64,000 nucleotides of DNA from Candidatus Euphemobacter frigidus (lineage in GTDB: Bacteria; Auribacterota; Erginobacteria; Erginobacterales; Erginobacteraceae). The notes under the pieces are model-generated. The model was not told the origin of the DNA, searched no databases, and saw nothing but the letters and a program-made list of their open reading frames with translations. Of this stretch, positions 1-64,000 are shown in pieces (position 1 is the first letter of the stretch; the number at the start of each line of letters is the position of its first letter). The stretch is taken from contig JAVCDH010000003.1 of assembly GCA_030765805.1 (NCBI GenBank), positions 1-64,000 on the forward strand, written 5' to 3'. The translations under genes were made by a program, and so were the position numbers.

Positions 1-117
1 CGCAATAACTTTTTCCCCGTCTATTTCTTTGGGCAGGTTTAGATCTCTCGCCATATCCAGTCCGCTCCTAATCCTGCAGTCTTTTGTAAGATTGAATTTT
101 CCTTGCCCTTTCCTCAT
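1..117 (-). CDS. Partial hypothetical protein, cut by the left window edge
   Basis: A minus-strand reading frame opens with ATG at 117 and runs without a stop to the window edge (39 codons visible). The N-terminus is short and polar (MRKGQGKFNLTKDC...), and I do not recognise a family. The start is supported by an ATGA overlap: the TGA of the upstream TPR reading frame lies at 114-116 inside this ATG. The next in-frame stop upstream is only five codons away. AGAGG about 11 nt before the ATG could serve as a ribosome site. Translational coupling to the TPR gene would place it in the gas-vesicle operon. Confidence 0.4.
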   Translation of the reverse strand, partial: MRKGQGKFNLTKDCRIRSGLDMARDLNLPKEIDGEKVIA

Positions 118-481
118 GTCGACAGGTACCTCTTAAATTTTTCTTCCGGAGACAAAGGTTCTCCCGCCAGTTTCTTGAGGAACTTTTTACAACTTTCCCC
201 GTATGATTGCCGGATCTTCTTTTTCAAAGTCAAAATATTATTCCAGGCCTTTCTTGTCTCCTTCCTTCTTTATGCCCTGGTTTTTCCATAAATCTGCTTG
301 AAGCACATCTGTCTTTATTTACCGGCCCCTTCATATAATAGAGCAGCGATAGGTTAACCTTGGCCGGCTTATAATCCGGGGCAATCTCTAACGCCTTCTT
401 GTATTCCTTTATAGCTTCATCATACTCACCTTTCACGCTGTGAAGCCTGCCTTGATAAAGGTGTTCCTCTTTGGTTTTCAT
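114..481 (-). pseudogene. Small TPR protein gene with apparent frameshifts
   Basis: The ATG at 481 opens a clear tetratricopeptide repeat (EYDEAIKEYKKALEIAPDYK), followed by LSLLYYMKG. The frame then degenerates and ends at TGA near 230. Coding-like sequence continues in the other two frames. One frame gives LQADLWKNQGIKKEGD. The third gives KAWNNILTLKKKIRQS and then a basic tail ending KFKRYLST, whose TGA at 114-116 overlaps the next start codon as ATGA. From ATG to this stop is 368 nt, not a multiple of three. I read this as one roughly 120-residue TPR gene with two frame shifts, either real decay or sequence error. It resembles the intact TPR protein at 16320-17042. Confidence 0.55.
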
Positions 482-567
482 TTAACTCGGGAATTATCGT
501 AAATAATAAGTTTTTTCGTATGTTATTCTTCTCGAAACGCGTCAAGATCCATTACTCGGACAGGCTC

Positions 568-789
568 CTATATGTCTTTTAAGCTCAACAGGAATTTTTC
601 GCCCTGCGGTGTAATTTCATATCCGGTTACGGCGGTTCCTCTCAAATACCCCTTTTTCCACAAAGGCCTGCACAGTATGGCCACATACTCCGCTGAAAAT
701 CCCATCTCTTTGCCGATATCTTCGGGTTTGGCACGGTCCATCGTATTAATCAGCCTCAAGGCATATCTCTCACTTTCCGCGACCGACAT
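568..789 (-). CDS. Small winged-helix-like protein, copy 1 of a local family
   Basis: A 73-residue protein with a predicted helix-turn-helix/wing pattern: an N-terminal helix (YALRLINTMDRAKPEDIGKE), a recognition-helix-like stretch (GFSAEYVAILCRPLWKKGYL) and a C-terminal hairpin (GYEITPQGEKFL). It is clearly related to the proteins at 6166-6402 and 16063-16308 and to the C-terminus of the protein at 19088-19867. All share an acidic patch, then a G-x-S-x-x-Y-x-x-x-(L/I/V)-C motif and a K-x-G/D-Y-L turn. It could bind DNA or be a protein-interaction module. Its only visible context is the gas-vesicle cluster, between the AbrB-like gene and the TPR gene. AGGGAG precedes the ATG. Confidence 0.6.
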   Translation of the reverse strand: MSVAESERYALRLINTMDRAKPEDIGKEMGFSAEYVAILCRPLWKKGYLRGTAVTGYEITPQGEKFLLSLKDI

Positions 790-814
790 AGTTTTTCTCC
801 CTCTAACTTTCGTC

Positions 815-1288
815 TTAATACTCTATTGTCATTGACTTCCATTTTTTTCCGCCTTTTCCCAGGCGCCCTATCTTCTCCTGAAGAGTGGTCAATTTATTAG
901 TCCCCCGGTTATGGATGGTCAGCCAGGCCCCCCGGTCGGGTCCGGCCACTTTAATCTCCACCCGGTAGCCGGCCTTCAATTTAACTTCTTCCAATATATC
1001 GGGTTTTAAAATTAAACCCGCTTCATTGTCCATCCGGGCAACATCTTCCATCATGATGACCTGTAATTTTGTTAGACGTGGTGAAGACTTATCCGTGTGA
1101 ATTATGATATAGGGCCACCGGCTCGAACCCTTAATCCGGATGATTTTTATTTTGACCGAGCGGCCGGCAAACAGGCCGACTTTCCCCCTGATATGGGAAG
1201 GGATGAAAATCTTCCCTCCTTCGCTCATCCGGTCAGAAACCGGGACTTCAATGGAATCAACTTTACTGAATGCTTTAAGAAGCGGCAT
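815..1288 (-). CDS. Tandem AbrB/SpoVT-like swapped-hairpin protein
   Basis: This 157-residue protein contains two AbrB-like segments. The first, about residues 22-70, has GGKIFIPSHIRGKVGLFAG followed by VKIKI and YIIIH. The second, about residues 88-130, has AGLILKPDILEEVKLKAG followed by VEIKV and WLTIH. Each matches the pattern E-G-x-I-x-(I/L)-P-x-x-I-...-L-x-x-G-x-x-V-x-I-K-(I/V) seen in the single-domain protein at 20405-20575. AbrB folds normally dimerise by strand swapping and bind DNA, so this could be a local regulator with two half-sites in one chain. AAGGAG precedes the ATG, and the gene lies 9 nt after dnaK, so co-transcription is likely. Function is inferred. Confidence 0.6.
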   Translation of the reverse strand: MPLLKAFSKVDSIEVPVSDRMSEGGKIFIPSHIRGKVGLFAGRSVKIKIIRIKGSSRWPYIIIHTDKSSPRLTKLQVIMMEDVARMDNEAGLILKPDILEEVKLKAGYRVEIKVAGPDRGAWLTIHNRGTNKLTTLQEKIGRLGKGGKKWKSMTIEY

Positions 1289-1297
1289 AAGAACTCC

Positions 1298-3043
1298 TTA
1301 ACTAACCCGGACCGCCTTTACCTTCTTTTTGCGTTCGACCGTGGCGGAGAGAACTTCCAGCATTTCCTTTAATTCGGTAATTTTCGCGCCGGCCTCCTGA
1401 TACTCTCCCCGAGAGAGACAAGTTTTAATTGACAGGATCCTCTTTTCGATCTCATCTTCATCGGCGTTTTCCAATGTGTCTTTTCCTTCCTCCAGCAACA
1501 CCCGGGCCGCCTGGATCATGCTTTCTGCCTGAATTCCAATTTGAATCTCTTCCTTGCGCTTCTGGTCTTCCCCGGCATGAATCCGGGCTTCCTCGATCAT
1601 CCTGTTGATCTCGTCGCCGGTCAGGCGCGGAGAAGAGTTGAACCGGATGCTTTTTTCGGTCTCAGTGTACAAATCCTGGGCCTTGACCTGGAATATCCCG
1701 TTGGCGTCGATCCGGAAAGTCACCTCGATTCGGGCCTCTCCCCTTGCCCCGAGGGGAATGTCGTTCAGCTCGAACTTCCCCAGGCTGATGTTGTCGGACA
1801 CCAGAAGCCTCTCTCCCTGCAAAACATGAATATCGACCTGGGTCTGGTTGTTTTTTGCGGTGGTGAATATCAGGCCGCGGGTAACGGGGATAGTGGTGTT
1901 TCGCTTGATAATCCCGGAGAAGAGGCTGCCTTCCGTCTCGATCCCCAGAGAGAGCGGGGTGACGTCGAGCAGAACCACATCCTTGATTTTCCCGGCCAGG
2001 ATACCGGCCTGGATTGCCGCCCCGAGAGCCACCACCTCGTCCGGGTTTAAGTCCTGGCAGGGCTCTTTTCCCAGGAGTTCCCGGGCCAGGCGTTGTACGG
2101 CCGGCATCCGGGTGGAGCCTCCGACCAAAACTACCCGGTTGATCAGGGGCGGCGCAAGGCCGGCGTCAGCCAGGGCCCGGTTGGTAGGTTCCACCATTTT
2201 TTTTAATAAATCTCCGGTCAGATCCTCGAATTGCCCCCGGCTCAAGGAAAATTCCAGGTCTTTGTTCTTCCAGATAAACGGAATCCTTATATCCACAGCC
2301 TCTGTTATCGAAAGGTCTTTTTTCGCCTTTTCCGAGGCCTCTTTCAGGCGTTGCAGTGCCGTCCGGTCTTTTCGTACGTCGACCCCGTAGCGTTTTTCGA
2401 ACCCCCGGGCCAGGTAATCCATTATTCTCCGGTCCCAGTCATCGCCGCCCAGTCGGGTGTCTCCCCCCACTGCTTTTACCTCGAAGACGCCGTTGCCCAA
2501 CTCCAGAACCGACACATCAAAGGTCCCTCCTCCCAGGTCCCAGATCAGTACATAGTGCACATCCTGTCTATGGAGGCCGTAAGCCAGTGAGGCCGACGTG
2601 GGCTCATTTATAATCCGGATTACCTCCAGGCCGGCCCGGGCCCCCGCCTCGATGGTGGCCTGGCGCTGGTTGTCATTGAAGTAGGCGGGAACGGTTACCA
2701 CGGCCTTTTCTATCTTCTCGCTAAAAAACTCTTCCGCGTCTTCCCTGATCTTGCGAAGGATGAAACCGGAAATTTCCGGGGGGCTGAATTTTTTCCCGTC
2801 AATTTCGACTCTGTAATCAGTCCCCATGCGACGCTTGATCGAAGCCACAGTCCGCTCCGGGTTAGCGACGGCCTGCGTCCTGGCCATGCTGCCGGTCAGC
2901 TGTCTCCCTTCGGAGGTGAAAGCCACCACCGAAGGAGTAAGTCTTCCCCCTTCCGCGTTGGGGATGATCTCGGGCCTCCCATTGTTCATAAACGCGGCCG
3001 CCGAGAAGGTAGTGCCCAGATCTATTCCGATTATTTTATTCAT
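1298..3043 (-). CDS. dnaK: Hsp70 chaperone (DnaK family) in the gas-vesicle locus
   Basis: A 581-residue Hsp70, an ATP-driven cytoplasmic chaperone that binds exposed hydrophobic segments. The nucleotide-binding domain shows the phosphate-1 motif GIDLGTTFSAAAF, the connect motif NEPTSASLAYGL, the phosphate-2 motif IWDLGGGTFDVSVL and the adenosine motif VLVGGSTRMP. The linker and substrate-binding domain follow (VVLLDVTPLSLGIETEG, then the beta-sandwich to about residue 480), then a helical lid. The protein is shorter than housekeeping DnaK (about 640) and ends in a basic tail without an acidic EEVD-like end. No grpE or complete dnaJ is adjacent. J-domain and zinc-finger modules occur separately in the same cluster (12839-13861; 7145-7537; 22015-22368), which suggests a dedicated Hsp70 for gas-vesicle assembly. 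Confidence 0.93.
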   Translation of the reverse strand: MNKIIGIDLGTTFSAAAFMNNGRPEIIPNAEGGRLTPSVVAFTSEGRQLTGSMARTQAVANPERTVASIKRRMGTDYRVEIDGKKFSPPEISGFILRKIREDAEEFFSEKIEKAVVTVPAYFNDNQRQATIEAGARAGLEVIRIINEPTSASLAYGLHRQDVHYVLIWDLGGGTFDVSVLELGNGVFEVKAVGGDTRLGGDDWDRRIMDYLARGFEKRYGVDVRKDRTALQRLKEASEKAKKDLSITEAVDIRIPFIWKNKDLEFSLSRGQFEDLTGDLLKKMVEPTNRALADAGLAPPLINRVVLVGGSTRMPAVQRLARELLGKEPCQDLNPDEVVALGAAIQAGILAGKIKDVVLLDVTPLSLGIETEGSLFSGIIKRNTTIPVTRGLIFTTAKNNQTQVDIHVLQGERLLVSDNISLGKFELNDIPLGARGEARIEVTFRIDANGIFQVKAQDLYTETEKSIRFNSSPRLTGDEINRMIEEARIHAGEDQKRKEEIQIGIQAESMIQAARVLLEEGKDTLENADEDEIEKRILSIKTCLSRGEYQEAGAKITELKEMLEVLSATVERKKKVKAVRVS

Positions 3044-3129
3044 CTCCGCCCTTTAGTCCGGATTATTAATAAGAGTTCTGCAAAATGGAGTTTACCGTGT
3101 CATCTACAGCAAATTATGATTAGTTGAAT

Positions 3130-3162
3130 GAGATTGCTTCACCCTTGCGGGTTCGCAATGAC
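3130..3162. repeat. Short imperfect palindrome
   Basis: GAGATTGCTTC and CGCAATGACA flank a small CCCTTGCGGG stem. The arrangement resembles intergenic palindromic repeats common in environmental genomes. It lies in the 228-nt space between dnaK and the GvpA-GRAM gene, which otherwise holds only the terminator-like stem at 3241-3274 and AT-rich sequence. Confidence 0.4.
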
Positions 3163-3240
3163 AGAAAATCTGTGATTGAGGACTTTTCGTTATAATCAAT
3201 ACATTATTGCTCTGCTATCGATACTATCTCCGGCATTGTT

Positions 3241-3274
3241 CAAAACTAGCCCGATTTATGAATAAATCGGGCTA
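3241..3274 (-). terminator. Terminator-like stem after the GvpA-GRAM gene
   Basis: TAGCCCGATTTA (3247-3258) and TAAATCGGGCTA (3263-3274) form a perfect 12-bp stem with a TGAA/TTCA loop. It begins at the stop codon of the minus-strand gene and is followed on that strand by GTTTTG. The T run is short, so efficiency is uncertain. It belongs to a recurring TTAGC...GCTAA palindrome group in this window. If functional, dnaK and the genes beyond it would form a separate transcription unit. Confidence 0.5.
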
Positions 3275-4321
3275 AGTAGCTATCTTTATTCTTTGTTTTT
3301 TTCTATCTTTAACGGGGCTAACCCAGCCGCAGTTCCCGCATCCCTTTTCCAGGAGTTCCAGGAGATTGGCGGTTTTCCCGCACCGGGGACAAGTCTCGGT
3401 CCTTTCCCGGAACGATATAATCCGGCCCAGCGCCCTTTCCCATTCGTACATTTTCTCACCGGAGAAAGAGGCGATTTTCCTTTCGGGACTTGCCTCATAG
3501 ATAACATCAAACACCCTTTCCTTCTTCAAAGCCGGGCTCAAGTCCCTCACTTCCACCGTGGAACCCAGCACCCTTTCCATCGGAAGGTCAAAAGCCAGTC
3601 TTTTCTCAAAATCATACCACCAACACAATCTCCGGTTTGTTATATAGATACGACCCGGCTTCCATATCTTCTCCGGCGAAACCAGGTGCCAGGCCTTGCC
3701 CCGGTGGGTAACGGTTTCTCCTTCGCTTAAAAAATCTAAAACCTCCCCTTCATAGATGGGGAGGTCGATGTTTTCATCGACGAAAAACCCGGCTTCACCG
3801 GTCGCTTCTTTTACCGCGGTCTCTAATTTTTCTATCCCGGGCGATCTCAACCGCGCGATCCTCCCATCAGCAAGAACCAGGTAAAGCGCGCCATCCCGGA
3901 CCAGAAGACCCGTTATCTCGTTCAAGGGAGTCTGGAACATTACCTCGTTAAATTCCCGGTGTCGGATGAAGAGCCTTCTGTCGGTCAGATAAATTTGCCC
4001 GTACCTCCAGGCAACATAGATCCCTTCGGTGTGAAAAAAAGAGCCCGGTATTTCAAGCAGCACTTTTTCTCCCGGAAGTAAAAAAATTTCTTCCCGGGTT
4101 ATTTCACCCGCTGCCCGAGAGCGAAGCTTCTCGTCCCAGTCCTTCATCACCCCGTATTTAATCATGGTCTCCATGCCGGCGAGAGCCGCTCTTAAATTCA
4201 CGCCGATCAGCGGGATGCCGGCCACGGAGATGATGATGTCGGCACTTATCACCAGTCCCTTGTCCAGGATTCTGTCCAGGAGATCGACCAGCGTAATCCG
4301 GCTGTCTCGGGTAGGCTCCAT
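3272..4321 (-). CDS. GvpA/J-like domain fused to two GRAM/PH-like domains and a zinc ribbon
   Basis: A 349-residue chimera. Residues 1-57 are a GvpA/J-type gas-vesicle shell domain (LVDLLDRILDKGLVISADI, then ISVAGIPLIGVNLRAALAGM). Residues about 75-165 and 185-305 are two beta-rich repeats reminiscent of GRAM/PH folds: FLLPGEKVLLEIPG...GQIYLTDRRLFIRHREF and DFLSEGETVTHRGK...GRIYITNRRLCWWYDFEK. The shared (G)xIYxTxRRL motif is typical of GRAM-like sequences. Residues 311-332 are a zinc ribbon (CPRCGK...CGNCGW), nearly the same as the ribbon on the GvpJ-like protein at 6478-6828. GvpJ/S/M-type minor GvpA homologues are thought to nucleate vesicles. The extra domains could tether nucleation to a membrane or to another protein, which is inference. 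Its stop is followed by a terminator-like stem. Confidence 0.75.
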   Translation of the reverse strand: MEPTRDSRITLVDLLDRILDKGLVISADIIISVAGIPLIGVNLRAALAGMETMIKYGVMKDWDEKLRSRAAGEITREEIFLLPGEKVLLEIPGSFFHTEGIYVAWRYGQIYLTDRRLFIRHREFNEVMFQTPLNEITGLLVRDGALYLVLADGRIARLRSPGIEKLETAVKEATGEAGFFVDENIDLPIYEGEVLDFLSEGETVTHRGKAWHLVSPEKIWKPGRIYITNRRLCWWYDFEKRLAFDLPMERVLGSTVEVRDLSPALKKERVFDVIYEASPERKIASFSGEKMYEWERALGRIISFRERTETCPRCGKTANLLELLEKGCGNCGWVSPVKDRKKQRIKIAT

Positions 4322-4357
4322 TTGGCGCGTTGCTCCTTTATCAGCTATCCTCTACCC

Positions 4358-5143
4358 TCAGGCAAATGAGTACGGAGGCCACGGCCCGGTAAAACGAATG
4401 TGCAATCCCTCTTCCCGGTTTATGCCTTCCAGGACATCGCCCAGTTTTTCGACCTTCTCCCCGGAAACCAGGCAGGACAGGTTCATGATCATCTGGAGTT
4501 GTTCGTTATCGCCTTTCTTGGTTTTATCTATGTGGATATCAAAAACTTCTTTTTTTATCCGCTGGTAAAAATCCTTGAAATATTCATCGGCCTTATTCTC
4601 CATCTCCCGCCGGAGCAGGTTCTTTACTTTCTGCTCGTACATATAGGCCACCCCCGGTGATTTTGATTTAACTTCTTCCTTTAAATTTCTGATCTCCGGT
4701 GAGTTTTCGGCGATTTTATCAACCATAATTCGTGGGTCCCACAGGATCTGAACTCCATACTCGGCCTTGCCTCTGACGTGACTGAATTTTTCTCTCAATT
4801 TCTCGTAATCTTCCTGCAGCCATTTTTTTAAGTTCTCCTCCGGCTCGATGCCCTCCCCGCCGACGATTAAGGTATCGAAGGACATCGGGAGCACTGTCCC
4901 GAACCTTTCCCAGGCGGTATCAACCACCTGCTGATGGATCATCACCCAGTTTTTGACTTTTTCCGCTTCCCCCGATTCATAAGGACGGGCCTCGCAGTCA
5001 TGAACAATGGCTGAGACCTCCCGGTGCGGGATGGAATAAACCCGGCCGCCCTCTATCCCGATAGGGCCCAGGTTTATCTTTTCGTTGCCGCCGGCGATAC
5101 AGTAGAGATACAGACTCCGGCCGACCGTGATCTCTTCACTCAT
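4358..5143 (-). CDS. gvpF: GvpF/GvpL family gas-vesicle accessory protein
   Basis: A GvpF/L protein of 261 residues, required in gas-vesicle systems for early assembly through contact with GvpA. It begins with the family signature LYLYCIAGG and a regulatory-loop segment (VYSIPHREVSAIVHDCE). The middle has WERFGTVLPMSFDTLIVGGE, and the end is GLHIRFTGPWPPYSFA, matching the usual (F/I)xGPxPPYxF C-terminus. I chose the ATG at 5143 because it overlaps the gvpK stop as ATGA. An upstream in-frame start at 5164 lies inside gvpK. It is one of four paralogues in the cluster. Confidence 0.93.
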   Translation of the reverse strand: MSEEITVGRSLYLYCIAGGNEKINLGPIGIEGGRVYSIPHREVSAIVHDCEARPYESGEAEKVKNWVMIHQQVVDTAWERFGTVLPMSFDTLIVGGEGIEPEENLKKWLQEDYEKLREKFSHVRGKAEYGVQILWDPRIMVDKIAENSPEIRNLKEEVKSKSPGVAYMYEQKVKNLLRREMENKADEYFKDFYQRIKKEVFDIHIDKTKKGDNEQLQMIMNLSCLVSGEKVEKLGDVLEGINREEGLHIRFTGPWPPYSFA

Positions 5144-5451
5144 TTTAACTCCCTGTTTGTCCACCGGGTGGGATTGGCAATCCTATCGACGCAATCATTA
5201 ACTATATCGTCCAATCCGTCCCTCACCGACTGAACCGCCTCCCCGACACCCTGCTCTTCTTTGATGTGATCGATCGCCAGGTCGAGTTCCCTGAGCGCCC
5301 GCCCCAGGCGTTCTGTCTCTTCCTCGTTCAAGCTCCCCCCTTCCATCCGTCTTACCGCCTGGAGTTGAAGCGCGTCCCTGATGATCTCGACCAGCGCGAT
5401 CACCAATCCCAGAACACCGCTTTTCAGATTGTCCTCTTCAATATTGATCAT
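5140..5451 (-). CDS. gvpK: Gas-vesicle protein GvpK
   Basis: A 103-residue GvpK homologue, a small helical protein essential for vesicle formation in the systems where it has been tested. The sequence NLKSGVLGLVIALVEIIRDA and the later RLGRALRELDLAIDHIKEE are characteristic, and length is typical. It starts 2 nt after the GvpH-type gene and overlaps the following gvpF by four bases, so all three are translationally linked. Confidence 0.93.
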   Translation of the reverse strand: MINIEEDNLKSGVLGLVIALVEIIRDALQLQAVRRMEGGSLNEEETERLGRALRELDLAIDHIKEEQGVGEAVQSVRDGLDDIVNDCVDRIANPTRWTNRELK

Positions 5452-5453
5452 GT

Positions 5454-6056
5454 TTAATCGGATTTCTTCTTTATCTGCAACTCAAGAATCCCGTTCTTAT
5501 ATGACTTCTCTAATTTGCCTTCCGGTTGAGAGGGGAGTTTCAGGTCCTGCCGGTATTTACGCCCGGGCTTATCCACGGATATAATGAGTCTGTTTTTGGC
5601 TAAATTGACCTTTATGTCCTTCTCTTCAACTCCGGGAATCTCGGCGATTACCCTGATGTGATCTTCCTCATCAAAGATATCTACCGGGCGCTCCTGTGGC
5701 TCCGGGGAGGGTGAAAGGGGGCGTTTCGATTTTTGTTTAACAAAAGGTTTCCCCCCGAAAGTTGCTTTCCGTGCCCCCGGAGGGCGCCCGGTTGGTCTCC
5801 CCGAAGGCCTTCCACCACTCCTCTCACCCCTCTCCACGTGCCCCTCTTTTATCCGGCGCTCGATCTCTTGATCAGCCTCCTTGAGCCGATCCCGGAAGGC
5901 AGGAGATTTCTCTAAACTCTCTAATAAACCACCAAGCCCGGGGATCACCTTGCCGATTCCTTTAAGAATTCCTCCAGCGACACCTTCTTCTTTGCCGGAT
6001 TCCTTCTCTTCGTCACTTTGCCCCTCAGGATCTCGCTTTTCACCTTCTTTATCCAT
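5454..6056 (-). CDS. gvpH: Hsp20-type gas-vesicle chaperone (GvpH-like)
   Basis: A protein of 200 residues with a highly charged, low-complexity N-terminal half (Glu/Lys-rich, then Gly/Arg/Pro-rich RPSGRPTGRPPGA) and a C-terminal alpha-crystallin domain (VDIFDEEDHIRVIAEIPGVE ... NRLIISVDKPG ... NGILELQIKKK). Haloarchaeal GvpH has the same fold and keeps GvpA from aggregating. The ATG at 6056 is preferred over one at 6089 because GGAAGGAG lies at the right distance upstream. It sits directly before gvpK and gvpF. A second Hsp20 occurs at 31165-31710. Confidence 0.85.
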   Translation of the reverse strand: MDKEGEKRDPEGQSDEEKESGKEEGVAGGILKGIGKVIPGLGGLLESLEKSPAFRDRLKEADQEIERRIKEGHVERGERSGGRPSGRPTGRPPGARKATFGGKPFVKQKSKRPLSPSPEPQERPVDIFDEEDHIRVIAEIPGVEEKDIKVNLAKNRLIISVDKPGRKYRQDLKLPSQPEGKLEKSYKNGILELQIKKKSD

Positions 6057-6165
6057 CTTTCTTCTCCTTCCTTTTCCGGTTTTGGGCACTTTTAATTATT
6101 GCACTCCAAAGTTCTTCTGATACTGGATCAGCAGGCATGTTATACTCACATCAGTCTGATTGCTT

Positions 6166-6402
6166 TTACCATCTAATTAACGGCTTTCTTGCTTTCACTG
6201 CCAGGCCGGTAAACTCTTTACCCTTGAACGTAAGTTTAAATTCGCCATCTGGTTTTTCTTCAAGATAACCATCTTTAGTCAAAATAGAACAAATTTGAAC
6301 TACATATTTTGTTGAGACTCCTAACTTAAAACCTACTGATTCTTTATCAGCTTCCTCTAATTTTTTAATTATATTTAAAACTTGTTTCTCAATACCTTTC
6401 AT
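6166..6402 (-). CDS. Small winged-helix-like protein, copy 2 of a local family
   Basis: A 78-residue protein, MKGIEKQVLNIIKKLEEAD at the N-terminus, GVSTKYVVQICSILTKDGYL in the middle and a short hairpin (GEFKLTFKGKEFTGL). It aligns well with the 81-residue protein at 16063-16308: both begin MKGIE and share the GVSxxYxxxxC motif. The fold is most consistent with a winged helix. It lies between the GvpJ-like and GvpH-type genes. Local sequence is more AT-rich than its neighbours. The target is unknown. Confidence 0.6.
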   Translation of the reverse strand: MKGIEKQVLNIIKKLEEADKESVGFKLGVSTKYVVQICSILTKDGYLEEKPDGEFKLTFKGKEFTGLAVKARKPLIRW

Positions 6403-6477
6403 TTTCAGTTCTCACTTCGTCGGATTGATTAAATGGTTGATTGCTAAATTAATCACTCGCCGCTCATTAATTAACTA

Positions 6478-6828
6478 TTACTCCGCCTTTATCCCCTTGA
6501 CTTTGGCGGATATCCAGCCGCACCAGGGGCAGCCTTCGCCCAGAAGTTCATCGGTTTGGACTTTTTTCCCGCACTGGGGACACTCTTCCTTGCCCTTTAA
6601 CGCCTCTTGCCAGGCGGCGGTCTCGACATTGGTCCCGGAGGGGAACTCCAGGCCGTACCGGGCCGCGGTCTCAAAAGAAGCCAGGGCGGCCCTTATCTTG
6701 ATCCCCAGGAGTTCCACCCCGGCCACGGAGATGGAGATATCTGCGTTTATCACCAGGCCCTTGTCAAGAACACGGTCTATGACGTCTACCAATGTGGCGC
6801 CTGTATCCCTGGTTGCTTCTATGGACAT
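6478..6828 (-). CDS. GvpJ/GvpA-like minor shell protein with C-terminal zinc ribbon
   Basis: A 116-residue protein. Residues 1-62 are a GvpA-family domain (GATLVDVIDRVLDKGLVINA, then ISVAGVELLGIKIRAALAS), closer to GvpJ/S minor homologues than to the major shell protein because it is longer and has no alanine-rich tail. Residues about 83-107 form a zinc ribbon (CPQCGK...CPWCGW) that matches the ribbon ending the protein at 3272-4321. In other systems GvpJ-type proteins help initiate bicone growth. The ribbon may dock a shared partner, which is inference. AGAGG precedes the ATG at a plausible distance. Confidence 0.82.
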   Translation of the reverse strand: MSIEATRDTGATLVDVIDRVLDKGLVINADISISVAGVELLGIKIRAALASFETAARYGLEFPSGTNVETAAWQEALKGKEECPQCGKKVQTDELLGEGCPWCGWISAKVKGIKAE

Positions 6829-7144
6829 GTCGTCGCCTCTCTCTATTTTTAGAATACAGAGGTCAGAAGCCGGAATATCTAATCGCCCGGTTAAACCCCG
6901 TTCTCCTATTCTCTGATGTTTCGAAATTTAAATAATTGTAGTGGCGGAGCTTGCTCCGCTATCAGTCGAGCAAGCTCGACCACTACAGTTAGCGCGAAGC
7001 GCTAAATTCCTGCTTCGGAATTTTAAATAAAATATATCAATGAGATTGCTGAAATATTTTTTGGCATTGCCTCTGTCTAGTGATGATAGTCTTGGTTCAA
7101 AACTAAATTAGCGCCGCAGGCGCTAATTTATTCTATTCTCTGTT
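6829..7144. other. Gene-free stretch with three palindromes
   Basis: This gap holds a cruciform-like repeat at 6937-6987, a TTAGCGC/GCGCTAA stem at about 6989-7004, and a stem AAATTAGCGCC/GGCGCTAATTT at about 7104-7129 that directly follows the stop of the zinc-finger gene at 7145 on the minus strand. No coding sequence is evident. Confidence 0.6.
6937..6987. repeat. REP-like composite palindrome
   Basis: TGTAGTGG (6937-6944) and CCACTACA (6980-6987) enclose two smaller palindromes, CGGAGC-TT-GCTCCG and GAGCAAGCTC. The layout of an outer stem with two inner hairpins is the same as at 25892-25942, although the bases differ. Confidence 0.65.
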
Positions 7145-7537
7145 CTACTTGGGTACAACCCCCTGGCCTTTACATTTCGGACAGGGCACGGGATGAGGAC
7201 GTCGCGGGTACACGCCGGTCCCATCGCAGTTGGCGCATTTTTTCGAAGGCTCGATCCCGGTGACCATTCCCGCTCCGCCGCAGGCCGGGCAGGTTAAACG
7301 GCTGGTGGTGTACGGGTCTATTCCTTTGCCCGCGCAAAAATTGCATTTAACCGCCGGCCCGCTGATCTTCAACTTGCCTTTTCCCAGGCAGACCTGACAA
7401 TCGGAGAGTTTGGATAAAAGCTGAAAAGGGTCCTTCCCCTTACCCCGGCAAAAGGCGCATTCAATTTCCACCCGGTTCTTTTCCCACTTCTTTATTTCTT
7501 CCGGGCTTACGGTGGTCCATCTTGGTTTTCGCGTCAT
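7145..7537 (-). CDS. DnaJ-type CxxCxGxG zinc-finger protein without J domain
   Basis: A 130-residue protein with six cysteine knots of the DnaJ central-domain type: CAFCRGKG, CQVCLGKG, CNFCAGKG, CPACGGAG, CANCDGTG and CPKCKGQG. DnaJ has four. No J domain or C-terminal substrate domain is present. In DnaJ this region binds two zinc ions and helps hand substrate to Hsp70. Comparable six-knot proteins lie at 22015-22368 and in 19088-19867. The first and third knots are spaced alike in all three, so they are local duplicates. It starts 2 nt before the GvpG-like gene stop, giving tight coupling. It is a candidate partner of the locus Hsp70 and of the GvpF-J fusion. Confidence 0.8.
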   Translation of the reverse strand: MTRKPRWTTVSPEEIKKWEKNRVEIECAFCRGKGKDPFQLLSKLSDCQVCLGKGKLKISGPAVKCNFCAGKGIDPYTTSRLTCPACGGAGMVTGIEPSKKCANCDGTGVYPRRPHPVPCPKCKGQGVVPK

Positions 7538-7538
7538 C

Positions 7539-8147
7539 TCAATCTCCTTTTAGCTTATCGATTTCTTCCTGAATTAACGCCGCTTTTTCCTGATAGTCCT
7601 CCTCCGTGATCTCTCCCATCTCCCGGAGCATCTTGAGCTCAAGCAGTCCCTGCTCTAAAACGGCCCGGGGCTCTATATCTTCCTCGGCCCGGGAGTGAAT
7701 CGCCGCGGTAAGCCCTTTGATCATCTCTACCGGCTGGTAGGGGGCCGTTAATACTTTCCCCAGGAATTTGAACAGACCTATATCGGTGGGGCGATCCAGC
7801 TTTCGCTTTTCCGCGCCCGGGTAGATGTCCGTTCCCCATTTCCGGTCCGGCATTATTCCCCATTTCCTGGGTATGGTAATGCCGGGCTTAGCGCTTACTT
7901 GAGGAAACGAACTGGTAATTAATGGGATTTCCTTGCTGACCAGGGGAATCATGCTGGCCGCCGGAGGCATGGCCCGGCTGACAGAGGGGAGGCGGCCGGC
8001 GGTGAAGGGGATAAGCCTTCTTTGCGGCTTCTCTTCTTCCCTGTCGGGAGGATTTCCGGCAACGGGCTTTCCCTCGCCTTTATCGCTATTTTTAATTTTC
8101 TTTGGCCCGGGCTTTTTGGCCGATCTATCTTTCTTTTCGGGTTTCAT
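7539..8147 (-). CDS. GvpG-like protein with long disordered N-terminal extension
   Basis: A protein of 202 residues. The first roughly 60 are Lys/Pro/Gly-rich and look disordered. Residues 60-115 hold short repeated hydrophobic elements (MPPAASMIPLV, KEIPLITSSFP). Residues 123-202 are GvpG-like: LFKFLGKVLTAPYQPVEMIK, then LLELKMLREMGEITEEDYQE. The helix-rich ending matches the gvpG at 10772-11074 (LLNLQMRFEMGEIEEEEYN). GvpG acts with GvpF in accessory complexes. AAGGAG lies before the ATG, overlapping the ArsA stop region. The extension is unusual for the family (about 80 residues normally). Confidence 0.72.
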   Translation of the reverse strand: MKPEKKDRSAKKPGPKKIKNSDKGEGKPVAGNPPDREEEKPQRRLIPFTAGRLPSVSRAMPPAASMIPLVSKEIPLITSSFPQVSAKPGITIPRKWGIMPDRKWGTDIYPGAEKRKLDRPTDIGLFKFLGKVLTAPYQPVEMIKGLTAAIHSRAEEDIEPRAVLEQGLLELKMLREMGEITEEDYQEKAALIQEEIDKLKGD

Positions 8148-8156
8148 GGTGTCTCC

Positions 8157-10115
8157 TTAGCCATATATCTTCCCGGCTAACTTCTTCAGGCGTCCCGGGC
8201 CCTTGACCTGATAGGGGAGAAGAGGGACCCGGCTGATTTCGTATTTACGGGTTCTCTCCCGGTTTATTTCCCGGATGACCGCGGTCTGTTCTTTTCTCCT
8301 GGATTCGCAGAAATTGCATCCGGTGGCCGGGAGGACCATGTTGATTATAATCCGGCGGCACGGTATCTCGAGCCGGTTGAAGCTCTCGAGCAGGTCGTCC
8401 ATCTCATCTTTGCCCATAACTTCCGGGATCGAGATGACCACGAACCGGCAGCGGGCCGGGTCCATTAGAATCTCCTGCAGCTTTCTCACCTTCCGGGAGA
8501 GCTCAATCATCTCCTCCGCCACCCGAGACAATCTCACCACCTCTTTATACTTGATCAGCAATTTAAAGATCGTGTTCAGCCACTCCCGGGCCACCCGCGG
8601 CATCTCCAGGAAACGCAGCATGTGACCGGTAGCCGCATTATCCAGAACGTATAAGTCGAATTTACCTTCATCAATAAAATCCACCACCCGGGTCAAGGCC
8701 ATTATCTCGTCCAACCCCGGAGGAGTGAGGGATATAAGTCCCTCGAAAACTTCCCGGTCAAACTTAATATCCACGCCCTGATTAAAAAAACCGGTGAACG
8801 CTTCATTTATTTCTTTCCGGTAGGTCTTTTTATAATCCTCAAACAGCTTTGGCGCGTCCATCTCCAGGCCATAGAGATTATCGGTCTCTCCCAGCCGGGT
8901 TATGCTGTCCCCGACCGGCAGGCCGAAGCTGTCGGAGAGAGAGTGAGCGGGGTCGGTGGAGAAGATCAGAACCTTCCGGGAGGGATATCTCGCGGCGATG
9001 GTAAGGGCGGTAGCCGAAGCTATGGATGTTTTCCCCACGCCGCCTTTCCCGCCGAATACATATAATAAAATATCATCCTCGATTAAATCGGAAGGACTGC
9101 GCTTGAAACCGTTAACACCGGCGAGCCGGGACTTGAAATTAAATAATTTCTTCCCCGCCGGCAGGTAAGGGGTTTTTCCCTCGAACAGAACTTCGGCATA
9201 CTCCTTTAGACGCTCCAATCCCCGGATTTGATAGGGGAAGGCGGGGACCCGGAAAAGTTCGTAGTCAGCGAATTTTCGATCGATACGGTTTAACTCTTTC
9301 TTCTGTTCCTTTTCTTCCCGGGAACAGAAAGGACATTGATTTCGGCTGCTATTAATTTTATTTATAATAATAGACTTCACCGGAATCCCGTACCCCTTCA
9401 ATGATCTCAGCAGCCTTTCCGTTTCTTCAATAGCCAGCGAGTGGGGGATGGTGACCGGTATGAACTCCGTTAAATCGCGGTTTTTCAATAAACCCCTCAC
9501 CCGTTTAACATCTTTTGCCATCATTTCCAAAAATTCATCGGTGTCGTCCTTTCGATACCGGCCGGTAAAATGCCGGGCTAAAAACCGGTGCTTGGCCTGC
9601 ATCAGATTAAGAACCTTGATCCATTTTTTCATCTGGGCCGGGAGACCTAAAAGCCGGATGGCATGCCCGGTCGGAGCCGTGTCCAGAATAACCAGGTCAA
9701 ATTCTTCCTCCTTCAATATGTTCGCTATTTTTATTACCGCCATGACCTCGTCCAGTCCCGGGATGGAAAGAGAAAAAAAGTTCTCAATATCCCGCCGGTC
9801 GAAGTAGGTCCCCCGCTCGGCAATCTTTTTCAGGACGGAGCCGTATTTTTTCTTAAAATCTATGGCGTCTTCTTCCGCCTCAATCTCCAGGGCGCTGAGG
9901 TTATCGACGTCTCCTATCCGGGTGATGGTATTGCCGACGGCGCGCTCGAAACTGTCGCCAACGGAATGGGCGGGATCGCAGGATACAATCAGTATCTTTT
10001 TACCGGGATGGGCCCGGGCTAAATAAAGCCCGGCCGCGCAGGCAGAAGTGGTCTTCCCGCATCCTCCCTTCCCGCCAAAGATTATCAGGGACCGATCTTC
10101 GATATTCCGAAACAT
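8157..10115 (-). CDS. Tandem ArsA/Get3-family ATPase
   Basis: A 652-residue protein built of two homologous ArsA/Get3 halves. The first P-loop is GGKGGCGKTT (residues 14-23) and the second GGKGGVGKTS (about 355-364). Both halves carry the DPAHS switch I (STDPAHS, SCDPAHS), a DTAPTGH or DNAATGH switch II, and a CxxC pair (CPFC near 261, CNFC near 610) like the zinc-binding pair of Get3. Get3 targets tail-anchored membrane proteins and shields hydrophobic helices, while ArsA drives arsenite export. No arsenic genes are present, and the gene sits between gvpO and the GvpG-like gene. I infer shielding or delivery of hydrophobic gas-vesicle subunits. Confidence 0.85.
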   Translation of the reverse strand: MFRNIEDRSLIIFGGKGGCGKTTSACAAGLYLARAHPGKKILIVSCDPAHSVGDSFERAVGNTITRIGDVDNLSALEIEAEEDAIDFKKKYGSVLKKIAERGTYFDRRDIENFFSLSIPGLDEVMAVIKIANILKEEEFDLVILDTAPTGHAIRLLGLPAQMKKWIKVLNLMQAKHRFLARHFTGRYRKDDTDEFLEMMAKDVKRVRGLLKNRDLTEFIPVTIPHSLAIEETERLLRSLKGYGIPVKSIIINKINSSRNQCPFCSREEKEQKKELNRIDRKFADYELFRVPAFPYQIRGLERLKEYAEVLFEGKTPYLPAGKKLFNFKSRLAGVNGFKRSPSDLIEDDILLYVFGGKGGVGKTSIASATALTIAARYPSRKVLIFSTDPAHSLSDSFGLPVGDSITRLGETDNLYGLEMDAPKLFEDYKKTYRKEINEAFTGFFNQGVDIKFDREVFEGLISLTPPGLDEIMALTRVVDFIDEGKFDLYVLDNAATGHMLRFLEMPRVAREWLNTIFKLLIKYKEVVRLSRVAEEMIELSRKVRKLQEILMDPARCRFVVISIPEVMGKDEMDDLLESFNRLEIPCRRIIINMVLPATGCNFCESRRKEQTAVIREINRERTRKYEISRVPLLPYQVKGPGRLKKLAGKIYG

Positions 10116-10195
10116 TCCTGGGGCTCGTTTCCGTGGCGCCGACTTTCATTGTTTGCCGGGCAGTTTATCAGGCGCCGGCAACCGGTACCGGTTCT

Positions 10196-10465
10196 TTAAT
10201 CCATTTCGCCGCCGGCGGTGTCCACTCTCTTCCTCAGTCCTGTCCGGTCAAACCCGAGAATGTCGCCCTCATTATTAAGGACCACCTCGTAAATGGCCAG
10301 GATGTCCATCTGGTCGGGGATGGAATGTTTCTCCACCATCTCCAGGGCAACCACCCAGCCCCTCTCTTCCTTGACCGCCCCGACGGTGGTGGAAAGCTCC
10401 AGCCCCGTGATCGCGCTAAGTTCCTCCCGGGCCTTCTCGATAATCTGTGACATTGACTTAGCCAT
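10196..10465 (-). CDS. gvpO: Gas-vesicle protein GvpO
   Basis: An 89-residue GvpO homologue. The core is ITGLELSTTVGAVKEERGW, followed by ALEMVEKHSIPDQMDILAIY and EVVLNNEGDILGFDRT, matching the family pattern GW-x-(V/A)-x-x-E-...-(I/L)P-...-D-x-L-x-x-Y-E-V. GvpO is needed for vesicle formation in haloarchaea and appears in many bacterial clusters. I chose the ATG at 10465 because AAAGGAGGAAG precedes it; a longer frame from 10660 runs antisense through another gene. The protein at 17970-19091 carries two related segments. Confidence 0.85.
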   Translation of the reverse strand: MAKSMSQIIEKAREELSAITGLELSTTVGAVKEERGWVVALEMVEKHSIPDQMDILAIYEVVLNNEGDILGFDRTGLRKRVDTAGGEMD

Positions 10466-10517
10466 CTCTCTTCCTCCTTTTTTAGAATTTTCCTTCGGGA
10501 AAATTCGTTTGAACATA

Positions 10518-10712
10518 TTACTTAAGTTGTCGGTTTTTAACTTTGGCCCCGCAGGAGGGGCAGAAAGAATAGTGATACATGAATCGCCAGGTTTCCCCGC
10601 ACTCCAGGCATTCAATAAGCAGAGGTTCACCACATTCGGAGCAAAAATTCTTGCCTCCACTGGTTGCCGAACCGCATTTAGGACACCTGAAAGCGCCCAG
10701 GCTTTTTTGCAT
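10518..10712 (-). CDS. Small double zinc-ribbon protein
   Basis: A 64-residue protein with four CxxC pairs: CPKCGS, CSECGE, CLECGE and CPSCGA. They form two zinc-ribbon knuckles with little else. Such double ribbons usually mediate protein or nucleic-acid contacts. It lies between gvpG and gvpO and is probably co-transcribed. The knuckles are similar in style to the ribbons ending the two GvpA/J-like proteins of this cluster. No specific function can be read. Confidence 0.75.
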   Translation of the reverse strand: MQKSLGAFRCPKCGSATSGGKNFCSECGEPLLIECLECGETWRFMYHYSFCPSCGAKVKNRQLK

Positions 10713-10771
10713 TTCTATTGCCTCCTTTCTATTAAAATTTTCCTTCGAGAAATTTTAATAACGTTCAAGCT

Positions 10772-11074
10772 TCACTTGCGGCCTTCTTCGTATTTCCGGA
10801 TGGCCTCCAGTCTTTCCAGGAGCCCGGTCTCTTCCCGGTTGTACTCTTCCTCCTCTATCTCCCCCATCTCGAAGCGCATCTGAAGGTTCAGCAATTCCTC
10901 ATGCACTTTGGATTTATCGGTTATCTCGGTATCGGCCATATCTTTTAATTTATTGCCGATCCAGACCACCCCTTTTACCGGAATCAAAAAGGGAAACACA
11001 ATGTCAAGCAATCCAAATCCGGGGCCCGGACTTTCCTGACTTTCCCGGGGCCTATCAGGGTATGATTTTTTCAT
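10772..11074 (-). CDS. gvpG: Gas-vesicle protein GvpG
   Basis: A 100-residue GvpG. After a short polar leader it has the family core: GLLDIVFPFLIPVKGVVWIG, then NKLKDMADTEITDKSKVHEE and a C-terminal helix LQMRFEMGEIEEEEYNREE. GvpG is a small helical accessory protein that interacts with GvpF/L. Its ATG abuts the stop of the gvpF homologue at 11075, consistent with translational coupling. Confidence 0.9.
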   Translation of the reverse strand: MKKSYPDRPRESQESPGPGFGLLDIVFPFLIPVKGVVWIGNKLKDMADTEITDKSKVHEELLNLQMRFEMGEIEEEEYNREETGLLERLEAIRKYEEGRK

Positions 11075-11854
11075 TCATTCCTCATCAAGGGTTATTACTA
11101 ATTCCACAAAATTAATCGGCGGGACCGGTCCGATATACTTGAATTTTGTTCGCCCATTATATTCCGTTGCCAGTTTATCCATCAATCCGTCGAACTCTCC
11201 CGCCCGGGTTTTATCCACCAGGAAGGCCAGGTTGGTTATCATGGCATCGCCGAAGACCTTGTTGCCGCGCCATTCAACGCTGGTTCGCTTAAAAATGCCC
11301 AGTATGTTTTTCTCTTCCTTCGCTTTCTTCCGTTCCAGCGCTTCTTTTACCAGCTCTCCCAGTGTTGCCCTCTGCGGGATCGATTGAACTGACTGGTGTG
11401 AAATCAACTTCTGCCGCAGTCTCCTGATCTCGGTATTTTCATCCACAATCTCCCGGAAGATCGACTCCATGTCGGTCCAGATGGCCTTGAGGCCCAATTC
11501 CATCTTGTTGTCCATCTTGAGCGATAAATCTTTCAGCTCTTCATATCTTGTTTTAAGCACTTCCTCTCTTATTCTGTCATCGGGAGCAACATTCTCTTTG
11601 CCGCCGGCGATTGTGCCGAACCTGACCGGCAAGACGGTAAAATCATCCATCAACTCTTCCAGGACCTTCTGGTGAGCCATGGTGTTGGCCCGGGAGATGG
11701 GGTACTTGATGATCGGGGAGACGCTGATTACCGCCGCTATATCCCGATGAGAAATACTGTAAACATCGTCTCCCCGCTCGCCGATCGCCGGCGAGTCAAA
11801 CTTCCTCTCTTCCCTGTCCCCGATTATGCAGTAAATGTATCTCCCTTCTTCCAT
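11075..11854 (-). CDS. gvpF: GvpF/GvpL family gas-vesicle protein
   Basis: A 259-residue GvpF/L homologue beginning EEGRYIYCIIGD, with VYSISHRDIAAVISVSPIIK, the active-fold segment LEELMDDFTVLPVRFGTIAG and the C-terminal KFKYIGPVPPINFVELVI. I chose the ATG at 11854 because family members start just before the (Y/L)YC signature. An earlier ATG at 11908 would overlap the previous gene. It is most similar to the neighbour at 11890-12651, so the two are probably tandem duplicates. Confidence 0.92.
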   Translation of the reverse strand: MEEGRYIYCIIGDREERKFDSPAIGERGDDVYSISHRDIAAVISVSPIIKYPISRANTMAHQKVLEELMDDFTVLPVRFGTIAGGKENVAPDDRIREEVLKTRYEELKDLSLKMDNKMELGLKAIWTDMESIFREIVDENTEIRRLRQKLISHQSVQSIPQRATLGELVKEALERKKAKEEKNILGIFKRTSVEWRGNKVFGDAMITNLAFLVDKTRAGEFDGLMDKLATEYNGRTKFKYIGPVPPINFVELVITLDEE

Positions 11855-11889
11855 CTCTCGCCTTGCGGGTTGCCAATTCACTCTTCCGG

Positions 11890-12651
11890 TTATTGTTCCT
11901 GCCCCCATTTTATAACCAGTTCCGCGAAATTGAACGGGGCCACCGGGCCGACATACTTGAACTTCAGCCTGTCCTCATATTTTCGGCTTAATTCTTCTAC
12001 CAGGTCGTCAAATTCAATCTCGTGGGCCTTGTCCACCAGGAAGGCGCAGTTCAGTACCATGTTTTCACCCGCGATCTTGTTAACGCGAAGGTCAACGCAA
12101 CGGGGTCGCAACGCGTCTAAAATCTCTTCCGCCTCGGCTTCTCTTTTCTGCTCCAGGGCCTGCTTGACCTCCTTCCCCAGGTTCACCTTCTCATTCACAG
12201 CTGGAGGAGAGGACTTTCCGGCCATTTTCTTCTTCAGGCTTGTTATCCGGGGATCGGTCTCCCCGATCTCCCGGAAAATACCGCTCAGGTCAAGCCAGAA
12301 GACCTTCAGCCCCAGTTCCACTTTATTGTCCATGTCTCTCAATAAGTTTTTTAATTCATGGTACCGCTTCATCAGGAGGCTCCTGATCTCTTCCGCGCCG
12401 GCGGCGATAGTGCAGAACCGGAAGGGAAGGACATCGTATTCCTTCATTACCTCTTCCAGCACCTTTTCCTGGGCGATCAGGTTGTCCCGGCTGATCACGT
12501 ATTTGGTCATCGGGGTCGGGCTGATCACGCAGGCCAGATCACGGAAGCAGAGGGTATGCACCTCGTCCCCCCGGCCGCCGATCCCGATCGGCCCGAAATT
12601 CCTCTCATTGGATTCGTTGATCACGCAGTAAAGATATTTTCCCTCATCCAT
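11890..12651 (-). CDS. gvpF: GvpF/GvpL family gas-vesicle protein
   Basis: A 253-residue homologue with MDEGKYLYCVINESNE at the start, the central EVMKEYDVLPFRFCTIAAGA and the end FKYVGPVAPFNFAELVIKW. It shares the order of elements and close wording with the following gene (11075-11854). Paralogous GvpF/L proteins in other systems bind GvpA or GvpG at different steps, so the two copies may not be redundant. It is preceded by a 187-nt gap containing a dispersed palindrome. Confidence 0.92.
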   Translation of the reverse strand: MDEGKYLYCVINESNERNFGPIGIGGRGDEVHTLCFRDLACVISPTPMTKYVISRDNLIAQEKVLEEVMKEYDVLPFRFCTIAAGAEEIRSLLMKRYHELKNLLRDMDNKVELGLKVFWLDLSGIFREIGETDPRITSLKKKMAGKSSPPAVNEKVNLGKEVKQALEQKREAEAEEILDALRPRCVDLRVNKIAGENMVLNCAFLVDKAHEIEFDDLVEELSRKYEDRLKFKYVGPVAPFNFAELVIKWGQEQ

Positions 12652-12758
12652 CCTGGAACCTCATGCTGGATTATTATTGCCTCTTAATTTAGGTTAAAAT
12701 CACTTTCCGGGTATTAATCCACGTATCAGCAAATTTATCGCATAGGAATTTTAATAAT

Positions 12759-12821
12759 TCTGTCGACCTAAAGGTCGACGGCTACGACATCTTCGTAGTC
12801 GCCCCGCCAGGGCGGGGCTAA
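12759..12821. repeat. Dispersed composite palindrome, copy 1
   Basis: Three adjacent palindromes: GTCGACCTAAAGGTCGAC (12762-12779), CTACGACATCTTCGTAG (12782-12798) and GCCCCGCCAGGGCGGGGC (12801-12818) followed by TAA. The same modules in similar order recur at 30025-30088 (inverted) and 53172-53236. Confidence 0.75.
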
Positions 12822-12838
12822 GTCCATTAACAGCCGGT

Positions 12839-13861
12839 TCAGGGCCGGACAATCTCAACGACAACAAGATCTTTTTGGTCCCCCGGGCCGAAAATTATCT
12901 CCTCCCCCCCACAGCAACTCGTCAGCAGCTTGTAAGCATCGGTTATCTCTTCAAATTTTTTCTCCAGGTGCGGATTATCCGGGTCCCGGTCCGGGTGTTC
13001 TTTTTGAGCTATCTCCCGGTAAGCCTCCTTGACGGCTTCCGCCGTGACATTATTCCCCAGCCTTAACAACTTCCCGGCTTCGTCCAGCCGCTCATACCCG
13101 ATTTTATTTAACCGGCAGGTGGCAAAGCTGTAAGGGGGGAGGGGACCCACGCACCGGAAGTTCACTTCTTGCTCGTACTCTTCGTCCAGTTCCTTTAAGG
13201 AGGCGTCGAAATCCGGTTCCTTGATCTTCTCCAGCAGAAAGGCGCAATTGACGATCATCTTGTCGTCCATCACCGGGTGTTTCTGGAAATCCACCGCGGA
13301 TTTCTTGAGAAAGTCAACGATCCGCTCCTCCTCTTTTGTCCTTCGTCTCTCCAGCGCTTCCTTGATCATTATCCCTATCTTTATCCGGTCCTGGAAACCC
13401 TGGGCGGGGGGCCCGGAGGCAATCAGCGTCTTGAATTCTTTTATTTCCCGGTCCTCTTCGCCGATCCGCCTGATGACGCCGTTCAGATCCACCCGGGTGA
13501 CCGCCACGTCCAGTTCTATCCTGCCCTCCATGGAAGCAAGCAGTTCTTCGAACCGCTGAAAGCCTTTTTTTAAAACTTCCCTCACCCCCTCGTCTCCGGA
13601 AACAGTCGTCCCGAACTTCATGGGGATGACGATTTGTTCGCTCATAATCTTCTCGATGGTCTGCTGGTGTCTTACCAGCAGGCGCCCCAGGGCTTCCTTC
13701 AGCATGGTATCGGGACTGGGGATTTGGGATTCGCTCACCACGCCGGCGATACCCCGGTAGGGAATTGTATAAACCTCCTCATCGGAAATAATCCCGCCGG
13801 GGCCGAAAGATTTTTTTTCGGCGCCTTTTATTATCCCGTAAAGGTATCTTTCTTTATCCAT
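12839..13861 (-). CDS. GvpF/GvpL protein fused to a C-terminal J domain
   Basis: A 340-residue fusion. Residues 1-250 are a complete GvpF/L protein (ERYLYGIIKGAEKK ... VIPMKFGTTVSGDEG ... FRCVGPLPPYSFATCRL). Residues about 258-312 are a DnaJ-type J domain: helix II VKEAYREIAQKE, the catalytic HPD tripeptide in KEHPDRDPDNP, and helix III LEKKFEEITDAYKLL. HPD is the residue set that stimulates Hsp70 ATPase. A Cys-Cys-Gly-Gly turn and a short beta tail end the protein. This would recruit the locus-encoded Hsp70 (1298-3043) directly to GvpF-bound GvpA, which is inference. The gene follows the Cdc48-like ATPase by 13 nt. Confidence 0.88.
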   Translation of the reverse strand: MDKERYLYGIIKGAEKKSFGPGGIISDEEVYTIPYRGIAGVVSESQIPSPDTMLKEALGRLLVRHQQTIEKIMSEQIVIPMKFGTTVSGDEGVREVLKKGFQRFEELLASMEGRIELDVAVTRVDLNGVIRRIGEEDREIKEFKTLIASGPPAQGFQDRIKIGIMIKEALERRRTKEEERIVDFLKKSAVDFQKHPVMDDKMIVNCAFLLEKIKEPDFDASLKELDEEYEQEVNFRCVGPLPPYSFATCRLNKIGYERLDEAGKLLRLGNNVTAEAVKEAYREIAQKEHPDRDPDNPHLEKKFEEITDAYKLLTSCCGGEEIIFGPGDQKDLVVVEIVRP

Positions 13862-13874
13862 CTGCCACCCTTTC

Positions 13875-16028
13875 TCATAATTCCGGGATCCGTGTCTTCG
13901 CTTCCAGGATCGCCTCTTCGAAGTGTTTTCGCTTGATTGTGAATGTTTTGATTGATTTTTCGTCGGGCTGGCCTTTCACTTTCGTCAAAAATTCCCTTAT
14001 GGCCATCATGGAAGCCCTCTTGACGACGGCCGCGATGTCCGCCCCGGTATATCGATCGGTTTTCCCGGCCAGCGCCGCGAGATCAACGCCCTTAGCCAGC
14101 GGCTTGCCCTCCATGTGGATTTTAAATATCTCCAGGCGGGCGGCCCGATCCGGGACGGGAAATTCTAAAATCAGATCAAACCGGCCCGGTCGGAGTATCG
14201 CCGGGTCCAGCATGTCGGCCCGGTTGGTCGCGCCGATGACAACCACGCCCTTCAGCTCTTCTATGCCGTCCATTTCAGTGAGGAACTGGCTGATGACCCG
14301 CTCAGCGGTGTGGGCGGCATCCCCGCCTCCCCGGATCGGGATCAGGGCGTCGATCTCGTCAAAGAAGATGATGGTAGGGGCGGCCTGTTTGGCCTTTTTG
14401 AAGACCTCTCTTATCCCCCGCTCGCTTTCCCCTACGTATTTGCTCATCAGGGCCGGCCCTTTAACCGAGATAAAATTGACTTCGCTTTCGTTGGCCACCG
14501 CCTTGGCTACCAGGGTCTTGCCGGTTCCGGGAGTGCCGCGGAGCAGGATGCCCTTCGGGGGGGTAGTTTTTGATCGGGCAAAAAGTTCCGGGTATTTCAG
14601 CGGCCATTCTATGGTTTCCATGAGCCGGCTCTTTATATCTTCCAGACCCCCCACATCGTCCCATCCGACATCAGGCACCTCGATAAACACCTCCCGGATA
14701 GCCGAGGGCTCGATCTCCTTCAGCGCCTCCATGAAGTTATCCATGGTCACCTGGAGCTCCAGGAGGATCTCATAGGGTATCTCTGCCAGCTCGAAATCCA
14801 CCCGGGGGAATATCTTCCTCAAGGCCGACATGGCCGCCTCCCGGGCCAGGGCTTCCAGATCCGCCCCCACGAAACCGTGAGTGATCGCCGCCAGTTTCTC
14901 CAGGTCGACGTCCTCGGCCAGGGGCATGCCCCGGGTGTGAATCTGGATTATCTCGTACCTGCCGTTCTTGTCGGGGATGGGTATCGACAGCTCCCGGTCA
15001 AACCGGCCCGGCCTTCGCAGGGCCGGGTCCACCGTGTTGGGAATATTTGTGGCGCCGATCACGACGATCTGGCCCCGGGACTGCAACCCGTCCATCAGGG
15101 CCAGGAGCTGGGCCACCACCCGGCGCTCCACCTGCTTTTCCGCCCCCATCTCTTCCCTTTTGGGAGCGATCGACTCTATCTCGTCGAGGAATATAATGGC
15201 GGGAGCGTTGGCCTGGGCGTCGTTAAATATGCTTCGCAAGCGGCCCTCGCTCTCTCCGTAATATTTTCCCATGATCTCCGGCCCGCTGATGCTGGTGAAG
15301 TAGGCGTCGGTCTCGTTGGCCACCGCCCGGGCGATCAGGGTCTTGCCGCAGCCGGGGGGGCCGTGGAGGAAAATTCCTTTCGGAGCTTCGATCCCCAGCC
15401 GCTCGAAGACCTGGGGATACTTGAGGGGAAGCTCGATCAGCTCCCGGACCCGGTGGATCTGCTTGTCCAGACCGCCGATGTCCTCATAAGAGATCCGGAG
15501 GCCGCCCTTTCTTTCCGGAGACTCCTTCCCCTCCATTTTGATAGCCGTGGTGGACTGGATGAGAACCACTTCTTTTTTTGGAACCGTGTCCACCACCTTG
15601 AAGTCGCAGGATCGGGTTCCGAAGAGGTTGGCCCGGACCCGGTCCCCGGCCAGCAGGGGGAGTCCTTCCAGAAGCCGGCCGATGTACCGGGTGTCCCTTT
15701 CTCCCCGCAATCCGCTGATGGTAATGGGCGACAGGGTGATCTTTTCGGCGCCCCGGGAGGTGGTTTTTTCCACGGAGGCTTTTTCATCCAGGCCGACCTG
15801 GGCGTTCTCCCGGATGATCCCGTCGATCTGGACAATCCCCTTGTCCCGGTCCTCCCGGTAGGCGGGCATTATCTTGGCGGCGGTTTGACGCTTACCCTCG
15901 ATCCGGACGACATCACCGATCTCGCAGCCCAGTTTTTCGAGATCCGCGGGGTCGACCCGGGCTATGCCCCTTCCCACGTCGCGCGGCCTCGCCTCGGCCA
16001 CTTTCAATGTCAATTTGTCATTCGCCAT
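13875..16028 (-). CDS. Cdc48/VCP-like double AAA+ ATPase
   Basis: About 717 residues with the full Cdc48 layout: an N domain ([20 protein letters not shown], a double-psi-barrel start), a D1 AAA module with Walker A GPPGCGKT, Walker B IIFLDE and Arg finger RRPGRFDRE, and a D2 module with Walker A GTPGTGKT, Walker B IIFFDE and RPGRFDLI. D2 has the pore motif KYVGESE. Cdc48 homologues extract and unfold proteins. They are universal in archaea and sporadic in bacteria. The ATG at 16028 is preferred over an in-frame GTG at 16052. The gene lies in the gvp operon between the winged-helix gene and the GvpF-J fusion, so a role in remodelling vesicle subunits is inferred. Confidence 0.92.
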
Positions 16029-16062
16029 AATTTTTTTCTCTCTATTATCCACGCTCTGTTTC

Positions 16063-16308
16063 TCAGCCCCCCCCCTTCAATATGGGTATCGGCCCCCTGG
16101 TTTTAACCGGGTTGATTGCTCTCTGAGCCTTGGGCGTGACCCGGTATTGGCCATCGCTTCCTACCACAAGATAATCGTCTTTAAGAAGCCCCGCGCAGAC
16201 CCTTGCCGCGTATTCAGCGGAGACCCCGATCCTTCGAGCTATTGACTCACTATCTGCCTCGCGCAGGTTTGTAACAACCTTTACGATCTGGAGCTCTATT
16301 CCTTTCAT
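16063..16308 (-). CDS. Small winged-helix-like protein, copy 3 of a local family
   Basis: An 81-residue protein that begins [19 protein letters not shown] and continues with [20 protein letters not shown] and a hairpin [12 protein letters not shown]. It is the closest relative of the protein at 6166-6402. Its last codons run through a C9 tract on the plus strand (16067-16075, giving Gly-Gly-Gly before the stop), so only the C-terminal end would change if that tract slipped. It lies between the TPR gene and the Cdc48-like gene, 11 nt after the TPR stop. Confidence 0.62.
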
Positions 16309-16319
16309 CTTTAGCCTCT

Positions 16320-17042
16320 TTAATTTCCCGACAACCTTATGAAATCTTTCAATTCCCGCAGAGCCTCGAACCTCTGCCCCCGTGTCTTGTATAAGCGACT
16401 CAGGTTATAATGGGCCTCCGCGAAGCGGGAATTAAGCGCGATAGCTGTTTTGTATTCGTCGACCGCCTTCTCCGTCATACCCTTTTCCTGATAAGAGAGT
16501 GCCAGATTGAAATGGGAGTTGGCGTCGATAAAATCAAGCTCGATCGCCTTCTTTAATTCACGGATAGAATCATCCATTCTCCCCGACATCCCGTAAGTCG
16601 TACCCAGGTTGTAATAAGGTTCGGCCAGGTCCGGTTCAATCTCAACCGCTGTCCGGAACTCCGCCTTCGCCCTCTCGCGATCACCCATCCGATCGCAGGC
16701 TATCCCCAGATTATTATGGGCCCGCGCGTTGCCCGGATTTATCTGAAGGGCCTTCTCGAAGGCGATGATGGCGATTTGACAGTCCCCGAAGATCAGGCAG
16801 ATTACCCCGAGATTGTTCCAGGCCGGGTCCAGAAGGGGGTCAATCTCCAGGGCCTTCTTATACTCCTTTATCGCCTTCCGGTACTCCTCCCTCTCTTTAT
16901 ATATTACCCCCAGGTTATTATGGGCTTCGGGCAGCCCGGGGTTCAGTTCCAGCGCCTTCAAGTACTCGGATATAACACCCTGTGGGTGGCCGTCCCCGGC
17001 GAGGCTATTGGCGCGCTCAAAATGAACCAGGGCTTCTTTCAT
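16320..17042 (-). CDS. TPR-repeat protein
   Basis: A 240-residue protein made almost entirely of tetratricopeptide repeats, about seven 34-residue units with the pattern (A/P)-x-x-x-x-N-L-G-...-A-x-x-x-Y-x-x-A-(L/I)-x-(L/I)-x-P. Examples are AHNNLGVIYKEREEYRKAIK and AWNNLGVICLIFGDCQIAII. There is no signal peptide, so it should be a cytoplasmic scaffold. TPR proteins often dock Hsp70 or AAA ATPases, and this one sits between gvpN and the Cdc48-like gene. Its stop is 5 nt before the winged-helix gene region, so co-expression is likely. Confidence 0.88.
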   Translation of the reverse strand: MKEALVHFERANSLAGDGHPQGVISEYLKALELNPGLPEAHNNLGVIYKEREEYRKAIKEYKKALEIDPLLDPAWNNLGVICLIFGDCQIAIIAFEKALQINPGNARAHNNLGIACDRMGDRERAKAEFRTAVEIEPDLAEPYYNLGTTYGMSGRMDDSIRELKKAIELDFIDANSHFNLALSYQEKGMTEKAVDEYKTAIALNSRFAEAHYNLSRLYKTRGQRFEALRELKDFIRLSGN

Positions 17043-17047
17043 GGTAT

Positions 17048-17977
17048 TTAGTTATAACAGATCTCATCAATCAATCTGGTTATCTTTCCCCTGAAATCCG
17101 ATCTCCGGGATACGTCCAGCGAGTCCATCTCCGAATCCAGGATATCCAGACAGATCTTCGTGAAGCCCTCATCGGAAGAGGTTGGGCTTAGGTCGGCCAT
17201 GTTCATCACCTTGCCGATCATAATGGCGGCGCGGACTGTGGGTATGGCTCCGTTATTGTCGTGGTTTCTCAGCCCCCGGACAAGGTCCACGACCATCCCG
17301 GCTTCCGGAGGCGATATCCCGGTCTTGGCGGCGGTTATGGCTATCTCGGTATCCCGGTCGTAATGGCCCAGCTTTATGGTGATCAGCCGGTCCCAGAGGG
17401 CATCCTGCGCCCGGTGCACACCGGCGTACTCATGGGGATTGCTGGTAAAGATAGCCCGGAAATCGGGATGCACCTTTAAATATCCCTCCGTTCCCCGGGC
17501 CGCGGGAAGGTCGAGCATCTTTTCTTCCAGGACGGAGAGGAGGACATTATTGGCCTCGGCCCGGGAGCGGGTAAATTCATCATAGATAAGAGTGAAGCCG
17601 TGCTTGCAGGCCACGGTGAGTCGATTGTCCACCCACTTGCCGCTCACGTCTTCTTCGGCCTTGAGGACCGAGTGGATGAAATTGTCCACCAGCTTTCTCT
17701 TCCGATAACCAAACTCCGATCCGACCAGGTCGGAAGTGCCGAACTGTTCGTCCCCGTGAATCAGGATGGTCGGCTGACCCGCCTGGGCCGCCAGGTACAT
17801 GGCCAGCGTGGTCTTGCCGGTCCCGGCGGGGCCGGAGAGGTTGATCGGATAACCCACATCCAGGTACAAAAAAGCCCGCTTTAATATATCTTCTATCTGG
17901 GGCGTCATTACAAAAGCGGGCTGCTCCCTGGCCAGCATGATGGGCTGAACCTCGGCGATGGTATCGATCTCATTCAT
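17048..17977 (-). CDS. gvpN: Gas-vesicle AAA+ ATPase GvpN, copy 2
   Basis: A 309-residue MoxR-type AAA+ protein of the GvpN family. Walker A is GPAGTGKTTLAMYLA (about residue 50). The family-specific IHGDEQFGTSDLVG follows, then Walker B FTLIYDEFTRSRAEAN and the sensor FTSNPHEYAGVHRAQDALWD. GvpN is thought to drive vesicle enlargement together with GvpC. The other copy at 20869-21786 is clearly homologous throughout but not identical. It overlaps the gene at 17970-19091 by 8 nt. Confidence 0.94.
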   Translation of the reverse strand: MNEIDTIAEVQPIMLAREQPAFVMTPQIEDILKRAFLYLDVGYPINLSGPAGTGKTTLAMYLAAQAGQPTILIHGDEQFGTSDLVGSEFGYRKRKLVDNFIHSVLKAEEDVSGKWVDNRLTVACKHGFTLIYDEFTRSRAEANNVLLSVLEEKMLDLPAARGTEGYLKVHPDFRAIFTSNPHEYAGVHRAQDALWDRLITIKLGHYDRDTEIAITAAKTGISPPEAGMVVDLVRGLRNHDNNGAIPTVRAAIMIGKVMNMADLSPTSSDEGFTKICLDILDSEMDSLDVSRRSDFRGKITRLIDEICYN

Positions 17978-19091
17978 TTTTCTTCTCCTCAGGGTTGTAT
18001 TCTAATTTCCCCTCTCTCCAGTTGAACTTTATCTCCTCGGTTACAACCGGGGGTTCCCCCCCGCGGTTTAAGTTTCGTTTCTTCATCTCCTCCCAGCTCT
18101 CGATAACGGCCAGCCAACCGGTCCCGGTGCGCTCCAGGTTGATCAGACGGCCTATATCCGAGAGTTGACTCTCCAGGAACTGCTCGGCTTTTTCCTCGTC
18201 GCCGGCGTTAAAAGGCACGCTGTTCAGGGATTCCCGGAGGGGCCGCGTCAAGAGCCGCTCTTTAAGATTCTCCAGCATCGTTTCATCTGTTATCTGATCA
18301 CAGGAAGATACAGCCAGTTCATCGTCAATTGCCACCCGGCAGATAACCGGGATATCATCCCCTGAAATTCTCCTTCGTTTCTTCTCTTCCCAGGGTTCCA
18401 TCCATATAAGACACCCGTTCTCCCGCCACTCGATATCGAATACCTGCCCCGCGTTTTCCAGCGACTCTTTCAGGAGACCGGCCAATTTTTCCGTGTCTGG
18501 CGTACTTTTAGCCACTTCCCTTAATCTCGCGCCGAAATCGTCCAGGGCCTCTCCCAGTCTCTGCCTCAGCCTCTCCCTCCGCTGTCTCAGTTCTTCCTTC
18601 CTTATCTTCTCCGCCTCCCTCTTCTTCTCCCACGAGGTCGCTTCCCGTTCTAAATCACCGGCCCGGTCCCGGTTGCCCGGAGGCGGCTTCCCCAGGGCCC
18701 GGGCCCACTCCCGGGCGATCAGTTTCTTCCTGATCGAGACTACCGTGGCCGTGTTGAGCGGTATCTCCTTCTTCTTTTTTTTGTCTTTGTTGTCTTCCTC
18801 CTTCCAGGGATTATATTGAACCCAGGCCGCTTCATCGGGTTCGCCGGCCAGCTTTCGCTTGTCGTGTTCAATTATCGTTTTCGCCACGGCATCCCGAAAA
18901 GGAAGCCCCCCGGAAGAATCCTTTTTCAGCAGCTCCTTTCGTTGCAGCCTCCCGTCCCTTTCCATCTGCTTTTTCCAGGCCAGGGCCGCCTCTTCGAGAG
19001 GGGAGATGACCGCGACCTTCTTCCGTAGAATCCGGGCCTTTTCCCGGGACATTTCCTTTATCGCTTGAACTCTCGCGTTTATCACTTTCAT
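17970..19091 (-). CDS. Protein with coiled-coil front and two GvpO-like segments
   Basis: This 373-residue protein is not a recognised named family. Residues 1-120 are basic and helical (SREKARILRKKVAV). About 155-185 is a strongly charged coiled coil (EKIRKEELRQRRERLRQR). The C-terminal half has two repeats: NAGQVFDIEWRENGCLIWME-PWEEKKRRR and INLERTGTGWLAVIE-SWEEMKKRN, each preceded by a helical LKESLENA or FLESQLSDIG. The W-x-x-x-E-x-x-E core and following beta strand recall GvpO (GWVVALEMVEKHS). I infer a tandem-GvpO-related protein. It overlaps the upstream zinc-finger gene by ATGA and gvpN by 8 nt. Confidence 0.6.
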   Translation of the reverse strand: MKVINARVQAIKEMSREKARILRKKVAVISPLEEAALAWKKQMERDGRLQRKELLKKDSSGGLPFRDAVAKTIIEHDKRKLAGEPDEAAWVQYNPWKEEDNKDKKKKKEIPLNTATVVSIRKKLIAREWARALGKPPPGNRDRAGDLEREATSWEKKREAEKIRKEELRQRRERLRQRLGEALDDFGARLREVAKSTPDTEKLAGLLKESLENAGQVFDIEWRENGCLIWMEPWEEKKRRRISGDDIPVICRVAIDDELAVSSCDQITDETMLENLKERLLTRPLRESLNSVPFNAGDEEKAEQFLESQLSDIGRLINLERTGTGWLAVIESWEEMKKRNLNRGGEPPVVTEEIKFNWREGKLEYNPEEKKNE

Positions 19092-19867
19092 AATTTTCTG
19101 TCAGGTGGATTCCCGGCATGAGAAGCAAGGATGTAGTAGCGGCCTTCTCTCAAGAGAAGGCCCTTTCTGACCAGGGAGTCGCAGAGCTGCTCGGCGTAAG
19201 TTGAGGAGATCGGGGGCGATGCGTGCCTGCTCACGGCCACCCGGTCCGCCCGGCCCAGTTCCTTGACCACTTCCAGGACGTCCCGCTCGCTTCCCGAGGC
19301 CGTGCCGACCGGCCTTTCCCGCTCGACTTTAGCGGACAGGAAACTCTCCCCGCCTCCGCTCCACGGATTTCTGTCCGATGCTTTTAAATCATGGGATCTG
19401 GTCTCTTCTCTTACCGTGACAACACCTTTCCCCCGGCAGGTCCCGCAGACAAGCTTGTTGGTCGGCTCCTTGCCCGTTCCCCGGCATTTGGGGCATATCT
19501 CCACCGGCGCCTCCACGTGGTGAACTCCTTTGCCTTTACAGGCATTACAGGTCACATTGCTCCGGGGTTTTTCTTCACCCCTCCCCCGGCAGAAGGCGCA
19601 GGTGACGACGGGCGGGTCCACGATGAGGGTGCCCGTGCCCCGACAGACCGGGCACTTTGTGCCCCGGGGCCTTTCCCCCTGTCCCCGGCAGAATCCGCAG
19701 GGGTACTCCTCGTCCTCAAAGAGGGCGCCGGCCTGATGGCCACCGTAGGATTTCCCGGGACCTAGGGTGACCGGCTGCCAGGCCCATTCATCCTGCAGTT
19801 TTTTAATCCCGGTTTTCCCGGTCTTCAGCTTTGTTTTAAAACTTGCCTTGTCCCATTCCCAGCTCAT
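19088..19867 (-). CDS. DnaJ-type zinc-finger protein fused to a winged-helix-like domain
   Basis: A 259-residue protein. Residues about 40-150 hold six knots: CGFCRGQG, CPVCRGTG, CAFCRGRG, CNACKGKG, CPKCRGTG and CGTCRGKG. A polar linker follows. Residues about 190-250 resemble the small winged-helix family of this cluster (DVLEVVKELGRADRVAVSR, TYAEQLCDSLVRKGLLLREG). The ATG at 19867 has GGGGG just upstream and is preferred to the one at 19879. It links two families that are otherwise separate proteins here, which suggests that they work together. Its stop overlaps the next start as ATGA. Confidence 0.78.
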   Translation of the reverse strand: MSWEWDKASFKTKLKTGKTGIKKLQDEWAWQPVTLGPGKSYGGHQAGALFEDEEYPCGFCRGQGERPRGTKCPVCRGTGTLIVDPPVVTCAFCRGRGEEKPRSNVTCNACKGKGVHHVEAPVEICPKCRGTGKEPTNKLVCGTCRGKGVVTVREETRSHDLKASDRNPWSGGGESFLSAKVERERPVGTASGSERDVLEVVKELGRADRVAVSRHASPPISSTYAEQLCDSLVRKGLLLREGRYYILASHAGNPPDRKL

Positions 19868-19917
19868 CTTTACCCCCATTTACATGGTGCAAAATAGTGA
19901 ACAAATCCCTGATTACT

Positions 19918-20310
19918 TCAGTAGCTCCAATCCATCTTCTTAAAATGCCCTGGGACCTTCCGCTTGGTTTTTACGTCTGTCTTGTTTTCAGATTCTTCTA
20001 AACCACCCTTGGGGACCTTGGGTAATTTATCTTCCTTTTCCAGCAGGTCTTTTTTTACATCTCGCCATGAATCTGAAATGTTCTTTTGTCGTTTTCCTAA
20101 AATTTCGCCATATTTTTCCGTCCGTTCTTTCTCCTTAGTTCTTATATACATATCCAGATAATCCTGTCCTTCGGTCTTTGGCTTTGAATGGACTCTGGAC
20201 TGTATATTTGTCTTCGGGGGGATGCTGTCGCCTCTGCTCGGCTTTCTTTTTCTCCCCTCCTCATCTTCCCAAGGGAAAAATTTATCTGCATCTTTTTTAT
20301 AGTCCGGCAC
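19918..20310 (-). CDS. Highly charged hypothetical protein
   Basis: A 130-residue protein with no recognised family. It is rich in Lys, Glu, Asp and Arg with few hydrophobics. It has a short aromatic patch near the start (KFFPWEDEEGRKRK) and another at the end (GHFKKMDWSY), and a central helix (DYLDMYIRTKEKERTEKYGE). It is probably disordered with binding motifs at both ends. Its position in an uninterrupted same-strand gene run between the AbrB-like gene and the zinc-finger fusion argues that it is a genuine gene. Confidence 0.55.
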   Translation of the reverse strand: MPDYKKDADKFFPWEDEEGRKRKPSRGDSIPPKTNIQSRVHSKPKTEGQDYLDMYIRTKEKERTEKYGEILGKRQKNISDSWRDVKKDLLEKEDKLPKVPKGGLEESENKTDVKTKRKVPGHFKKMDWSY

Positions 20311-20404
20311 GGTTCATCACCCCCTTAATTGATTTACTCCCGGTCTCTGAAACCGGTAAAATGCCCTCTTTCTTCCGTCCTCTGCCCTCTATCCTTACCG
20401 TCCT

Positions 20405-20575
20405 CTACTTGGCCGCCTTGCGGGCGTGGATTGTTATATGCTGGGCCAGTTGAGTCCCCTGTATCTTGATCTCGACCATTTGACCGGGCTCCAACTTGGC
20501 CTCTCTCCGGATGTTGCCGGGAATAGGAATTCGGCCTTCTTCATCGACCCGCGCGTAAGCTCTCATCAATGTCAT
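20405..20575 (-). CDS. Short AbrB-like swapped-hairpin protein
   Basis: A 56-residue protein (ATG at 20575, TAG at 20405): MTLMRAYARVDEEGRIPIPG, then NIRREAKLEPGQMVEIKIQG and a final ITIH strand. This is a compact AbrB/MazE-type DNA-binding fold. It shares the E-G-x-I-x-I-P-x-x-I-R and G-x-x-V-x-I-K-I motifs with each half of the tandem protein at 815-1288. GGAGGA lies just before the ATG, and a TAGCGGC/GCCGCTA stem (20598-20614) stands before that. No MazF-type toxin is adjacent, so a local regulator is more likely than an antitoxin. Confidence 0.7.
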   Translation of the reverse strand: MTLMRAYARVDEEGRIPIPGNIRREAKLEPGQMVEIKIQGTQLAQHITIHARKAAK

Positions 20576-20868
20576 CTTCTTCCTCCTTTTATAAAATTAG
20601 CGGCTTCGCCGCTACTTTTATGTTTTGAACAACGACCATCATGATTCTATTGAGGCAATATCGGAAATTATTTTCACAATTGCAATGGGCATTTTATATC
20701 GAAATAATCTTATTTTTCCTGCGTAAAAATAATATTATTGAAATTTGAGCTTATCTTCTCAACTGCCTGGCGAGGTCTTCCTACCCCAGGTTCCGGGTTG
20801 GGATGGCCTTCCCGCGGGTATCTTTCTGAATTTCCGGATAACAATCCGGCCGGACACCGGTGGTCTCT
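20576..20868. other. Gap between gvpN copy 1 and the AbrB-like gene
   Basis: The 293 nt hold a small perfect stem at 20598-20614 near the AbrB-like ribosome site and an AT-rich stretch at about 20640-20750. I see no convincing gene. Short frames here are antisense or continue from gvpN. Confidence 0.5.
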
Positions 20869-21786
20869 TCAGCAGTATTGATCGAGCAGCTTGTTGATGA
20901 TCTCTCTGACCTTCTGCTGGTGGGAGCGGGAACCGACCCGGCTGGTCTCGGAAGTCAATATCTCCAGGGCCGTCTCCCGGAAGACCGGATTGTCCCTGGA
21001 GACGACCGCTCCCCGCACTTTCAGGGTCTTGCCGATCATGATCGGTCCCCGGATGGTGGGGGCGTACTCGCACTTGCCCGACTCCCGCAGGCCCCGCACC
21101 ACGTTAATCAACTTTTCCGCGTCCGGAGGAGAAAGATCGGTTTTCGCTACCGTGATGGCCACCTCGGTTTCCCCGTCATAGTGATCAAGGTCGATGGTGA
21201 TCATCCGGTCTCGCAGGGCATCCTGGCTCCGATAGACACCGGCGTACTCTTCGGGATTGGAGGTGAAGATGGCCGTGAAATTGGGATCGACCTTGAGGTA
21301 GCTCTCATTGCCTTCCCGGGCGGCGGGAAGATCGAGCATCTTTTCCTGAAGGACGGAGAGCAGAGTGTTGTTGGCCTCGGGGCGGGAACGGGTGAACTCG
21401 TCGTAGATCAGGGTGAACCCGTACTTGCAGGCCACGGTCAGGCGGTTGTCCACCCAGCGCCTCTGCATGTCTTCTTCGGTTTTCAGGACCGAGTGGATGA
21501 AATTGTCGATGACCTTCTTTACGCGGTACCCGTATTCTCCCCCCACCAGGTCGGAGGAGGAGAACTCCTCGTCCCCGTGGATCAGCATCACCGGCCGGCC
21601 GATCTTCGAGGCGATATGCATGGCCAGCGTGGTCTTCCCGGTGCCGGAAACTCCCCTGAAGTGGACGGGAAACCCGGCGGCGATATAGGCCAGCGATCTC
21701 TCGGTGACTCCTATGACCTGGGGGGTTTCAACGAAATTAGGCAGGGCCCGCGGCTCTAATACAGTGGTTAACTCTTCTACCGGCAT
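20869..21786 (-). CDS. gvpN: Gas-vesicle AAA+ ATPase GvpN, copy 1
   Basis: A 305-residue GvpN with Walker A GVSGTGKTTLAMHIA, IHGDEEFSSSDLVGGEYGY, Walker B FTLIYDEFTRSRPEANN and sensor FTSNPEEYAGVYRSQDALRD. Compared with the copy at 17048-17977 the ATPase core is strongly conserved, while the N- and C-termini differ. It is the copy nearer gvpA and the GvpC-like genes and is preceded by GGAGGTG before the ATG. GvpN and GvpC together build full-size cylinders in other systems. Confidence 0.94.
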   Translation of the reverse strand: MPVEELTTVLEPRALPNFVETPQVIGVTERSLAYIAAGFPVHFRGVSGTGKTTLAMHIASKIGRPVMLIHGDEEFSSSDLVGGEYGYRVKKVIDNFIHSVLKTEEDMQRRWVDNRLTVACKYGFTLIYDEFTRSRPEANNTLLSVLQEKMLDLPAAREGNESYLKVDPNFTAIFTSNPEEYAGVYRSQDALRDRMITIDLDHYDGETEVAITVAKTDLSPPDAEKLINVVRGLRESGKCEYAPTIRGPIMIGKTLKVRGAVVSRDNPVFRETALEILTSETSRVGSRSHQQKVREIINKLLDQYC

Positions 21787-22014
21787 CTTACACCTCCTTT
21801 TTTTTTAAGACGCACCCGCTGTCATGCCTTAACAGCGAATGGGCCGTTTGCGTTCTCCCATTCTGTACAAGTTACGACCGGAGACGCAATTCTTGTTGAT
21901 ACTCACTCCCGGATAACGGAGGAGGGGCTTTTATATGTCAAAAATAAGAGATAGTGCTAAAGTTTCCAACATTAAAGCAAGGGCGCCTTAACAATTTCCC
22001 CGCGGGGTGATTGA

Positions 22015-22368
22015 CTATACGACTCCTTTGCCCCCGCAATTCAGACAGGGAAGACTGTCGGGGGCCTGCCCGGTGCCTTTGCATACGGGACAGACTTTGG
22101 TTTTCTCCGGTACAGTGTTCACACCCTTACCCCCGCACACGGTGCAGGTGAGCCTCCGATCGGGGTAAATGCCGGTCCCATTACAGAAGGCGCATTCCGC
22201 GGTGGGGAGGATGACACTCACTTTCCCGGTTCCCCCACAGACCTGGCAGACGGACAACGGAGAGAGGAGACCAAAGGGGTCAATCCCTTCCCCGTCGCAG
22301 AAGGCGCATTTTATGGTCTTGCTGGAAACCTTTATTTCTTTGCCTGCTTTTACTTTTTTCTTGGCCAT
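22015..22368 (-). CDS. DnaJ-type CxxCxGxG zinc-finger protein without J domain
   Basis: A 117-residue protein with six knots: CAFCDGEG, CQVCGGTG, CAFCNGTG, CTVCGGKG, CPVCKGTG and CLNCGGKG, preceded by a Lys-rich leader. It is a close paralogue of the protein at 7145-7537, including the DPFGLLS/DPFQLLS spacer between knots one and two. It has no J or substrate domain. Located between the GvpC-like gene and gvpN, it could act with Hsp70 on early shell components. Confidence 0.82.
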   Translation of the reverse strand: MAKKKVKAGKEIKVSSKTIKCAFCDGEGIDPFGLLSPLSVCQVCGGTGKVSVILPTAECAFCNGTGIYPDRRLTCTVCGGKGVNTVPEKTKVCPVCKGTGQAPDSLPCLNCGGKGVV

Positions 22369-22482
22369 TTTACTTTCCTCTTCTTATATTCAGCATATAT
22401 TCTTGTCTCAACCCTTCTCACAATTCGGGGAAACAGCCCCCGGCTGTGATTTACTTCCCCTGAAGTATCTCCCCAACCGATA

Positions 22483-23742
22483 TTAACCCTTTTTAGCTGG
22501 AGTGCGCTCCGGCGGGCGTTCGATCTTTACCGGCTTGGGCGCCTCTGCCTTGGGCGCTTCGATCTTGGGCGCCTCGATCTTGGGCGCTTCGATCTTGGGC
22601 GCTTCGATCTTGGGCGGAGCGGCCTTCGGGGCCTCGGGTTTCGGGGCCGGCTCTTTTCCGGCTTTTCCCGGGGCTTCTTCTTTTGGTTCAGGAGGGGGTT
22701 TTGGTCCCCGGACGCCGGACATTGTTGACAACAGGGATTTCCAGGCGCCGGCGGCTGCTACTCTCTCTTCCCCGAAACCGGAAATTAAAACAGCTATATC
22801 AGCAGCACGAGTTTTATCTCCCTGCTTGCTTTCACCAATAAACTTGGCCATATCAGCAGCTCTGGCTTTATCCTCTTCTTTTAATACTACCAGGAGCCTG
22901 AAGACCTCATCGGCCATGATCTGAATTTCAGATGAAAACCTCTTGATAAGTTCTTTGGTTTCAATCTTTAACTTCTCGTTGTCTCCATGAAGTATGGCTA
23001 CTAGTTTATCGGTATCCCCCTTTAATTGTTGGTTTGCCGAAGCAATGGCCATGATCAATTTGTCGGCAGCAGCCTTTAGATTTGAAACCTCTTCGGCTCT
23101 TGCTTTATCCTGATCTTTACATTCTGATAGATACTTGACCATATCAGCAGCACGAGTTTTATCTCCCTGCTTGCATTCATCAATGAACTTGGCCATATCA
23201 GCAGCTCTGGCTTTATCCTCTTCTTTTAAGACCCCCAGGAGCCTGGAGACTTCATCGGCCATGGTTTGGATCTCGGCGCCAAACCTCTTGATAAGTTCTT
23301 TGGTTTCAATCTTTAACTTCTCGTTGTCGCCATGAAGATCACCTATCAATTTGCCGGTATCCCTCTTCAGTTGCTTATTCGCCGAAGAGATAGCAGTCAT
23401 TAACTTATCGGTGTCCGCCTTCAATCGCGTATTCGCCGAGCTAATAGCTTTGACCAATTTGTCTGAAGCTTGCTTTAAATCACGAACTATTTTAGCTCTT
23501 TTATTATCCTGGATGTTACATTCAGCTAAATACTTGGATATATCAGCGGCTCTGGCTTGATCTTCTTTCTGGCACTCGTTTAAAAGTGCGTCAACATCCA
23601 TCACCCGGGCCCGATCCTCTTTTTTGCATTCCCCGATAAACACCTCCGTGTCTTTTTTAATCTCTTTGATCCGTTTCACCCTATCCTGATAGGCATCGGC
23701 TATATCTTCAGCCAGGCTTGTATAATCTTGTGCGGTTGACAT
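22483..23742 (-). CDS. Repetitive coiled-coil GvpC-like protein with Pro/Ala-rich tail
   Basis: About 419 residues. The body is helical with a 16-18-residue repeat, for example KKEDRARVMDVDALLNEC, QKEDQARAADISKYLAEC, KEEDKARAADMAKFI and KQGDKTRAADMVKYL. A super-repeat of 115 residues is duplicated almost exactly. The tail is low complexity with four IEAPK pentapeptides and many Pro/Ala/Lys. GvpC is a repetitive amphipathic protein that braces the gas-vesicle shell. Position next to gvpA and gvpN and the repeat architecture suggest that role, but there is no classical 33-residue GvpC repeat. AAGGAGGTG supports the ATG at 23742 over an overlapping GTG at 23751. Confidence 0.65.
   Translation of the reverse strand: MSTAQDYTSLAEDIADAYQDRVKRIKEIKKDTEVFIGECKKEDRARVMDVDALLNECQKEDQARAADISKYLAECNIQDNKRAKIVRDLKQASDKLVKAISSANTRLKADTDKLMTAISSANKQLKRDTGKLIGDLHGDNEKLKIETKELIKRFGAEIQTMADEVSRLLGVLKEEDKARAADMAKFIDECKQGDKTRAADMVKYLSECKDQDKARAEEVSNLKAAADKLIMAIASANQQLKGDTDKLVAILHGDNEKLKIETKELIKRFSSEIQIMADEVFRLLVVLKEEDKARAADMAKFIGESKQGDKTRAADIAVLISGFGEERVAAAGAWKSLLSTMSGVRGPKPPPEPKEEAPGKAGKEPAPKPEAPKAAPPKIEAPKIEAPKIEAPKIEAPKAEAPKPVKIERPPERTPAKKG
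22549..22617. repeat. 15-bp tandem repeat encoding IEAPK
   Basis: GATCTTGGGCGCCTC / GATCTTGGGCGCTTC is repeated about four times in tandem with near identity, coding for the Pro/Ala-rich tail of the GvpC-like protein. Unit number could vary between strains. Confidence 0.85.
22796..23340. repeat. 345-bp super-repeat inside the GvpC-like gene
   Basis: Sequence at 22796-22995 recurs at 23141-23340 with only scattered differences. Both copies begin ATATCAGCAGCACGAG and include AACCTCTTGATAAGTTC. The offset is 345 bp, an exact multiple of three (115 codons), consistent with duplication by unequal recombination. Confidence 0.85.
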
Positions 23743-23825
23743 CTCTTTCACCTCCTTGCTGTTCTTTACTATCGTTACTATTTAATTACCTTTTCGCGTG
23801 ACTCTTATCTTTAGTTTGGAAAAAA

Positions 23826-24470
23826 CTATGAATTAACAGTGGCCATGACCCTTTGCCACTGACTGCTTATTTCATCCTTGACCTGTTCAAACTCTTCCAG
23901 CACCCTTTCCACTTCAATGTTGTCGTCTTTGCGCTCGATAGTAAACGCCTTTACCATCGCCTTGATGTCCTTGACCCTGATTGCGGGACCTTTTTCCAGC
24001 AACATCCGCAGGGCGATATTCAATTCTTCACGATCACGGTGGAAGTCCCGGAGCATCCGGCTGATTCTTCTCTCCCTCTCTTTCGGCCGTCTCAGCACCT
24101 TCTCCTTTAAAACATTGAAATCATCCACTACCGAAGGACTGCTCACGGTGAGAATCTCTTTCAATTTAGCCACCGTCTCCTCTTCATTCCGGCAGAAATC
24201 CTCCACCATCCGGTTAACCTCGTTTTCACGCTCCTCCTGATGGCTTCGAATTCCCTCCATCAGAGCGTCGAAATCACTTCTCCGCAGGGATTGATACCGG
24301 GAAAACCTCTCCCTCAGGTTATCAATCATCCGCTCCTGTTCCGCGTGATATTCCCCGAGCTTCCGGTTAACCTCCCTCATCAGGGCAATTACTACCTTTA
24401 CCTTTGATTCGTACGATCCGACTATCTCTCCGACCATTTTTGAGATTAACTCATGACTTCGCGTAACCAT
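23826..24470 (-). CDS. Second GvpC-like coiled-coil protein
   Basis: A 214-residue, almost wholly helical, charged protein: SHELISKMVGEIVGSYESKV, then ERMIDNLRERFSRYQSLRRS, DFDALMEGIRSHQEERENEV, NRMVEDFCRNEEETVAKLKE and a final EEFEQVKDEISSQWQRVMA. A loose repeat of R/E-x-x-(V/I)-x-x-(M/L)-(L/V)-x-x-(F/I)-...-E-E is visible. It lies immediately after gvpA, the usual place of gvpC. The ATG at 24470 has GAGAGG upstream; the longer frame to 24563 lacks a ribosome site. A gas-vesicle surface protein is the best guess. Confidence 0.6.
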   Translation of the reverse strand: MVTRSHELISKMVGEIVGSYESKVKVVIALMREVNRKLGEYHAEQERMIDNLRERFSRYQSLRRSDFDALMEGIRSHQEERENEVNRMVEDFCRNEEETVAKLKEILTVSSPSVVDDFNVLKEKVLRRPKERERRISRMLRDFHRDREELNIALRMLLEKGPAIRVKDIKAMVKAFTIERKDDNIEVERVLEEFEQVKDEISSQWQRVMATVNS

Positions 24471-24665
24471 AATCAACCTCTCAAACTTTCCTATCAGAGT
24501 GAGCGAGATGCGCTCAGAATCAAGCGGATGCCCTATAAAGCGGCATTTATTGCTGACTACCACGGATTACAAACTCAAACGTTCGCATGTCCCATCAGTG
24601 GTGATCCGTGTTAAAGCGGCTTTATACTCCCAAGGACATCCCGCTACCCCTTGGCCTGCTGCGGT

Positions 24666-24869
24666 TTAGGCAGCCGGTAAGAGACCCACTGCTTCGGCAT
24701 ACTTCAGGAAAGTCTCGACCGACGCAACCACGACCCGGGCTTCAATCGCCAGAAGTTCGATTCCGACGAGCGAAACCCTGACCCAGGCGTCAACCACGAC
24801 GCCCTTGTCCAGGATCCGGTCGACAACTTCGACCAGGCTGGATGAGGCTATTGCTTTTTCTACGGCCAT
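24666..24869 (-). CDS. gvpA: Major gas-vesicle shell protein GvpA
   Basis: A 67-residue GvpA, the hydrophobic subunit of the gas-permeable shell rib. The conserved order is visible: [20 protein letters not shown], then [20 protein letters not shown] and [15 protein letters not shown]. These correspond to helix 1, the beta hairpin and helix 2 of the known shell structure. Length and the lack of extra domains separate it from the two GvpJ-like proteins downstream. GGAGGCC lies 6 nt before the ATG. Upstream are three palindromes and then a receiver gene with a sigma-54 promoter. Confidence 0.97.
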
Positions 24870-24929
24870 CTTCGGCCTCCTTTGCTCCCGAGGGAGCTTT
24901 TCAGGATTCTATCAACCGCCTCAAAACAC

Positions 24930-24978
24930 GTTTTACATTATCGATTCCGCGAACGGATATCGAAAACTTATGTAAAAC
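24930..24978 (-). promoter_or_regulatory. Long palindrome upstream of gvpA
   Basis: GTTTTACAT (24930-24938) and ATGTAAAAC (24970-24978) enclose a second stem, ATCGATTCCG with CGGATATCGA around a GAA-type loop. On the minus-strand RNA the inner hairpin reads TCCG-TTCG-CGGA. It sits about 60-110 nt before the gvpA start. It could be a 5' UTR stability element, since gvpA mRNA must be abundant, or an operator. Confidence 0.6.
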
Positions 24979-25008
24979 CGCGTATTATGGAGGGGCGGTT
25001 ATCCTCAA

Positions 25009-25054
25009 TTCACCCCGGTGAACCGTGATGAATTATCCTTACCCCGAGGTAAGG
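25009..25054 (-). promoter_or_regulatory. Two short palindromes between receiver gene and gvpA
   Basis: TTCACC-CC-GGTGAA (25009-25022) and CCTTACC-CCGA-GGTAAGG (25037-25054). The second begins 9 nt after the receiver stop codon on the minus strand and could partly terminate or process the transcript. Neither is followed by a strong T run. They may control the ratio of regulator to gvpA expression. Confidence 0.5.
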
Positions 25055-25062
25055 ACCATAAT

Positions 25063-25419
25063 TTATTTCAAAGCTTTCTTTGCAACTTTCATTAACTTTG
25101 TCATATCAACCGGCTTTTCCATAAAGTCATAAACTTCCAGTTCGCCGGCCCTCTCCCGAGTGGATTTATCCCCGTATGCGGATATCATTATCGTTCTTGT
25201 TGAAGGACTTATAGCCTGGACTTTTTCGAGAACAGTTAAACCGCTTATTTTATATAGCCTGATGTCGAGGATTATTAAATCATATCGGTTATGACTGATT
25301 TTTCTTAAAGCATCTCTTCCGCTGTGGGCACTGTCAACGTCATATCCGTCATCTTTCAGGAAACAGGAGATAAGCCAGCAAGTGTCGTTATCATCATCAA
25401 CCACTAACACTCTGGACAT
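25063..25419 (-). CDS. Single-domain response regulator (receiver only)
   Basis: A 118-residue CheY-like receiver. Acidic pocket DDD (residues 8-10), phospho-acceptor Asp52 in LIILDIRL, the switch Ser in TIMISAYGD and Lys in FMEKPVD are all present. There is no output domain, so it works by protein contact or as a phosphate sink or relay. It is the first gene after a sigma-54 promoter at 25491-25508 and stands directly upstream of gvpA in the same direction, so transcription may read through into the gvp genes. Confidence 0.9.
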   Translation of the reverse strand: MSRVLVVDDDNDTCWLISCFLKDDGYDVDSAHSGRDALRKISHNRYDLIILDIRLYKISGLTVLEKVQAISPSTRTIMISAYGDKSTRERAGELEVYDFMEKPVDMTKLMKVAKKALK

Positions 25420-25490
25420 GCTTATTACCCTTCCTCACCTTGCAGACTAACTCCCGCACCTTTGAACAAATAAAACTTACTGACATTTAT

Positions 25491-25508
25491 AGCAATAACC
25501 GTGCCAAT
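25491..25508 (-). promoter_or_regulatory. Sigma-54 (-24/-12) promoter
   Basis: The minus strand reads TTGGCACG-GTTA-TTGCT, an essentially perfect match to the sigma-54 consensus YTGGCACG-N4-TTGCW. The GG and GC doublets are the correct 10 bp apart. Transcription should start near 25480 and reach the receiver gene (ATG at 25419) after about 60 nt. A sigma-54 activator gene lies just upstream at 25999-27393. Confidence 0.88.
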
Positions 25509-25619
25509 GTTGCATGATGTGTTGAAATAATCTCCGAAACCTTTTTAACTCACCTAAAAAATCCCCGAAGGCCCTGGTGTCTTAGGGGTCACCGCGGAAG
25601 CCCGGAAAACGGCAGCATA

Positions 25620-25670
25620 AATATTTTGAGATACATCCGGTTTTTATAACCATTGCATTCTCAAAATATT
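25620..25670. promoter_or_regulatory. Candidate activator site: 12-bp inverted repeat
   Basis: AATATTTTGAGA (25620-25631) and TCTCAAAATATT (25659-25670) are perfect inverted arms with a 27-bp centre that itself contains GGTT...AACC. It lies 113-163 bp upstream of the -24 element, the normal range for enhancer sites of NtrC-family activators. The alternative is a stem-loop terminator for the NtrC gene, but it is 330 nt past that stop. Confidence 0.6.
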
Positions 25671-25891
25671 AACGCATCTCGCCCATCCGCCAAACAAGCG
25701 CAGGCTTTTCGCAACAGTCGCATAATCCGGGATGATCTGGTGATTCGCGGATTACTTTTAATCGGGGAGGGCAGGGGAAGAATATTTTTTAACCTGATCG
25801 GACCGGGGGGACTAATAAAAAGAAAGGCCGGGAAAAAATGGGACACTTCCGGGACGCGGCGGACGGAACTGACACAGTTTTAAAATTTTAC

Positions 25892-25942
25892 TGTGGGAGC
25901 GGCTTCCAGCCGCGATTATCGGGGCAAGATGCCCCTCCCACA
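25892..25942. repeat. REP-like composite palindrome
   Basis: TGTGGGAG (25892-25899) and CTCCCACA (25935-25942) enclose CGGCTTCCAGCCG and GGGGCAAGATGCCCC. The element is 51 bp, the same length and architecture as that at 6937-6987. It follows the 3' end of the NtrC-type gene. Confidence 0.7.
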
Positions 25943-25998
25943 ATCCACCGATACGGGTCCACTGAACGCTTACGAATCGCTCAATTTAGGTTCAAATT

Positions 25999-27393
25999 CT
26001 AACCAGACAGGCCCAGGCTCTTTAACTTGCGATAGAGGGTCTTTCGACTCATGCCGAGAATTTTTGCCGCCTTCACTTTTTTCCCACCGCTTTGCTCAAG
26101 GGCTTTATTGATCAAATCTCTCTCAACTTCCCTGGTTATATCTTCAAAGGAAGCGCCTTCTTCCAGGGCTTTTGTCAGATGAACTCTATCCTGAGAAAGA
26201 CCGAAGGATCTTTGAATTCCATCTCGCTCTTTGATGTCTTTCGGTAAATCAGCCGGGGTAACATGAGCGGACCCGGCCAGCAGTACCGCTCTTCTGACCG
26301 CGTTTTTCAACTCCCGAACGTTGCCGGGCCAGCGGTAGTTGAGCAGACTTCTCATCGCCTGGGCGGCGAACCCTTTGATTTTTTTGTCGAACTCATCATT
26401 TGCTTCCTTCAGAAAATGCCTGGCCAGGAAGGGGATATCATCTTTTCTCTCCCGGAGAGGAGGGAGATCGATGTGAAATTCATTCAGCCTGTGAAAAAGG
26501 TCGGGCCTGAACCTTCCCTGCCGAACGGCTTCCGATAAAGGGGTGTTCGTAGTCACAATAATCCGTACATCTATCTTTATATGTTTCTTGGCCCCCAGGC
26601 GGTAAAGTTTCCTCTCCTGGATAACTCTCAAAAGTTTCATCTGCATGTTCTCGGAGAGATTCGTGATTTCATCTAAAAATAAAGTGCCCCCGTCAGCCTG
26701 CTCAAATTTACCCGTCTTCTTCGCGTCCGCGCCGGTAAAAGCCCCTTTTTCATATCCGAAAAGTACACTTTCGGCCAATGTCCCCGGGATGGTGCCACAG
26801 TCTACCGGGATAAAAGACTTGTCCTTCCGGGTACTATTCTGACGAACCAGATGGGCGATCAGTTCCTTGCCCGCGCCGCTTTCGCCCTGGATGATCACGG
26901 TCATATTAGTGGGAGCTATTACTTTGACCTGGTTCAAAACCTGCTTTATTTGAAGGCTGTCTCCCATAACATCTTCTAAAGCAATCTCCTCCCCCAGTCT
27001 CTTTCTCAGGATTTCTACTTCCCTGCTCAGATATTGAGTCTGGAGAGCCCTCTTGACCAGAAGAACCAGCTCCTCGTTGTCAAACGGTTTGGTGATGTAA
27101 TCAAACGCCCCTAACTTCATTGCTTTTACCGCCCCTCTGACTTCGCCGAAGGCGGTAAGCATTATTACGATCACATTCTTGTCAATTTTTTTTATATTTT
27201 TTAATACCTCCATCCCATCCTCACCCGGGAGCTTGATGTCCAATAAAATCAGGTTGGGTGTGTCTTTTTTAACCGCTTTCAGCGCTTGTTTCCCATCAGA
27301 GACGGCTATGGTATGGTATCCTTCCTCCTTCAGAATATTGGAAAGGTTCCAGCGCAAATCCGCGTTATCGTCAACGATAAGTATTGATTCCAC
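25999..27393 (-). CDS. NtrC-family sigma-54-dependent response regulator
   Basis: A 464-residue activator with three parts. There is a receiver domain (DD at 8-9, phospho-acceptor Asp52 in LILLDIKLPGEDG), an AAA+ domain (Walker A GESGAGKE, the sigma-54 contact loop GAFTGA, Walker B GGTLFLDEI, and RWPGNVREL), and a C-terminal Fis-type helix-turn-helix (KVKAAKILGMSRKTLYRKLK). It would be phosphorylated by one of the nearby kinases and activate the sigma-54 promoter at 25491-25508. Similar regulators lie in other bacterial gas-vesicle clusters. It starts 21 nt after the AbiEii-like gene. Confidence 0.95.
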   Translation of the reverse strand: MESILIVDDNADLRWNLSNILKEEGYHTIAVSDGKQALKAVKKDTPNLILLDIKLPGEDGMEVLKNIKKIDKNVIVIMLTAFGEVRGAVKAMKLGAFDYITKPFDNEELVLLVKRALQTQYLSREVEILRKRLGEEIALEDVMGDSLQIKQVLNQVKVIAPTNMTVIIQGESGAGKELIAHLVRQNSTRKDKSFIPVDCGTIPGTLAESVLFGYEKGAFTGADAKKTGKFEQADGGTLFLDEITNLSENMQMKLLRVIQERKLYRLGAKKHIKIDVRIIVTTNTPLSEAVRQGRFRPDLFHRLNEFHIDLPPLRERKDDIPFLARHFLKEANDEFDKKIKGFAAQAMRSLLNYRWPGNVRELKNAVRRAVLLAGSAHVTPADLPKDIKERDGIQRSFGLSQDRVHLTKALEEGASFEDITREVERDLINKALEQSGGKKVKAAKILGMSRKTLYRKLKSLGLSG

Positions 27394-27414
27394 CCCATTA
27401 ACCTCCTGAATGCA

Positions 27415-28044
27415 TCAATTAAATTTACCTGCTATTTTTCTAACCTCTTCCTCAAAAAACTTCTTCACCTCTTCCCAGGCCAGTTCCTTTAACATATGTG
27501 GCATTTCATCAGGCTCAGCGTCGTTAAAAAATACTAAACTCTTTTGAATATGAATAAGATTAGAAGCTAATTTTCCATATTTCTTATCATAAAACTTCAA
27601 TAATTCATTTAATCCATAACCAGATTTTAATATGAAGTACAAATCGATAAAATCCCTCTTTGCCCCTCGAGTTGCTACAGCATCTATCTTCATCGCAGCA
27701 ATGTCTCGAATATCAGCTATATTCAATAAAAAATGTTTTAACGGAGGGAGAACCAAAGGATATTTGTAAATAAAAAGGCTAAATTTTATCCCCTCAAATT
27801 CGCCTATAACTGTTCCTTTATCTGCCTGTTCTTCATCAAATGAACCCAATTTTGACAGCTCAGTAGAAAAAACTTTGGGCACGAACTCTTTAGTTGTAAA
27901 AAAGTCAAAATCAACAGAAATGCGGTGTCCTAACTGGAGGGCAGCCGCAGTGCCACCCGCCAAATAGGCATCCTTCAAAATACCCGAACGGCCTAATAAG
28001 GCCAAATTTTCTTTTGCTCCTTTGATGAGCGTTTCTTCAAACAT
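27415..28044 (-). CDS. AbiEii-type nucleotidyltransferase (toxin-like)
   Basis: About 209 residues in the nucleotidyl transferase AbiEii/AbiGii family. Signature elements are YLAGGTAAALQLGHRISVDF followed by DFFT (the GG...hDhD active site) and a later DIAAMKIDAVATRGAKRDFI typical of the family. AbiEii proteins are toxins of type IV-like abortive-infection modules. The ATG at 28044 is preferred because AGAAGAGGT precedes it and because a longer frame overlaps the partner further. The region is visibly more AT-rich than its neighbours, suggesting acquisition. Confidence 0.85.
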   Translation of the reverse strand: MFEETLIKGAKENLALLGRSGILKDAYLAGGTAAALQLGHRISVDFDFFTTKEFVPKVFSTELSKLGSFDEEQADKGTVIGEFEGIKFSLFIYKYPLVLPPLKHFLLNIADIRDIAAMKIDAVATRGAKRDFIDLYFILKSGYGLNELLKFYDKKYGKLASNLIHIQKSLVFFNDAEPDEMPHMLKELAWEEVKKFFEEEVRKIAGKFN

Positions 28045-28295
28045 AATACCTCTTCTCTGGGCACATCTAACAAAAGAGTCCAAAAATTAGCGCTTTTTTG
28101 AGAATAGCCACGAAAATTAGATAAAACATTTTTTATTTCTGATCTCTTAAAATTCTTCCCCATCCAAGCAACGGCTTTCTCATCACCATATTCCAAAATC
28201 CTTCTCAGAACAAACACCCTGCGTTTTTGAAATTCTATCTTTTCAAATTCTACATCCCAAAAATACTTCTCCAAGAATTTAGGCAAACTTTTCAT
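27993..28295 (-). CDS. Partner of the AbiEii-like gene (antitoxin-like, DUF6922-type)
   Basis: A 100-residue protein (LPKFLEKYFWDVEFEKIEFQ, then FVLRRILEYGDEKAVAWMGK and RGYSQKSANFWTLLLDVPRE). This arrangement, a short helical protein upstream of and overlapping an AbiEii-type nucleotidyltransferase, is common, and the wording resembles what I recall of DUF6922 proteins. It overlaps the nucleotidyltransferase start by about 50 nt, implying coupled translation. An antitoxin or regulatory role is inferred. Confidence 0.7.
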   Translation of the reverse strand: MKSLPKFLEKYFWDVEFEKIEFQKRRVFVLRRILEYGDEKAVAWMGKNFKRSEIKNVLSNFRGYSQKSANFWTLLLDVPREEVLCLKKRSSKEQKKIWPY

Positions 28296-28330
28296 AAATC
28301 ATATGGTCTTCGAAGACGAACCAAAAATTC

Positions 28331-29881
28331 CTATTCTTGTTCGATTTTGCTAAGGATAGGAAGCCGGACTGTTACCTCTGTTCCCTGACCAAGGGTACTC
28401 TTTATTTTAATACTCCCTTTATGGAAGCTTATAATCTGGTGAGCCAGAGAAAGCCCCAAACCTATACCGTCTTTTTTCCTGGTGAAGAAAGGATCAAATA
28501 TTTTATCCATATCTTTATCCGGGATTCCTACCCCGGTATCTAAAAACCGGACTACAATTTCTTTCTCTTCCGAATAAGCGTTGATAAATAATCTCCCCCC
28601 CGTTTTCATAGAGTCCAGGGAATTTATTATAAAATTCAAGAACACCTGCTCCAACCGCTTTTCATCTATCATAATCTCCGGCATTCTCCGGGACGCCCTC
28701 TTGCTCAAGCGCACGTTCTGTTCAATACATCTGGCTTTGGCAAGGCTACAAACACGTGTTAGTATATTGCCTATCCGGCCCGGATTAAAAATCATTTCAC
28801 TAGGCTTGGCAAAATTTAATAGATCTTGAATAATTTTATTCGCGCTCCTCGAATTTCTCAATATAAGCCTCATATGTTTTTTAAATTGTTCACTCCGCAT
28901 CTGCTTGCTGAGGCATAATTGAGCCGAGGCGTAAATATTGCCGAGAGGGTTTCTTATCTCATGGGCGATGCCCGCTGCTAATTCTCCGACGCCCGCCATC
29001 CTCTCGGAATGAAACAATTGTTCTTCTGTTCGTTTTCGTATAGAAATATCCTTTGCGATGTGAACAGCACCAATAGCTCTACCTTTTTCAACTATAGGTG
29101 ATATAGTTTCCTCCAGATAAATCCCCAGATGAGGTTCAAAAAATTCCCTTATAACTGGAATCTTGCTTTTCATTGCCTGATTAAACGGGCAATCATTGGG
29201 GGGAGCTTTTCCCCCATGGAAAACTTCATAACACTTCATGCCAATCAATTCTTTCGGCGCCATCTTGAAAATATCTGAACAAGTTCTGTTTATCTGAGTA
29301 AGCTCGTAATTTTTATCTATGATCACAGCCATATCCGAGATGGAGTTAAAAGTCGTTTCCCATTCTTCGGCTAACTTCCTTGACTCTTCCTCCGCCTTCT
29401 TACGTTCGGCAACCTCGGTTTGCAGTTTTTCGTTTGCTTTCTTAAGTTCGGCCGTTCGTTTCTCTACCTCTCTTTCCAGATCGACATACGCTTTTTGCAA
29501 TGCGGCCTCGGCTTCGCGTTTCTCAATCGCCCTTTGGACAGTCAACAATAATTGATCTAAATTGTAGGGTTTTTCAAGATAGTCAAAGGCGCCCAGGTGG
29601 ATAGCCTCGATAGCCGATTTCTGAGAGGCGTAGCCGGTGAACACGATGCACTCCGTCCCGGGACTGAGTTTTTTTATTTCCTTCATTACTTCCAGGCCGA
29701 ACATATCCCCAAGCCTGAGATCTATCAGGGCAACCAAGGGTGCTTCCTTCTTTAACTTGATCAGGGCTTCTTTTCCCGTGGAAGCGGTTATAGACATGTA
29801 TCCCCTCTTCTCCAGGTACTCTGCCAGGCTTTCCCTCACGCCGGGGTCATCGTCTATGACGAGAATTTTGTTCTTCTTCAT
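28331..29881 (-). CDS. REC-PAS-histidine kinase
   Basis: A 516-residue kinase with an N-terminal receiver (DDD pocket, Asp54 in LVALIDLRLGD), a coiled coil (about 125-165), a PAS domain (about 175-285, with an NxxC-type FKMAPKELIGMKCYEV) and a HisKA domain with the H-box GELAAGIAHEIRNPLGN. The ATPase domain has N-box FINSLDSM and G-boxes DTGVGIPDKD and DGIGLGLSLA. No membrane segment is visible, so it is cytoplasmic. It probably signals to the NtrC-type regulator two genes downstream. The AbiEii pair separates them. Confidence 0.92.
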   Translation of the reverse strand: MKKNKILVIDDDPGVRESLAEYLEKRGYMSITASTGKEALIKLKKEAPLVALIDLRLGDMFGLEVMKEIKKLSPGTECIVFTGYASQKSAIEAIHLGAFDYLEKPYNLDQLLLTVQRAIEKREAEAALQKAYVDLEREVEKRTAELKKANEKLQTEVAERKKAEEESRKLAEEWETTFNSISDMAVIIDKNYELTQINRTCSDIFKMAPKELIGMKCYEVFHGGKAPPNDCPFNQAMKSKIPVIREFFEPHLGIYLEETISPIVEKGRAIGAVHIAKDISIRKRTEEQLFHSERMAGVGELAAGIAHEIRNPLGNIYASAQLCLSKQMRSEQFKKHMRLILRNSRSANKIIQDLLNFAKPSEMIFNPGRIGNILTRVCSLAKARCIEQNVRLSKRASRRMPEIMIDEKRLEQVFLNFIINSLDSMKTGGRLFINAYSEEKEIVVRFLDTGVGIPDKDMDKIFDPFFTRKKDGIGLGLSLAHQIISFHKGSIKIKSTLGQGTEVTVRLPILSKIEQE

Positions 29882-30203
29882 AAATTAGCTCCCGCAGTCT
29901 ACCCCGCAAAATGCGGGGGTCGCAAATTTATGTTTTGAAAAAAGACTATTGTGATTAAATCAAGGCAAAAACTAAAAAAGGTCTTATAGCCTCAGCCAAC
30001 ATATAATTTCTATCCGAGAACTTAGTGGACCTAAAGGTCCACAACTACGAAGATGTCGTAGTCGTCGACCTTTAGGTCGACAGAATTATTGTCCCGATAC
30101 TTTTTATTTGAAAAGATATGAAATCGGGATCCCGATGGATATCGGGAAAATTCTTAAGCAATAAATTAGCTCCCGGAGTCTGTCCCAGGGCAGCGCCGCG
30201 CCT
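29882..30203. other. Gene-free stretch with palindromes
   Basis: The 322 nt hold a CCCCGC/GCGGGG stem at about 29903-29922, AT-rich sequence, the composite palindrome at 30025-30088, and the short inverted element ATCGGGATCCCGAT near 30123-30136. No gene is evident. Confidence 0.55.
30025..30088. repeat. Dispersed composite palindrome, copy 2 (inverted)
   Basis: GTGGACCTAAAGGTCCAC (30025-30042), CTACGAAGATGTCGTAG (30045-30061) and GTCGACCTTTAGGTCGAC (30064-30081), followed by AGAATTATT. Relative to the copies at 12759-12821 and 53172-53236 the order is reversed and the GC-rich third module is replaced by a second GTCGAC-type module. Confidence 0.72.
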
Positions 30204-30827
30204 CTAACCGTGCGTGGCCACCTCATACCTCTCCCTGAACGGCAACCTGTGAATCAGATAAGAGACCGTCACATTTTTCAAATATTTATCCACCGCATGC
30301 TCCAGGCCAATGAACAGAAGGCCGATTTCATGCTCGGCCAGAGTACTCTCTACCCTTTCAGCTATGAACTTGTCCCGCTTGGCAAGTAACTCTGATGCCG
30401 TCTTCCTGTAATTCTGCATGAACGCTGTCCTCTGCGCTGTATGGGCGAGTTCATATAACCTCTTTAGATTGTTATATTCTTGAATAAGAAGCTCGTGATC
30501 TTCCGTTCCCTCCAGTCTTGCTCCTTTCTCGACCAGCTCCAAGATAATCTTGTGATTTGGGCTTCCCATCCCGGCCACTTCACGGACTATCTCCAGTTCC
30601 CGGCCGCAGACGGGGAGCCCGTCTTGATATATCTTCAGCTTTTTGAATGGCAAGTTCAGACTGAATATCTTCCCCCGCAGGCCGTTCCAGGTTTCATTTA
30701 TGACCCTTATGTGCTCCTCCCACTTCCCCTCGCCGTACCTGGCCAGGTACTCTTTTTTCGCGAATTCCGACATGCTCCCCAGGTCGATCTCCGTATGCAC
30801 TATGGGAATATAGATCAAATTTTTCAT
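30204..30827 (-). CDS. Conserved-looking hypothetical protein in the sensory operon
   Basis: A 207-residue soluble protein that I do not recognise with confidence. It opens with a strand followed by HTEID (MKNLIYIPIVHTEIDLGSMS) and ends RDKFIAERVESTLAEHEIGL followed by LFIGLEHAVDKYL. That ending faintly recalls the R-(D/N)-x-x-(I/M)-A-x-x-(I/V)...GxxH segment of TraB/GumN-type proteins. It starts 3 nt after the receiver gene at 30831-31196 and is the last gene of the substrate-binding-protein/kinase operon. Confidence 0.6.
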   Translation of the reverse strand: MKNLIYIPIVHTEIDLGSMSEFAKKEYLARYGEGKWEEHIRVINETWNGLRGKIFSLNLPFKKLKIYQDGLPVCGRELEIVREVAGMGSPNHKIILELVEKGARLEGTEDHELLIQEYNNLKRLYELAHTAQRTAFMQNYRKTASELLAKRDKFIAERVESTLAEHEIGLLFIGLEHAVDKYLKNVTVSYLIHRLPFRERYEVATHG

Positions 30828-30830
30828 CTG

Positions 30831-31196
30831 TTACTTTCTTGACAGGGCATCTTTGACAATTGATGATATAAGTTTTATGTCGAACGGCTTGGTGATGTAT
30901 TCTAAAGCGCCCAGTTGCATGGCTTTTCTGGCTGTATCCAACGAACCGTAAGCGGTTATCATGACCACCGCTATCTCTTTTTCTAATTTCCTCATCCGTT
31001 CCAATGTGTCTATCCCGTCCATTTCGGCCATCTTGATATCCAGGAGAACCAGATCCGGCTTGTTCTCCTTGATTTTTCGCAAAGCCGATCGACCGCTGAG
31101 GACGTAAGACGCGTCATAACCCTCGTCCTCCAGGATCTCCGCAAGGATTTCGCAGGTATCTTTCTCATCGTCCACGATCAGAATTTTCTTTTTCAT
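30831..31196 (-). CDS. Single-domain response regulator (receiver only)
   Basis: A 121-residue CheY-like receiver with DDE pocket (9-11), Asp53 in LVLLDIKMAEMDGIDTL, and the conserved Thr and Lys in VVMITAYGS and YITKPFD. It has no output domain. Its ATG (with GGAGAAAAG before it) lies 32 nt inside the 3' end of the Hsp20 gene, so the two genes overlap. It is a likely target of the Cache kinase two genes upstream. Confidence 0.9.
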   Translation of the reverse strand: MKKKILIVDDEKDTCEILAEILEDEGYDASYVLSGRSALRKIKENKPDLVLLDIKMAEMDGIDTLERMRKLEKEIAVVMITAYGSLDTARKAMQLGALEYITKPFDIKLISSIVKDALSRK

Positions 31197-31710
31197 CTTT
31201 TCTCCTCTTTTTTTTCGTGTCTTTTTTTTCGCGCAGTTTTATCTCCAGGATGTTATTTTGGAAATGGGTCTTTATTTTTCCGGGGTCGACCATGAACGGG
31301 AGCAACATTTCTTTGGCGTATTTTTTCACTCCGGACGTGTCTTTGCCCCGGGCCGATATTTCAAGAATGTCGCCATGTATCTTCAACTGGATATCCTCCT
31401 TTTCTTCGACCCCCGGCAGGTAAGCGACAATCACCAGATCGGACACATACTCCAGGATGCTCATCGCCGGCTCCTTTATTCTCTCCACCATAAAATACTT
31501 GTCCGCTGAGAAACATCTGGTGAACTTTGGCTTCGGAGCAAATGTCCAGGAACGAATAGGCGCGGTCTTCTCCCGACTGACCGGTCCGGCTACTTTTATC
31601 CCCCCGACACCGACTTTAATGCTTACCCCGGGTTTTACGGATTTCTTCCGACCGCCTCTGCGGGTCCCGGATGAACCGGTGCTTGTTACTGAAGGTATGG
31701 ATCCGATCAT
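31165..31710 (-). CDS. Hsp20/alpha-crystallin protein, second copy
   Basis: A 181-residue protein with a Gly/Arg/Lys-rich N-terminus (SSGTRRGGRKKSVKPGVSIK) and an alpha-crystallin domain from about residue 88: SDLVIVAYLPGVEEKEDIQL, GDILEISARGKD, then FMVDPGKIKTHFQNNILEIK. It resembles the GvpH-type protein at 5454-6056 in layout. Its start overlaps the kinase stop as ATGA and its end overlaps the receiver gene. An Hsp20 inside a signalling operon is unusual and may tie stress sensing to vesicle assembly. Confidence 0.85.
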   Translation of the reverse strand: MIGSIPSVTSTGSSGTRRGGRKKSVKPGVSIKVGVGGIKVAGPVSREKTAPIRSWTFAPKPKFTRCFSADKYFMVERIKEPAMSILEYVSDLVIVAYLPGVEEKEDIQLKIHGDILEISARGKDTSGVKKYAKEMLLPFMVDPGKIKTHFQNNILEIKLREKKDTKKKRRKDEKENSDRGR

Positions 31711-34103
31711 TGTTCTGTTACTCCGTATTTTTGAGCTTTTACCGGGACCAGTACAGTGAATGTGGTCCCTTTGCCTTCCTCGCTTGTTACTTCTATGGCG
31801 CCCCCGAGCTTTTCTATAATTCCATAGGTGATAGAGAGCCCCAGGCCTACGCCTTTACCGGGCACTTTAGTGGTAAAAAACGGATCGAATATCCTGATCA
31901 TATCTTTCTCCGATATACCGTGTCCTGTGTCGCTGAATTCAATCTCCACCGCTGTGCCGGACTCCGCTGTCTCCCCGGCCGCCTCTTTAACCCCCTCGTT
32001 CCGGAGCTTGGTTTTTATTCTCAAACGTCCTCCTTCGGGCATAGCTTCGCATGAGTTCATGATTAGGTTGCTGAAGGCCAGGCTGAGCTGATGTCTATCG
32101 GTTTCCACTTTTGGCAGATGGGCCGCAAAGCCTTTTGACACTTCCATATTCGTAGTTTTGATTTGATCATGTAAATATTTCAGGGTTTCTTTTATAACTT
32201 CGTTTACATCGGTGGGAGCTAATTCAAAACGAGGCGTATGATAAGAGATCAGGAGGCTGCCCACGATCTCCTTGCATCGTTCGGTGGCTCGTTCCACTCT
32301 CTCCAGGCCCTTCGCGTAAATTTTTAAGTCGGGCATGTCAGCAACCTGCTTTTTAAGTAAAATAGACAGCCTCTGTACGTTTAGCATAATCGACGTCAGC
32401 GGGTTGTTGAGCTCATGAGCGACCCCTGCCGCCAGTTGGCCGATCGAAGTCAGTTTCTCGGTTTGAATAAGTTTTTCTTGTGTCTCTTTCAGTTTTATGT
32501 AAGCATTCTCTAACTCCTTGCTCTTCCTGGCCAATTCCTCTGCCCTTCTGCGTTCAGCCTCAGACGCTGCTATGGCAACGGCAAGTTCCTTCTCTCTTTG
32601 CATAAGGCGATTTATTTCACGCATATCGCGTGCGATACCGACTATGCCCACCAGCTTTTCTTTTTTATCTCTCATTACCGAACCGGAGAAACTGACGGGG
32701 ATTTTCTCGCCCAATTTTGTCTTATAGGGCATATCATAATCCCTGAGCGAGCCCTCTTTTATTAACTTTTTCAATTTGGCGGTACTAAATTCTTCTTCTT
32801 CTTCTTCTTCTTCTTCTTCTTCTTCTTCTGCAAAAAGTATATCAACAGGCTTTCCGATCAGCTCTTTTTTCGTGTATCCCAGCAGATCAAGTGTGGCCCG
32901 GTTAACAGTTTTTATCATCCCATCCGAGTCCGCCACGATCAGGGTATCGATCATGCTCCTGACTATATTGTCGGTATAATCCTTCGCCGCGATCAACTCG
33001 TCCAGGGATTTGCTCAAATCCCTGGTCATCCTGTCAAACGCCCTGGAAAGCTGCCCGATTTCATCCTTCGCGTCAGTGCCTACCCTGTAACCCAGATCGC
33101 CGCGGCCGATTACTTCGGTACCTTTGTGCAATTTTCGGATTGGCCCGCTGATGTTTCTCGAAACAAAAATGGCTACAAGCCATGCCAGTAACGGGATAAC
33201 AGCCATGATGCCGATGAAGGTGTTTCTTATTCCGGCCAGGAGCGCCAAGGCCTCTTTTTCGTCGATCTCCGCCACAAGGCACCACTGCATACACGGGATA
33301 TGGTCGTGTATACCGAGCACCCTGACTCCCCTGTAGTCCGTGTAAATCATCGCCTTGTGCGGATGCGGCTTTGAGCCGAACTTCTCGACGTCTTCAAAGC
33401 CCGCCCTTACGCCTGCGGTATCGACCTTCTGCCTGAGGAAAGTATCCTTCACAAAGTGGGAGGGCGTTATCATGTAGCCGTACTTGTTCACCAGGTATAT
33501 CTCGCCCGTTCTGCCGAGGCCCGTCCTGTCGGTTACTATTTTATTTAATTTGGCCAGGCTGAACCTGGCCGCGACCACGCCCAGAAACTTCTTGTTCTCT
33601 ATTACGGGCGCCGAGATAACCAGATGCTTTTTCCCCGTCGTTCTGGAATAGTAGGCATCTTTAATATACGGTCCTCTTCTTCCTCCCAAAAAATACGCGT
33701 CGGTTGACCTGTCCAGGCCGATGCTCTTCATGTCGCTGGAATTAACAATTACGCCGGTCGTGTTCATGACGAAAAATTCCTGAACGCATTTGCTGGCCTT
33801 TTCCGTCCCGTCCAGCCTTTCTGTGGCGATCTCTAATTTTCCGCCGTAACCCGGGGAGCCTTTGCCTGCCGATAGCAGGTTTGCGATATACATGCTTTTG
33901 GACAGTTGCACTACCTTCTCTCTCTCCGTTTCAAGGAAAGTCTCGACATGCCTCGCCCTTGATTGGGCCACTGAGTTCAGATGAGCGAATATCTCTTTTT
34001 TCAGGTTGTTTTTAGCCGGGATATATAAACTGAGCATGGCGAAACCGGCGAGCAGGGCGACCGCTATAATGAAATAGATGGTTATCTTACTTCCTGTCTT
34101 CAT
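31707..34103 (-). CDS. Membrane sensor histidine kinase with Cache, HAMP and PAS domains
   Basis: A 798-residue kinase. A membrane segment near residues 8-28 (IYFIIAVALLAGFAMLSLYI) is followed by an extracytoplasmic double-Cache-like region to about 290, a second membrane segment (IMAVIPLLAWLVAIFVS), HAMP, PAS (about 380-500) and a coiled coil. HisKA follows with LAAGVAHELNNPLTSIML, then the ATPase domain with NSCEAMPEGG, DTGHGISEKD and GKGVGLGLSIT. A run of about 14 Glu interrupts the PAS region, encoded by the triplet repeat at 32791-32829. It overlaps the substrate-binding-protein gene by 17 nt, so that protein may supply the ligand. Confidence 0.93.
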   Translation of the reverse strand: MKTGSKITIYFIIAVALLAGFAMLSLYIPAKNNLKKEIFAHLNSVAQSRARHVETFLETEREKVVQLSKSMYIANLLSAGKGSPGYGGKLEIATERLDGTEKASKCVQEFFVMNTTGVIVNSSDMKSIGLDRSTDAYFLGGRRGPYIKDAYYSRTTGKKHLVISAPVIENKKFLGVVAARFSLAKLNKIVTDRTGLGRTGEIYLVNKYGYMITPSHFVKDTFLRQKVDTAGVRAGFEDVEKFGSKPHPHKAMIYTDYRGVRVLGIHDHIPCMQWCLVAEIDEKEALALLAGIRNTFIGIMAVIPLLAWLVAIFVSRNISGPIRKLHKGTEVIGRGDLGYRVGTDAKDEIGQLSRAFDRMTRDLSKSLDELIAAKDYTDNIVRSMIDTLIVADSDGMIKTVNRATLDLLGYTKKELIGKPVDILFAEEEEEEEEEEEEEFSTAKLKKLIKEGSLRDYDMPYKTKLGEKIPVSFSGSVMRDKKEKLVGIVGIARDMREINRLMQREKELAVAIAASEAERRRAEELARKSKELENAYIKLKETQEKLIQTEKLTSIGQLAAGVAHELNNPLTSIMLNVQRLSILLKKQVADMPDLKIYAKGLERVERATERCKEIVGSLLISYHTPRFELAPTDVNEVIKETLKYLHDQIKTTNMEVSKGFAAHLPKVETDRHQLSLAFSNLIMNSCEAMPEGGRLRIKTKLRNEGVKEAAGETAESGTAVEIEFSDTGHGISEKDMIRIFDPFFTTKVPGKGVGLGLSITYGIIEKLGGAIEVTSEEGKGTTFTVLVPVKAQKYGVTEQ
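32791..32829. repeat. Trinucleotide (TCT/AGA) repeat, 13 units
   Basis: Thirteen uninterrupted TCT triplets on the plus strand encode a Glu run in the PAS region of the kinase. Loss or gain of units stays in frame, so length variants would lengthen or shorten an acidic loop without ending the protein. Confidence 0.95.
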
Positions 34104-35082
34104 AAAGCGTCCTCAGCAGCGTTCTGTCGAATGCCTTTTTCGCGTCCGGTTTCTTTGATATTCTCCCGCCGGCAAACTTAATCCCGGCAATAGTATTGAA
34201 GCATTCGATCAACTCCTTTTCTTCCTCTGGCCCAATCTGTTCCTCATAACCTACCCATCTAAGGCCCGTGACCTGTTTTCTGTACTGCTCCGGCGTTATA
34301 TCGTAGTGGTGGGCAATAATCCCGCTCGCCTCAACGGGATGCGCTTTATAATATTTTATAGCCCTGAACCAACCCCTCATCAGCTTCTTGACAAGCCCCG
34401 GGCGGTTTTTTACCATATCCTCCCTCACGTTGAGAGTGTCTATTATTATCTCCGGTTCGTCCCTGGTTGTGAGCAGGACATGCGCCCCGGGCCTTTCCAG
34501 GGCCTTCGACAGCCACGGCTGCCAGGTGACCACCGCGTCCGCATCGCCTTTCAGAAACGCCTCCCATACGTCATCAGGGCCTCTTGGAACTATGATTATA
34601 TCCGCAAGCGACATCCCCTTCTTATCGAGCACATGGGCCAGGAGAGTCTCCCCGACATTGTCCCTCGCCAGGGCCACCCTCCTGCCCTTCAAATCCTCCA
34701 CTTTTTTAATGCCCTTTGCCGCGACAATCCCGTCACTCCCGGCAGAATGGTCTATCTCCATGACGGCGACTATCGGCGTCTCCTGTGCCCTCTTCGCGAC
34801 CAGCAGGTCGATAGTCCCCGCCTCGCAATCGAGCATTCCCTGCTTGAAGGCGTCGCGCCTGGCAGAGTCGAGCGGCTCATCCACGATCACAAGCTCCATC
34901 CCCTCTTCTTTGAAAAACCCCTTCTCCTTCGCCAGGTAAAACGGCCCGTAGCCCACCCACTTCTGAAAAGCGATGTTCATTCTCTCCGGTTCCGCCTCTT
35001 CCGCCCTTCGCGCGCAGCCGGGAGAAAGTAGAACGAGCGCCAAAAAATATAAAAAGCCGGACTTATAACAGATTGCTTTCAT
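34087..35082 (-). CDS. Periplasmic substrate-binding lipoprotein (SsuA/TauA/NMT1-like)
   Basis: A 331-residue type II solute-binding protein. The signal peptide ends in a lipobox (LLSPGC, Cys about 23), so it is a lipoprotein. The mature part shows MNIAFQKWVGYGPFYLAKEK, GFFKEEGMELVIVDE, LKGRRVALARDNVGETLLAH and DADAVVTWQPWLSKALE, typical of the sulfonate/nitrate/thiamine-precursor binding family. No ABC permease or ATPase genes are adjacent. Instead it overlaps the Cache histidine kinase by 17 nt, so a sensory rather than transport role is likely. Confidence 0.88.
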   Translation of the reverse strand: MKAICYKSGFLYFLALVLLSPGCARRAEEAEPERMNIAFQKWVGYGPFYLAKEKGFFKEEGMELVIVDEPLDSARRDAFKQGMLDCEAGTIDLLVAKRAQETPIVAVMEIDHSAGSDGIVAAKGIKKVEDLKGRRVALARDNVGETLLAHVLDKKGMSLADIIIVPRGPDDVWEAFLKGDADAVVTWQPWLSKALERPGAHVLLTTRDEPEIIIDTLNVREDMVKNRPGLVKKLMRGWFRAIKYYKAHPVEASGIIAHHYDITPEQYRKQVTGLRWVGYEEQIGPEEEKELIECFNTIAGIKFAGGRISKKPDAKKAFDRTLLRTLYEDRK

Positions 35083-35251
35083 TACCTAAATCCATCCCCG
35101 TTCTCCCCCGCGCCGCAGGCGCGGAGGGGATTCCTCCTGGTTTTCAGTCACAACTCCACTGGGACAAGCCCGGTGGTGACCATAAATTACCCTCCCCCAA
35201 TACTAAGTCTTCAGCAATTTCGCGAAGTGTGAAATGTCGTTCGTGATTAAA

Positions 35252-36496
35252 TTATGGTCTCACTCTGTTACATTTCGGTGCTAAACCATAGGTAGCAACG
35301 AATAGTTTATATAATCTCCTTTCCTCTTCCTTCCAGTTCCTTGAAAACTGGATATATCTGAAAGAACATTCGTATTTTTTTAAAAAAACCTTTATCCGCC
35401 CGTTTTTGCTGTTTCTTCCCAGGTGTTCTCTTAATCTCTTTTTGATATTCCCGGAACTTCCGATGTAAAAGACCGTATCTCGTATTTTTTTCTTTATACT
35501 AAATTCATAAACTCCGCTTTTTTCCGGAGCGAATTTTACAACGGATTCAATTGTCATAGGATACAGCATTGAGAAATTCGCCGAAAGAGGGGGATATTTA
35601 TATCCTGATAATCTCCTGTTGGCAGGAGGTATCCCCATATCCTTGCGACAAAGACCGATTGAGTGTCTGGAACGTCTAACCCCATATTCGCTCTCTAATT
35701 CAACCCTTATCTGGTTATCCGTGAGAGGCTTTTTTAACCTTCCAGACTCAATATCCTCATTTTCTTTATCAAGGAGCTGTTTTACAAGCCTTTTATTTAT
35801 ATCCTTCTGGGTTTGAAAAAACCATTTTAAGGGTTTTTCCTCGCCAGAGGGAATAATCACTGAAAGTCTATTTGCCAATCTCGATGTCCAACTATTTTCG
35901 ATGGGTAACTGGACTTGGCTGAATGGCACTAAATCAATTGGTTCGCCTGTCCTTAGATACTTGCGTTGATGTTCGATTATTCCTTTCAGTATTTTATGAG
36001 TAAGTTCATTCCTTGAGCTTAAGCGTCTAACCCGGAATAACCACATTAGATAGACTTCGTCATCTAACGGAACAGGCGTGGACTGAAACTCCGTAAACTC
36101 ACTCCGTTCGCACGGGGCAGGCATGGACTCATGCGGACCGGAACGGTGATTTGCACGGACTCTTTCATTCAATAGCTTATCAATCAGATACACTTTATTA
36201 AATCCCTCATGGGTATATCTGATAGAGAAATCATCGCTTCTTCTTGTTATCTCGGCGACTACATTTGGCGAATAACTTTTGGTTTTCCGGCTGATCCCGG
36301 CTCTGGAGAGTCTTTTAACTTTTATATCATTGCGAGGTTGGCAGGCCCGCAACTTGTCAAAGAACAGTAAATTCTCCGTGTTCTCAATAAAACGTCTGTA
36401 TTTCTTTAATGGTAGCTCAAGAATATTAGCGAATATTATCCTACCGATAAGTTTCTTGTGTTGTATATCGCCTCCCAATCTTCCACTGGTTGACAA
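35252..36496 (-). CDS. Divergent sigma-54 (RpoN-like) protein fused to a GIY-YIG nuclease domain
   Basis: A protein of up to 414 residues. Residues about 160-293 match the sigma-54 C-terminal DNA-binding region: NELTHKILKGIIEHQRKYL (family: LLKVAxAIVEHQRxFL), a degenerate helix-turn-helix, KPLKWFF (KFFF), KKPLTDNQIRVELESEYGV and then RRSRHSIGLCRKDMGIPPAN. The last corresponds to the RpoN box ARRTVAKYR...LxIPxSxxR. Residues about 24-48 (ILELPLKKYRRFIENTENLL) could be a weak region-I/core-binding remnant. Residues 328-405 are a GIY-YIG domain (GVYEF, FYIGSSGNIKKRLREHLG, E392). The start is uncertain: TTG at 36496, or a start nearer the GGGAGG at about 36480. Confidence 0.7.
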   Translation of the reverse strand: MSTSGRLGGDIQHKKLIGRIIFANILELPLKKYRRFIENTENLLFFDKLRACQPRNDIKVKRLSRAGISRKTKSYSPNVVAEITRRSDDFSIRYTHEGFNKVYLIDKLLNERVRANHRSGPHESMPAPCERSEFTEFQSTPVPLDDEVYLMWLFRVRRLSSRNELTHKILKGIIEHQRKYLRTGEPIDLVPFSQVQLPIENSWTSRLANRLSVIIPSGEEKPLKWFFQTQKDINKRLVKQLLDKENEDIESGRLKKPLTDNQIRVELESEYGVRRSRHSIGLCRKDMGIPPANRRLSGYKYPPLSANFSMLYPMTIESVVKFAPEKSGVYEFSIKKKIRDTVFYIGSSGNIKKRLREHLGRNSKNGRIKVFLKKYECSFRYIQFSRNWKEEERRLYKLFVATYGLAPKCNRVRP

Positions 36497-36517
36497 TGGA
36501 GAATAATGGGCTCTCCC

Positions 36518-38215
36518 TCACATCCTCCCGTGGCGGAGGATGGTGATCAATAGCCAGAAGCCCATAATTCCCGCGAACAGGAAGCCGAGGAGCCCGATGA
36601 TCGGGATGTCGTTCCATTTTGGAGGAAGCCCGGAGAGCACTATCAGAGACGACCCGATGATCAGCGCCGCCAGAACGATGGAAAAAGAAACCCGGTTGCT
36701 GGTCCGGTCGAAGGTGGAGAGAGCCCGATCCAATCCCCGATGCTGGAAGATGATCTTCAGTTTCCCTTCCCGGGTTTGAGTAAGGATAGAACGTAACTCC
36801 CCGGGGATCTCCCTGAGCAGACCGAGTAATTCGGTGCTTGATTCGAAGAGTTCACCGACTATCCGCTTCGGGTTGAGGCGAGCCAGCTGAATACGCTGAA
36901 CAAACGGCCGCGCTATAGATATGAATTCAAAGTTAGGGTCGAGTGCCACCCCGATGCTCTCAACCTGGCTGAGCGCTTTCATCATCAGGAAGAAATCGGC
37001 CTTTATGGTCAGGCGGTGTGTGGCCATAAATTTCAGGAGCTTTTGCATCAATTTCCCCAGGCTTAACTCCTTAAGTGATGAGTAGAGGTATTGATCGGCA
37101 AGATCGGCCATGTCCCGTTCCAGTTTCTCCCGGTCCGGTTCGGTATCATAATCCGTTAACTTCAGAACCGCTTCGACAGACTTTTTATAGTCCCGCTGGA
37201 CGGTCGCCATCAGCAGATCGGCAAAATCTTCGCGTTCCTGCCGGTTGATCCGGCCCATCATCCCGAAGTCAACGTAACAGATAATATTCTCCGGAAGGAA
37301 GAAGATGTTCCCCGGATGAGGGTCACCGTGGAAGAAGCCGTAAACGAAGATCTGCTTCATAATCAGATCGGCGCCCCGTTCGGCGAGGAGGGGAAGATCG
37401 TAATTTTCCTTTTTCAGGGAGTCGAGATCGGATCCTTTGACGCCGTGAATATCCTCCATGGTAAGGATCCGTTCGGTTGTCATATCCCGGTAGACCCGGG
37501 GAACCCGGATGGTTTCATCGTCTTTAAACTGGGCGGCGAACCGTTCGATATGGGATGCCTCGACAGTATAGGCGATCTCCTCTTCTAGAGTGTGAGCGAA
37601 CTCCTCAACAATCCGGCTTGGGCGGATGACCCGCAGTTCTTCCAGGTGCCGCTCCATCAAGCCGGCCAGATGGAGCATTATCTCCAGATCAATCTCGATC
37701 GTCTTCCTGATCCGGGGACGCTGAACCTTGACCACGACATCGGTCCCATCTTTCAGCCGGGCTTTATGCGCCTGGCCGATCGAAGCGGCGGCCATCGGTT
37801 TCTCTTCGAAGCTTCCAAAGAGGTCTTCCGGGAACTGGCCGGTCTCGGCTTTGATGATCTCCCGGACCTCTCGGTAGGGAAAGGGAGGGACTTCGTCCTG
37901 GAGTTTTGTGAGTTCCTCAATAAAGGCCAGGGGGATCAGATCGGGACGGGTGGAGAGTATCTGCCCCAGCTTGACAAAGGTAGGCCCCAGTTCTTCCAGG
38001 GCCAGTTTGAATCGCTGGGGGCCGGTCAGGACCTCGACCTCCTCATGTCGCCTCCGGTGTAACTTCTGAAGACCCAGTTCAACAATCTGCTCGATCTTCA
38101 GGGTATCAAGAAGTTCCCCGAAGCCGTACTTGAAGAGGACCCGGATGATCTGGCGATATCGGCCGATATGCCGGTAAGTACGACCGACACCGGCAATTTT
38201 ACGGATGCTCAGCAT
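36518..38215 (-). CDS. ubiB: UbiB/ABC1/ADCK family atypical kinase
   Basis: A 565-residue UbiB-family protein. The N-terminal KxGQ motif (TFVKLGQILSTRPDLIP), the Ala-rich nucleotide loop (AAASIGQAHKARL), VVKVQRP and the catalytic FFHGDPHPGNIFFL with YVDFGMMGRI are all present. Two C-terminal membrane segments anchor it (SIVLAALIIGSSLIVLSGL; IGLLGFLFAGIMGFWLLITI). UbiB proteins support isoprenoid-quinone or lipid metabolism at the membrane. It abuts the phasin-like gene at 38216, a pairing common in bacteria. Confidence 0.95.
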   Translation of the reverse strand: MLSIRKIAGVGRTYRHIGRYRQIIRVLFKYGFGELLDTLKIEQIVELGLQKLHRRRHEEVEVLTGPQRFKLALEELGPTFVKLGQILSTRPDLIPLAFIEELTKLQDEVPPFPYREVREIIKAETGQFPEDLFGSFEEKPMAAASIGQAHKARLKDGTDVVVKVQRPRIRKTIEIDLEIMLHLAGLMERHLEELRVIRPSRIVEEFAHTLEEEIAYTVEASHIERFAAQFKDDETIRVPRVYRDMTTERILTMEDIHGVKGSDLDSLKKENYDLPLLAERGADLIMKQIFVYGFFHGDPHPGNIFFLPENIICYVDFGMMGRINRQEREDFADLLMATVQRDYKKSVEAVLKLTDYDTEPDREKLERDMADLADQYLYSSLKELSLGKLMQKLLKFMATHRLTIKADFFLMMKALSQVESIGVALDPNFEFISIARPFVQRIQLARLNPKRIVGELFESSTELLGLLREIPGELRSILTQTREGKLKIIFQHRGLDRALSTFDRTSNRVSFSIVLAALIIGSSLIVLSGLPPKWNDIPIIGLLGFLFAGIMGFWLLITILRHGRM

Positions 38216-38527
38216 CTATTTTGGAACCTCAACGCCCTTTGATCGGCCCTCCAGTTTCTTTATCCTCTTCTTAAGCGCGGAGAGATCATCTCTGGTGACC
38301 AGGTCCAGTCTCTGCAGTGTACTCTTGATTATCTTCTCGATCCGTTCTTCCACCGCTTTCCGGGCACTCTCCGATTTTTTTGCCAGCTCATCAAAAAATT
38401 CTTTTGCCTCTTTCTCGGATAGTTCCCCCTTTTTAACGAGTTCCTGAGAGATCTCCTCCACTTTCTCCTTGGTCAGATACGCCAATCCGACACCGGCATA
38501 CATGGTTTTTTTAAGCAGATCCAACAT
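38216..38527 (-). CDS. Phasin-like coiled-coil protein
   Basis: A 103-residue helical protein (MLDLLKKTMYAGVGLAYLTK, LVKKGELSEKEAKEFFDELA, RLDLVTRDDLSALKKRIKKL) of the type annotated as phasin/polyhydroxyalkanoate-granule regulator. Its stop is immediately before the ubiB start, so both form one unit. No PHA synthase is visible in the window, and many such proteins occur without PHA, so the role is unclear. Confidence 0.8.
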   Translation of the reverse strand: MLDLLKKTMYAGVGLAYLTKEKVEEISQELVKKGELSEKEAKEFFDELAKKSESARKAVEERIEKIIKSTLQRLDLVTRDDLSALKKRIKKLEGRSKGVEVPK

Positions 38528-38692
38528 GACCAGCCTCCTTCCCCGGTAACGCGGCCCGAGAATTCAGTTATCAAGTATAGGCCACTGGTTATTAATAATA
38601 ATATCTTCGGAAAATATACCGCATCAGGGATAAAAAATAAAGAGGTTTAAGAAGAGATTGCTATCTCCCCCATCTTTTGATAAAGATAGAAC

Positions 38693-39910
38693 ATGAAAAA
38701 CTGGTTGCCAATTATTGTCTGGTATCTATTGTTTCCATCCTTTCCGAGTGAAGAGGCAGCGGGAATGGAGATCACCAGTTATTACAGCCCGAGAAATCGG
38801 GAACGTCCCCTCCGGTCCCGCACCGATTATATCATCCTCCATACAACCGAAGGTCCGGCCCGAGGATCCCTGAGGAAAGTTCGCAGGAATGGAGAAACTC
38901 ATTATTTCGTCAATACCGACGGACATGTTTACCGGATCATCAGCAAGGAACGAGTCGCTTTCCATACCGGGAGAAGCATGTGGGGGGGGAAGACAAATCT
39001 CGATAACCGCTCCCTGGGAATAGAGGTTGTCGGCTATCACAATAAAAACATCACTACCGCTCAGTATCAGGCACTCCGAGAACTCCTCCGGCAGCTTCAA
39101 TCAATCTATCATATCCCGGACGAACGCGTGCTCTCACACTCCATGATCGCCTATGGAGTTCCCAACACCTGGCATAAACACTCCCACCGCGGGCGAAAGC
39201 GGTGCGGAATGCTTTTCGCTCGAGAGTCCGTGCGAAAGAAGCTCGGACTGGATAAGAAGCCCCGGTATGACCCGGATGTGAAAGCCGGGAGACTGGTGGT
39301 GGGCGATCCCTATCTGGCCAAGGTCTTATACGGCCGGGAGCGGGAAGTTAAGACCGGGGTCGGCCGATTCACCGCCGATAACGCCAACATTATCGCGGCC
39401 GGCCGGACAGCCTGGGATATAGCCGGGGACAGATATAACAGCGCCGGGGTTCTTTACCGTTTCCCCGATGGCAAGGAACTCCGGGGAGACCAGATTATAG
39501 CCTGGAAGAAGCTCACGGCCGGTACAATTGTTGTCCTGGGGGAGAGGCAGAGGGAGAACGAACTGGAACAGATCAAGGTCATCGGCTGGGACGGAAAGTC
39601 CGCGCGGGAGATCGCCGGGGATGAGTATGACAACCGGGCCACGATCTATTTTTTGCCAGACGGCCGAATCCGGCGCGGAGATGAGCTCACCAAGTCCGAA
39701 CTGGCGGCTCTGCCGGTAAAAACCAGGCTCCTGGTGGGATATATCGATGGCGGATATATTACCGCCCGGCGGAGCGCCTTCGATATCTGCGGATCCCGCT
39801 GGAAACTGCCGGACACGTTCTACCGCTTCTCCGACAGTTCAATCGTCTCCGGCAGCCAGATAACGGATAAGGCAATCCCGGAGCAGACCAGAATTTTCTT
39901 CCGTAACTAA
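38693..39910 (+). CDS. N-acetylmuramoyl-L-alanine amidase with three C-terminal repeats
   Basis: A 405-residue exported enzyme. The signal peptide is MKNWLPIIVWYLLFPSFPS and beyond. The amidase_2/PGRP-type catalytic domain (about 40-190) shows the zinc ligand His in DYIILHTTEG, SLGIEVVGYH, and the C-terminal SHSMIAYGV with a final RRGRKRCG-like loop. The C-terminal half holds three roughly 55-residue repeats with a common pattern: TAWDIAGDRYNSAGVLYRFP, SAREIAGDEYDNRATIYFLP and SAFDICGSRWKLPDTFYRFS, each followed by DGxxxxGxx(I/L). Two of three repeats keep IAGD. Their ligand, perhaps cell wall, is not known. It is the first gene of the plus-strand half. Confidence 0.87.
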   Translation: MKNWLPIIVWYLLFPSFPSEEAAGMEITSYYSPRNRERPLRSRTDYIILHTTEGPARGSLRKVRRNGETHYFVNTDGHVYRIISKERVAFHTGRSMWGGKTNLDNRSLGIEVVGYHNKNITTAQYQALRELLRQLQSIYHIPDERVLSHSMIAYGVPNTWHKHSHRGRKRCGMLFARESVRKKLGLDKKPRYDPDVKAGRLVVGDPYLAKVLYGREREVKTGVGRFTADNANIIAAGRTAWDIAGDRYNSAGVLYRFPDGKELRGDQIIAWKKLTAGTIVVLGERQRENELEQIKVIGWDGKSAREIAGDEYDNRATIYFLPDGRIRRGDELTKSELAALPVKTRLLVGYIDGGYITARRSAFDICGSRWKLPDTFYRFSDSSIVSGSQITDKAIPEQTRIFFRN

Positions 39911-39935
39911 AACTTACTCGAAAAGGTATTTTATT

Positions 39936-41159
39936 ATGATTACCAAAAAATTTATCGAAGCGGTTCCCAAGACCGATCTTCATGTTCATCTGGACGGCTC
40001 TCTCCGTCTATCAACTCTAATCGATATAGCCAAGCAGGAGAAGTTTGAGCTTCCATCGTACACGGAAGAAGGTCTGAACGAGCTGGTTTTTAAGGATAAT
40101 TACGCCGACCTGGAAGAATACCTGGCTGGTTTCCAATATACGGTCAAAGCTATGCAGACCCCTGAAAACCTGGAACGGATCGCCTATGAATTCGCTCAAG
40201 ATAATCAGGCCGAGGGGGTACGTTATGTTGAAGTGCGTTTCGCTCCCCAGCTCCATGTCAACTCCCGGATGGATCTGGAGAATGTCCTGACGAGTGTGAA
40301 TCGGGGGATGGAGCGGGCCGCGAAAGAATACAACGCGCGCCCGGCCATCACCAGCGGCGAAGAACCTCTTTTTATTTACGGAATTATTACCTGCGCGCTG
40401 AGGTTCTTTGGGAGGAGGATGTCCGAGTATTATCGGATCTTTCTTGATGCTCATCCATTTTCAGACCAGCGACGCAACTTCGGCGTCGCCTCTTATGAGC
40501 TGGTTCAGGGAGTTGTTCAGGTCCGGAACCGTCTATCTCTCCCTATCGTTGGTTTCGATCTGGCCGGCCCGGAGTACGGCTTTCCGGCCGATGATCATTG
40601 GAAGGCGTTTCATTTCGCGCAGAAGAACTTTCTCCACAAAACCGTTCACGCCGGAGAGGCGTACGGCCCGGAGTCCATCTTCCAGGCTATTACCGATCTC
40701 TATGCGGAGCGCCTCGGGCACGGTTACTATCTCTTCGACGAGTCCAAGATCACCAACCCCGAGATAAAGGACAGAAAGAAATACATCCAGAATCTCAGTC
40801 AGTATATCGCGGACAGACGCATTACCATCGAAGTCTGCCTGACCAGCAACCTTCAGACCAACCCACTGATCGGGGATATCGCCAATCATCAGTTTAAGAA
40901 GATGAAAGAAGCGAAACTCAGCGCCACCTTCTGTACCGATAACCGGCTGATGAGCAAAACCACGGTTACCCGGGAGATTGGGCGGGCGGTCAATGCCTTC
41001 GCGATTGATCCCAAGGAATTAAAGAATCATATTATTTACGGGTTCAAGCGGTGTTTTTACCCCGGTAAATATACCGAGAAACGCCGCTATGTCCGCACTA
41101 TTATTGATTATTACGAGGAACTGGAAAGAGAGTTTGGACTGTTTTATCCTTCAATATGA
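39936..41159 (+). CDS. Adenosine deaminase-family protein
   Basis: A 407-residue amidohydrolase of the adenosine/adenine deaminase family. Metal ligands are seen in TDLHVHLDGSL (HxH), the catalytic HAGE in VHAGEAYGPESI, and RLGHGYYL. The last Asp is in FCTDNRLMS, where the usual second Asp of (S/T)DDP is Asn. An EVCLTSNLQTN segment matches EVCPTSN. It should deaminate adenosine or a related nucleoside. The unusual TDN and an insertion around residues 125-170 mean the exact substrate is uncertain. The stop overlaps the next gene's start as ATGA. Confidence 0.88.
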   Translation: MITKKFIEAVPKTDLHVHLDGSLRLSTLIDIAKQEKFELPSYTEEGLNELVFKDNYADLEEYLAGFQYTVKAMQTPENLERIAYEFAQDNQAEGVRYVEVRFAPQLHVNSRMDLENVLTSVNRGMERAAKEYNARPAITSGEEPLFIYGIITCALRFFGRRMSEYYRIFLDAHPFSDQRRNFGVASYELVQGVVQVRNRLSLPIVGFDLAGPEYGFPADDHWKAFHFAQKNFLHKTVHAGEAYGPESIFQAITDLYAERLGHGYYLFDESKITNPEIKDRKKYIQNLSQYIADRRITIEVCLTSNLQTNPLIGDIANHQFKKMKEAKLSATFCTDNRLMSKTTVTREIGRAVNAFAIDPKELKNHIIYGFKRCFYPGKYTEKRRYVRTIIDYYEELEREFGLFYPSI

Positions 41160-42475
41160 AATCAAGAATTCTCTGCATCGGTGATATCCATCTCGGGAAT
41201 CGAACTACCAGACTGCCGTCGAACATCGGCGAATATGGGATTGACCCCTCCGAGTTGACACCGGCCGCGACCTGGCGCGCCGCGGTTAGTTGGGCGGTTG
41301 CCCATGATATCGAGGCGGTTCTTCTATCCGGGGATGTCATAGAGAACGACCGGGATCGCTTTGAAGCTTACGGACATCTTAAATGGGGAGTGGAAGAACT
41401 CCTTGCTTCCCGGATACCAGTCTTTGCCGTAGCGGGAAATCATGACTGGATGGCGTTGCCACGCCTCTCCGACCAGATCCCCGCTTTTCGGTTGCTCGGG
41501 CGAGACGGAAAATGGGAAGTGGTGGAGATAGATTTAAAGAACGGCACCCGGATCCGGATTGCCGGCTGGTCCTTCCGGGACCGTTATTACCGAAAGAACC
41601 CGATCCGGGAACTCTCCCTCACCCGGGACTCGGATCTACCCACTCTGGGGCTCCTTCACTGCGATCTTGACGCCTCCGGGAGTCCTTACGCTCCCGTCTC
41701 CTCCCGCGACCTGGAAGAAGTTCCGGTGGACGCCTGGTTCCTCGGCCACATCCATAGACCATCCCCTCTCTCCGGGCCCCGGCCGATCGGGTATCTCGGC
41801 AGCCTCTCCGGCCTCAACCCCGGAGAACCGGGCCCGCACGGCGCCTGGCTGGCGACCGTGAATGGACCGGGAGATGTCCAGATCGAACTTCTTCCCCTGA
41901 GCCGCCTTCGCTGGGAAGCGCTGGAGGTCGCGATCGACGGGGTTGAAGGCTCCGATCCGGAAGATCTGAAAGACGCTCTCTTTTCCTTGATGCGACGGGC
42001 GATTGGGCGGGCCCATGAAGACGTCGTCGCCTCCCCGATCAGGCCCCGCGTGGGCGGCTGCCGTCTCAGATTAACCGGGCGTACCGCCTCTCACCACCGG
42101 ATCCGCACCCTGGCGCGAAGCCTTGTCTTTCCCCAGGAGACCCTCGGAGATACCCACTACTTCATTGAGAAGGTCATTGACGAGGGCGCCCCCGCCCTTG
42201 ATCTCGCCGGGTTGGCTGAGGGCTCCGATCCCCCGGCTGCCCTGGCCCGGCTGCTCGATGAGATTATAGAAAGAAAAGGACGGGCCGGGGAACTTATCGC
42301 CGCCGCCCGGGGATCCTTCGGAAGAACAACCGCCAATTCCCGATGGAGCCGGCTGCGAAGAAATCCTCCCGCCACGGATGACGAGATCCGGAGGATTCTG
42401 GTTACCGCGGGGTTCGAGGCCCTGGAAGAGCTCCTGGCCCAGCAAGGCGAGGGGGAAGTGAGAGGAAGACAGTGA
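41156..42475 (+). CDS. SbcD/Mre11/YhaO-like metallophosphoesterase
   Basis: A 439-residue calcineurin-like phosphoesterase. The metal-binding motifs are in order: ILCIGDIHLGNR, LLSGDVIENDRDRFEAYG, AVAGNHDW, LHCDLDASGSPY and AWFLGHIHRP. These are typical of nuclease subunits such as SbcD or YhaO. The C-terminal 170 residues form a cap and a coupling region. It is translationally coupled to the following SbcC-like gene (start GTG at 42472 overlaps its stop), so the two should form a DNA-end-processing complex. Confidence 0.9.
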   Translation: MKSRILCIGDIHLGNRTTRLPSNIGEYGIDPSELTPAATWRAAVSWAVAHDIEAVLLSGDVIENDRDRFEAYGHLKWGVEELLASRIPVFAVAGNHDWMALPRLSDQIPAFRLLGRDGKWEVVEIDLKNGTRIRIAGWSFRDRYYRKNPIRELSLTRDSDLPTLGLLHCDLDASGSPYAPVSSRDLEEVPVDAWFLGHIHRPSPLSGPRPIGYLGSLSGLNPGEPGPHGAWLATVNGPGDVQIELLPLSRLRWEALEVAIDGVEGSDPEDLKDALFSLMRRAIGRAHEDVVASPIRPRVGGCRLRLTGRTASHHRIRTLARSLVFPQETLGDTHYFIEKVIDEGAPALDLAGLAEGSDPPAALARLLDEIIERKGRAGELIAAARGSFGRTTANSRWSRLRRNPPATDDEIRRILVTAGFEALEELLAQQGEGEVRGRQ

Positions 42476-45400
42476 AGATCACCCGGATCACTATTCACCG
42501 GTTGCCCGGGATCGAACGGCCTTTCCGGATTGAGAGAATCGCTCCCGGGCTGAATATCATTCTGGGGCCGAACGGCTCCGGGAAGAGTTCCCTCTGCCGG
42601 GTCATCCGGCAGACTCTCTGGCCCGGGAATCCACCAGCCCGGACCCGGGCCCGGATCACCTGGGCCGAAGCAAAAAAAATCATCATCTCCGAGATCGAGG
42701 GCCGGGTGACCTGGCAACGCGACGGGGAAGATCTCCCCCCCCCCCGGAAGTGCCCCCCGGCTATCTGGCCCGGTGTTATACTCTAACCCTGCATGACTTG
42801 CTGAAAGACAAGAACCCCGGCGACCACAAGTTGGCGGAAGAGATCAAGGTTAAGATGGCCGGGGGATATAACCTTCCCGCGGTCGAAGATTTATTTCGCC
42901 TGAAAACAAATCACGCCCGAAATGAAGCTAAACTGTTATCCGAAGCGGAGGCCGAGCTCTCACGGCTCCAGAATGAACGCAGAGGACTGGCCGAGGAGGA
43001 GGACCGATTGGGCTCCCTTGAGAAAGAGCGGGAAGAGAGCCGCGCCGCGGCGCAGGAGATGATCGCCCTTACCAATGCCGGGGAACTGGCTAAAAAGCGC
43101 GAAGAAGTTGACGCGCTCCGGCCTGTCCTCGCCGGATTTCCCAAAGGAATGGAGGACTTACAGGGGAACGAACTGGAACGGATCAGAGAGATCGAGGATG
43201 AGATCGAGGAGTTGGAGACAAGTATCGCGGGTTATCGCCGGGAGATAAGTGAGTCTTCAAGCGAGCTGGATGAGAACAAGCTTCCGGAAGGCCCGGTCGA
43301 TGAGACAACGATCGCCACCTGGGAGGAGCGTGGCCGCCGCCTGGAGCGGTTGGACCGGGAACGGGAGGATCAGGATAAGAACCGGGAACAGGCCGGAGAA
43401 CTCCTGGCGAAGACCGCCGAGCGGCTGGGAATCCGGGGAGAAGATATCATCTCCATTGAACTGAACGATCGGGATCTCGAAAAGGTTGATTCCTGGATAA
43501 AAAAAGCTATCCGGGTCAAGGAGCGACGCGGGGTGATCGAGGCTCGACTGGCTGACCTGTCACCGGAAAGGAATGGCGCCCAAAGGCAGGTCGATGAATT
43601 GCGGAGGGGGGCCGATCTCTTGCGGGACTGGTTGAGCAGCCCCGGAAGTCCGGCTCTGGTCAAGGAATGGTCTCCGATCCTCTGGAGTATCTCCGGTCTG
43701 CTGGTTGCGGCGGGGATTGTACTGTCTATCCTGCTCAGTCCCTGGTGCGTTATTTTGAGCGGGATGGTGATGGGGGTATTGGTGGCCCGCTCCGCCTCCG
43801 GGAGAGGGCGACAAGACCGGCGGGCCCCATTCCGTGAACGATTTGAGGAGCTTGACATTCCTTCTCCCACCACCTGGAGACGTTCTGATATCCGCCGGAA
43901 GTTGCGGGTGATGGAAGAAGATCTTCGGAAAGAAGAGAGGACACTTGAAGATATCCGGGAAGTCGCACGGCTTCAACATCAACTATCTATTCTTGATGAA
44001 GAGGCGCGAAAGGTCCGGGAAGAACGGGAAACAATTCGCCGGGCGGTTGGATTCAACCCGGCGGCCAGCGAGCTGGCGATCGGAGACCTGGTAGACCTGA
44101 TCCGGGCTTACCGGGCCGCCGCACTAAAAAGTTCGGAGGCGAAGGCCGGGTTTGCTTCGGCCGAGAAGATCTATTATGAAGAACTGAAGAAGCTGCGCTC
44201 CTTTCTTCTTCAGAAGCTGGGGAGATCACCGGATGACAGCCTGGAGGCCCGAAATCTTCTGTCATCCCTGAAAAACCGGAGTGACCGGATCAGGAACGCG
44301 GCGCGAAAAATCAAGAATGCTAAAAAGGAGGTTGCCGCCCGGGAAGCAAAGATTCAAAAAAAGCGGGAAAGGATAAGCAAGATTTTTCAGGCCGCCGCCC
44401 TCAGTCCGACTGATCCAGTCATCGCCCGGCGGCTACTGACCGATATGCTTGAGCGGCTGGATGAGTACCGGAAGAAGAAACGCCGGTTATACAGCCTCGA
44501 AAGCGCCGTAGCCGAACTTTCCGCGGGGCTCCGGGACCGGCTCGACCTGGTGGACCTGGACCCTTCCCAGGCCGAAATCCTCCTGGAGGAGGCGCGCCAA
44601 AAAGAAAGGCAACTGGAAGATATTATCGGCGCTATCAATAAGATAACATACCGGATTGAGGAAGCCAAGCACGGGGATTCTCTGGAACAAGCCATGGCCG
44701 AAATCAAGGCCGCCTCCCTACAACTGGAAGAGAGATACATTGAAGCGCTGAGGGCGGATGCCGGGAGGCTGCTGCTTTCGAAAGCTGAAGAGGATTATGA
44801 AGAGAAGAGCCGTCCGGCGGTTCTCGATCAAGCGGCCCGGTGGTTCTCTACCTTCACCCGCTCACGATATGAGCTCCGGGTCTCAGTCGACCCCGGTGCC
44901 CCCGTCTTCCAGGCTCTGGATACCGATACCGGCCGGGGACTGAAGCTGGATGAACTCTCCGACGCCACCCGGGTTCAGCTGTTGCTGGCCGCGCGCCTGG
45001 CCTTTGCCACTCAGGCTGAACGGAGCACTTCACTTCCTCTCTTTCTTGATGAGGCGCTTACCACCTCCGATCCCGACCGTTTTCAAGCCGTTGTTCAAAG
45101 CTTGATCGTTATGGTGGAAGAAGGACGTCAGATCTTCTATCTCACTTCCAACCCATCCGATGTTGAACTATTCAGGGTTGTCTGCCGGAACCAGAACAAA
45201 AGGAAGCCGAATCTGATCAACCTCGGCCGGATCAGAAAGATATCTTCGGCCGAATTCAAGCCCGAGATGCTCTCCCTACCCGTCCCGGATCTTATCCCCT
45301 CGCCGGAGGGACTGACCGCGGCCCGGTACGGGAACCGCCTGGAAGTGCCGACGTTCGACCCCTCCGCTCCGGTCTCTTCCTGCCATCTCTTTTACATCCT

Positions 45401-45923
45401 TCGCGACGATCTGAAATTGTTATATAATATCATGGAAAATATCGGGGTTAATACTATCGGGCAATGGCGATCTTTCGTTCGTTTTAACCGGAATCCTCCG
45501 GGAATCAAACCGGAAGAGAGAGATTTGATCAGCGCCCGGGCCGACCTCCTGGAGTACTTCGTGGAACAGTGGTCGATCGGGCGAGGCAGGCCCCTTAACC
45601 GGGAGGTCCTGGTGGAGAGCGGATCGATCAGTTCCAAGTATTTAGATAAGTTCGTGGAATTAGCCGGTGAACTGGGAGGTGATTCCCATCGATTTATCGA
45701 GTGCCTGGAAGAGGGCACCGATCCCAGAGCCCGGGGCTTCCGCAAGCTTAAGAAAGAGCAACTCCGCCTCTACCTGGAAGAGAACGGCTTCATCGATCAG
45801 CGTAATCGCTTGGAGAGAGAAGAGATAACGGCCGTAATCATGAAAAAACATGAACTATCCGGGCGGATGCCACCCGAAGAGATTGCCCGCCGGGTCTCTG
45901 AATTATGGAACTTGCTGAACTGA
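42472..45923 (+). pseudogene. SbcC/Rad50/YhaN-like ATPase gene interrupted by a frame change at a C11 tract
   Basis: The GTG at 42472 starts a Rad50-type N-terminus: MKITRITIHRLPGIERPFRI, then Walker A LGPNGSGKSSLCRVIRQ. The frame breaks at a run of eleven C (42735-42745) and would end at 42786. The continuing protein is in another frame (YLARCYTLTLHDLLKDK), with long coiled coils, a mid-protein hydrophobic stretch (ISGLLVAAGIVLSILLSPWC) and the C-terminal ATPase half (SDATRVQLLLAARLA, LPLFLDEALTTSDPDRFQ). About 230 extra residues follow. One more C would restore a single frame of about 1,150 residues. Sequencing error, slippage or phase variation are all possible. Confidence 0.85.
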
Positions 45924-45996
45924 AAAGGTATTATATCAATCGGGGCGGGCGGATTCTCCGCCAGAGGCGGATGCGCCTCCGGCGCAGAACCTAAAG

Positions 45997-46071
45997 TCGG
46001 GGCGGGGAGATTTGAACTCCCGACCTCCTGCTCCCAAAGCAGGCGCGCTAACCAGACTGCGCTACGCCCCG
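45997..46071 (-). tRNA. tRNA-Pro (UGG)
   Basis: A 75-nt cloverleaf on the minus strand with acceptor arms CGGGGCG/CGCCCCG, discriminator A, D-loop GCGCAGTCTGGTTAGCGC, anticodon arm CCTGC-TTTGGGA-GCAGG (anticodon TGG) and T arm GGGAGTTCAAATCTCCC. CCA is not encoded. A sigma-70 promoter lies 30-58 nt upstream. Confidence 0.97.
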
Positions 46072-46100
46072 CACTATTCGTGAAAACTTTCAATTTTCGA

Positions 46101-46129
46101 ATAATGCGAGGTAAAGGATGAGTTGTCAA
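46101..46129 (-). promoter_or_regulatory. Sigma-70 promoter of tRNA-Pro
   Basis: On the minus strand TTGACA (46129-46124), a 17-bp spacer and CATTAT (46106-46101). Start of transcription is expected near 46094, about 23 nt before the tRNA. Confidence 0.75.
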
Positions 46130-46385
46130 GAGATGAATATTGTCGGCGGGATCGGCCGGTATATCGGTGGTGGTACGGAGAATCCCCCGGACGGACGCCT
46201 CCCTTCCGCTGCCGCAGCCAAGGCTTTTTCCGCCCCGGGAGAAAGCTGAAAAGTTAACAATCCTGCGCCATCTGGCTGTCTTCTTCCGACATAAATACGG
46301 TCAAAACGCCGCTAAACTTTTTCTTTGAAAAATTTTGTTAAATAGCCCGATGACAATATAACCTGTCTTTGTTACAATCGGTTAA
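46130..46385. other. Gap between tRNA-Pro and the restriction gene
   Basis: The sequence contains no recognised gene. A 62-codon frame (46140-46328) has no family features. The only clear element is the promoter at 46350-46378. Confidence 0.45.
46350..46378 (+). promoter_or_regulatory. Promoter directly before the restriction gene
   Basis: ATGACA (46350-46355), a 17-bp spacer and TACAAT (46373-46378). Transcription should begin near 46385, at or just before the first possible start codon (46386). So either the message is leaderless or the true start is the in-frame ATG at 46410. Confidence 0.55.
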
Positions 46386-47123
46386 ATGAAGAAGAAAATC
46401 CTTCAAAACATGCAAGCGAGAGTCGGGAAAGCAGTGGCCGGTTACTGGCTTACCCGTGATAGCCAGACGAAAAGGCAGAAAAAATCTGGGCGTCTGGATC
46501 AAGGAGCTCGGGGGGCGGTAACCGGCGGAGCGCAGATGGATGGATTTATATCCTTACTGACGGAGATACTTCAAGAAGACGGTGTTCGTGAAGAGCATAT
46601 CTTTCGGAAGAGATGCCTGGAATTGCCGGGGTTCTTCCGGCCTACCAAGGAATGGGATCTGCTTGTTGTCCGGGATGAGCAACTTATCATCGCTCTGGAG
46701 GCGAAGTCACAAGTCGGCCCTTCGTTCGGGAATAATTTCAACAATAGAACCGAGGAGGCGATGGGAAACGCCCTGGATCTCTGGACCGCTTACCGTGAAG
46801 GGGCTTTCAATAGCACGGTTAAACCATGGTTGGGTTATATCTTCCTCATAGAAGATTGTCCCCAATCAAGATATCCGGTGAAGGTTAGAGAGCCCCATTT
46901 CGAGGTTTTCCCGGAGTTTAAGGGTGCTTCTTATGCGAAGAGATATGAACTATTCTGCCGCAAATTAGTCCGAGAACGACATTACTCCGCTACAACGTTC
47001 TTGATGGCTAATAAGGTTGATGGACTCAAGGGGATTTATACCGAGCCGGCGAATGATCTGAAATTTGAGTTATTTGCCCGTTCTCTCGTCGCTCAGGCGG
47101 CTGCTTTTGGGAAGAAGATATAG
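46386..47123 (+). CDS. Type II restriction endonuclease, XhoI/PaeR7I family
   Basis: Up to 245 residues. It matches what I know of R.PaeR7I/XhoI (cuts CTCGAG): DQGARGAVTGGAQMDGF, LPGFFRPTKEWDLLVV, and the PD-(D/E)xK-like core ALEAKSQVGPSFGNNFNNRT followed by DLWTAYREGAF and PWLGYIFLIED. The likely true start is the ATG at 46410 (MQARVGKAVAGYW) given the promoter position. The partner methylase begins 2 nt after its stop. CTCGAG occurs in this window (for example near 8367, 27666, 39225 and 51789), so host protection by methylation is needed. Confidence 0.88.
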   Translation: MKKKILQNMQARVGKAVAGYWLTRDSQTKRQKKSGRLDQGARGAVTGGAQMDGFISLLTEILQEDGVREEHIFRKRCLELPGFFRPTKEWDLLVVRDEQLIIALEAKSQVGPSFGNNFNNRTEEAMGNALDLWTAYREGAFNSTVKPWLGYIFLIEDCPQSRYPVKVREPHFEVFPEFKGASYAKRYELFCRKLVRERHYSATTFLMANKVDGLKGIYTEPANDLKFELFARSLVAQAAAFGKKI

Positions 47124-47125
47124 CT

Positions 47126-48055
47126 ATGATCCGTACGATTGAAATGGAAGATATCGTTACCTCACATCGCCTCATTCAGGGTGACGCGAGGCACCTGCCG
47201 TATATTTCTGACGGATCAGTTCATCTGGTCCTGACATCACCTCCTTACTGGACCCTCAAGAAATATAATGATAGTCCCGGTCAGCTAGGGAGTGTTTCTG
47301 ATTATGAAAACTTTCTCAATCAATTGAAAAAAGTATGGCAGGAAGCTTATCGGGTTCTGGTTCCGGGCGGCAGATTGGTCTGTGTAGTGGGGGACGTCTG
47401 CCTTTCCCGAAAGAAGCATGGTCGGCACGTTGTCGTACCGCTTCACGCGGATATCTGCGTGATCTGCCGGAAGATAGGATTCGATAATCTAAATCCGGTT
47501 ATCTGGTACAAGATTTCGAATGCAAGCTTTGAGGCGAACAACGGATCAAAATTCCTCGGCAAGCCTTACGAGCCTAACGCAATCATTAAGAATGACATCG
47601 AGTTTATTCTGATGCAGAGGAAACCGGGAGGGTACCGGAAACCGACCGCAGATCAACGGCGGTTAAGCAAGATCGGCAAACGTGAATTCAACGAATGGTT
47701 TCGCCAGTTCTGGACCATTACCGGGGCCTCGACCAGAAATCATCCGGCTCCTTTTCCCCTGGAATTAGCCTATCGCCTAGTTCGCATGTTCTCTTTCTGG
47801 GGAGATACCGTTCTCGATCCATTCTGCGGAAGCGGGACGACCATGCTCGCGGCTATGAGATGCAATCGGAACAGTATCGGAATCGAGATTGACCGGGAGT
47901 ATTGCCGAATAGCAGCCAATAGACTCCAAAATGAAACTCAGGATCTTTTTTTCAACTACCGTTTGGAATTCAAGAAACAGATCAACACCCAAGCTCGTGG
48001 TCTGGTCCTCCATGAAGAACGAGCGTTGTATAAAGCGAGGCGAAAAGGCATTTAG
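47126..48055 (+). CDS. DNA methyltransferase of the restriction pair (beta-class, TSPPY)
   Basis: A 309-residue DNA amino-methyltransferase. Motif IV TSPPYWTLKKY is near the N-terminus and motif I DPFCGSGTTMLAAMRC near the C-terminus, followed by SIGIEIDREYCRIAANRL. This permuted order defines the beta class. TSPPY is more usual for N4-cytosine methylases, although some N6-adenine enzymes have it. It should protect the CTCGAG-type sites recognised by the adjacent endonuclease. Confidence 0.9.
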   Translation: MIRTIEMEDIVTSHRLIQGDARHLPYISDGSVHLVLTSPPYWTLKKYNDSPGQLGSVSDYENFLNQLKKVWQEAYRVLVPGGRLVCVVGDVCLSRKKHGRHVVVPLHADICVICRKIGFDNLNPVIWYKISNASFEANNGSKFLGKPYEPNAIIKNDIEFILMQRKPGGYRKPTADQRRLSKIGKREFNEWFRQFWTITGASTRNHPAPFPLELAYRLVRMFSFWGDTVLDPFCGSGTTMLAAMRCNRNSIGIEIDREYCRIAANRLQNETQDLFFNYRLEFKKQINTQARGLVLHEERALYKARRKGI

Positions 48056-48080
48056 ATCCTTCAGCATGTTGGATCGTAGC

Positions 48081-49655
48081 CTATCTCCCTCGCCGGCTGC
48101 TTCTTGATTCGTTCTTCTCGCTCCTCCCTCCAACCGTGATATTCAAGGGGGCGTTATTACTCCCGGTAATACTCACTCCTGCTCCGGTGCTGCCTTTCCG
48201 GAAACTGATCCCGGGTCTGATTCCGGGAGTGGGGGGAGGGGCTACTCTAACAGATGGAGAAGAAACCGTTTCCGGAGGACAAACCGCCGGTTCGGGAGAT
48301 GAAGATGAAGTCGGAGAGACTGCCGGGGATGGGGTGGGGGAGGGGGAGAGCACGATCGTTGGGGACGGCCTGGGAGTCGGGGGAGGCGTTAATATCGACA
48401 ACAGTGTTGGAGAAAGAGAGGGGGGCGGGGACGGCGTGCCCTGAGTTTGCCGAAGGGGCGAGGGAGGGATGGAAGCTGTGGCTGACGGACTGGGAGCAGC
48501 TGTCCGGGTTGGTCGTGGTAATGGCGTGAGAGAAGGAGAAGTGGTTGGTGAGGGCATGAGAACGCGATCGGATATCGCGTAGAGATTGCCGTCAAAGCTC
48601 CCGAAATATACCCAATCTTCCCGCACAGCGGGAGATGACCAGACCGCGGCTCCGGTCTTGAACCTCCATCTTCCGCGCCCGGAGTCCGCCTCAACCCCGT
48701 AAAGACAACCGTCGAAACTACCGAAGTAGACCACACCGTTGGAAACGAAGGGAGAGGAACGGAGAGGCCCGCCGGCTTCGAATCTCCACCTCTTCCGTCC
48801 GGTCGCTCCGTCAACCGCGTAAAAGTAATGGTCCATGCTCCCGAAATATACCGTCCCATCGGCGATAACCGGTGAGGATGATACTGAGGCGCTGGTTCTG
48901 AACCTCCATCTCTCCCGGCCGGTGGTACTATCCAGAGCGTAGAGATGGCCATCATTGCTGCCGAAGTAGATTGCCCCGTTAAAGATGGCAGGGGTTGACC
49001 AGACCTCACCCTCTGTTTTAAATCTCCACTTAACCCGGCCTAGAGCCGAGTCTACCGCATAGAGACAGCCGTCGTTGCTACCGAAATAAATCGTACCGGC
49101 CGCTATCAGAGGAGAGGACCAGATACCGTCTCCTGTTTTTTGAACCCATTGTTTTTCCCCGGTATCCGCCGCCAGGGCATAGAGGTTGCCGTCATTACTG
49201 CCGAAGTAGACCTTGCCTCCGGCCAAGGCGGGAGAAGAAGCAACCTCATCTCCCGCAGCGAATCTCCATATCTCCCGGCCGGTCGCTCTGTCAACCGCGT
49301 ACAGATTATGATCCAGGCTTCCGAAATAGACCACCCCACCGGCTACGGCAGGGGAGGAACAGACAGCAGCGGCCGTTTTGAATGACCACTTTTCTTCACC
49401 GGAAAAACTATCCAGGGCGTACAGGTTCCCGTCATTGCTCCCACAGTAGATGGTGGACCCGGAGATAACTGGAGAAGAGTAAACAAACGCGCCGGTATTG
49501 AACATCCACCGGGGTTTATCATGGCGGATCCGGGTCTCATTCCCGGAAGTTCCCGGGAATAACCGGTTCGCCGGTTCGAAAGACCCTTTCTCCGGACCGC
49601 GGCATCCCGGGATCAGGATGATCATCAGCCCAATGCTGATTACATATTTTTTCAT
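48081..49655 (-). CDS. PQQ-like beta-propeller lipoprotein
   Basis: A 524-residue exported lipoprotein. The signal ends in LIPGC (Cys about 18). Residues about 45-365 contain eight propeller blades of about 40 residues, each with the pattern W-x-F-K-T-x-x-x-V-x-S-S-P-...-(V/I)-Y-F-G-S-x-D-x-x-L-Y-A-(V/L)-D. This is BamB/PQQ-like, but there is no dehydrogenase. A long Pro/Ser/Thr-rich linker follows (about 370-480) and then a short end (SITGSNNAPLNITVGG). It could be a surface scaffold. It is convergent with the methylase gene. Confidence 0.87.
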   Translation of the reverse strand: MKKYVISIGLMIILIPGCRGPEKGSFEPANRLFPGTSGNETRIRHDKPRWMFNTGAFVYSSPVISGSTIYCGSNDGNLYALDSFSGEEKWSFKTAAAVCSSPAVAGGVVYFGSLDHNLYAVDRATGREIWRFAAGDEVASSPALAGGKVYFGSNDGNLYALAADTGEKQWVQKTGDGIWSSPLIAAGTIYFGSNDGCLYAVDSALGRVKWRFKTEGEVWSTPAIFNGAIYFGSNDGHLYALDSTTGRERWRFRTSASVSSSPVIADGTVYFGSMDHYFYAVDGATGRKRWRFEAGGPLRSSPFVSNGVVYFGSFDGCLYGVEADSGRGRWRFKTGAAVWSSPAVREDWVYFGSFDGNLYAISDRVLMPSPTTSPSLTPLPRPTRTAAPSPSATASIPPSPLRQTQGTPSPPPSLSPTLLSILTPPPTPRPSPTIVLSPSPTPSPAVSPTSSSSPEPAVCPPETVSSPSVRVAPPPTPGIRPGISFRKGSTGAGVSITGSNNAPLNITVGGRSEKNESRSSRRGR

Positions 49656-49757
49656 TATTGGAGGAAAGATAACAAAACCAATATTATCTTACTCTGTCAA
49701 CTCTGTATACTGCAAGATTGACCTTTTTCTTTAGTTATTTTCCGGAAGGAATTTATC

Positions 49758-49786
49758 TTGACGCTGTTACCAATTTCCCCTATTAT
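49758..49786 (+). promoter_or_regulatory. Strong sigma-70 promoter
   Basis: TTGACG (49758-49763), a 17-bp spacer and TATTAT (49781-49786). Transcription should start near 49793 and meet the ribosome site GGAGGTG at about 49815 and the ATG at 49829 of the polyproline protein. Confidence 0.8.
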
Positions 49787-49828
49787 GTTATCAACAATCT
49801 TAACTCGCAACACAGGAGGTGTTGGCAA

Positions 49829-50095
49829 ATGATAATTGTTCTCTTTATAATTGCTGTCGTGGCGGTAATCGTCATCTACGTTATTGCCAATCGTTCAAAA
49901 AAAGAAGTAGTGATCGAAGAAGATAAGGAACCTACTCCGACCATGGCGCCTGAAGACACCGGGGCGAAGGAGGAGGAACGTTTTTCATCGCCGCCACCGC
50001 CCCCTCCGCCCCCGCCGCCTCCTCCGCCCCCGCCGCCTCCTCCGCCCCCGCCGCCTCCTCCGCCTTTTTCGCCTCCTCCGCCTTCTTCGCCTTAA
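49829..50095 (+). CDS. Membrane-anchored polyproline protein
   Basis: An 88-residue protein. One N-terminal membrane helix (IIVLFIIAVVAVIVIYVIA) is followed by a positively charged NRSKKE, a short acidic linker and then a C-terminal run of about 30 consecutive prolines, ending with PFSPPPPSSP. The ATG at 49829 has GGAGGTG at a good distance; an earlier frame from 49718 lacks one. Long Pro runs stall ribosomes and normally need EF-P. The proline run would form a stiff polyproline-II rod on one face of the membrane. Function is unknown. Confidence 0.75.
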   Translation: MIIVLFIIAVVAVIVIYVIANRSKKEVVIEEDKEPTPTMAPEDTGAKEEERFSSPPPPPPPPPPPPPPPPPPPPPPPPPFSPPPPSSP

Positions 50096-50122
50096 GTGGT
50101 GTCAGTTATTTGGGGATGTACG

Positions 50123-50200
50123 CAAGACCGGGAAGAATGAAAGACGGCCCCGATGAGTAATTCCGGGTGCTGGCCTTTCTCCTTTTCGGTCTTGTTTTTT
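50123..50200 (+). terminator. Terminator after the polyproline gene
   Basis: CAAGACCG (50123-50130) and CGGTCTTG (50187-50194) form an 8-bp stem around a 56-nt loop with inner GC pairing, and TTTTTT follows at 50195-50200. This is a plausible intrinsic terminator, although the loop is long. Confidence 0.55.
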
Positions 50201-50271
50201 AATATTTAGGTTGTAAATGAATATCTGACGGTATAGTAAAGAGTTGTTCTGTCGTAAATTCGATTTCAAGA

Positions 50272-50346
<75 letters not shown>

Positions 50347-50402
50347 TATAAGAATTGCCTTATATATTACCCTTGAGTATCACAATAAATTCATTTAAAT
50401 AA

Positions 50403-52139
50403 ATGGTTGATAAAGAATATCTTGACCGGTATCGTCACAGCGTGGCCCATGTCATGGCCCAGGCTGTAAAATGCCTCTTTCCCGACGTAAAACTGGGGAT
50501 CGGCCCCCCGATTGAGGACGGATTTTATTACGATTTCGATCTGAAAGAAACACTCTCTCCGGAGATATTCAACCGAATCGAAGAAGAGATGCGGAGAATC
50601 ATCGATGAGGACTATTCTTTTGAACGGGAAGAACTGACGTATCAAGAAGCGAAAGCGCTCTTTAAAGAAAGAGCTGAAGATTATAAATTAGAACTGCTGG
50701 AGAGATTAAAAGACGAGACAATCAGCGTCTACCGGGATGGAGATTTTCTTGATCTCTGCCGGGGACCGCACCTGGAAAGCACCGGGAAGATCAAAGCCTT
50801 CAAGCTCCTCAGTGTAGCCGGCGCTTACTGGAAAGGTGATGAACAGCGTCCGATGCTCCAGCGAATCTACGCGACGGCGTTTCCGGACAAAAAAGCCCTC
50901 CGGCGGTATCTTGCGGCAGTCGAGGATGCGAAAAAACGAGATCATCGCAAGCTCGGCCGTGAGATGGACCTCTTCAGTTTTCACGATGAGGCCCCGGGCG
51001 CCCCTTTTTTTCATCCCCTGGGGGTTGTTCTCTACCGTACCTTGCTTGACTATTGGCGGGAGGTTCATCGCAAAGCCGGCTATCGGGAGATAATGACCCC
51101 GCTTATTCTTCGTGAGGAACTCTGGCACCAAAGCGGGCACTGGGAACATTACCGGGACCACATGTATTTGAGCGTGGTTGGAGAACAGACGTTCGCGGTC
51201 AAACCGATGAACTGCCCCGGCACCCTCCTGTTCTACAAGGAGAGACAGCATTCCTACCGGGAGTTCCCCCTCAAGATTGCTGAACTGGGACGGGTTCATC
51301 GCCGGGAGTTGACCGGCGTGCTGCACGGCCTCTTCCGGGTCCAGAGTTTTATTATCGATGACGCCCATATCTTCTGTCTGCCGGAACAGATCAAGGATGA
51401 AATCGCAAAAGTTACCGAGCTGATCCTCGCAATCTACCGGACGGTCGGCTTTGATGAATTCCAGATTGAGATATCCACCCGTCCGGAGTCGTCGATCGGG
51501 AGCGATGAAGACTGGGAACTCGCGACCCGTAGCCTCCGGGAAGCGCTCGATGAAAACGGCATCGACTACACGATCAGTGAAGGAGAGGGGGCTTTCTACG
51601 GCCCGAAGATAGATTTTCATATCAAGGACTGTCTGAAGCGAACCCATCAATGCGGGACCATTCAGCTTGATTTTTCCATGCCCGAACGCTTTAACCTGGA
51701 GTATGTGGGAAAGGATGGACGTAAACACCGGCCGGTTATGATCCACCGGGCGGCTTTTGGATCGGTGGAACGGTTTTTAGCTATTCTGCTCGAGCATTAT
51801 GATGGAGAACTTCCACTCTGGCTGGCGCCGGTTCAGGCAATCGTGCTGCCGATCTCGGAAAAATTCGTTCAATATGCTCAGACCATAAGTGATCGACTGG
51901 AGGAAGCGGGCATCCGGGTCATACTGGACACACGCAATGAGAAGATCGGCTATAAAATTCGTTCCGCCCGGCTCCGAAAAATCCCTTATATGCTGGTGGT
52001 GGGCCACTCGGAGATGGAATCGGGGACGGTCGCGGTCCGAATGTTAAGAGGAGGGCAAGCCGGGGAATGGAAGATCGAAAAATGTATTGAGATATTAAAA
52101 GAAGAGATCAAAGATCGAGGTAGGAGCAAGTCCGGGTAA
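50403..52139 (+). CDS. thrS: Threonyl-tRNA synthetase, short form without TGS domain
   Basis: A 578-residue class II synthetase that charges tRNA-Thr. It starts directly in the editing-domain region (YLDRYRHSVAHVMAQAVKCL) with GPPIEDGFYYDF, so the N-terminal TGS domain of full-length bacterial ThrRS (about 640 residues) is absent. Catalytic motifs are VGEQTFAVKPMNCPGTLLFY, ELTGVLHGLFRVQSFIIDDA and YGPKIDF, and the C-terminal anticodon domain includes WLAPVQAIVLPIS. It opens the translation-gene block with infC. Confidence 0.96.
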   Translation: MVDKEYLDRYRHSVAHVMAQAVKCLFPDVKLGIGPPIEDGFYYDFDLKETLSPEIFNRIEEEMRRIIDEDYSFEREELTYQEAKALFKERAEDYKLELLERLKDETISVYRDGDFLDLCRGPHLESTGKIKAFKLLSVAGAYWKGDEQRPMLQRIYATAFPDKKALRRYLAAVEDAKKRDHRKLGREMDLFSFHDEAPGAPFFHPLGVVLYRTLLDYWREVHRKAGYREIMTPLILREELWHQSGHWEHYRDHMYLSVVGEQTFAVKPMNCPGTLLFYKERQHSYREFPLKIAELGRVHRRELTGVLHGLFRVQSFIIDDAHIFCLPEQIKDEIAKVTELILAIYRTVGFDEFQIEISTRPESSIGSDEDWELATRSLREALDENGIDYTISEGEGAFYGPKIDFHIKDCLKRTHQCGTIQLDFSMPERFNLEYVGKDGRKHRPVMIHRAAFGSVERFLAILLEHYDGELPLWLAPVQAIVLPISEKFVQYAQTISDRLEEAGIRVILDTRNEKIGYKIRSARLRKIPYMLVVGHSEMESGTVAVRMLRGGQAGEWKIEKCIEILKEEIKDRGRSKSG

Positions 52140-52209
52140 TGTGATTTTTACGTTGAACTGTTCTCAAAGGATTGTAATATATCCAAAGAGTTCATAAGAA
52201 CAGCAAGTT

Positions 52210-52240
52210 AAATTAGCCCCGCCAGGGGCCGGGCTAATTT
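52210..52240 (+). promoter_or_regulatory. Stem-loop just before the infC ribosome site
   Basis: AAATTAGCCC (52210-52219) and GGGCTAATTT (52231-52240) form a perfect 10-bp stem. The ribosome site AAAGGAGGTGATCC begins 3 nt later. It belongs to the recurrent TTAGC...GCTAA palindromes and could influence infC translation. Confidence 0.55.
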
Positions 52241-52259
52241 ATAAAGGAGGTGATCCGCT

Positions 52260-52784
52260 ATTCGAAGAGATATATTTATTAACAAGGACATCCGGGCCAA
52301 TAAAGTCAGAGCCATCGATACCGATGGAACTCAGTTGGGAATCCTGCTCATATCCGAAGCACTGAAATTAGCCGAAGAACGAGGACTTGACCTGGTCTGC
52401 GTGGCACCCAGGTCAATCCCTCCGGTCTGCCGTATTCTTGATTACGGGAAATATAAGTACGAGCTGAACAAGCGGGATAGAGAGAGCAAGAAGCAGCAGT
52501 ATATCAGTAGATTGAAGGAGATCAAGCTGAAAGCCCGGATCGGAGAGCATGACTATCAGGTTAAATTACGGAAGGCGATAGAATTTCTGGAGCGGGGCGA
52601 TAAGCTGAGATTAACCCTGACTTTCCGAGGACGCGAGATGATCCGCCAGGATTTGGGACGCCAGATGCTGGAGCGAATGATCGAGGATCTGAAGGAATAT
52701 GGTCATCTGGAAGGTAATTCCCGGATGATGGGCCGACGTCTGGCGGTTGTTTTATGCCCTACTCATTCGCATCATAGGGAATAG
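52260..52784 (+). CDS. infC: Translation initiation factor IF-3 (ATT start)
   Basis: A 174-residue IF-3. The conserved N-terminus FINKDIRANKVRAI lies in frame upstream of the first conventional start (TTG at 52335). I therefore place the start at ATT 52260, the rare codon that infC uses for self-control in many bacteria, 5 nt after a full anti-16S site AGGAGGTGATCC. Motifs QLGILLISEALKLAEERGLD, VAPRSIPPVCRILDYGKYKY and LRLTLTFRGREM are typical. Confidence 0.95.
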   Translation: MRRDIFINKDIRANKVRAIDTDGTQLGILLISEALKLAEERGLDLVCVAPRSIPPVCRILDYGKYKYELNKRDRESKKQQYISRLKEIKLKARIGEHDYQVKLRKAIEFLERGDKLRLTLTFRGREMIRQDLGRQMLERMIEDLKEYGHLEGNSRMMGRRLAVVLCPTHSHHRE

Positions 52785-52973
52785 CAAGCGGGGGTATCTT
52801 CAAAACCTATCGATATTTTTCCCAGCTGTGACCCGGGTCGTAATAACCGGCTTGGTAAAAACAAACCGGCGCCCGAACTAACTCTCCCAATGTGCCGGTG
52901 GTTTTGTATCTATTTCCCAACCCTATTTTTATTGTGTTTTAACCTAAATTGAAATTATAAGGGAAGACAAATT
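52785..52973. promoter_or_regulatory. infC-rpmI leader with competing stems and a possible promoter
   Basis: ACCGGC at about 52848 and CCGGC at about 52866 can each pair with GCCGGT at about 52896, giving two alternative helices. Near the end, TTGTGT (52932-52937), 17 bp and TTATAA (52955-52960) resemble a promoter. In E. coli, L20 represses its own operon through a structure in this position, so a similar switch is possible but not shown. Confidence 0.35.
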
Positions 52974-53168
52974 ATGCCAAAGATAAAAACTAGAAAAGGA
53001 ATCCGGAAGAGATTTAAAGTTTCCAAACAGGGGAAGGTGCAATTTCGACGTTCAGGCAAAAGCCACCTTCTTACCACTAAAAGCCGGAAACGGAAAAGAA
53101 AATTGAGGACTACCGATGTACTGACCGGATCAACGGCGAAAAATATCAAGCGCCTCCTTCAATCTTAA
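52974..53168 (+). CDS. rpmI: Ribosomal protein L35
   Basis: A 64-residue bL35: MPKIKTRKGIRKRFKVSKQG, then a basic core SKSRKRKRKLR-like and ending NIKRLLQS. Small, highly basic and of standard length. It stands between infC and rplT in the usual order. GGGAAGAC before the ATG is a weak ribosome site. Confidence 0.97.
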   Translation: MPKIKTRKGIRKRFKVSKQGKVQFRRSGKSHLLTTKSRKRKRKLRTTDVLTGSTAKNIKRLLQS

Positions 53169-53171
53169 TTT

Positions 53172-53236
53172 TCTGTCGACCTTTAGGTCGACAGCTACGA
53201 CATCAATTACTACTGCCCCGCCGGGACGGGGCTAAA
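53172..53236. repeat. Dispersed composite palindrome, copy 3
   Basis: GTCGACCTTTAGGTCGAC (53175-53192), a degenerate CTACGAC...TACTAC module and GCCCCGCCGGGACGGGGC (53215-53232), then TAAATTC. It fills the rpmI-rplT spacer and reaches to within 20 nt of the rplT start. It is in the same orientation as the copy at 12759-12821. Confidence 0.72.
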
Positions 53237-53254
53237 TTCTAACGAGGAAAGATC

Positions 53255-53602
53255 ATGACCAAAGTCAAGACAGCGCCAGCCAGCCATCAGCGCAGGAAGA
53301 AAATACGAAAACAGGCTAAAGGATTTCGAGGTGGAAGGAGTAAACTTCACCGCACCGCCCGTGAAGCCGTCATGCGATCGATGGCGGAAGCGTATCGCGG
53401 ACGCAAACTGAGAAAACGGGACTTTCGCTCTCTCTGGATAACCCGGATCAGAGCTGGTGTAAACCGGGAAGGAATATCCTATTCCCGATTTATGGGAATG
53501 CTCGGCAAGTCGGATGTCTCTATTAATCGTAAGATCCTGGCCGATCTGGCCGCCCAACATCCCGATGTCTTTAGCCAGCTAGTGCAATCAGTTGTAAAAT
53601 AA
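53255..53602 (+). CDS. rplT: Ribosomal protein L20
   Basis: A 115-residue bL20: QRRKKIRKQAKGFRGGRSKL, RTAREAVMRSMAEAYRGRKL and RDFRSLWITRIRAGVNREGI, then the C-terminal globular domain MGMLGKSDVSINRKILADLA. It is a large-subunit assembly protein that also acts as an autogenous repressor. It has standard length and position. ACGAGGAAAG precedes the ATG. Confidence 0.97.
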   Translation: MTKVKTAPASHQRRKKIRKQAKGFRGGRSKLHRTAREAVMRSMAEAYRGRKLRKRDFRSLWITRIRAGVNREGISYSRFMGMLGKSDVSINRKILADLAAQHPDVFSQLVQSVVK

Positions 53603-53628
53603 AATTTTTCCCCTGGAAAAATTTTCCG

Positions 53629-54648
53629 ATGGAAGAAAAACTTCGTAATATTGCGAGAGAGGCTCAGGGTGAACTGGACGGAGTCGACAACCTGGTGAAT
53701 CTTGAAGCTCTGCGAACCGCCTATCTGGGGCGCAAAGGCAGATTGATATATCTCATCCGTTCAATTGGGAAGCTTCCACCCGATAAGCGGCCCCGGATGG
53801 GGAAGATGGCTAACCGGTTGAAGGTCGAGCTCCAGAGCAGCTTTGACTACGTCAAAGATAATCTGCTGGAGCGGGAGAGGGAGAAGAAGATCCGGGAAGA
53901 GGCGATCGATGTCACTCTCCCCGGTATTTCTTTCCACCGGGGCCGAAGACATCCGATCACCGCGACTCTTGATGAGATTATTGATATTTTTTCCGGTCTG
54001 GGATTTAAGCTGGAGAAGGGTCCCGAGATAGAGTCGGAATACAATAATTTCGACGCCCTGAACATGTCGGCCGATCATCCGGCCCGGGATATGCATGATA
54101 CCCTCTATCTCCGTCCGGGGGTTCTGCTTAGAACCCACACCTCTCCGGTTCAGATCAGAACCATGAAAAAGCAAAAACCGCCACTCAGAATGATCTGCGC
54201 CGGAAAATCCTTCCGCGCCGATACGGCGGATGCCTCACATTCACCCATGTTTCATCAACTGGAAGGCTTGATGGTCGACCGGAACGTAACGCTGGCTGAT
54301 CTCAAAGGGATCCTGACGAGGTTTGTTCATCAGTTCTTTGGAGAGAAGATCAAGTTGCGTTTCCGCCCCAGTTTCTTCCCTTTTACCGAACCCAGCGCGG
54401 AGGTAGATATCTCCTGCGTTGTCTGCAACGGGGAAGGGTGCCCGCTCTGTTCCCAGCGTGGGTGGTTGGAGATCCTGGGGGCGGGGATGGTCGATCCTGA
54501 AGTATTCAAGGAGGTTGGATATGATGCCGAACGCTACACTGGTTTTGCCTTCGGGATGGGGATCGAGCGGATCGCCATGCTTAAATACGGGATCAATGAT
54601 ATCCGCCTCTTCTTTGAGAACGATCTGCGCTTTTTGCATCAATTTTAA
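53629..54648 (+). CDS. pheS: Phenylalanyl-tRNA synthetase alpha subunit
   Basis: A 339-residue class IIc catalytic subunit. The N-terminal coiled coil (about 1-85) includes TAYLGRKGRLIYLIRSIGKL. Motifs include FHRGRRHPITATLDEIIDIF, RTHTSPVQIRTM (motif 1 region), KSFRADTADASHSPMFHQLE (motif 2), SFFPFTEPSAEVDISC and GFAFGMGIERIAML (motif 3). It carries CVVCNGEGCPLCSQRGW, a short Cys-rich insert between the beta strands that many PheS proteins share. Confidence 0.97.
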   Translation: MEEKLRNIAREAQGELDGVDNLVNLEALRTAYLGRKGRLIYLIRSIGKLPPDKRPRMGKMANRLKVELQSSFDYVKDNLLEREREKKIREEAIDVTLPGISFHRGRRHPITATLDEIIDIFSGLGFKLEKGPEIESEYNNFDALNMSADHPARDMHDTLYLRPGVLLRTHTSPVQIRTMKKQKPPLRMICAGKSFRADTADASHSPMFHQLEGLMVDRNVTLADLKGILTRFVHQFFGEKIKLRFRPSFFPFTEPSAEVDISCVVCNGEGCPLCSQRGWLEILGAGMVDPEVFKEVGYDAERYTGFAFGMGIERIAMLKYGINDIRLFFENDLRFLHQF

Positions 54649-54784
54649 ATTGTTACTGTTTCGGAATTTCAAAACAGCTCAGGAAAGCAGGAATACAGGA
54701 GGATAAATTATATAAAATTTTCCTGATTTCTTGCTTTCCTAAGATATAAAGTTGCCCGAGCCGAAGGCGAGGGCTAAGTTCTAC

Positions 54785-57190
54785 ATGAAAGTTAGTTACA
54801 ACTGGCTGAAAGAATTTGTCACCATTGATCTTGAGCCCGATCTCCTGGCCGAGAAACTGACCCTCTCCGGCGCCGAAGTCGAGAGAGTTGAGAAGATCCG
54901 CCCTTTATTTGCCGGGGTCGTCGTGGGCCGGATTGTCTCCGTCGAGCCGGATGAGAAAGAGCAGAACCGGACCTGGTGCCGGGTGGATATCGGCTCCAGA
55001 GAGATAACAACTCTCTGCGCGGCTCCCAACACCTTGAAAGGGCTCCTCACCGCCGTGGCGCTTCCGGGCGTCACCCTCCCCGGGGGCTATACGGTTGAAG
55101 CTAAAAAGATCGAGGGGCGATTCTCTGAAGCCGTCCTCTGTTCGGAGAAAGAACTTGATCTAAGCGACAACTCCAGCGCCATCCTCGAACTCCCTTCAAC
55201 ATTCACTCCGGGGCAGGAGCTGGCCGAAGCCCTAAAATTGGAGGACTATATCCTGGATATAGATGTTACCCCGAACCGGCCTGATCTGCTGAGCATCCGG
55301 GGGGTCGCCCGGGATATTGCCGCGCTGACCGGCCGGAAGCTGCGAAAGATCACTCTTCGTCTGAAAGAGATCGGTCCTCCAATTGAAGACAATGCCGCAG
55401 TTACAGTCAGAGCTTATCGACTCTGTCCCCGATACTGTGCCCGCCTGATCCGGGGGGTGGCGATTAAAAAGAGTCCGTTTCGAATTCGACGCCGTCTTAC
55501 GTTATGCGGAATCAAACCGGTCAATAACGTAGTCGACGCCACCAACTATCTGCTGCTGGAACTGGGGCAACCCCTTCACGCGTTTGATCACGAAAGGCTG
55601 GCCGAGGGGAAGATCATTGTCCGTCGAGCCCGGCCCGGTGAGCGGATCATGACCATCGACGGAGAAGAGCGACAACTCTCTTCCCCGATGCTGGTTATCG
55701 CCGACGCGGAAAAACCGGTGGCGGTGGCCGGTGTAATGGGGGGAATCTCAACGGAGATCAGCGATTACACTTCCATGGTATTACTGGAGAGCGCTTACTT
55801 CGACCCGATCAGTATCCGGCGCACTTCCCGCGCGCTGGGCTTGAGCACGGAAGCGTCACGACGTTTTGAGCGTGGAGTGGATCCTCGGGCTGTTCCTCTC
55901 GCCCTCGACCGGGCGTCCGCCCTTATTCTTGAATTGGCCGGCGGTAAGATCGCGTCGGGGGTCATCGATAAAAAAAGACGGGCCTTCAAGAATATATCCG
56001 TCTCCATCCGGCGATCCCGGACGGAGCAGCTTCTGGGATACCCTTTAACTTCCGGGGAGATAACATATTCTCTTAACGGACTGGGTCTGGAGACGGAGAA
56101 GAAAGGAGAGGATTGGCTTACGTTTAAGATTCCATCCTGGCGCCCGGATCTGACCAGGGAGGTAGATCTGATCGAGGAGGTCGCCCGACTTACCGGTTTT
56201 GACAGGATTCCCGCCGTGATGTCGGTCAATCGAATCACTTATCAGCCCAAAACCGCTGAACAGAAAATATTGGACCAGATCCGGGAAATTCTTTGCGGCC
56301 TGGGTTTAGACGAGGTAATTACCTATAGTTTTATGGAGACAAAATCATTTGACCGGCTCCATATTCCCCTCGTCCATCCACTTCGCCGGGCTTGCGAGAT
56401 CGCGAACCCGGTCAATAAGGCGCAGGGACTGCTCCGGACCACTCTCATCCCCGGTTTGCTGGAGATCATGGAACGAAATATGAACCAGAAGGCGGATCAG
56501 GTAAATATCTTCGAACTGGGGAATGTTTTCACGGAACGCTCCAGATCGAAAATGCCGACCGAGAGAATGTTTCTTTCATTGGCTCTTTCACGACGATCGG
56601 ATACGTCCGATTGGTGCCGTCCGGAGCCTACCCTTGATTTTTACACCCTAAAAGGCATCCTGGAAATATTGGGAAAGCGGTTGGGGGGGGCAGAGATCAC
56701 ATTTCAACCCGTGGATCTTCCAGTCTTCCAATCCGGCCAGAACGCCCGGTTGATGATGGGAGAAAAAATAGTTGGTATCGCGGGAACGGTTGGTGGGGCG
56801 ATTCTTGAGAGTTATTCACTTTCCGCACCCGTTTATCTGGCGGAACTGGAGGTCAGCCCCTTCCTGAAAGCGGGGAGCTGGACGGCACGTTTTCAAAATC
56901 TTGATCAGTATCCGTCCGTTCGACGAGACATGGCACTTGTTGTGGATAAATCGGTTCTCTACGCGACGATAAGGAAGGCAATTGAAACCCACCGCCCCGA
57001 ACTTCTGGAAGAATACATCCTCTTTGATCTTTACGAGGGAAACCCGCTCCCCAAAGGCAAAAAAAGTTTTGCCTTTCGCTTGAAATATTGTTCATCATAT
57101 GATACTCTTTGTGAAACAACAGTAAATAAGATGCACCGGGCGTTTCAGGAAGCATTGGTTTCCGCGCTTGGTTGCAGTTTTAGAGAATAA
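54785..57190 (+). CDS. pheT: Phenylalanyl-tRNA synthetase beta subunit
   Basis: An 801-residue beta subunit. The order is: N-terminal MKVSYNWLKEFVTIDL, the EMAP-like tRNA-binding domain (about 40-150), B3/B4 editing domain (VDATNYLLLELGQPLHAFDH, VVAGVMGGISTEIS), B5 (RRSRTEQLLGYPLTSGEI), the inactive catalytic-like core (GLDEVITYSFMETKSF) and the C-terminal FDX-ACB domain (QYPSVRRDMALVVD). The start at 54785 is set by the conserved MKVSYNWL. A small stem (54754-54774) lies just upstream. Confidence 0.97.
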   Translation: MKVSYNWLKEFVTIDLEPDLLAEKLTLSGAEVERVEKIRPLFAGVVVGRIVSVEPDEKEQNRTWCRVDIGSREITTLCAAPNTLKGLLTAVALPGVTLPGGYTVEAKKIEGRFSEAVLCSEKELDLSDNSSAILELPSTFTPGQELAEALKLEDYILDIDVTPNRPDLLSIRGVARDIAALTGRKLRKITLRLKEIGPPIEDNAAVTVRAYRLCPRYCARLIRGVAIKKSPFRIRRRLTLCGIKPVNNVVDATNYLLLELGQPLHAFDHERLAEGKIIVRRARPGERIMTIDGEERQLSSPMLVIADAEKPVAVAGVMGGISTEISDYTSMVLLESAYFDPISIRRTSRALGLSTEASRRFERGVDPRAVPLALDRASALILELAGGKIASGVIDKKRRAFKNISVSIRRSRTEQLLGYPLTSGEITYSLNGLGLETEKKGEDWLTFKIPSWRPDLTREVDLIEEVARLTGFDRIPAVMSVNRITYQPKTAEQKILDQIREILCGLGLDEVITYSFMETKSFDRLHIPLVHPLRRACEIANPVNKAQGLLRTTLIPGLLEIMERNMNQKADQVNIFELGNVFTERSRSKMPTERMFLSLALSRRSDTSDWCRPEPTLDFYTLKGILEILGKRLGGAEITFQPVDLPVFQSGQNARLMMGEKIVGIAGTVGGAILESYSLSAPVYLAELEVSPFLKAGSWTARFQNLDQYPSVRRDMALVVDKSVLYATIRKAIETHRPELLEEYILFDLYEGNPLPKGKKSFAFRLKYCSSYDTLCETTVNKMHRAFQEALVSALGCSFRE

Positions 57191-57508
57191 AACACATTTA
57201 ACTATCCGGCAACGGATTAGATAATTACCTGGACCTGGTTGTTTGTCTGTCAGAGCTATATGTCCAGGCTGAAAAGCAAGGCATTGTTCAATTATTCGGG
57301 AATATTATTCAGCACATCTTTTATTGCTGATTTCGTTCTATATTAGTTACTGGTAAAGGTCGGGAACGTGAGTGGGACCATAATAAAAGCGAAATGCGCA
57401 GTTGGAACATAATCGGATAAGATAGTACTCATCTCTCCGTCCCTTCACGTCCACTTTACCGGGATATGCCTTGCCCCAACCAGTCTTGTTGCCGGCCGGG
57501 CATTTTTT
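57191..57508. other. Gap upstream of rarA
   Basis: 318 nt with two structured parts: a CCTGGAC/GTCCAGG hairpin at about 57229-57270 and the longer element at 57346-57490. No coding sequence is convincing; a minus-strand frame overlapping rarA (57347-57745) has a Cys-x-x-Cys but no family resemblance. Confidence 0.5.
57346..57490. ncRNA. Candidate structured RNA (possible 6S RNA)
   Basis: Collinear arms pair over a 109-nt span: GGTAAAG (57352-57358) with CTTTACC (57454-57460), ACGTGA (57366-57371) with TCACGT (57445-57450), and GGGA (57374-57377) with TCCC (57440-57443), around a 60-nt interior. ACTGG (57349-57353) can alternatively pair with CCAGT (57480-57484). A long interrupted helix next to rarA and fthC fits where 6S RNA genes lie in B. 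subtilis (near rarA) and E. coli (before ygfA/fthC). Sequence conservation with known 6S RNA is not visible to me. Confidence 0.35.
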
Positions 57509-58831
57509 ATGGACCTTTTTCAAGACCATCCGACCCAATTCAGGTCGCCGCGCGCTCCCCTCGCGTTCCGGATACGTCCCCGCACCCTCTCCGAGATGAT
57601 CGGACAGGAAGACCTCCTTGGCAACGGCAGTCTGCTTCGTCGGCTGATCGAAGAGGATCGTATCCAGTCCGCCATCTTCTTCGGGCCGCCCGGCTCCGGC
57701 AAGACAAGCCTGGTAAATATAATTGGTTCTATCACGAGTTCTCATTTTATTACGATCAGCGCCGTTACCTCAAATGTCGCCCGAATCAAGGAGATAATTG
57801 CCGGCGCTCGAAATCGTCTGGCCAACACGGGAAAGTCGACCTTGCTTTTTGTGGATGAATTCCATCGATTCAATCGCGCCCAGCAGGAAGTACTCCTCCC
57901 TCATATCGAAGATGGAACCATAGCGTTTATCGGTCTTACCACCAGCAACCCATTCCACGCCATGGCCCCCGCGCTCCTCTCCCGATCACAACTATTCCAG
58001 TTCCCGGCTCTCTCACCGGATTCAATTGCGGAGATCCTCCAGCGGGCCCTGACTGACCCGGACCGGGGATTGGGAAATTACTCCTCCGCGGTTTCGGAAG
58101 AGGCTATCGCCTGGTTGGCGCAGTACTGTGAGGGTGACGCGCGGCGAGGCCTCAATATTCTGGAGCTGGCGATAGTAACCACGCCGCCCGGGGAGGCCGG
58201 GAAAATAATCATTACGGCGGAGATCATGGCCGGAGCCGCGCAGGAAAAGCTTGTTTCCTACGATCGGAATGGGGATGAACACTACAATACAATCTCGGCC
58301 TTTATCAAGAGTGTGCGGGGAAGCGATCCGGACGCGGCTCTCTACTGGCTGGCCAAGATGATCCGGGGCGGCGAAGACTATCGTTTTCTCGCGCGTCGTC
58401 TGATTATTCTTGCTTCCGAGGATATCGGAAACGCCGATCCCCATGCCCTGACCCTGGCGGTAGATGCCGCTCAAGCGGTGGAGTTCGTCGGAACGCCGGA
58501 AGGGCAACTGGCCCTGGCCCAGGCGACCACCTATCTGGCATCCGCTCCCAAGAGCAATGCTTCCTACCTGGGCCTCAAGAAAGCCTTAAGAGATATTGAT
58601 AAAAAACCCCTCCAGGCCGTTCCCTCACATTTGAAGAACGTCCCGCACCGGGATGGGGGTGCGGCGAGTGAGGAGAAACCCTATCTCTCCCCCCACAGAT
58701 ACCCCGGGGGGTGGGTAAAACAGGATTACCTGAAGATCAAGAGGCAATATTATTATCCCACCGATCGCGGTTATGAAGCGGTGATCAAAAAGAGAATGAA
58801 GTTGCTCAGGTCCAATCAGACGGGACTCTAA
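57509..58831 (+). CDS. rarA: Replication-associated recombination protein RarA (MgsA)
   Basis: A 440-residue AAA+ clamp-loader-like ATPase acting at stalled replication forks. RIRPRTLSEMIGQEDLL is the family N-terminus. Walker A is GPPGSGKTSLVNIIG, Walker B TLLFVDEFHRFNRAQQE (DExH type here, DEFH), sensor 1 GLTTSNPFHAMAPALLSR. The C-terminal helical domain includes NTISAFIKSVRGSDPDAALY and WLAKMIRGGEDYRFLARRLI, then the tetramerisation end with HRYPGGWVKQDYL. Length is normal. fthC starts directly after its stop. Confidence 0.96.
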   Translation: MDLFQDHPTQFRSPRAPLAFRIRPRTLSEMIGQEDLLGNGSLLRRLIEEDRIQSAIFFGPPGSGKTSLVNIIGSITSSHFITISAVTSNVARIKEIIAGARNRLANTGKSTLLFVDEFHRFNRAQQEVLLPHIEDGTIAFIGLTTSNPFHAMAPALLSRSQLFQFPALSPDSIAEILQRALTDPDRGLGNYSSAVSEEAIAWLAQYCEGDARRGLNILELAIVTTPPGEAGKIIITAEIMAGAAQEKLVSYDRNGDEHYNTISAFIKSVRGSDPDAALYWLAKMIRGGEDYRFLARRLIILASEDIGNADPHALTLAVDAAQAVEFVGTPEGQLALAQATTYLASAPKSNASYLGLKKALRDIDKKPLQAVPSHLKNVPHRDGGAASEEKPYLSPHRYPGGWVKQDYLKIKRQYYYPTDRGYEAVIKKRMKLLRSNQTGL

Positions 58832-59464
58832 ATGATGAAGAAGAGCATCAGAACCAGATTGCTCGGGATCCGGAACTCACTCTCCGCCGAGGAGATACAC
58901 TCAAAAAGCCGGGTCATTGCGAGGAGACTGTTTGGAATCCCGACTTTCCGGGAGACGCGAACGGTTATGTTCTACGTCTCTTACGGCAGCGAGGTCGACA
59001 CCCACCAAATGCTCAAGGAGGCCCTCCGGAAAGGACTGCGGGTGGCGGTTCCTCTCACCCAGCGCGAGAGCAAGCGATTGCTTTCAGTGCTCATCCAGGA
59101 ACCCGACCGGGATCTCTTCCCCGGTTTCAAAGAGATCCCGGAACCGGATCTAAAACGATCGGTTGAACTACGGCCGACCGAACTGGATCTGGTTATCGTC
59201 CCCGGGGTGGCTTTCGATCCAATAGGGAACCGCCTGGGCATGGGAAAGGCTTATTATGACGATTTTCTCAAGTCGATCCGCCCATCGGCCGTAAAGATTG
59301 GTCTGGCCTTTGAATGCCAGATTGTCGAGAAGATCCCCCCGGCCTATCATGATGTCGCGATGGATAAGATAATCACGGAAAAACGGGTGATCGACTGCAC
59401 CTTGAACAAACCTGATTCAAAATTTAGATCGGTAGATCAGATAAAAAAACAGCAATACAGCTAA
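58832..59464 (+). CDS. fthC: 5-formyltetrahydrofolate cyclo-ligase
   Basis: A 210-residue enzyme that converts 5-formyl-THF to 5,10-methenyl-THF using ATP. The N-terminal helix [20 protein letters not shown] and the phosphate loop in [20 protein letters not shown] followed by KAYYDDFL, then [20 protein letters not shown], are diagnostic. It abuts rarA on the 5' side and rny on the 3' side (17 nt), so it is in one operon. Confidence 0.94.
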
Positions 59465-59481
59465 AGAGCGAGGGGTTAACA

Positions 59482-61044
59482 ATGAATAATACACTGGAAT
59501 ATATAATACCCGCCGTCTGCGGTGTGATTGGTATCGGTATCGGCATCGGGTTCTATGCATTCTGGGCGACACAAAAGTTGAATTCCACCACTCAGCGGGC
59601 GAAAAAAGTTATGGAAGATGCTGATCGCGAGGTTATCGCCAAGCGAAAAGAACTTGCCATTCAGGTCAAGGAGGAACTCTACCAAACCCGGGCCCGTTTT
59701 GAGAAGGAGACGAAAGAACAGCGGCGGGAATTAAAGAACGCGGAGAAACGGATTCGTGGGCGGGAAGCGAATATAGAGCGAAAACTAAACTTCCTGGAAC
59801 GGAGGGAGAGCAAGATTCAAGAAAAAGAACGGCATTTCAAAGAGCGGGAACGAAGATTTGAACAGAAAGAAGAACAGATGCGGGGGTTATTGGATAAACA
59901 ACAGATCAAGCTTCAACAAATTTCCGGGCTAAGCCGGGAAGAAGCGAAAAATATCCTGCTGGCTTCCCTTCGGGAGGAGGCGGAGCGGAGTGCGGGGCTT
60001 TTAAGTCGGCAGATAGAGGCGGAAGCGCGGGACAAAGCGGAGAAGGAAGCCCGTAAGATCATCACTCTCGCCATCCAGCGCTACGCATCCGACCAGGTCT
60101 CCGAGATAACTGTCTCGACCGTCTCTTTGCCTAATGATGAGATGAAAGGGAGGATTATCGGACGGGAAGGACGGAATATCCGCGCGTTTCAGGCGGCAAC
60201 CGGGGTGGATATTATCGTTGATGACACGCCGGAGGTGGTAGTTCTCTCCGGCTTTGACCCGGTCCGGCGGGAGATCGCCCGAGTCTCGCTGAAGAAGCTG
60301 ATTAGCGACGGGCGTATCCACCCCCCCCGGATCGAGGAGATCGTAAAAAAGTCCGGCCAGGAGATCGAGCGAACAATCCGGGAAGCCGGAGAGCGGGCTG
60401 CCTTCGATGTGGGAGTACACGGATTGAAACCCGATCTCATCAAGATCCTGGGGAGGCTCCGCTTTCGAACCAGCTACGGACAGAATGTCCTCTCCCATTC
60501 CCGGGAAGTCGCTTTTATCATGGGAATAATGGCCTCGGAATTGCATCTCGATATCCAGACGGCCAAAAAGATCGGCTTGCTTCATGATATCGGTAAAGCG
60601 GTCGATCACGAAGTGGAAGGGCCCCACGCTCAGATCGGCGCCAACCTGGCGAAGAAATACGGTCTCCCTCAGGTCATCGTCCATGCCATCGCCGCTCACC
60701 ATGGCGAGGTAGAACCACAGTCAGTCTTCGATGTCCTGGGGCAGGCCGGTGATGCGATCTCCGCGGCGCGACCCGGCGCCAGGTCGGAAACCATGGGGGG
60801 ATATATCAAACGCCTGGAAAAACTGGAAGAACTGGCTCTCTCATTTCACGGGGTCAAGAAAGCCTACGCTATCCAGGCCGGACGGGAGGTCCGGGTTATG
60901 GTCGAGCCGGATAAAGTAGGTGATAACGAAACCGTTCATATCGCCCGCAATATCAGCAAGCGGATTGAAGAAGAGATGGACTATCCCGGCCAGGTAAAAG
61001 TGACGGTCCTGAGAGAGACGAGGGCGGTGGAGTATGCGAAATGA
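59482..61044 (+). CDS. rny: Ribonuclease Y
   Basis: A 520-residue membrane-anchored endoribonuclease that initiates mRNA decay. One N-terminal membrane helix ([20 protein letters not shown]) is followed by a long coiled coil (about 30-200), a KH domain with [20 protein letters not shown], and an HD domain with the metal motif [15 protein letters not shown] and [14 protein letters not shown]. Length and domain order are standard. GAGGGG precedes the ATG. Confidence 0.97.
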
Positions 61045-61107
61045 AGTCGAAAGTGAGCTAAAGTTCGAAGTGACTAAAGTTGGAAGTGAACTAAATATAT
61101 ATCCAAT

Positions 61108-61908
61108 ATGAGCACAACAGTTCATGTTTTATTCGTCGGTGATATAGTCGGCAAGCCCGGTCGGCGCGCTTTCAGCGAGATCTATCCCCGTCTGAAGATA
61201 CGGGAAAATATCCATTTCTGCGTGGTCAACGGCGAGAACGCGGCCGGCGGCTCCGGCTTGAATGAGAAGTCCGTCACCGGGCTGCTGGCGGGAGGTGCCG
61301 ACGTCCTGACTTCGGGGGACCACATCTGGCGAAACAAAGAAGTATTTTCGATCATCGGCGCGGAACGGAGATTGCTCCGCCCGGCTAACTTTCCTCCCGG
61401 AACCCCGGGAGAGGGGAGCGGCGTCTTCACAACTTCTTCCGGCCTTAAGATCGGGGTCATCAATCTATTAGGCCGGGTCTTCATGGACCCGATCGACTGT
61501 CCGTTCCGTCAATGTACCCACGAGATCGATCTCATCTCTCGCCAGACCAACATTATCGTCATCGATTTTCACGCCGAAGCCACCTCCGAAAAAGTTGCCA
61601 TGGGTTATTACTGCGATGGGCGCGTCTCCGCTCTAATCGGCACTCATACTCACATCCCGACCGCCGACGAACGAATATTAAAGAAGGGAACGGCCTATAT
61701 CACCGACATCGGTATGACCGGAAGCTCCGAGTCTGTTCTGGGCCGGGAGATCGAGCCCGTATTGAAAAGATTCGTTTCCGGACTACCGGCTTATTTTAAT
61801 GTCTCCGGGGATCGACCGGTTCTGCAGGGTGTAATTGTTGATATCGATACCGAGACCGGACGGGCGACGGGGATCAAACGAGTAAATGAACCATTGGTGG
61901 AGGGATAA
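61108..61908 (+). CDS. ymdB: YmdB-type metallophosphoesterase
   Basis: A 266-residue calcineurin-like phosphodiesterase of the YmdB family (2',3'-cyclic nucleotide phosphodiesterase activity in B. subtilis). Motifs: VLFVGDIVGKPGRRAF, VVNGENAAGGSGLNEKSVTG, VLTSGDHIWRNKE, NIIVIDFHAEATSEKVAMGY and ALIGTHTHIPTADERI. It lies directly downstream of rny, as in many Firmicutes and other bacteria. Confidence 0.95.
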   Translation: MSTTVHVLFVGDIVGKPGRRAFSEIYPRLKIRENIHFCVVNGENAAGGSGLNEKSVTGLLAGGADVLTSGDHIWRNKEVFSIIGAERRLLRPANFPPGTPGEGSGVFTTSSGLKIGVINLLGRVFMDPIDCPFRQCTHEIDLISRQTNIIVIDFHAEATSEKVAMGYYCDGRVSALIGTHTHIPTADERILKKGTAYITDIGMTGSSESVLGREIEPVLKRFVSGLPAYFNVSGDRPVLQGVIVDIDTETGRATGIKRVNEPLVEG

Positions 61909-61919
61909 AAAACAAATTT

Positions 61920-63134
61920 ATGAATGAACGTCCGACGTCGAACATCTATACAGTCACCGAGATTACCGGCCGGATAAAGAAGCTTCTGGAAGTACGATTT
62001 GTCCGGGTCGGAGTGGTGGGAGAACTCTCCAACCTCCGGAGGCCGTCTTCCGGACATATCTATTTCACGATCAAGGACACCGGAAACCAGCTCTCCGCGG
62101 TTCTCTTCCGTGACGACGCGCGGCGGATCCGATTTGAGCTGCAAGATGGTCTGGAGGTAACAGCCTGGGGACGAATCAGTGTCTATCGACCGCGGGGGAA
62201 CTACCAGTTGATCGTCAATCGCCTGGAACCGCGGGGAGTTGGCGCGCTCCAGCTCGCTCTGGAACAGCTCAAGATCAAACTCTCATTGGAAGGGCTCTTT
62301 GACGCCTCCCATAAAAAGCCGCTCCCCCGCTATCCCTCCCGGATCGGTGTTATTACTTCTCCGACCGGCGCCGCCCTTCGTGACATCCTGCAGGTTATCA
62401 ACCGGAGGTTCGGCTCTCTCCGGGTCATTGTCAATCCGGTTCCGGTTCAGGGTGAAGGCGCCGCCGCTGAACTCGCCCGGGCGGTGGAGGAGTTCAATCA
62501 ATGGAAGAACGTCGAAGTCATCATTATAGGCCGGGGCGGGGGGAGCCTGGAGGACCTCTGGGCTTTTAACGAGGAGGAGGTCGTGCGCAGTATCTTCGCT
62601 TCCCGGATTCCGGTGATCTCCGCGGTAGGGCATGAGATAGACTGGACGCTTTCGGATCTGGTTGCCGATCTCAGAGCTCCCACTCCCTCGGCGGCCGCTG
62701 AATTGGTGGTAGCGGAAAAGAGTAAGTTGCTGGATGACGTGCGGCGTCTCCAACGACGCCTTGACCGGATCATGGAACACATGATTAACCTCTTCCGGGA
62801 GCGGGTAGAGCGAGCTTTCAGAAGCGCATCCCTCCACGATCCCCGACGGGTGCTGCGGCAGTCCCAGCAACAACTGGATGAATTGAATGCCCGGTTGGAT
62901 CGTATAATCAGGCACCGTCTTCGGCTGGAACGTCAGAATATCAACGCCCTCCAGTGGAGACTAAAATCATTGAGTCCACTCTCTGTCCTCTCCCGGGGAT
63001 ACGGCTTTACCCGGCGGTTGAGTGATGGTAGGATAATAACATCGTCCACCATGCTGAAACCGGGCGAACTGGTAGAGACCCGGCTCAAGAAGGGGAGTTT
63101 CATCTCCGTGGTCCGTGAGATTACTCGAAAATAA
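61920..63134 (+). CDS. xseA: Exodeoxyribonuclease VII large subunit
   Basis: A 404-residue XseA. The N-terminal OB-fold DNA-binding domain has VVGELSNLRRPSSGHIYFTI. The catalytic part has RIGVITSPTGAALRDILQVI, the essential IIGRGGGSLEDLWAFNEEEV and VISAVGHEIDWTLSDLVADL with APTPSAAAELV. A C-terminal coiled coil assembles with XseB. The small subunit gene follows at 63179. Confidence 0.97.
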   Translation: MNERPTSNIYTVTEITGRIKKLLEVRFVRVGVVGELSNLRRPSSGHIYFTIKDTGNQLSAVLFRDDARRIRFELQDGLEVTAWGRISVYRPRGNYQLIVNRLEPRGVGALQLALEQLKIKLSLEGLFDASHKKPLPRYPSRIGVITSPTGAALRDILQVINRRFGSLRVIVNPVPVQGEGAAAELARAVEEFNQWKNVEVIIIGRGGGSLEDLWAFNEEEVVRSIFASRIPVISAVGHEIDWTLSDLVADLRAPTPSAAAELVVAEKSKLLDDVRRLQRRLDRIMEHMINLFRERVERAFRSASLHDPRRVLRQSQQQLDELNARLDRIIRHRLRLERQNINALQWRLKSLSPLSVLSRGYGFTRRLSDGRIITSSTMLKPGELVETRLKKGSFISVVREITRK

Positions 63135-63178
63135 TCTTATTTAGCGTGAAGCGCTCAATTCTTGGAGGAAAAAATCTT

Positions 63179-63451
63179 ATGTCAGAGATAAAGTTCGATC
63201 AGTCGCTCAAGCAATTGGAAAAACTGGTGGAGGAGATGGAGGAGGAAGAGATGCCGCTGGAAAAAAGCTTGCGGAAATATGAAGAAGGTATCGGGCTGGC
63301 TCGGTCCTGCCTGGAGAAACTTAATCAGGCGGAGAAAAGGATTGAGATATTGAAGAAGCCGGCCGGGGCGTCCCCGGAGACGAGGCCGTTGGAAGTAGAT
63401 CTGGGCCCGGATAACGAAGAGATGGATCGGGAAGAGACTCTCCGTGAGTAA
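63179..63451 (+). CDS. xseB: Exodeoxyribonuclease VII small subunit
   Basis: A 90-residue Xse[21 protein letters not shown], then [20 protein letters not shown] and [16 protein letters not shown]-terminal charged extension of about 20 residues follows. The ATG at 63179 follows GGAGG and is chosen over a GTG at 63146. A TTAGCG...CGCTCAA stem lies just before the ribosome site. Its stop overlaps the dxs start by 8 nt. Confidence 0.93.
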
Positions 63452-64000
63452 TTACCTGAAAAAAATCAACAGCCCGGCCGACTTGAAGAGACTCAGCGTG
63501 GCAGAGCTTTCACTCCTGGCGGAGGAGATCCGGGAAGAAATCATCCGGGTAGTCTCGCGAACAGGAGGTCACCTGGCATCCAGCCTCGGGGTGGTGGAAC
63601 TCACACTCGCCATGTATTACGTCTTCGATCTCCCCCATGATAAGGTGATCTGGGATGTCGGCCACCAGGCGTACGCCCATAAAATACTGACCGGACGACG
63701 GGAAGGGTTCTCCACCCTCCGTCAATACGGGGGGTTGAGCGGGTTTCCGAAGATAGAGGAGAGCCCCTATGACTTTTTCGGAACCGGGCACGCTAGCACC
63801 TCTCTCTCAGCGATGCTGGGTATGGCCGTGGCCCGGGACCATGAGGGAAGACATGAGAAGATCATCGCCTGCATCGGTGATGGTTCCCTGACCGGAGGGT
63901 TGGCCCTGGAAGCCTTGAATCAAAGAGCCAACGTCGCCGGAAATATCCTAGTGGTCTTGAACGCCAATGAGATGGCTATCTCCCCCAGTGTAGGTGAACT
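63444..64000 (+). CDS. dxs: 1-deoxy-D-xylulose-5-phosphate synthase (partial, cut by the right edge)
   Basis: The first 185 residues of Dxs, the thiamine-diphosphate enzyme that begins the MEP isoprenoid pathway. GTG at 63444 overlaps the xseB stop. Visible motifs are [80 protein letters not shown] and the thiamine-diphosphate/Mg site [17 protein letters not shown]. The xseA-xseB-dxs order is common in bacteria. The rest lies beyond the window. Confidence 0.97.

Follow-up and report, generated by a model that had tools for sequence, protein, structure and literature searches.

A gas vesicle protein GvpF fused to a C-terminal J domain in Candidatus Euphemobacter frigidus and other bacteria

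How the very hydrophobic shell protein of gas vesicles avoids aggregation before assembly is an open question. Known GvpF proteins bind GvpA, and GvpF has been proposed as its chaperone (PMC11445434; PMC9501494), a role that is so far only a proposal. In the DNA analyzed here (64,000 nt from Candidatus Euphemobacter frigidus, referred to as the window), a gvp cluster with genes for GvpA, GvpN, GvpG, GvpK, GvpO and other GvpF proteins also encodes a GvpF that continues into a J domain (GvpF-J, table 1). This locus raises the question of whether such a fusion is real, and whether it could bring Hsp70 to the shell protein.

Table 1. Coordinates of GvpF-J, its parts and its cluster neighbors in the window (aa numbers are those of GvpF-J).
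Feature	Position	Strand	Remarks
GvpF-J fusion gene	12839..13861	-	340 aa, single open ATG-start ORF; full-length profile match
GvpL/GvpF domain, aa 5-247	13121..13849	-	Pfam PF06386, 193.9 bits; Foldseek 6l5d_B, 4qsg
J domain, aa 256-317	12911..13096	-	Pfam PF00226, aa 265-314; AlphaFold helices; 5nro_B match
HPD motif, aa 289-291	12989..12997	-	Invariant in 21/21 fusions
C-terminal tail, aa 318-340	12842..12910	-	Low-confidence beta strand 331-338 (AlphaFold)
Cdc48/p97-type AAA ATPase	13875..16052	-	Immediate upstream neighbor of GvpF-J; TIGR01243, 929.9 bits
GvpF paralogue without J domain	11890..12651	-	Pfam, 214.5 bits
GvpF paralogue without J domain	11075..11908	-	Pfam, 182.6 bits
GvpG	10772..11074	-	Pfam, 85.8 bits
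Cluster-encoded Hsp70	1298..3043	-	581 aa; candidate partner
Stand-alone DnaJ-type CxxCxGxG zinc-finger protein	7145..7537	-	Pfam PF00684, 46 bits
Second CxxCxGxG zinc-finger protein	19088..19879	-	Pfam PF00684, 47.7 bits
Third CxxCxGxG zinc-finger protein	22015..22368	-	Pfam PF00684, 44.5 bits
Hsp20 family protein	5454..6089	-	Pfam PF00011, 25.2 bits
Double GET3/ArsA-type ATPase	8157..10115	-	TIGR00345, 460.7 bits, two stretches
GvpA-family shell protein	6478..6828	-	Pfam PF00741, 63 bits; probable client
GvpN AAA ATPase	20869..21786	-	TIGR02640 (GvpN equivalog model), 330.8 bits, over cutoff

The first-pass annotation of this gene had described a full GvpF/L sequence ending in GPLPPYSF and continuing into a J domain with HPD, and this description was confirmed, as both domains pass their Pfam cutoffs within the single ORF. 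The GvpL_GvpF match (E=6e-57, cutoff 23.6 bits) covers profile positions 2-244 of 245 and the domain is complete, being closed by GPLPPYSF at aa 239-246. The DnaJ match reaches 46.2 bits (E=5e-12) against a cutoff of 27.8, and HPD lies within KEHPDRDPDN (aa 287-296). Coding on the opposite (+) strand of the same interval was ruled out by stops throughout.

In the AlphaFold model (mean pLDDT 83; 77-87 over aa 261-310), the top Foldseek matches were GvpF crystal structures (6l5d_B, E=2.5e-14, TM 0.86 by target length; 4qsg, E=1.1e-12), followed by many solved J domains with a probability of 1.00. Structure prediction also recovered the J fold that had been assigned to residues 258-312, with helices I (256-265), II (274-288) and III (297-317), the HPD loop between II and III, and a superposition of 1.1 A over 53 residues on the DnaK-bound J domain of DnaJ (5nro_B). 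No helix IV was recognizable in the model, where residues 318-334 have a pLDDT below 50; a fourth helix is usual in J proteins, though not defining for all of them. The tail holds a low-confidence predicted strand (331-338), and a comparable ...ILVKVR... strand closes many relatives.

In all, 21 distinct fusions were collected, and all 17 that were scanned with Pfam, including that of the window, lie above both cutoffs, so the window's gene is not a one-off. They span at least five phylum-level groups, namely the window's phylum, those of genomes G081 and G129 (counted as separate phyla because the phylum searches did not overlap), Chlorobiaceae/Bacteroidia, and Pseudomonadota, and the remaining genomes may add more. 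Every one of the five gas vesicle genomes detected in the window's phylum carried the fusion, as did two genomes from other phyla; with a neutral Pfam profile it was detected in seven of eight GvpF-bearing genomes, five of the seven belonging to one phylum. A survey of 384 genomes gave GvpF matches in 25, which extended through the J domain in 18 and lacked it in 7, a prevalence that is biased upwards since the profile was built on fusions. Further fusions beyond the survey were found on a Chlorobiaceae contig (L002), as a second fusion in Bacteroidia, and on a plasmid of the cultured Octadecabacter arcticus 238 (WP_015497776.1; L143 14842-15924). The L002 fusion and that of a Bacteroidia MAG contig (L001) were counted once because the contigs are nearly identical, probably owing to bin contamination; the bin of L001 holds a second, different fusion. 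A search of phage records returned no relative. A Spartinivicinus plasmid match reached aa 313, but it extends past the annotated GvpF, which has only 759 bp, into GvpG and was rejected as a fusion. The O. arcticus plasmid cluster, which is flanked by transposases and has GvpF-J without Cdc48, GET3 or Hsp70, offers a small natural version for experimental use.

That the architecture stems from a frameshift, a chimeric assembly or a J domain in decay has a negligible probability. The window's gene bears no sign of this, and although a stop interrupts the gene in one relative (G307), fusions in 21 places share the junction directly after GPLPPYSF together with an invariant HPD. A chance J-like match is likewise ruled out by conservation and fold.

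Hsp70-Hsp40 function requires HPD, and D35 of DnaJ contacts R167 of DnaK (PMC5519331). None of the 21 fusions lacks HPD, and within the J module (aa 250-318) H289, P290 and D291 are the only strictly invariant columns, while the median pairwise identity among fusions is 32% (19 sequences). A decayed or purely structural module is therefore unlikely. A262 and A309 vary once each; as regards a basic surface on helix II, K278 is kept in 19 fusions. Taking Y25, K26, R27 and F47 of DnaJ as the equivalents of positions in the fusion, F303 (F47) is F in 20 of 21 and M in one, Y281 (Y25) is kept in 18, position 282 (K26) is R or K in 13 and Q or H in several, and the R27 equivalent is E in the window's protein. 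The last two substitutions suggest that affinity for Hsp70 may be low. On the whole, the sequence comparison supports the view that this J domain has retained what is required for action on Hsp70.

With respect to the Hsp70 partner, it had been claimed that a gene for it lies 10 kb away in the same cluster, and an Hsp70 is indeed encoded there, 9.8 kb from GvpF-J on the same strand. A direct physical link between the two was also claimed, and of this claim the fusion and its J residues stand, whereas the specific pairing is weakly supported. Only 2 of 19 GvpF-J clusters, those of the window and of genome G130, contain an Hsp70 gene, and that of O. arcticus has none; GvpF-J hence does not generally depend on a dedicated cluster Hsp70. 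The window's genome has two Hsp70s, the housekeeping DnaK (contig 74) and the cluster Hsp70, in which the NBD insert and the long C-terminal tail present in DnaK are both missing. The two proteins keep all J-docking residues examined, R167, N170, T173, E206, E217, V218 and D393 (with E. coli DnaK as the alignment reference), and for this reason the sequence cannot tell which Hsp70 is used.

In a tree of 19 Hsp70s, the cluster Hsp70s of the window and of G130 (L094 7059-8981), two distant genomes, were sisters on long branches apart from the housekeeping DnaKs (SH-aLRT 99), so that a few species may have a dedicated partner. The idea that the fusion works specifically with an Hsp70 dedicated to gas vesicles and encoded in its own cluster, as the first-pass annotation had it, draws on this clade and on its location in two gvp clusters, but is unlikely in view of the 17 clusters without such a gene and of docking residues that are the same as in DnaK. 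Nearly all GvpF-J genomes have an Hsp70 gene at another location. For G217 (MAG, 91% complete) the Hsp70 search gave weak matches and no full-length Hsp70, probably reflecting a gap in the MAG.

The genes around GvpF-J recur in the order Cdc48, GvpF-J, GvpF, GvpF, GvpG. Cdc48 was found in 17 of 19 GvpF-J clusters, usually adjacent to the fusion, versus two of seven J-negative clusters, and Hsp20 in 18 of 19 versus two of seven (Fisher p 0.006 and 0.002, values that take related clusters as independent). CxxCxGxG zinc-finger proteins were present in 7 of 19 GvpF-J clusters and in none of the seven others, a difference that is not significant, and ArsA/GET3 genes in 12 of 19. The three zinc-finger proteins of the window and the J domain on GvpF may possibly represent a DnaJ split over several proteins, with the zinc fingers acting in trans.

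Some other features of the window's cluster were observed. It encodes two GvpN-like ATPases on the minus strand (17048-17977 and that in table 1, which the equivalog scan covered). Besides the GvpA-family protein at 6478-6828 there is a longer one at 3272-4321 on the same strand; both have C-terminal CxxC...CxxC zinc-ribbon-like tails, to which the longer protein adds a GRAM-like domain (Pfam GRAM, 25.5 bits). G260 has a comparable long form, and G130 and G217 gave close GvpA matches.

The most likely role of GvpF-J is that of a client-dedicated, class C-like J-domain co-chaperone, in which the GvpF part would bind a hydrophobic shell protein, either GvpA or a minor shell protein resembling it; GvpA binding is transferred here from other, known GvpFs. 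The C-terminal J domain would use helix II and HPD for docking on Hsp70 in its ATP-bound state and would trigger ATP hydrolysis, loading Hsp70 onto the bound shell protein. The latter would thereby be kept in solution and ready for assembly until it passes to GvpG, GvpN or the growing shell, or misassembled subunits could be extracted together with the neighboring Cdc48. Most species would rely on the housekeeping DnaK as the partner; in the window's genome it could be DnaK or the cluster Hsp70. Recruitment of Hsp70 to GvpF-bound shell protein is considered probable, with assembly favored over quality control. The occurrence of GvpF-J in many unrelated bacteria suggests that Hsp70 handles the shell protein while vesicles are being assembled. 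The fusion is not universally needed, since the seven gas vesicle genomes of the survey with J-less GvpF matches lack it and, to our knowledge, the well-studied gas vesicle model systems manage without it.

Alternatively, the J domain could serve quality control instead of assembly, GvpF-J tagging aggregated or collapsed shell protein for unfolding and recycling by Hsp70 and Cdc48, which would suit the adjacency of Cdc48 in most clusters and the almost constant presence of Hsp20. However, GvpF-J occurs without Cdc48 on the short contig of G274, in G307, where the region is cut and the gene broken, and in the complete cluster of O. arcticus, and Cdc48 occurs in two J-negative clusters; as each is found without the other, the two are separable, and a role in quality control in place of assembly is improbable. 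The J fold could also, without acting on Hsp70, serve as a scaffold or a docking site for a different partner, for instance Cdc48 or another Gvp protein. The adjacency of Cdc48, the scarcity of cluster Hsp70 genes, the changed R27 equivalent and the sometimes changed K26 equivalent could all be read in this way, but it would leave unexplained why H, P and D are the sole strictly invariant residues of the J module in 21 divergent sequences, and Hsp70 is available elsewhere in nearly all GvpF-J genomes, which makes a scaffold very unlikely. Beyond Hsp70 recruitment by GvpF-J, a self-contained, ATP-driven shell assembly line can be envisaged only tentatively. It would comprise a split DnaJ, Hsp20, a GET3-like targeting ATPase, Cdc48 and, in certain species, a dedicated Hsp70, and the hydrophobic shell protein would be handed along to GvpN and the growing vesicle, analogous to the delivery of tail-anchored proteins.

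The origin of the fusion was addressed with a tree of 86 GvpF/L domains, in which a single branch separated the 17 fusions that were complete enough from all other domains (SH-aLRT 89, short of the 95 mark). The fusion trait required one change on this tree versus 15.8 in shuffles, and the fusions were placed with GvpF (SH-aLRT 99), away from GvpL-like paralogues such as 4358-5164. These phylogenetic data fit a gene fusion that happened once and then either spread horizontally or was inherited from an ancient ancestor. Over its entire length the J module can be aligned with small J proteins of about 105-127 aa that stand alone in these genomes, for example on contig 8 of the window's own genome (G000) and contig 189 of G001, which are alignable over aa 255-330. 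They share with the fusion an IDEARKILGL-type first helix, HPD and a YCxxYRYSF-like tail, but have no GvpF attached. They are the likely donor family, although canonical DnaJ scores about as well over the J core alone.

A full-text literature search, with most subscription papers and preprints outside its reach, returned no description of a GvpF-J fusion, in agreement with the first reading of this DNA. The genome paper of O. arcticus names its gvp genes with no mention of DnaJ (PMC3646047). The architecture is probably contained, unremarked, in domain databases. Standard annotation hides it: the NCBI label of the O. arcticus protein is merely 'GvpL/GvpF family'. With an invariant HPD and a broad bacterial range that includes a cultured gas-vacuolate species, the role of Hsp70 is directly testable by point mutations, and GvpF-J may aid heterologous production of gas vesicles, for which misassembly poses a practical difficulty.

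Compared with the crystallized GvpF/GvpL proteins of Microcystis (4qsg) and Anabaena (6l5d), GvpF-J has the full two-domain GvpF fold and GPLPPYSF, and its gene lies beside GvpG in a gvp cluster as for those accessory proteins; the solved GvpFs stop at the GvpF domain, whereas GvpF-J has about 90 extra residues forming the J domain. It shares HPD and the F47 and Y25 equivalents with E. coli DnaJ, and the docking residues of E. coli DnaK recur in both Hsp70s of the genome, but the G/F region, zinc finger and C-terminal domains of DnaJ are absent, zinc fingers being encoded separately in the cluster. Class C J-domain proteins are similar in combining an HPD-containing J domain with a dedicated client module, without a G/F region or the client-binding domain of DnaJ. 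GvpF-J differs from them in its C-terminal J domain, in an unrecognizable helix IV, and in having a gas vesicle assembly factor as the putative client module.

Follow-up and report, generated by a model that had tools for sequence, protein, structure and literature searches.

Putative sigma-54 control of a gas-vesicle operon by an adjacent NtrC-family activator in Candidatus Euphemobacter frigidus

The gas-vesicle operon in the window, by which we mean the whole 64,000-nt stretch of DNA analyzed here, is very probably (at a probability of about 0.85) controlled by a sigma-54 promoter together with the NtrC-family activator encoded beside it, with an array of GTCC(C) units as the likely enhancer and with transcription reading through to the gvp genes (Table 1). 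According to this model, RNA polymerase carrying sigma-54 would occupy the element at 25491-25507, and an upstream histidine kinase would phosphorylate the regulator encoded at 25999-27393. The phosphorylated regulator would then bind an enhancer, most likely the array at 25831-25875, and remodel the polymerase so that transcription starts near position 25480, the start predicted from the position of the element. The resulting transcript would cover a receiver gene first, then gvpA, and then further gvp genes.

Table 1. Features of the gas-vesicle region and the basis for assigning them
Feature	Coordinates	Strand	Basis or position
gvpF/L, gvpG, gvpO, CDC48-like ATPase, MoxR-type (GvpN-like) ATPases and ArsA-like ATPase, among the same-strand downstream genes	8157..24563	minus	
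gvpA, major gas-vesicle shell protein	24666..24869	minus	Pfam Gas_vesicle 2.8e-16
Leader between receiver gene and gvpA, 193 nt	24870..25062	minus	Fold and site scan
Single-domain receiver, proposed first gene of the gas-vesicle transcript	25063..25419	minus	Pfam
Sigma-54 promoter element TTGGCACG-N4-TTGCT (-24/-12)	25507..25491	minus	Exact consensus
Perfect 12-bp inverted repeat AATATTTTGAGA-27 nt-TCTCAAAATATT	25620..25670	not assigned	
Helically phased GTCC(C) array GTGTCAGTTCC-GTCCGCCGC-GTCCCGGAAGT-GTCCCATTTTTTCC, enhancer (UAS) candidate	25875..25831	minus	Profile and recurrence
NtrC-family response regulator, proposed activator	25999..27393	minus	Pfam
Receiver-PAS histidine kinase, candidate signal input	28331..29881	minus	Same strand, upstream of activator gene
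dCache-HAMP-PAS histidine kinase, candidate signal input	31707..34103	minus	Same strand, upstream

The promoter and the probable activator encoded beside it

The promoter element, TTGGCACGGTTATTGCT, has no mismatch to the sigma-54 consensus at the scored positions and is the sole exact consensus match in the window. It stands upstream of gvpA and on the same strand, facing a one-domain receiver gene and then gvpA itself. A fixed sigma-54 matrix, whose weights follow published sigma-54 compilations, gives the element 21.1 out of a maximum of 21.1, and the runner-up in the window scores 14.7. Pattern matching by itself is no proof of function, and the pattern TGGCACG-N4-TTGCW occurs at four sites in the genome, so the possibility of a functionless chance match deserves to be weighed. 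We regard this explanation as very improbable because, by our own estimate, only about 2e-5 such sites would be expected upstream of the receiver gene, because the reversed control pattern has no match genome-wide, and because sites of this kind recur across phyla. Indeed, comparison across gvpA loci, described below, leaves the promoter well supported as a functional element.

The gene next to the promoter codes for a protein in which Pfam recognizes a receiver domain, a sigma-54 AAA+ domain (Sigma54_activat), and a Fis-type HTH. This set of domains, along with the presence of GAFTGA, identifies the product as an NtrC-family enhancer-binding protein, and the recognition helix within its HTH reads SRKTLYRKLK. 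The gene is located within the gas-vesicle cluster and adjoins the promoter, and its product is one of only six clear sigma-54 activators in the genome. Relatives about 60% identical to it are encoded upstream of gvpA at four other loci (G011, L052, L053, and L170).

A preliminary description of this DNA had reported an essentially consensus sigma-54 element on the minus strand with a sigma-54 activator gene next door, and from these it had linked vesicle production to a two-component, sigma-54-dependent signal. Both observations are borne out by the results above, and the proposed link gains support from about 90 other gvpA loci. The same description had stated that the idea would be refuted if the genome proved to have no rpoN gene. 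This refutation fails because the genome carries a full-length rpoN (478-aa ORF, Sigma54_DBD 5.5e-58).

Two histidine kinase genes on the same strand are candidates for the signal input, and their positions suggest that either may be paired with the regulator. The more distant of these, the dCache-HAMP-PAS kinase, contains within its PAS domain an in-frame (GAA)13 microsatellite (32790-32828, minus strand), where changes in length would add or remove glutamates without causing a frameshift. Also present in the window (35252-36496, minus strand) is a gene for a 414-aa protein that combines a sigma-54 DNA-binding domain, in the absence of the rest of RpoN, with a GIY-YIG nuclease domain. Proteins of this composition were also found in L132, L133, L134, L135, and L055. 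In G064, G186, and G421, the gene for the GIY-YIG homolog directly adjoins genes for PAS-domain sensors with poly-glutamate tracts, and in the window a poly-glutamate PAS sensor gene lies 2.4 kb from the GIY-YIG gene, against a background of one such tract in 1.06 Mb. It is possible that this protein is a homing or diversifying nuclease linked to repeats.

Candidate enhancers upstream of the promoter

The GTCC(C) array lies 324-369 bp upstream of the -24 element. Phased GTCC(C)-like units spaced about 10-11 bp apart are common to the upstream regions of four other gvpA loci, L017 (G011), L052, L046, and L096. With a profile trained on these four loci only, the window being excluded, the array ranked first of 127,880 positions with a score of 26.7 (the next position scored 16.4), a ranking that is not fully blind because the units of the profile had been aligned by eye after the window was seen. 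Cleaner tests are provided by L063 and L170. With training extended to the window, the best match at an untrained locus was again found upstream of gvpA, at the Lentisphaerae locus L063, and L170, which was not used in training, carries an exact GTCCC-N6-GTCCCA. The core pattern of the array is unique in the genome.

The array also co-occurs, upstream of gvpA, with a particular recognition helix in the activator. The helix RK[AT]LYRK is common to the regulators encoded in the window and at L052, G011, and L096. A set of ten more loci came from the same phylum as L052. Both of those with this helix have the array, which is exact in L170 and weaker or degenerate in L171, and the array was not seen in those of the ten whose activators carry other helices. 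Counting against the array is its position, which is farther upstream than in its relatives (roughly 110-190 bp). We also considered whether the array might belong to the activator gene, as its 3' tail or its terminator. This idea was rejected on the evidence of G011, where the array stays with the promoter even with the end of the activator gene about 3 kb distant. A hairpin-forming dispersed repeat is located at 25892-25955, and the genome has partial copies of it on four or more further contigs.

The preliminary description had assigned the binding site of the activator to a perfect 12-bp inverted repeat that lies 113-163 bp upstream of the promoter element. The position and the arms of this repeat (AATATTTTGAGA at 25620-25631 and TCTCAAAATATT at 25659-25670, separated by a 27-nt gap) are as that description gave them, and the search of the genome that it recommended returned this one copy only. 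The probability that such a repeat would arise by chance within the 491-nt intergenic stretch is about 0.003. In addition, its center lies about 138 bp from the -24 element, which matches the distance of the palindromic enhancer candidates at the gvpA loci of Bacteroidota and Chlorobi, and this usual enhancer spacing leaves room for the repeat to have some role. As the binding site of the activator, however, it is an unlikely candidate. The repeat is absent from every related gvpA upstream region examined, the loci whose activators have the same helix share the GTCC(C) array instead, and the AT-rich arms and 27-nt gap do not resemble the compact palindromes of other loci. The lack of any counterpart in the relatives examined likewise led us to reject the repeat as a conserved enhancer, and its membership in a dispersed element was rejected because the stretch at 25512-25835 is single copy. 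On comparative sequence grounds, the GTCC(C) array is most likely the better enhancer candidate.

A different part for the repeat to play would be that of a DNA-bending site of the IHF or HU type, which would bring the distant array to the promoter. This proposal is consistent with the location of the repeat between the array and the promoter, and the right arm, TCTCAAAATATTA, matches the IHF consensus at all positions but one. Such a match is weak, however, and IHF sites do not usually come as an inverted pair, which makes bending a tentative and somewhat doubtful assignment.

Probable read-through from the receiver gene into gvpA

Because the receiver gene intervenes, gvpA is not the first gene after the promoter. 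To have gvpA in first place is a trait of the Serratia system discussed below and is no requirement of the mechanism. We infer that transcription continues through the receiver gene into gvpA, whose relatives are 74%-92% identical, and the downstream genes are presumably served at least in part by the same promoter. The receiver protein lacks an output domain, and we would guess that it acts as a phosphate sink or relay.

The leader between these two genes forms a strongly structured RNA with several hairpins (fold z-score -4.6). A promoter at 25491-25507 that serves the receiver gene only, with gvpA expressed from a promoter of its own within this leader, would agree with the length and structure of the leader and with the many other phyla in which a sigma-54 site directly precedes gvpA. 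We consider this arrangement quite improbable, given that a scan of the leader found no terminator-like site and neither a sigma-70-like nor a sigma-54 site on the minus strand. Moreover, in the Desulfobacterota loci L034 and L038, and also in L094, the gap between the receiver gene and gvpA is only about 60-110 bp and the sigma-54 site is upstream of both genes, which supports read-through. No Rfam elements were found in the region 22000-30000.

Leaders in other lineages carry a feature of their own. In 22 of 23 leaders from Bacteroidota, Chlorobi, and Ignavibacteria (e.g., L060, L093, and L108), the sequence CCGTCCCTC occurs 47-57 nt before the gvpA start. It is found 319 nt before gvpA in L078 and has no match in control stretches. 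Possibly, this sequence is a conserved leader RNA element.

Gas-vesicle loci across phyla and known regulatory systems

The comparison drew on 80 gvpA loci from genomes of many phyla, most of them metagenome-assembled and with labels that may be wrong; 76 had enough upstream sequence. Sigma-54 sites scoring at least 13 within 700 nt upstream of gvpA were found in the sense orientation at 23 of these 76 loci and in the antisense orientation at none. The presence of rpoN was checked for 50 loci, with weak Sigma54_DBD matches (E >1e-20) scored as no rpoN, and Cyanobacteria, Patescibacteria, and Chloroflexi that lack rpoN served as natural negative controls. A sigma-54 site within 1500 nt was present at 17 of 35 loci with rpoN versus one of 15 without it, for which the Fisher p value of 0.005 is indicative only because the loci are not phylogenetically independent. 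About half of the rpoN-bearing loci (16/35) have no clear sigma-54 site, which means that sigma-54 control is common rather than universal and that other controls exist.

A sigma-54 site is interposed between gvpA and the NtrC-family gene at most loci that have such a gene ahead of gvpA in the same orientation. Similarly, strong sites (scores of at least 14.5) occur in six of the eight loci with an NtrC gene among the ten further loci from the L052 phylum and in neither of the two without one. Judged from such sites and gene orders, the pairing of a putative sigma-54 promoter for gvpA with a neighboring activator recurs in about a dozen phyla. At 11 loci (L034, L038, L042, L052, L053, L094, L172, L173, L174, L176, and the window), a receiver gene is found between the promoter and gvpA. 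No gvpA turned up in the four genomes that share family and order with the window genome, which precludes a comparison at close range. At the Desantisbacteria locus L040 (G081), gvpA is preceded by an NtrC gene and by a strong sigma-54 site. No rpoN was found in that genome despite the strong site, possibly because the assembly is incomplete or because the site is a relic.

At loci of Bacteroidota, Chlorobi, and Ignavibacteria (e.g., L070, L093, and L108), the palindrome CGCAC-N4-GTGCG is found about 240-260 bp before gvpA. It is present in most of 15 such loci, in a few cases farther upstream, has no match in control stretches, and is probably the enhancer there. A TATGGAA-type palindrome was rejected as a general motif, as its strict pattern is present in two loci only and has one control match. 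Taking the loci jointly, we lean toward the view that sigma-54 enhancer control of gas vesicles is widespread outside cyanobacteria, that recognition helices and enhancers form lineage-specific pairs, and that a subset of lineages has a receiver-first operon, possibly with phosphorelay feedback. The pairs would involve the GTCC(C) array in PVC-type lineages, the CGCAC palindrome in Bacteroidota and Chlorobi, and the TATGGAA palindrome in some others.

These comparisons suggest that gas-vesicle genes are commonly under sigma-54 control in many lineages that are uncultured and in some that have been cultured (e.g., Polaribacter filamentus), and for each lineage they predict an enhancer, a promoter, and a regulator that can be tested. 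They would also connect flotation with two-component signaling in bacteria still beyond cultivation, and offer regulator-enhancer pairs for the inducible expression of gas vesicles. Sigma-54/NtrC control of gvpA is already known from Serratia sp. ATCC 39006, the only organism for which we found it described in the open-access literature. The breadth of its occurrence, which we did not find described there, the receiver-first operon, and the candidate enhancer sequence are new. The same literature yielded no paper linking Auribacterota with gas vesicles.

To our knowledge, the GvpE and GvpD regulators of haloarchaea are unrelated archaeal proteins that work with archaeal promoters and without sigma-54. 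What they share with the system in the window is that regulators of the gas-vesicle genes, in their case of gvpA, are encoded in the cluster itself (PMC9501494). The likeness to NtrC-type two-component systems extends to the receiver, the GAFTGA-bearing AAA+ domain, the Fis-type HTH, the -24/-12 promoter, and a putative remote upstream site. General NtrC systems use a simple palindrome pair, whereas the candidate enhancer in the window consists of direct, helically spaced GTCC(C) units.

The system in the window would work in the same way as that of Serratia 39006, its closest parallel, in which the start of gvpA1 has been mapped downstream of a sigma-54 element and the NtrC-like protein GvrA is needed for expression (PMC4982088). 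Expression of gvpA1 also needs rpoN, according to thesis work that PMC11778176 cites; the window genome carries the rpoN gene. The Serratia operon begins with gvpA1, gvrA is at the head of another operon, and the quorum-sensing repressor SmaR also acts there, whereas in the window the receiver gene comes first and the regulator gene lies upstream of the promoter. The candidate enhancer is unlike that of Serratia, and the resemblance of the regulator to GvrA is one of family and proposed role. Common to both systems are a sigma-54 element before the shell-protein operon and an NtrC-family regulator whose gene is part of the gas-vesicle cluster.
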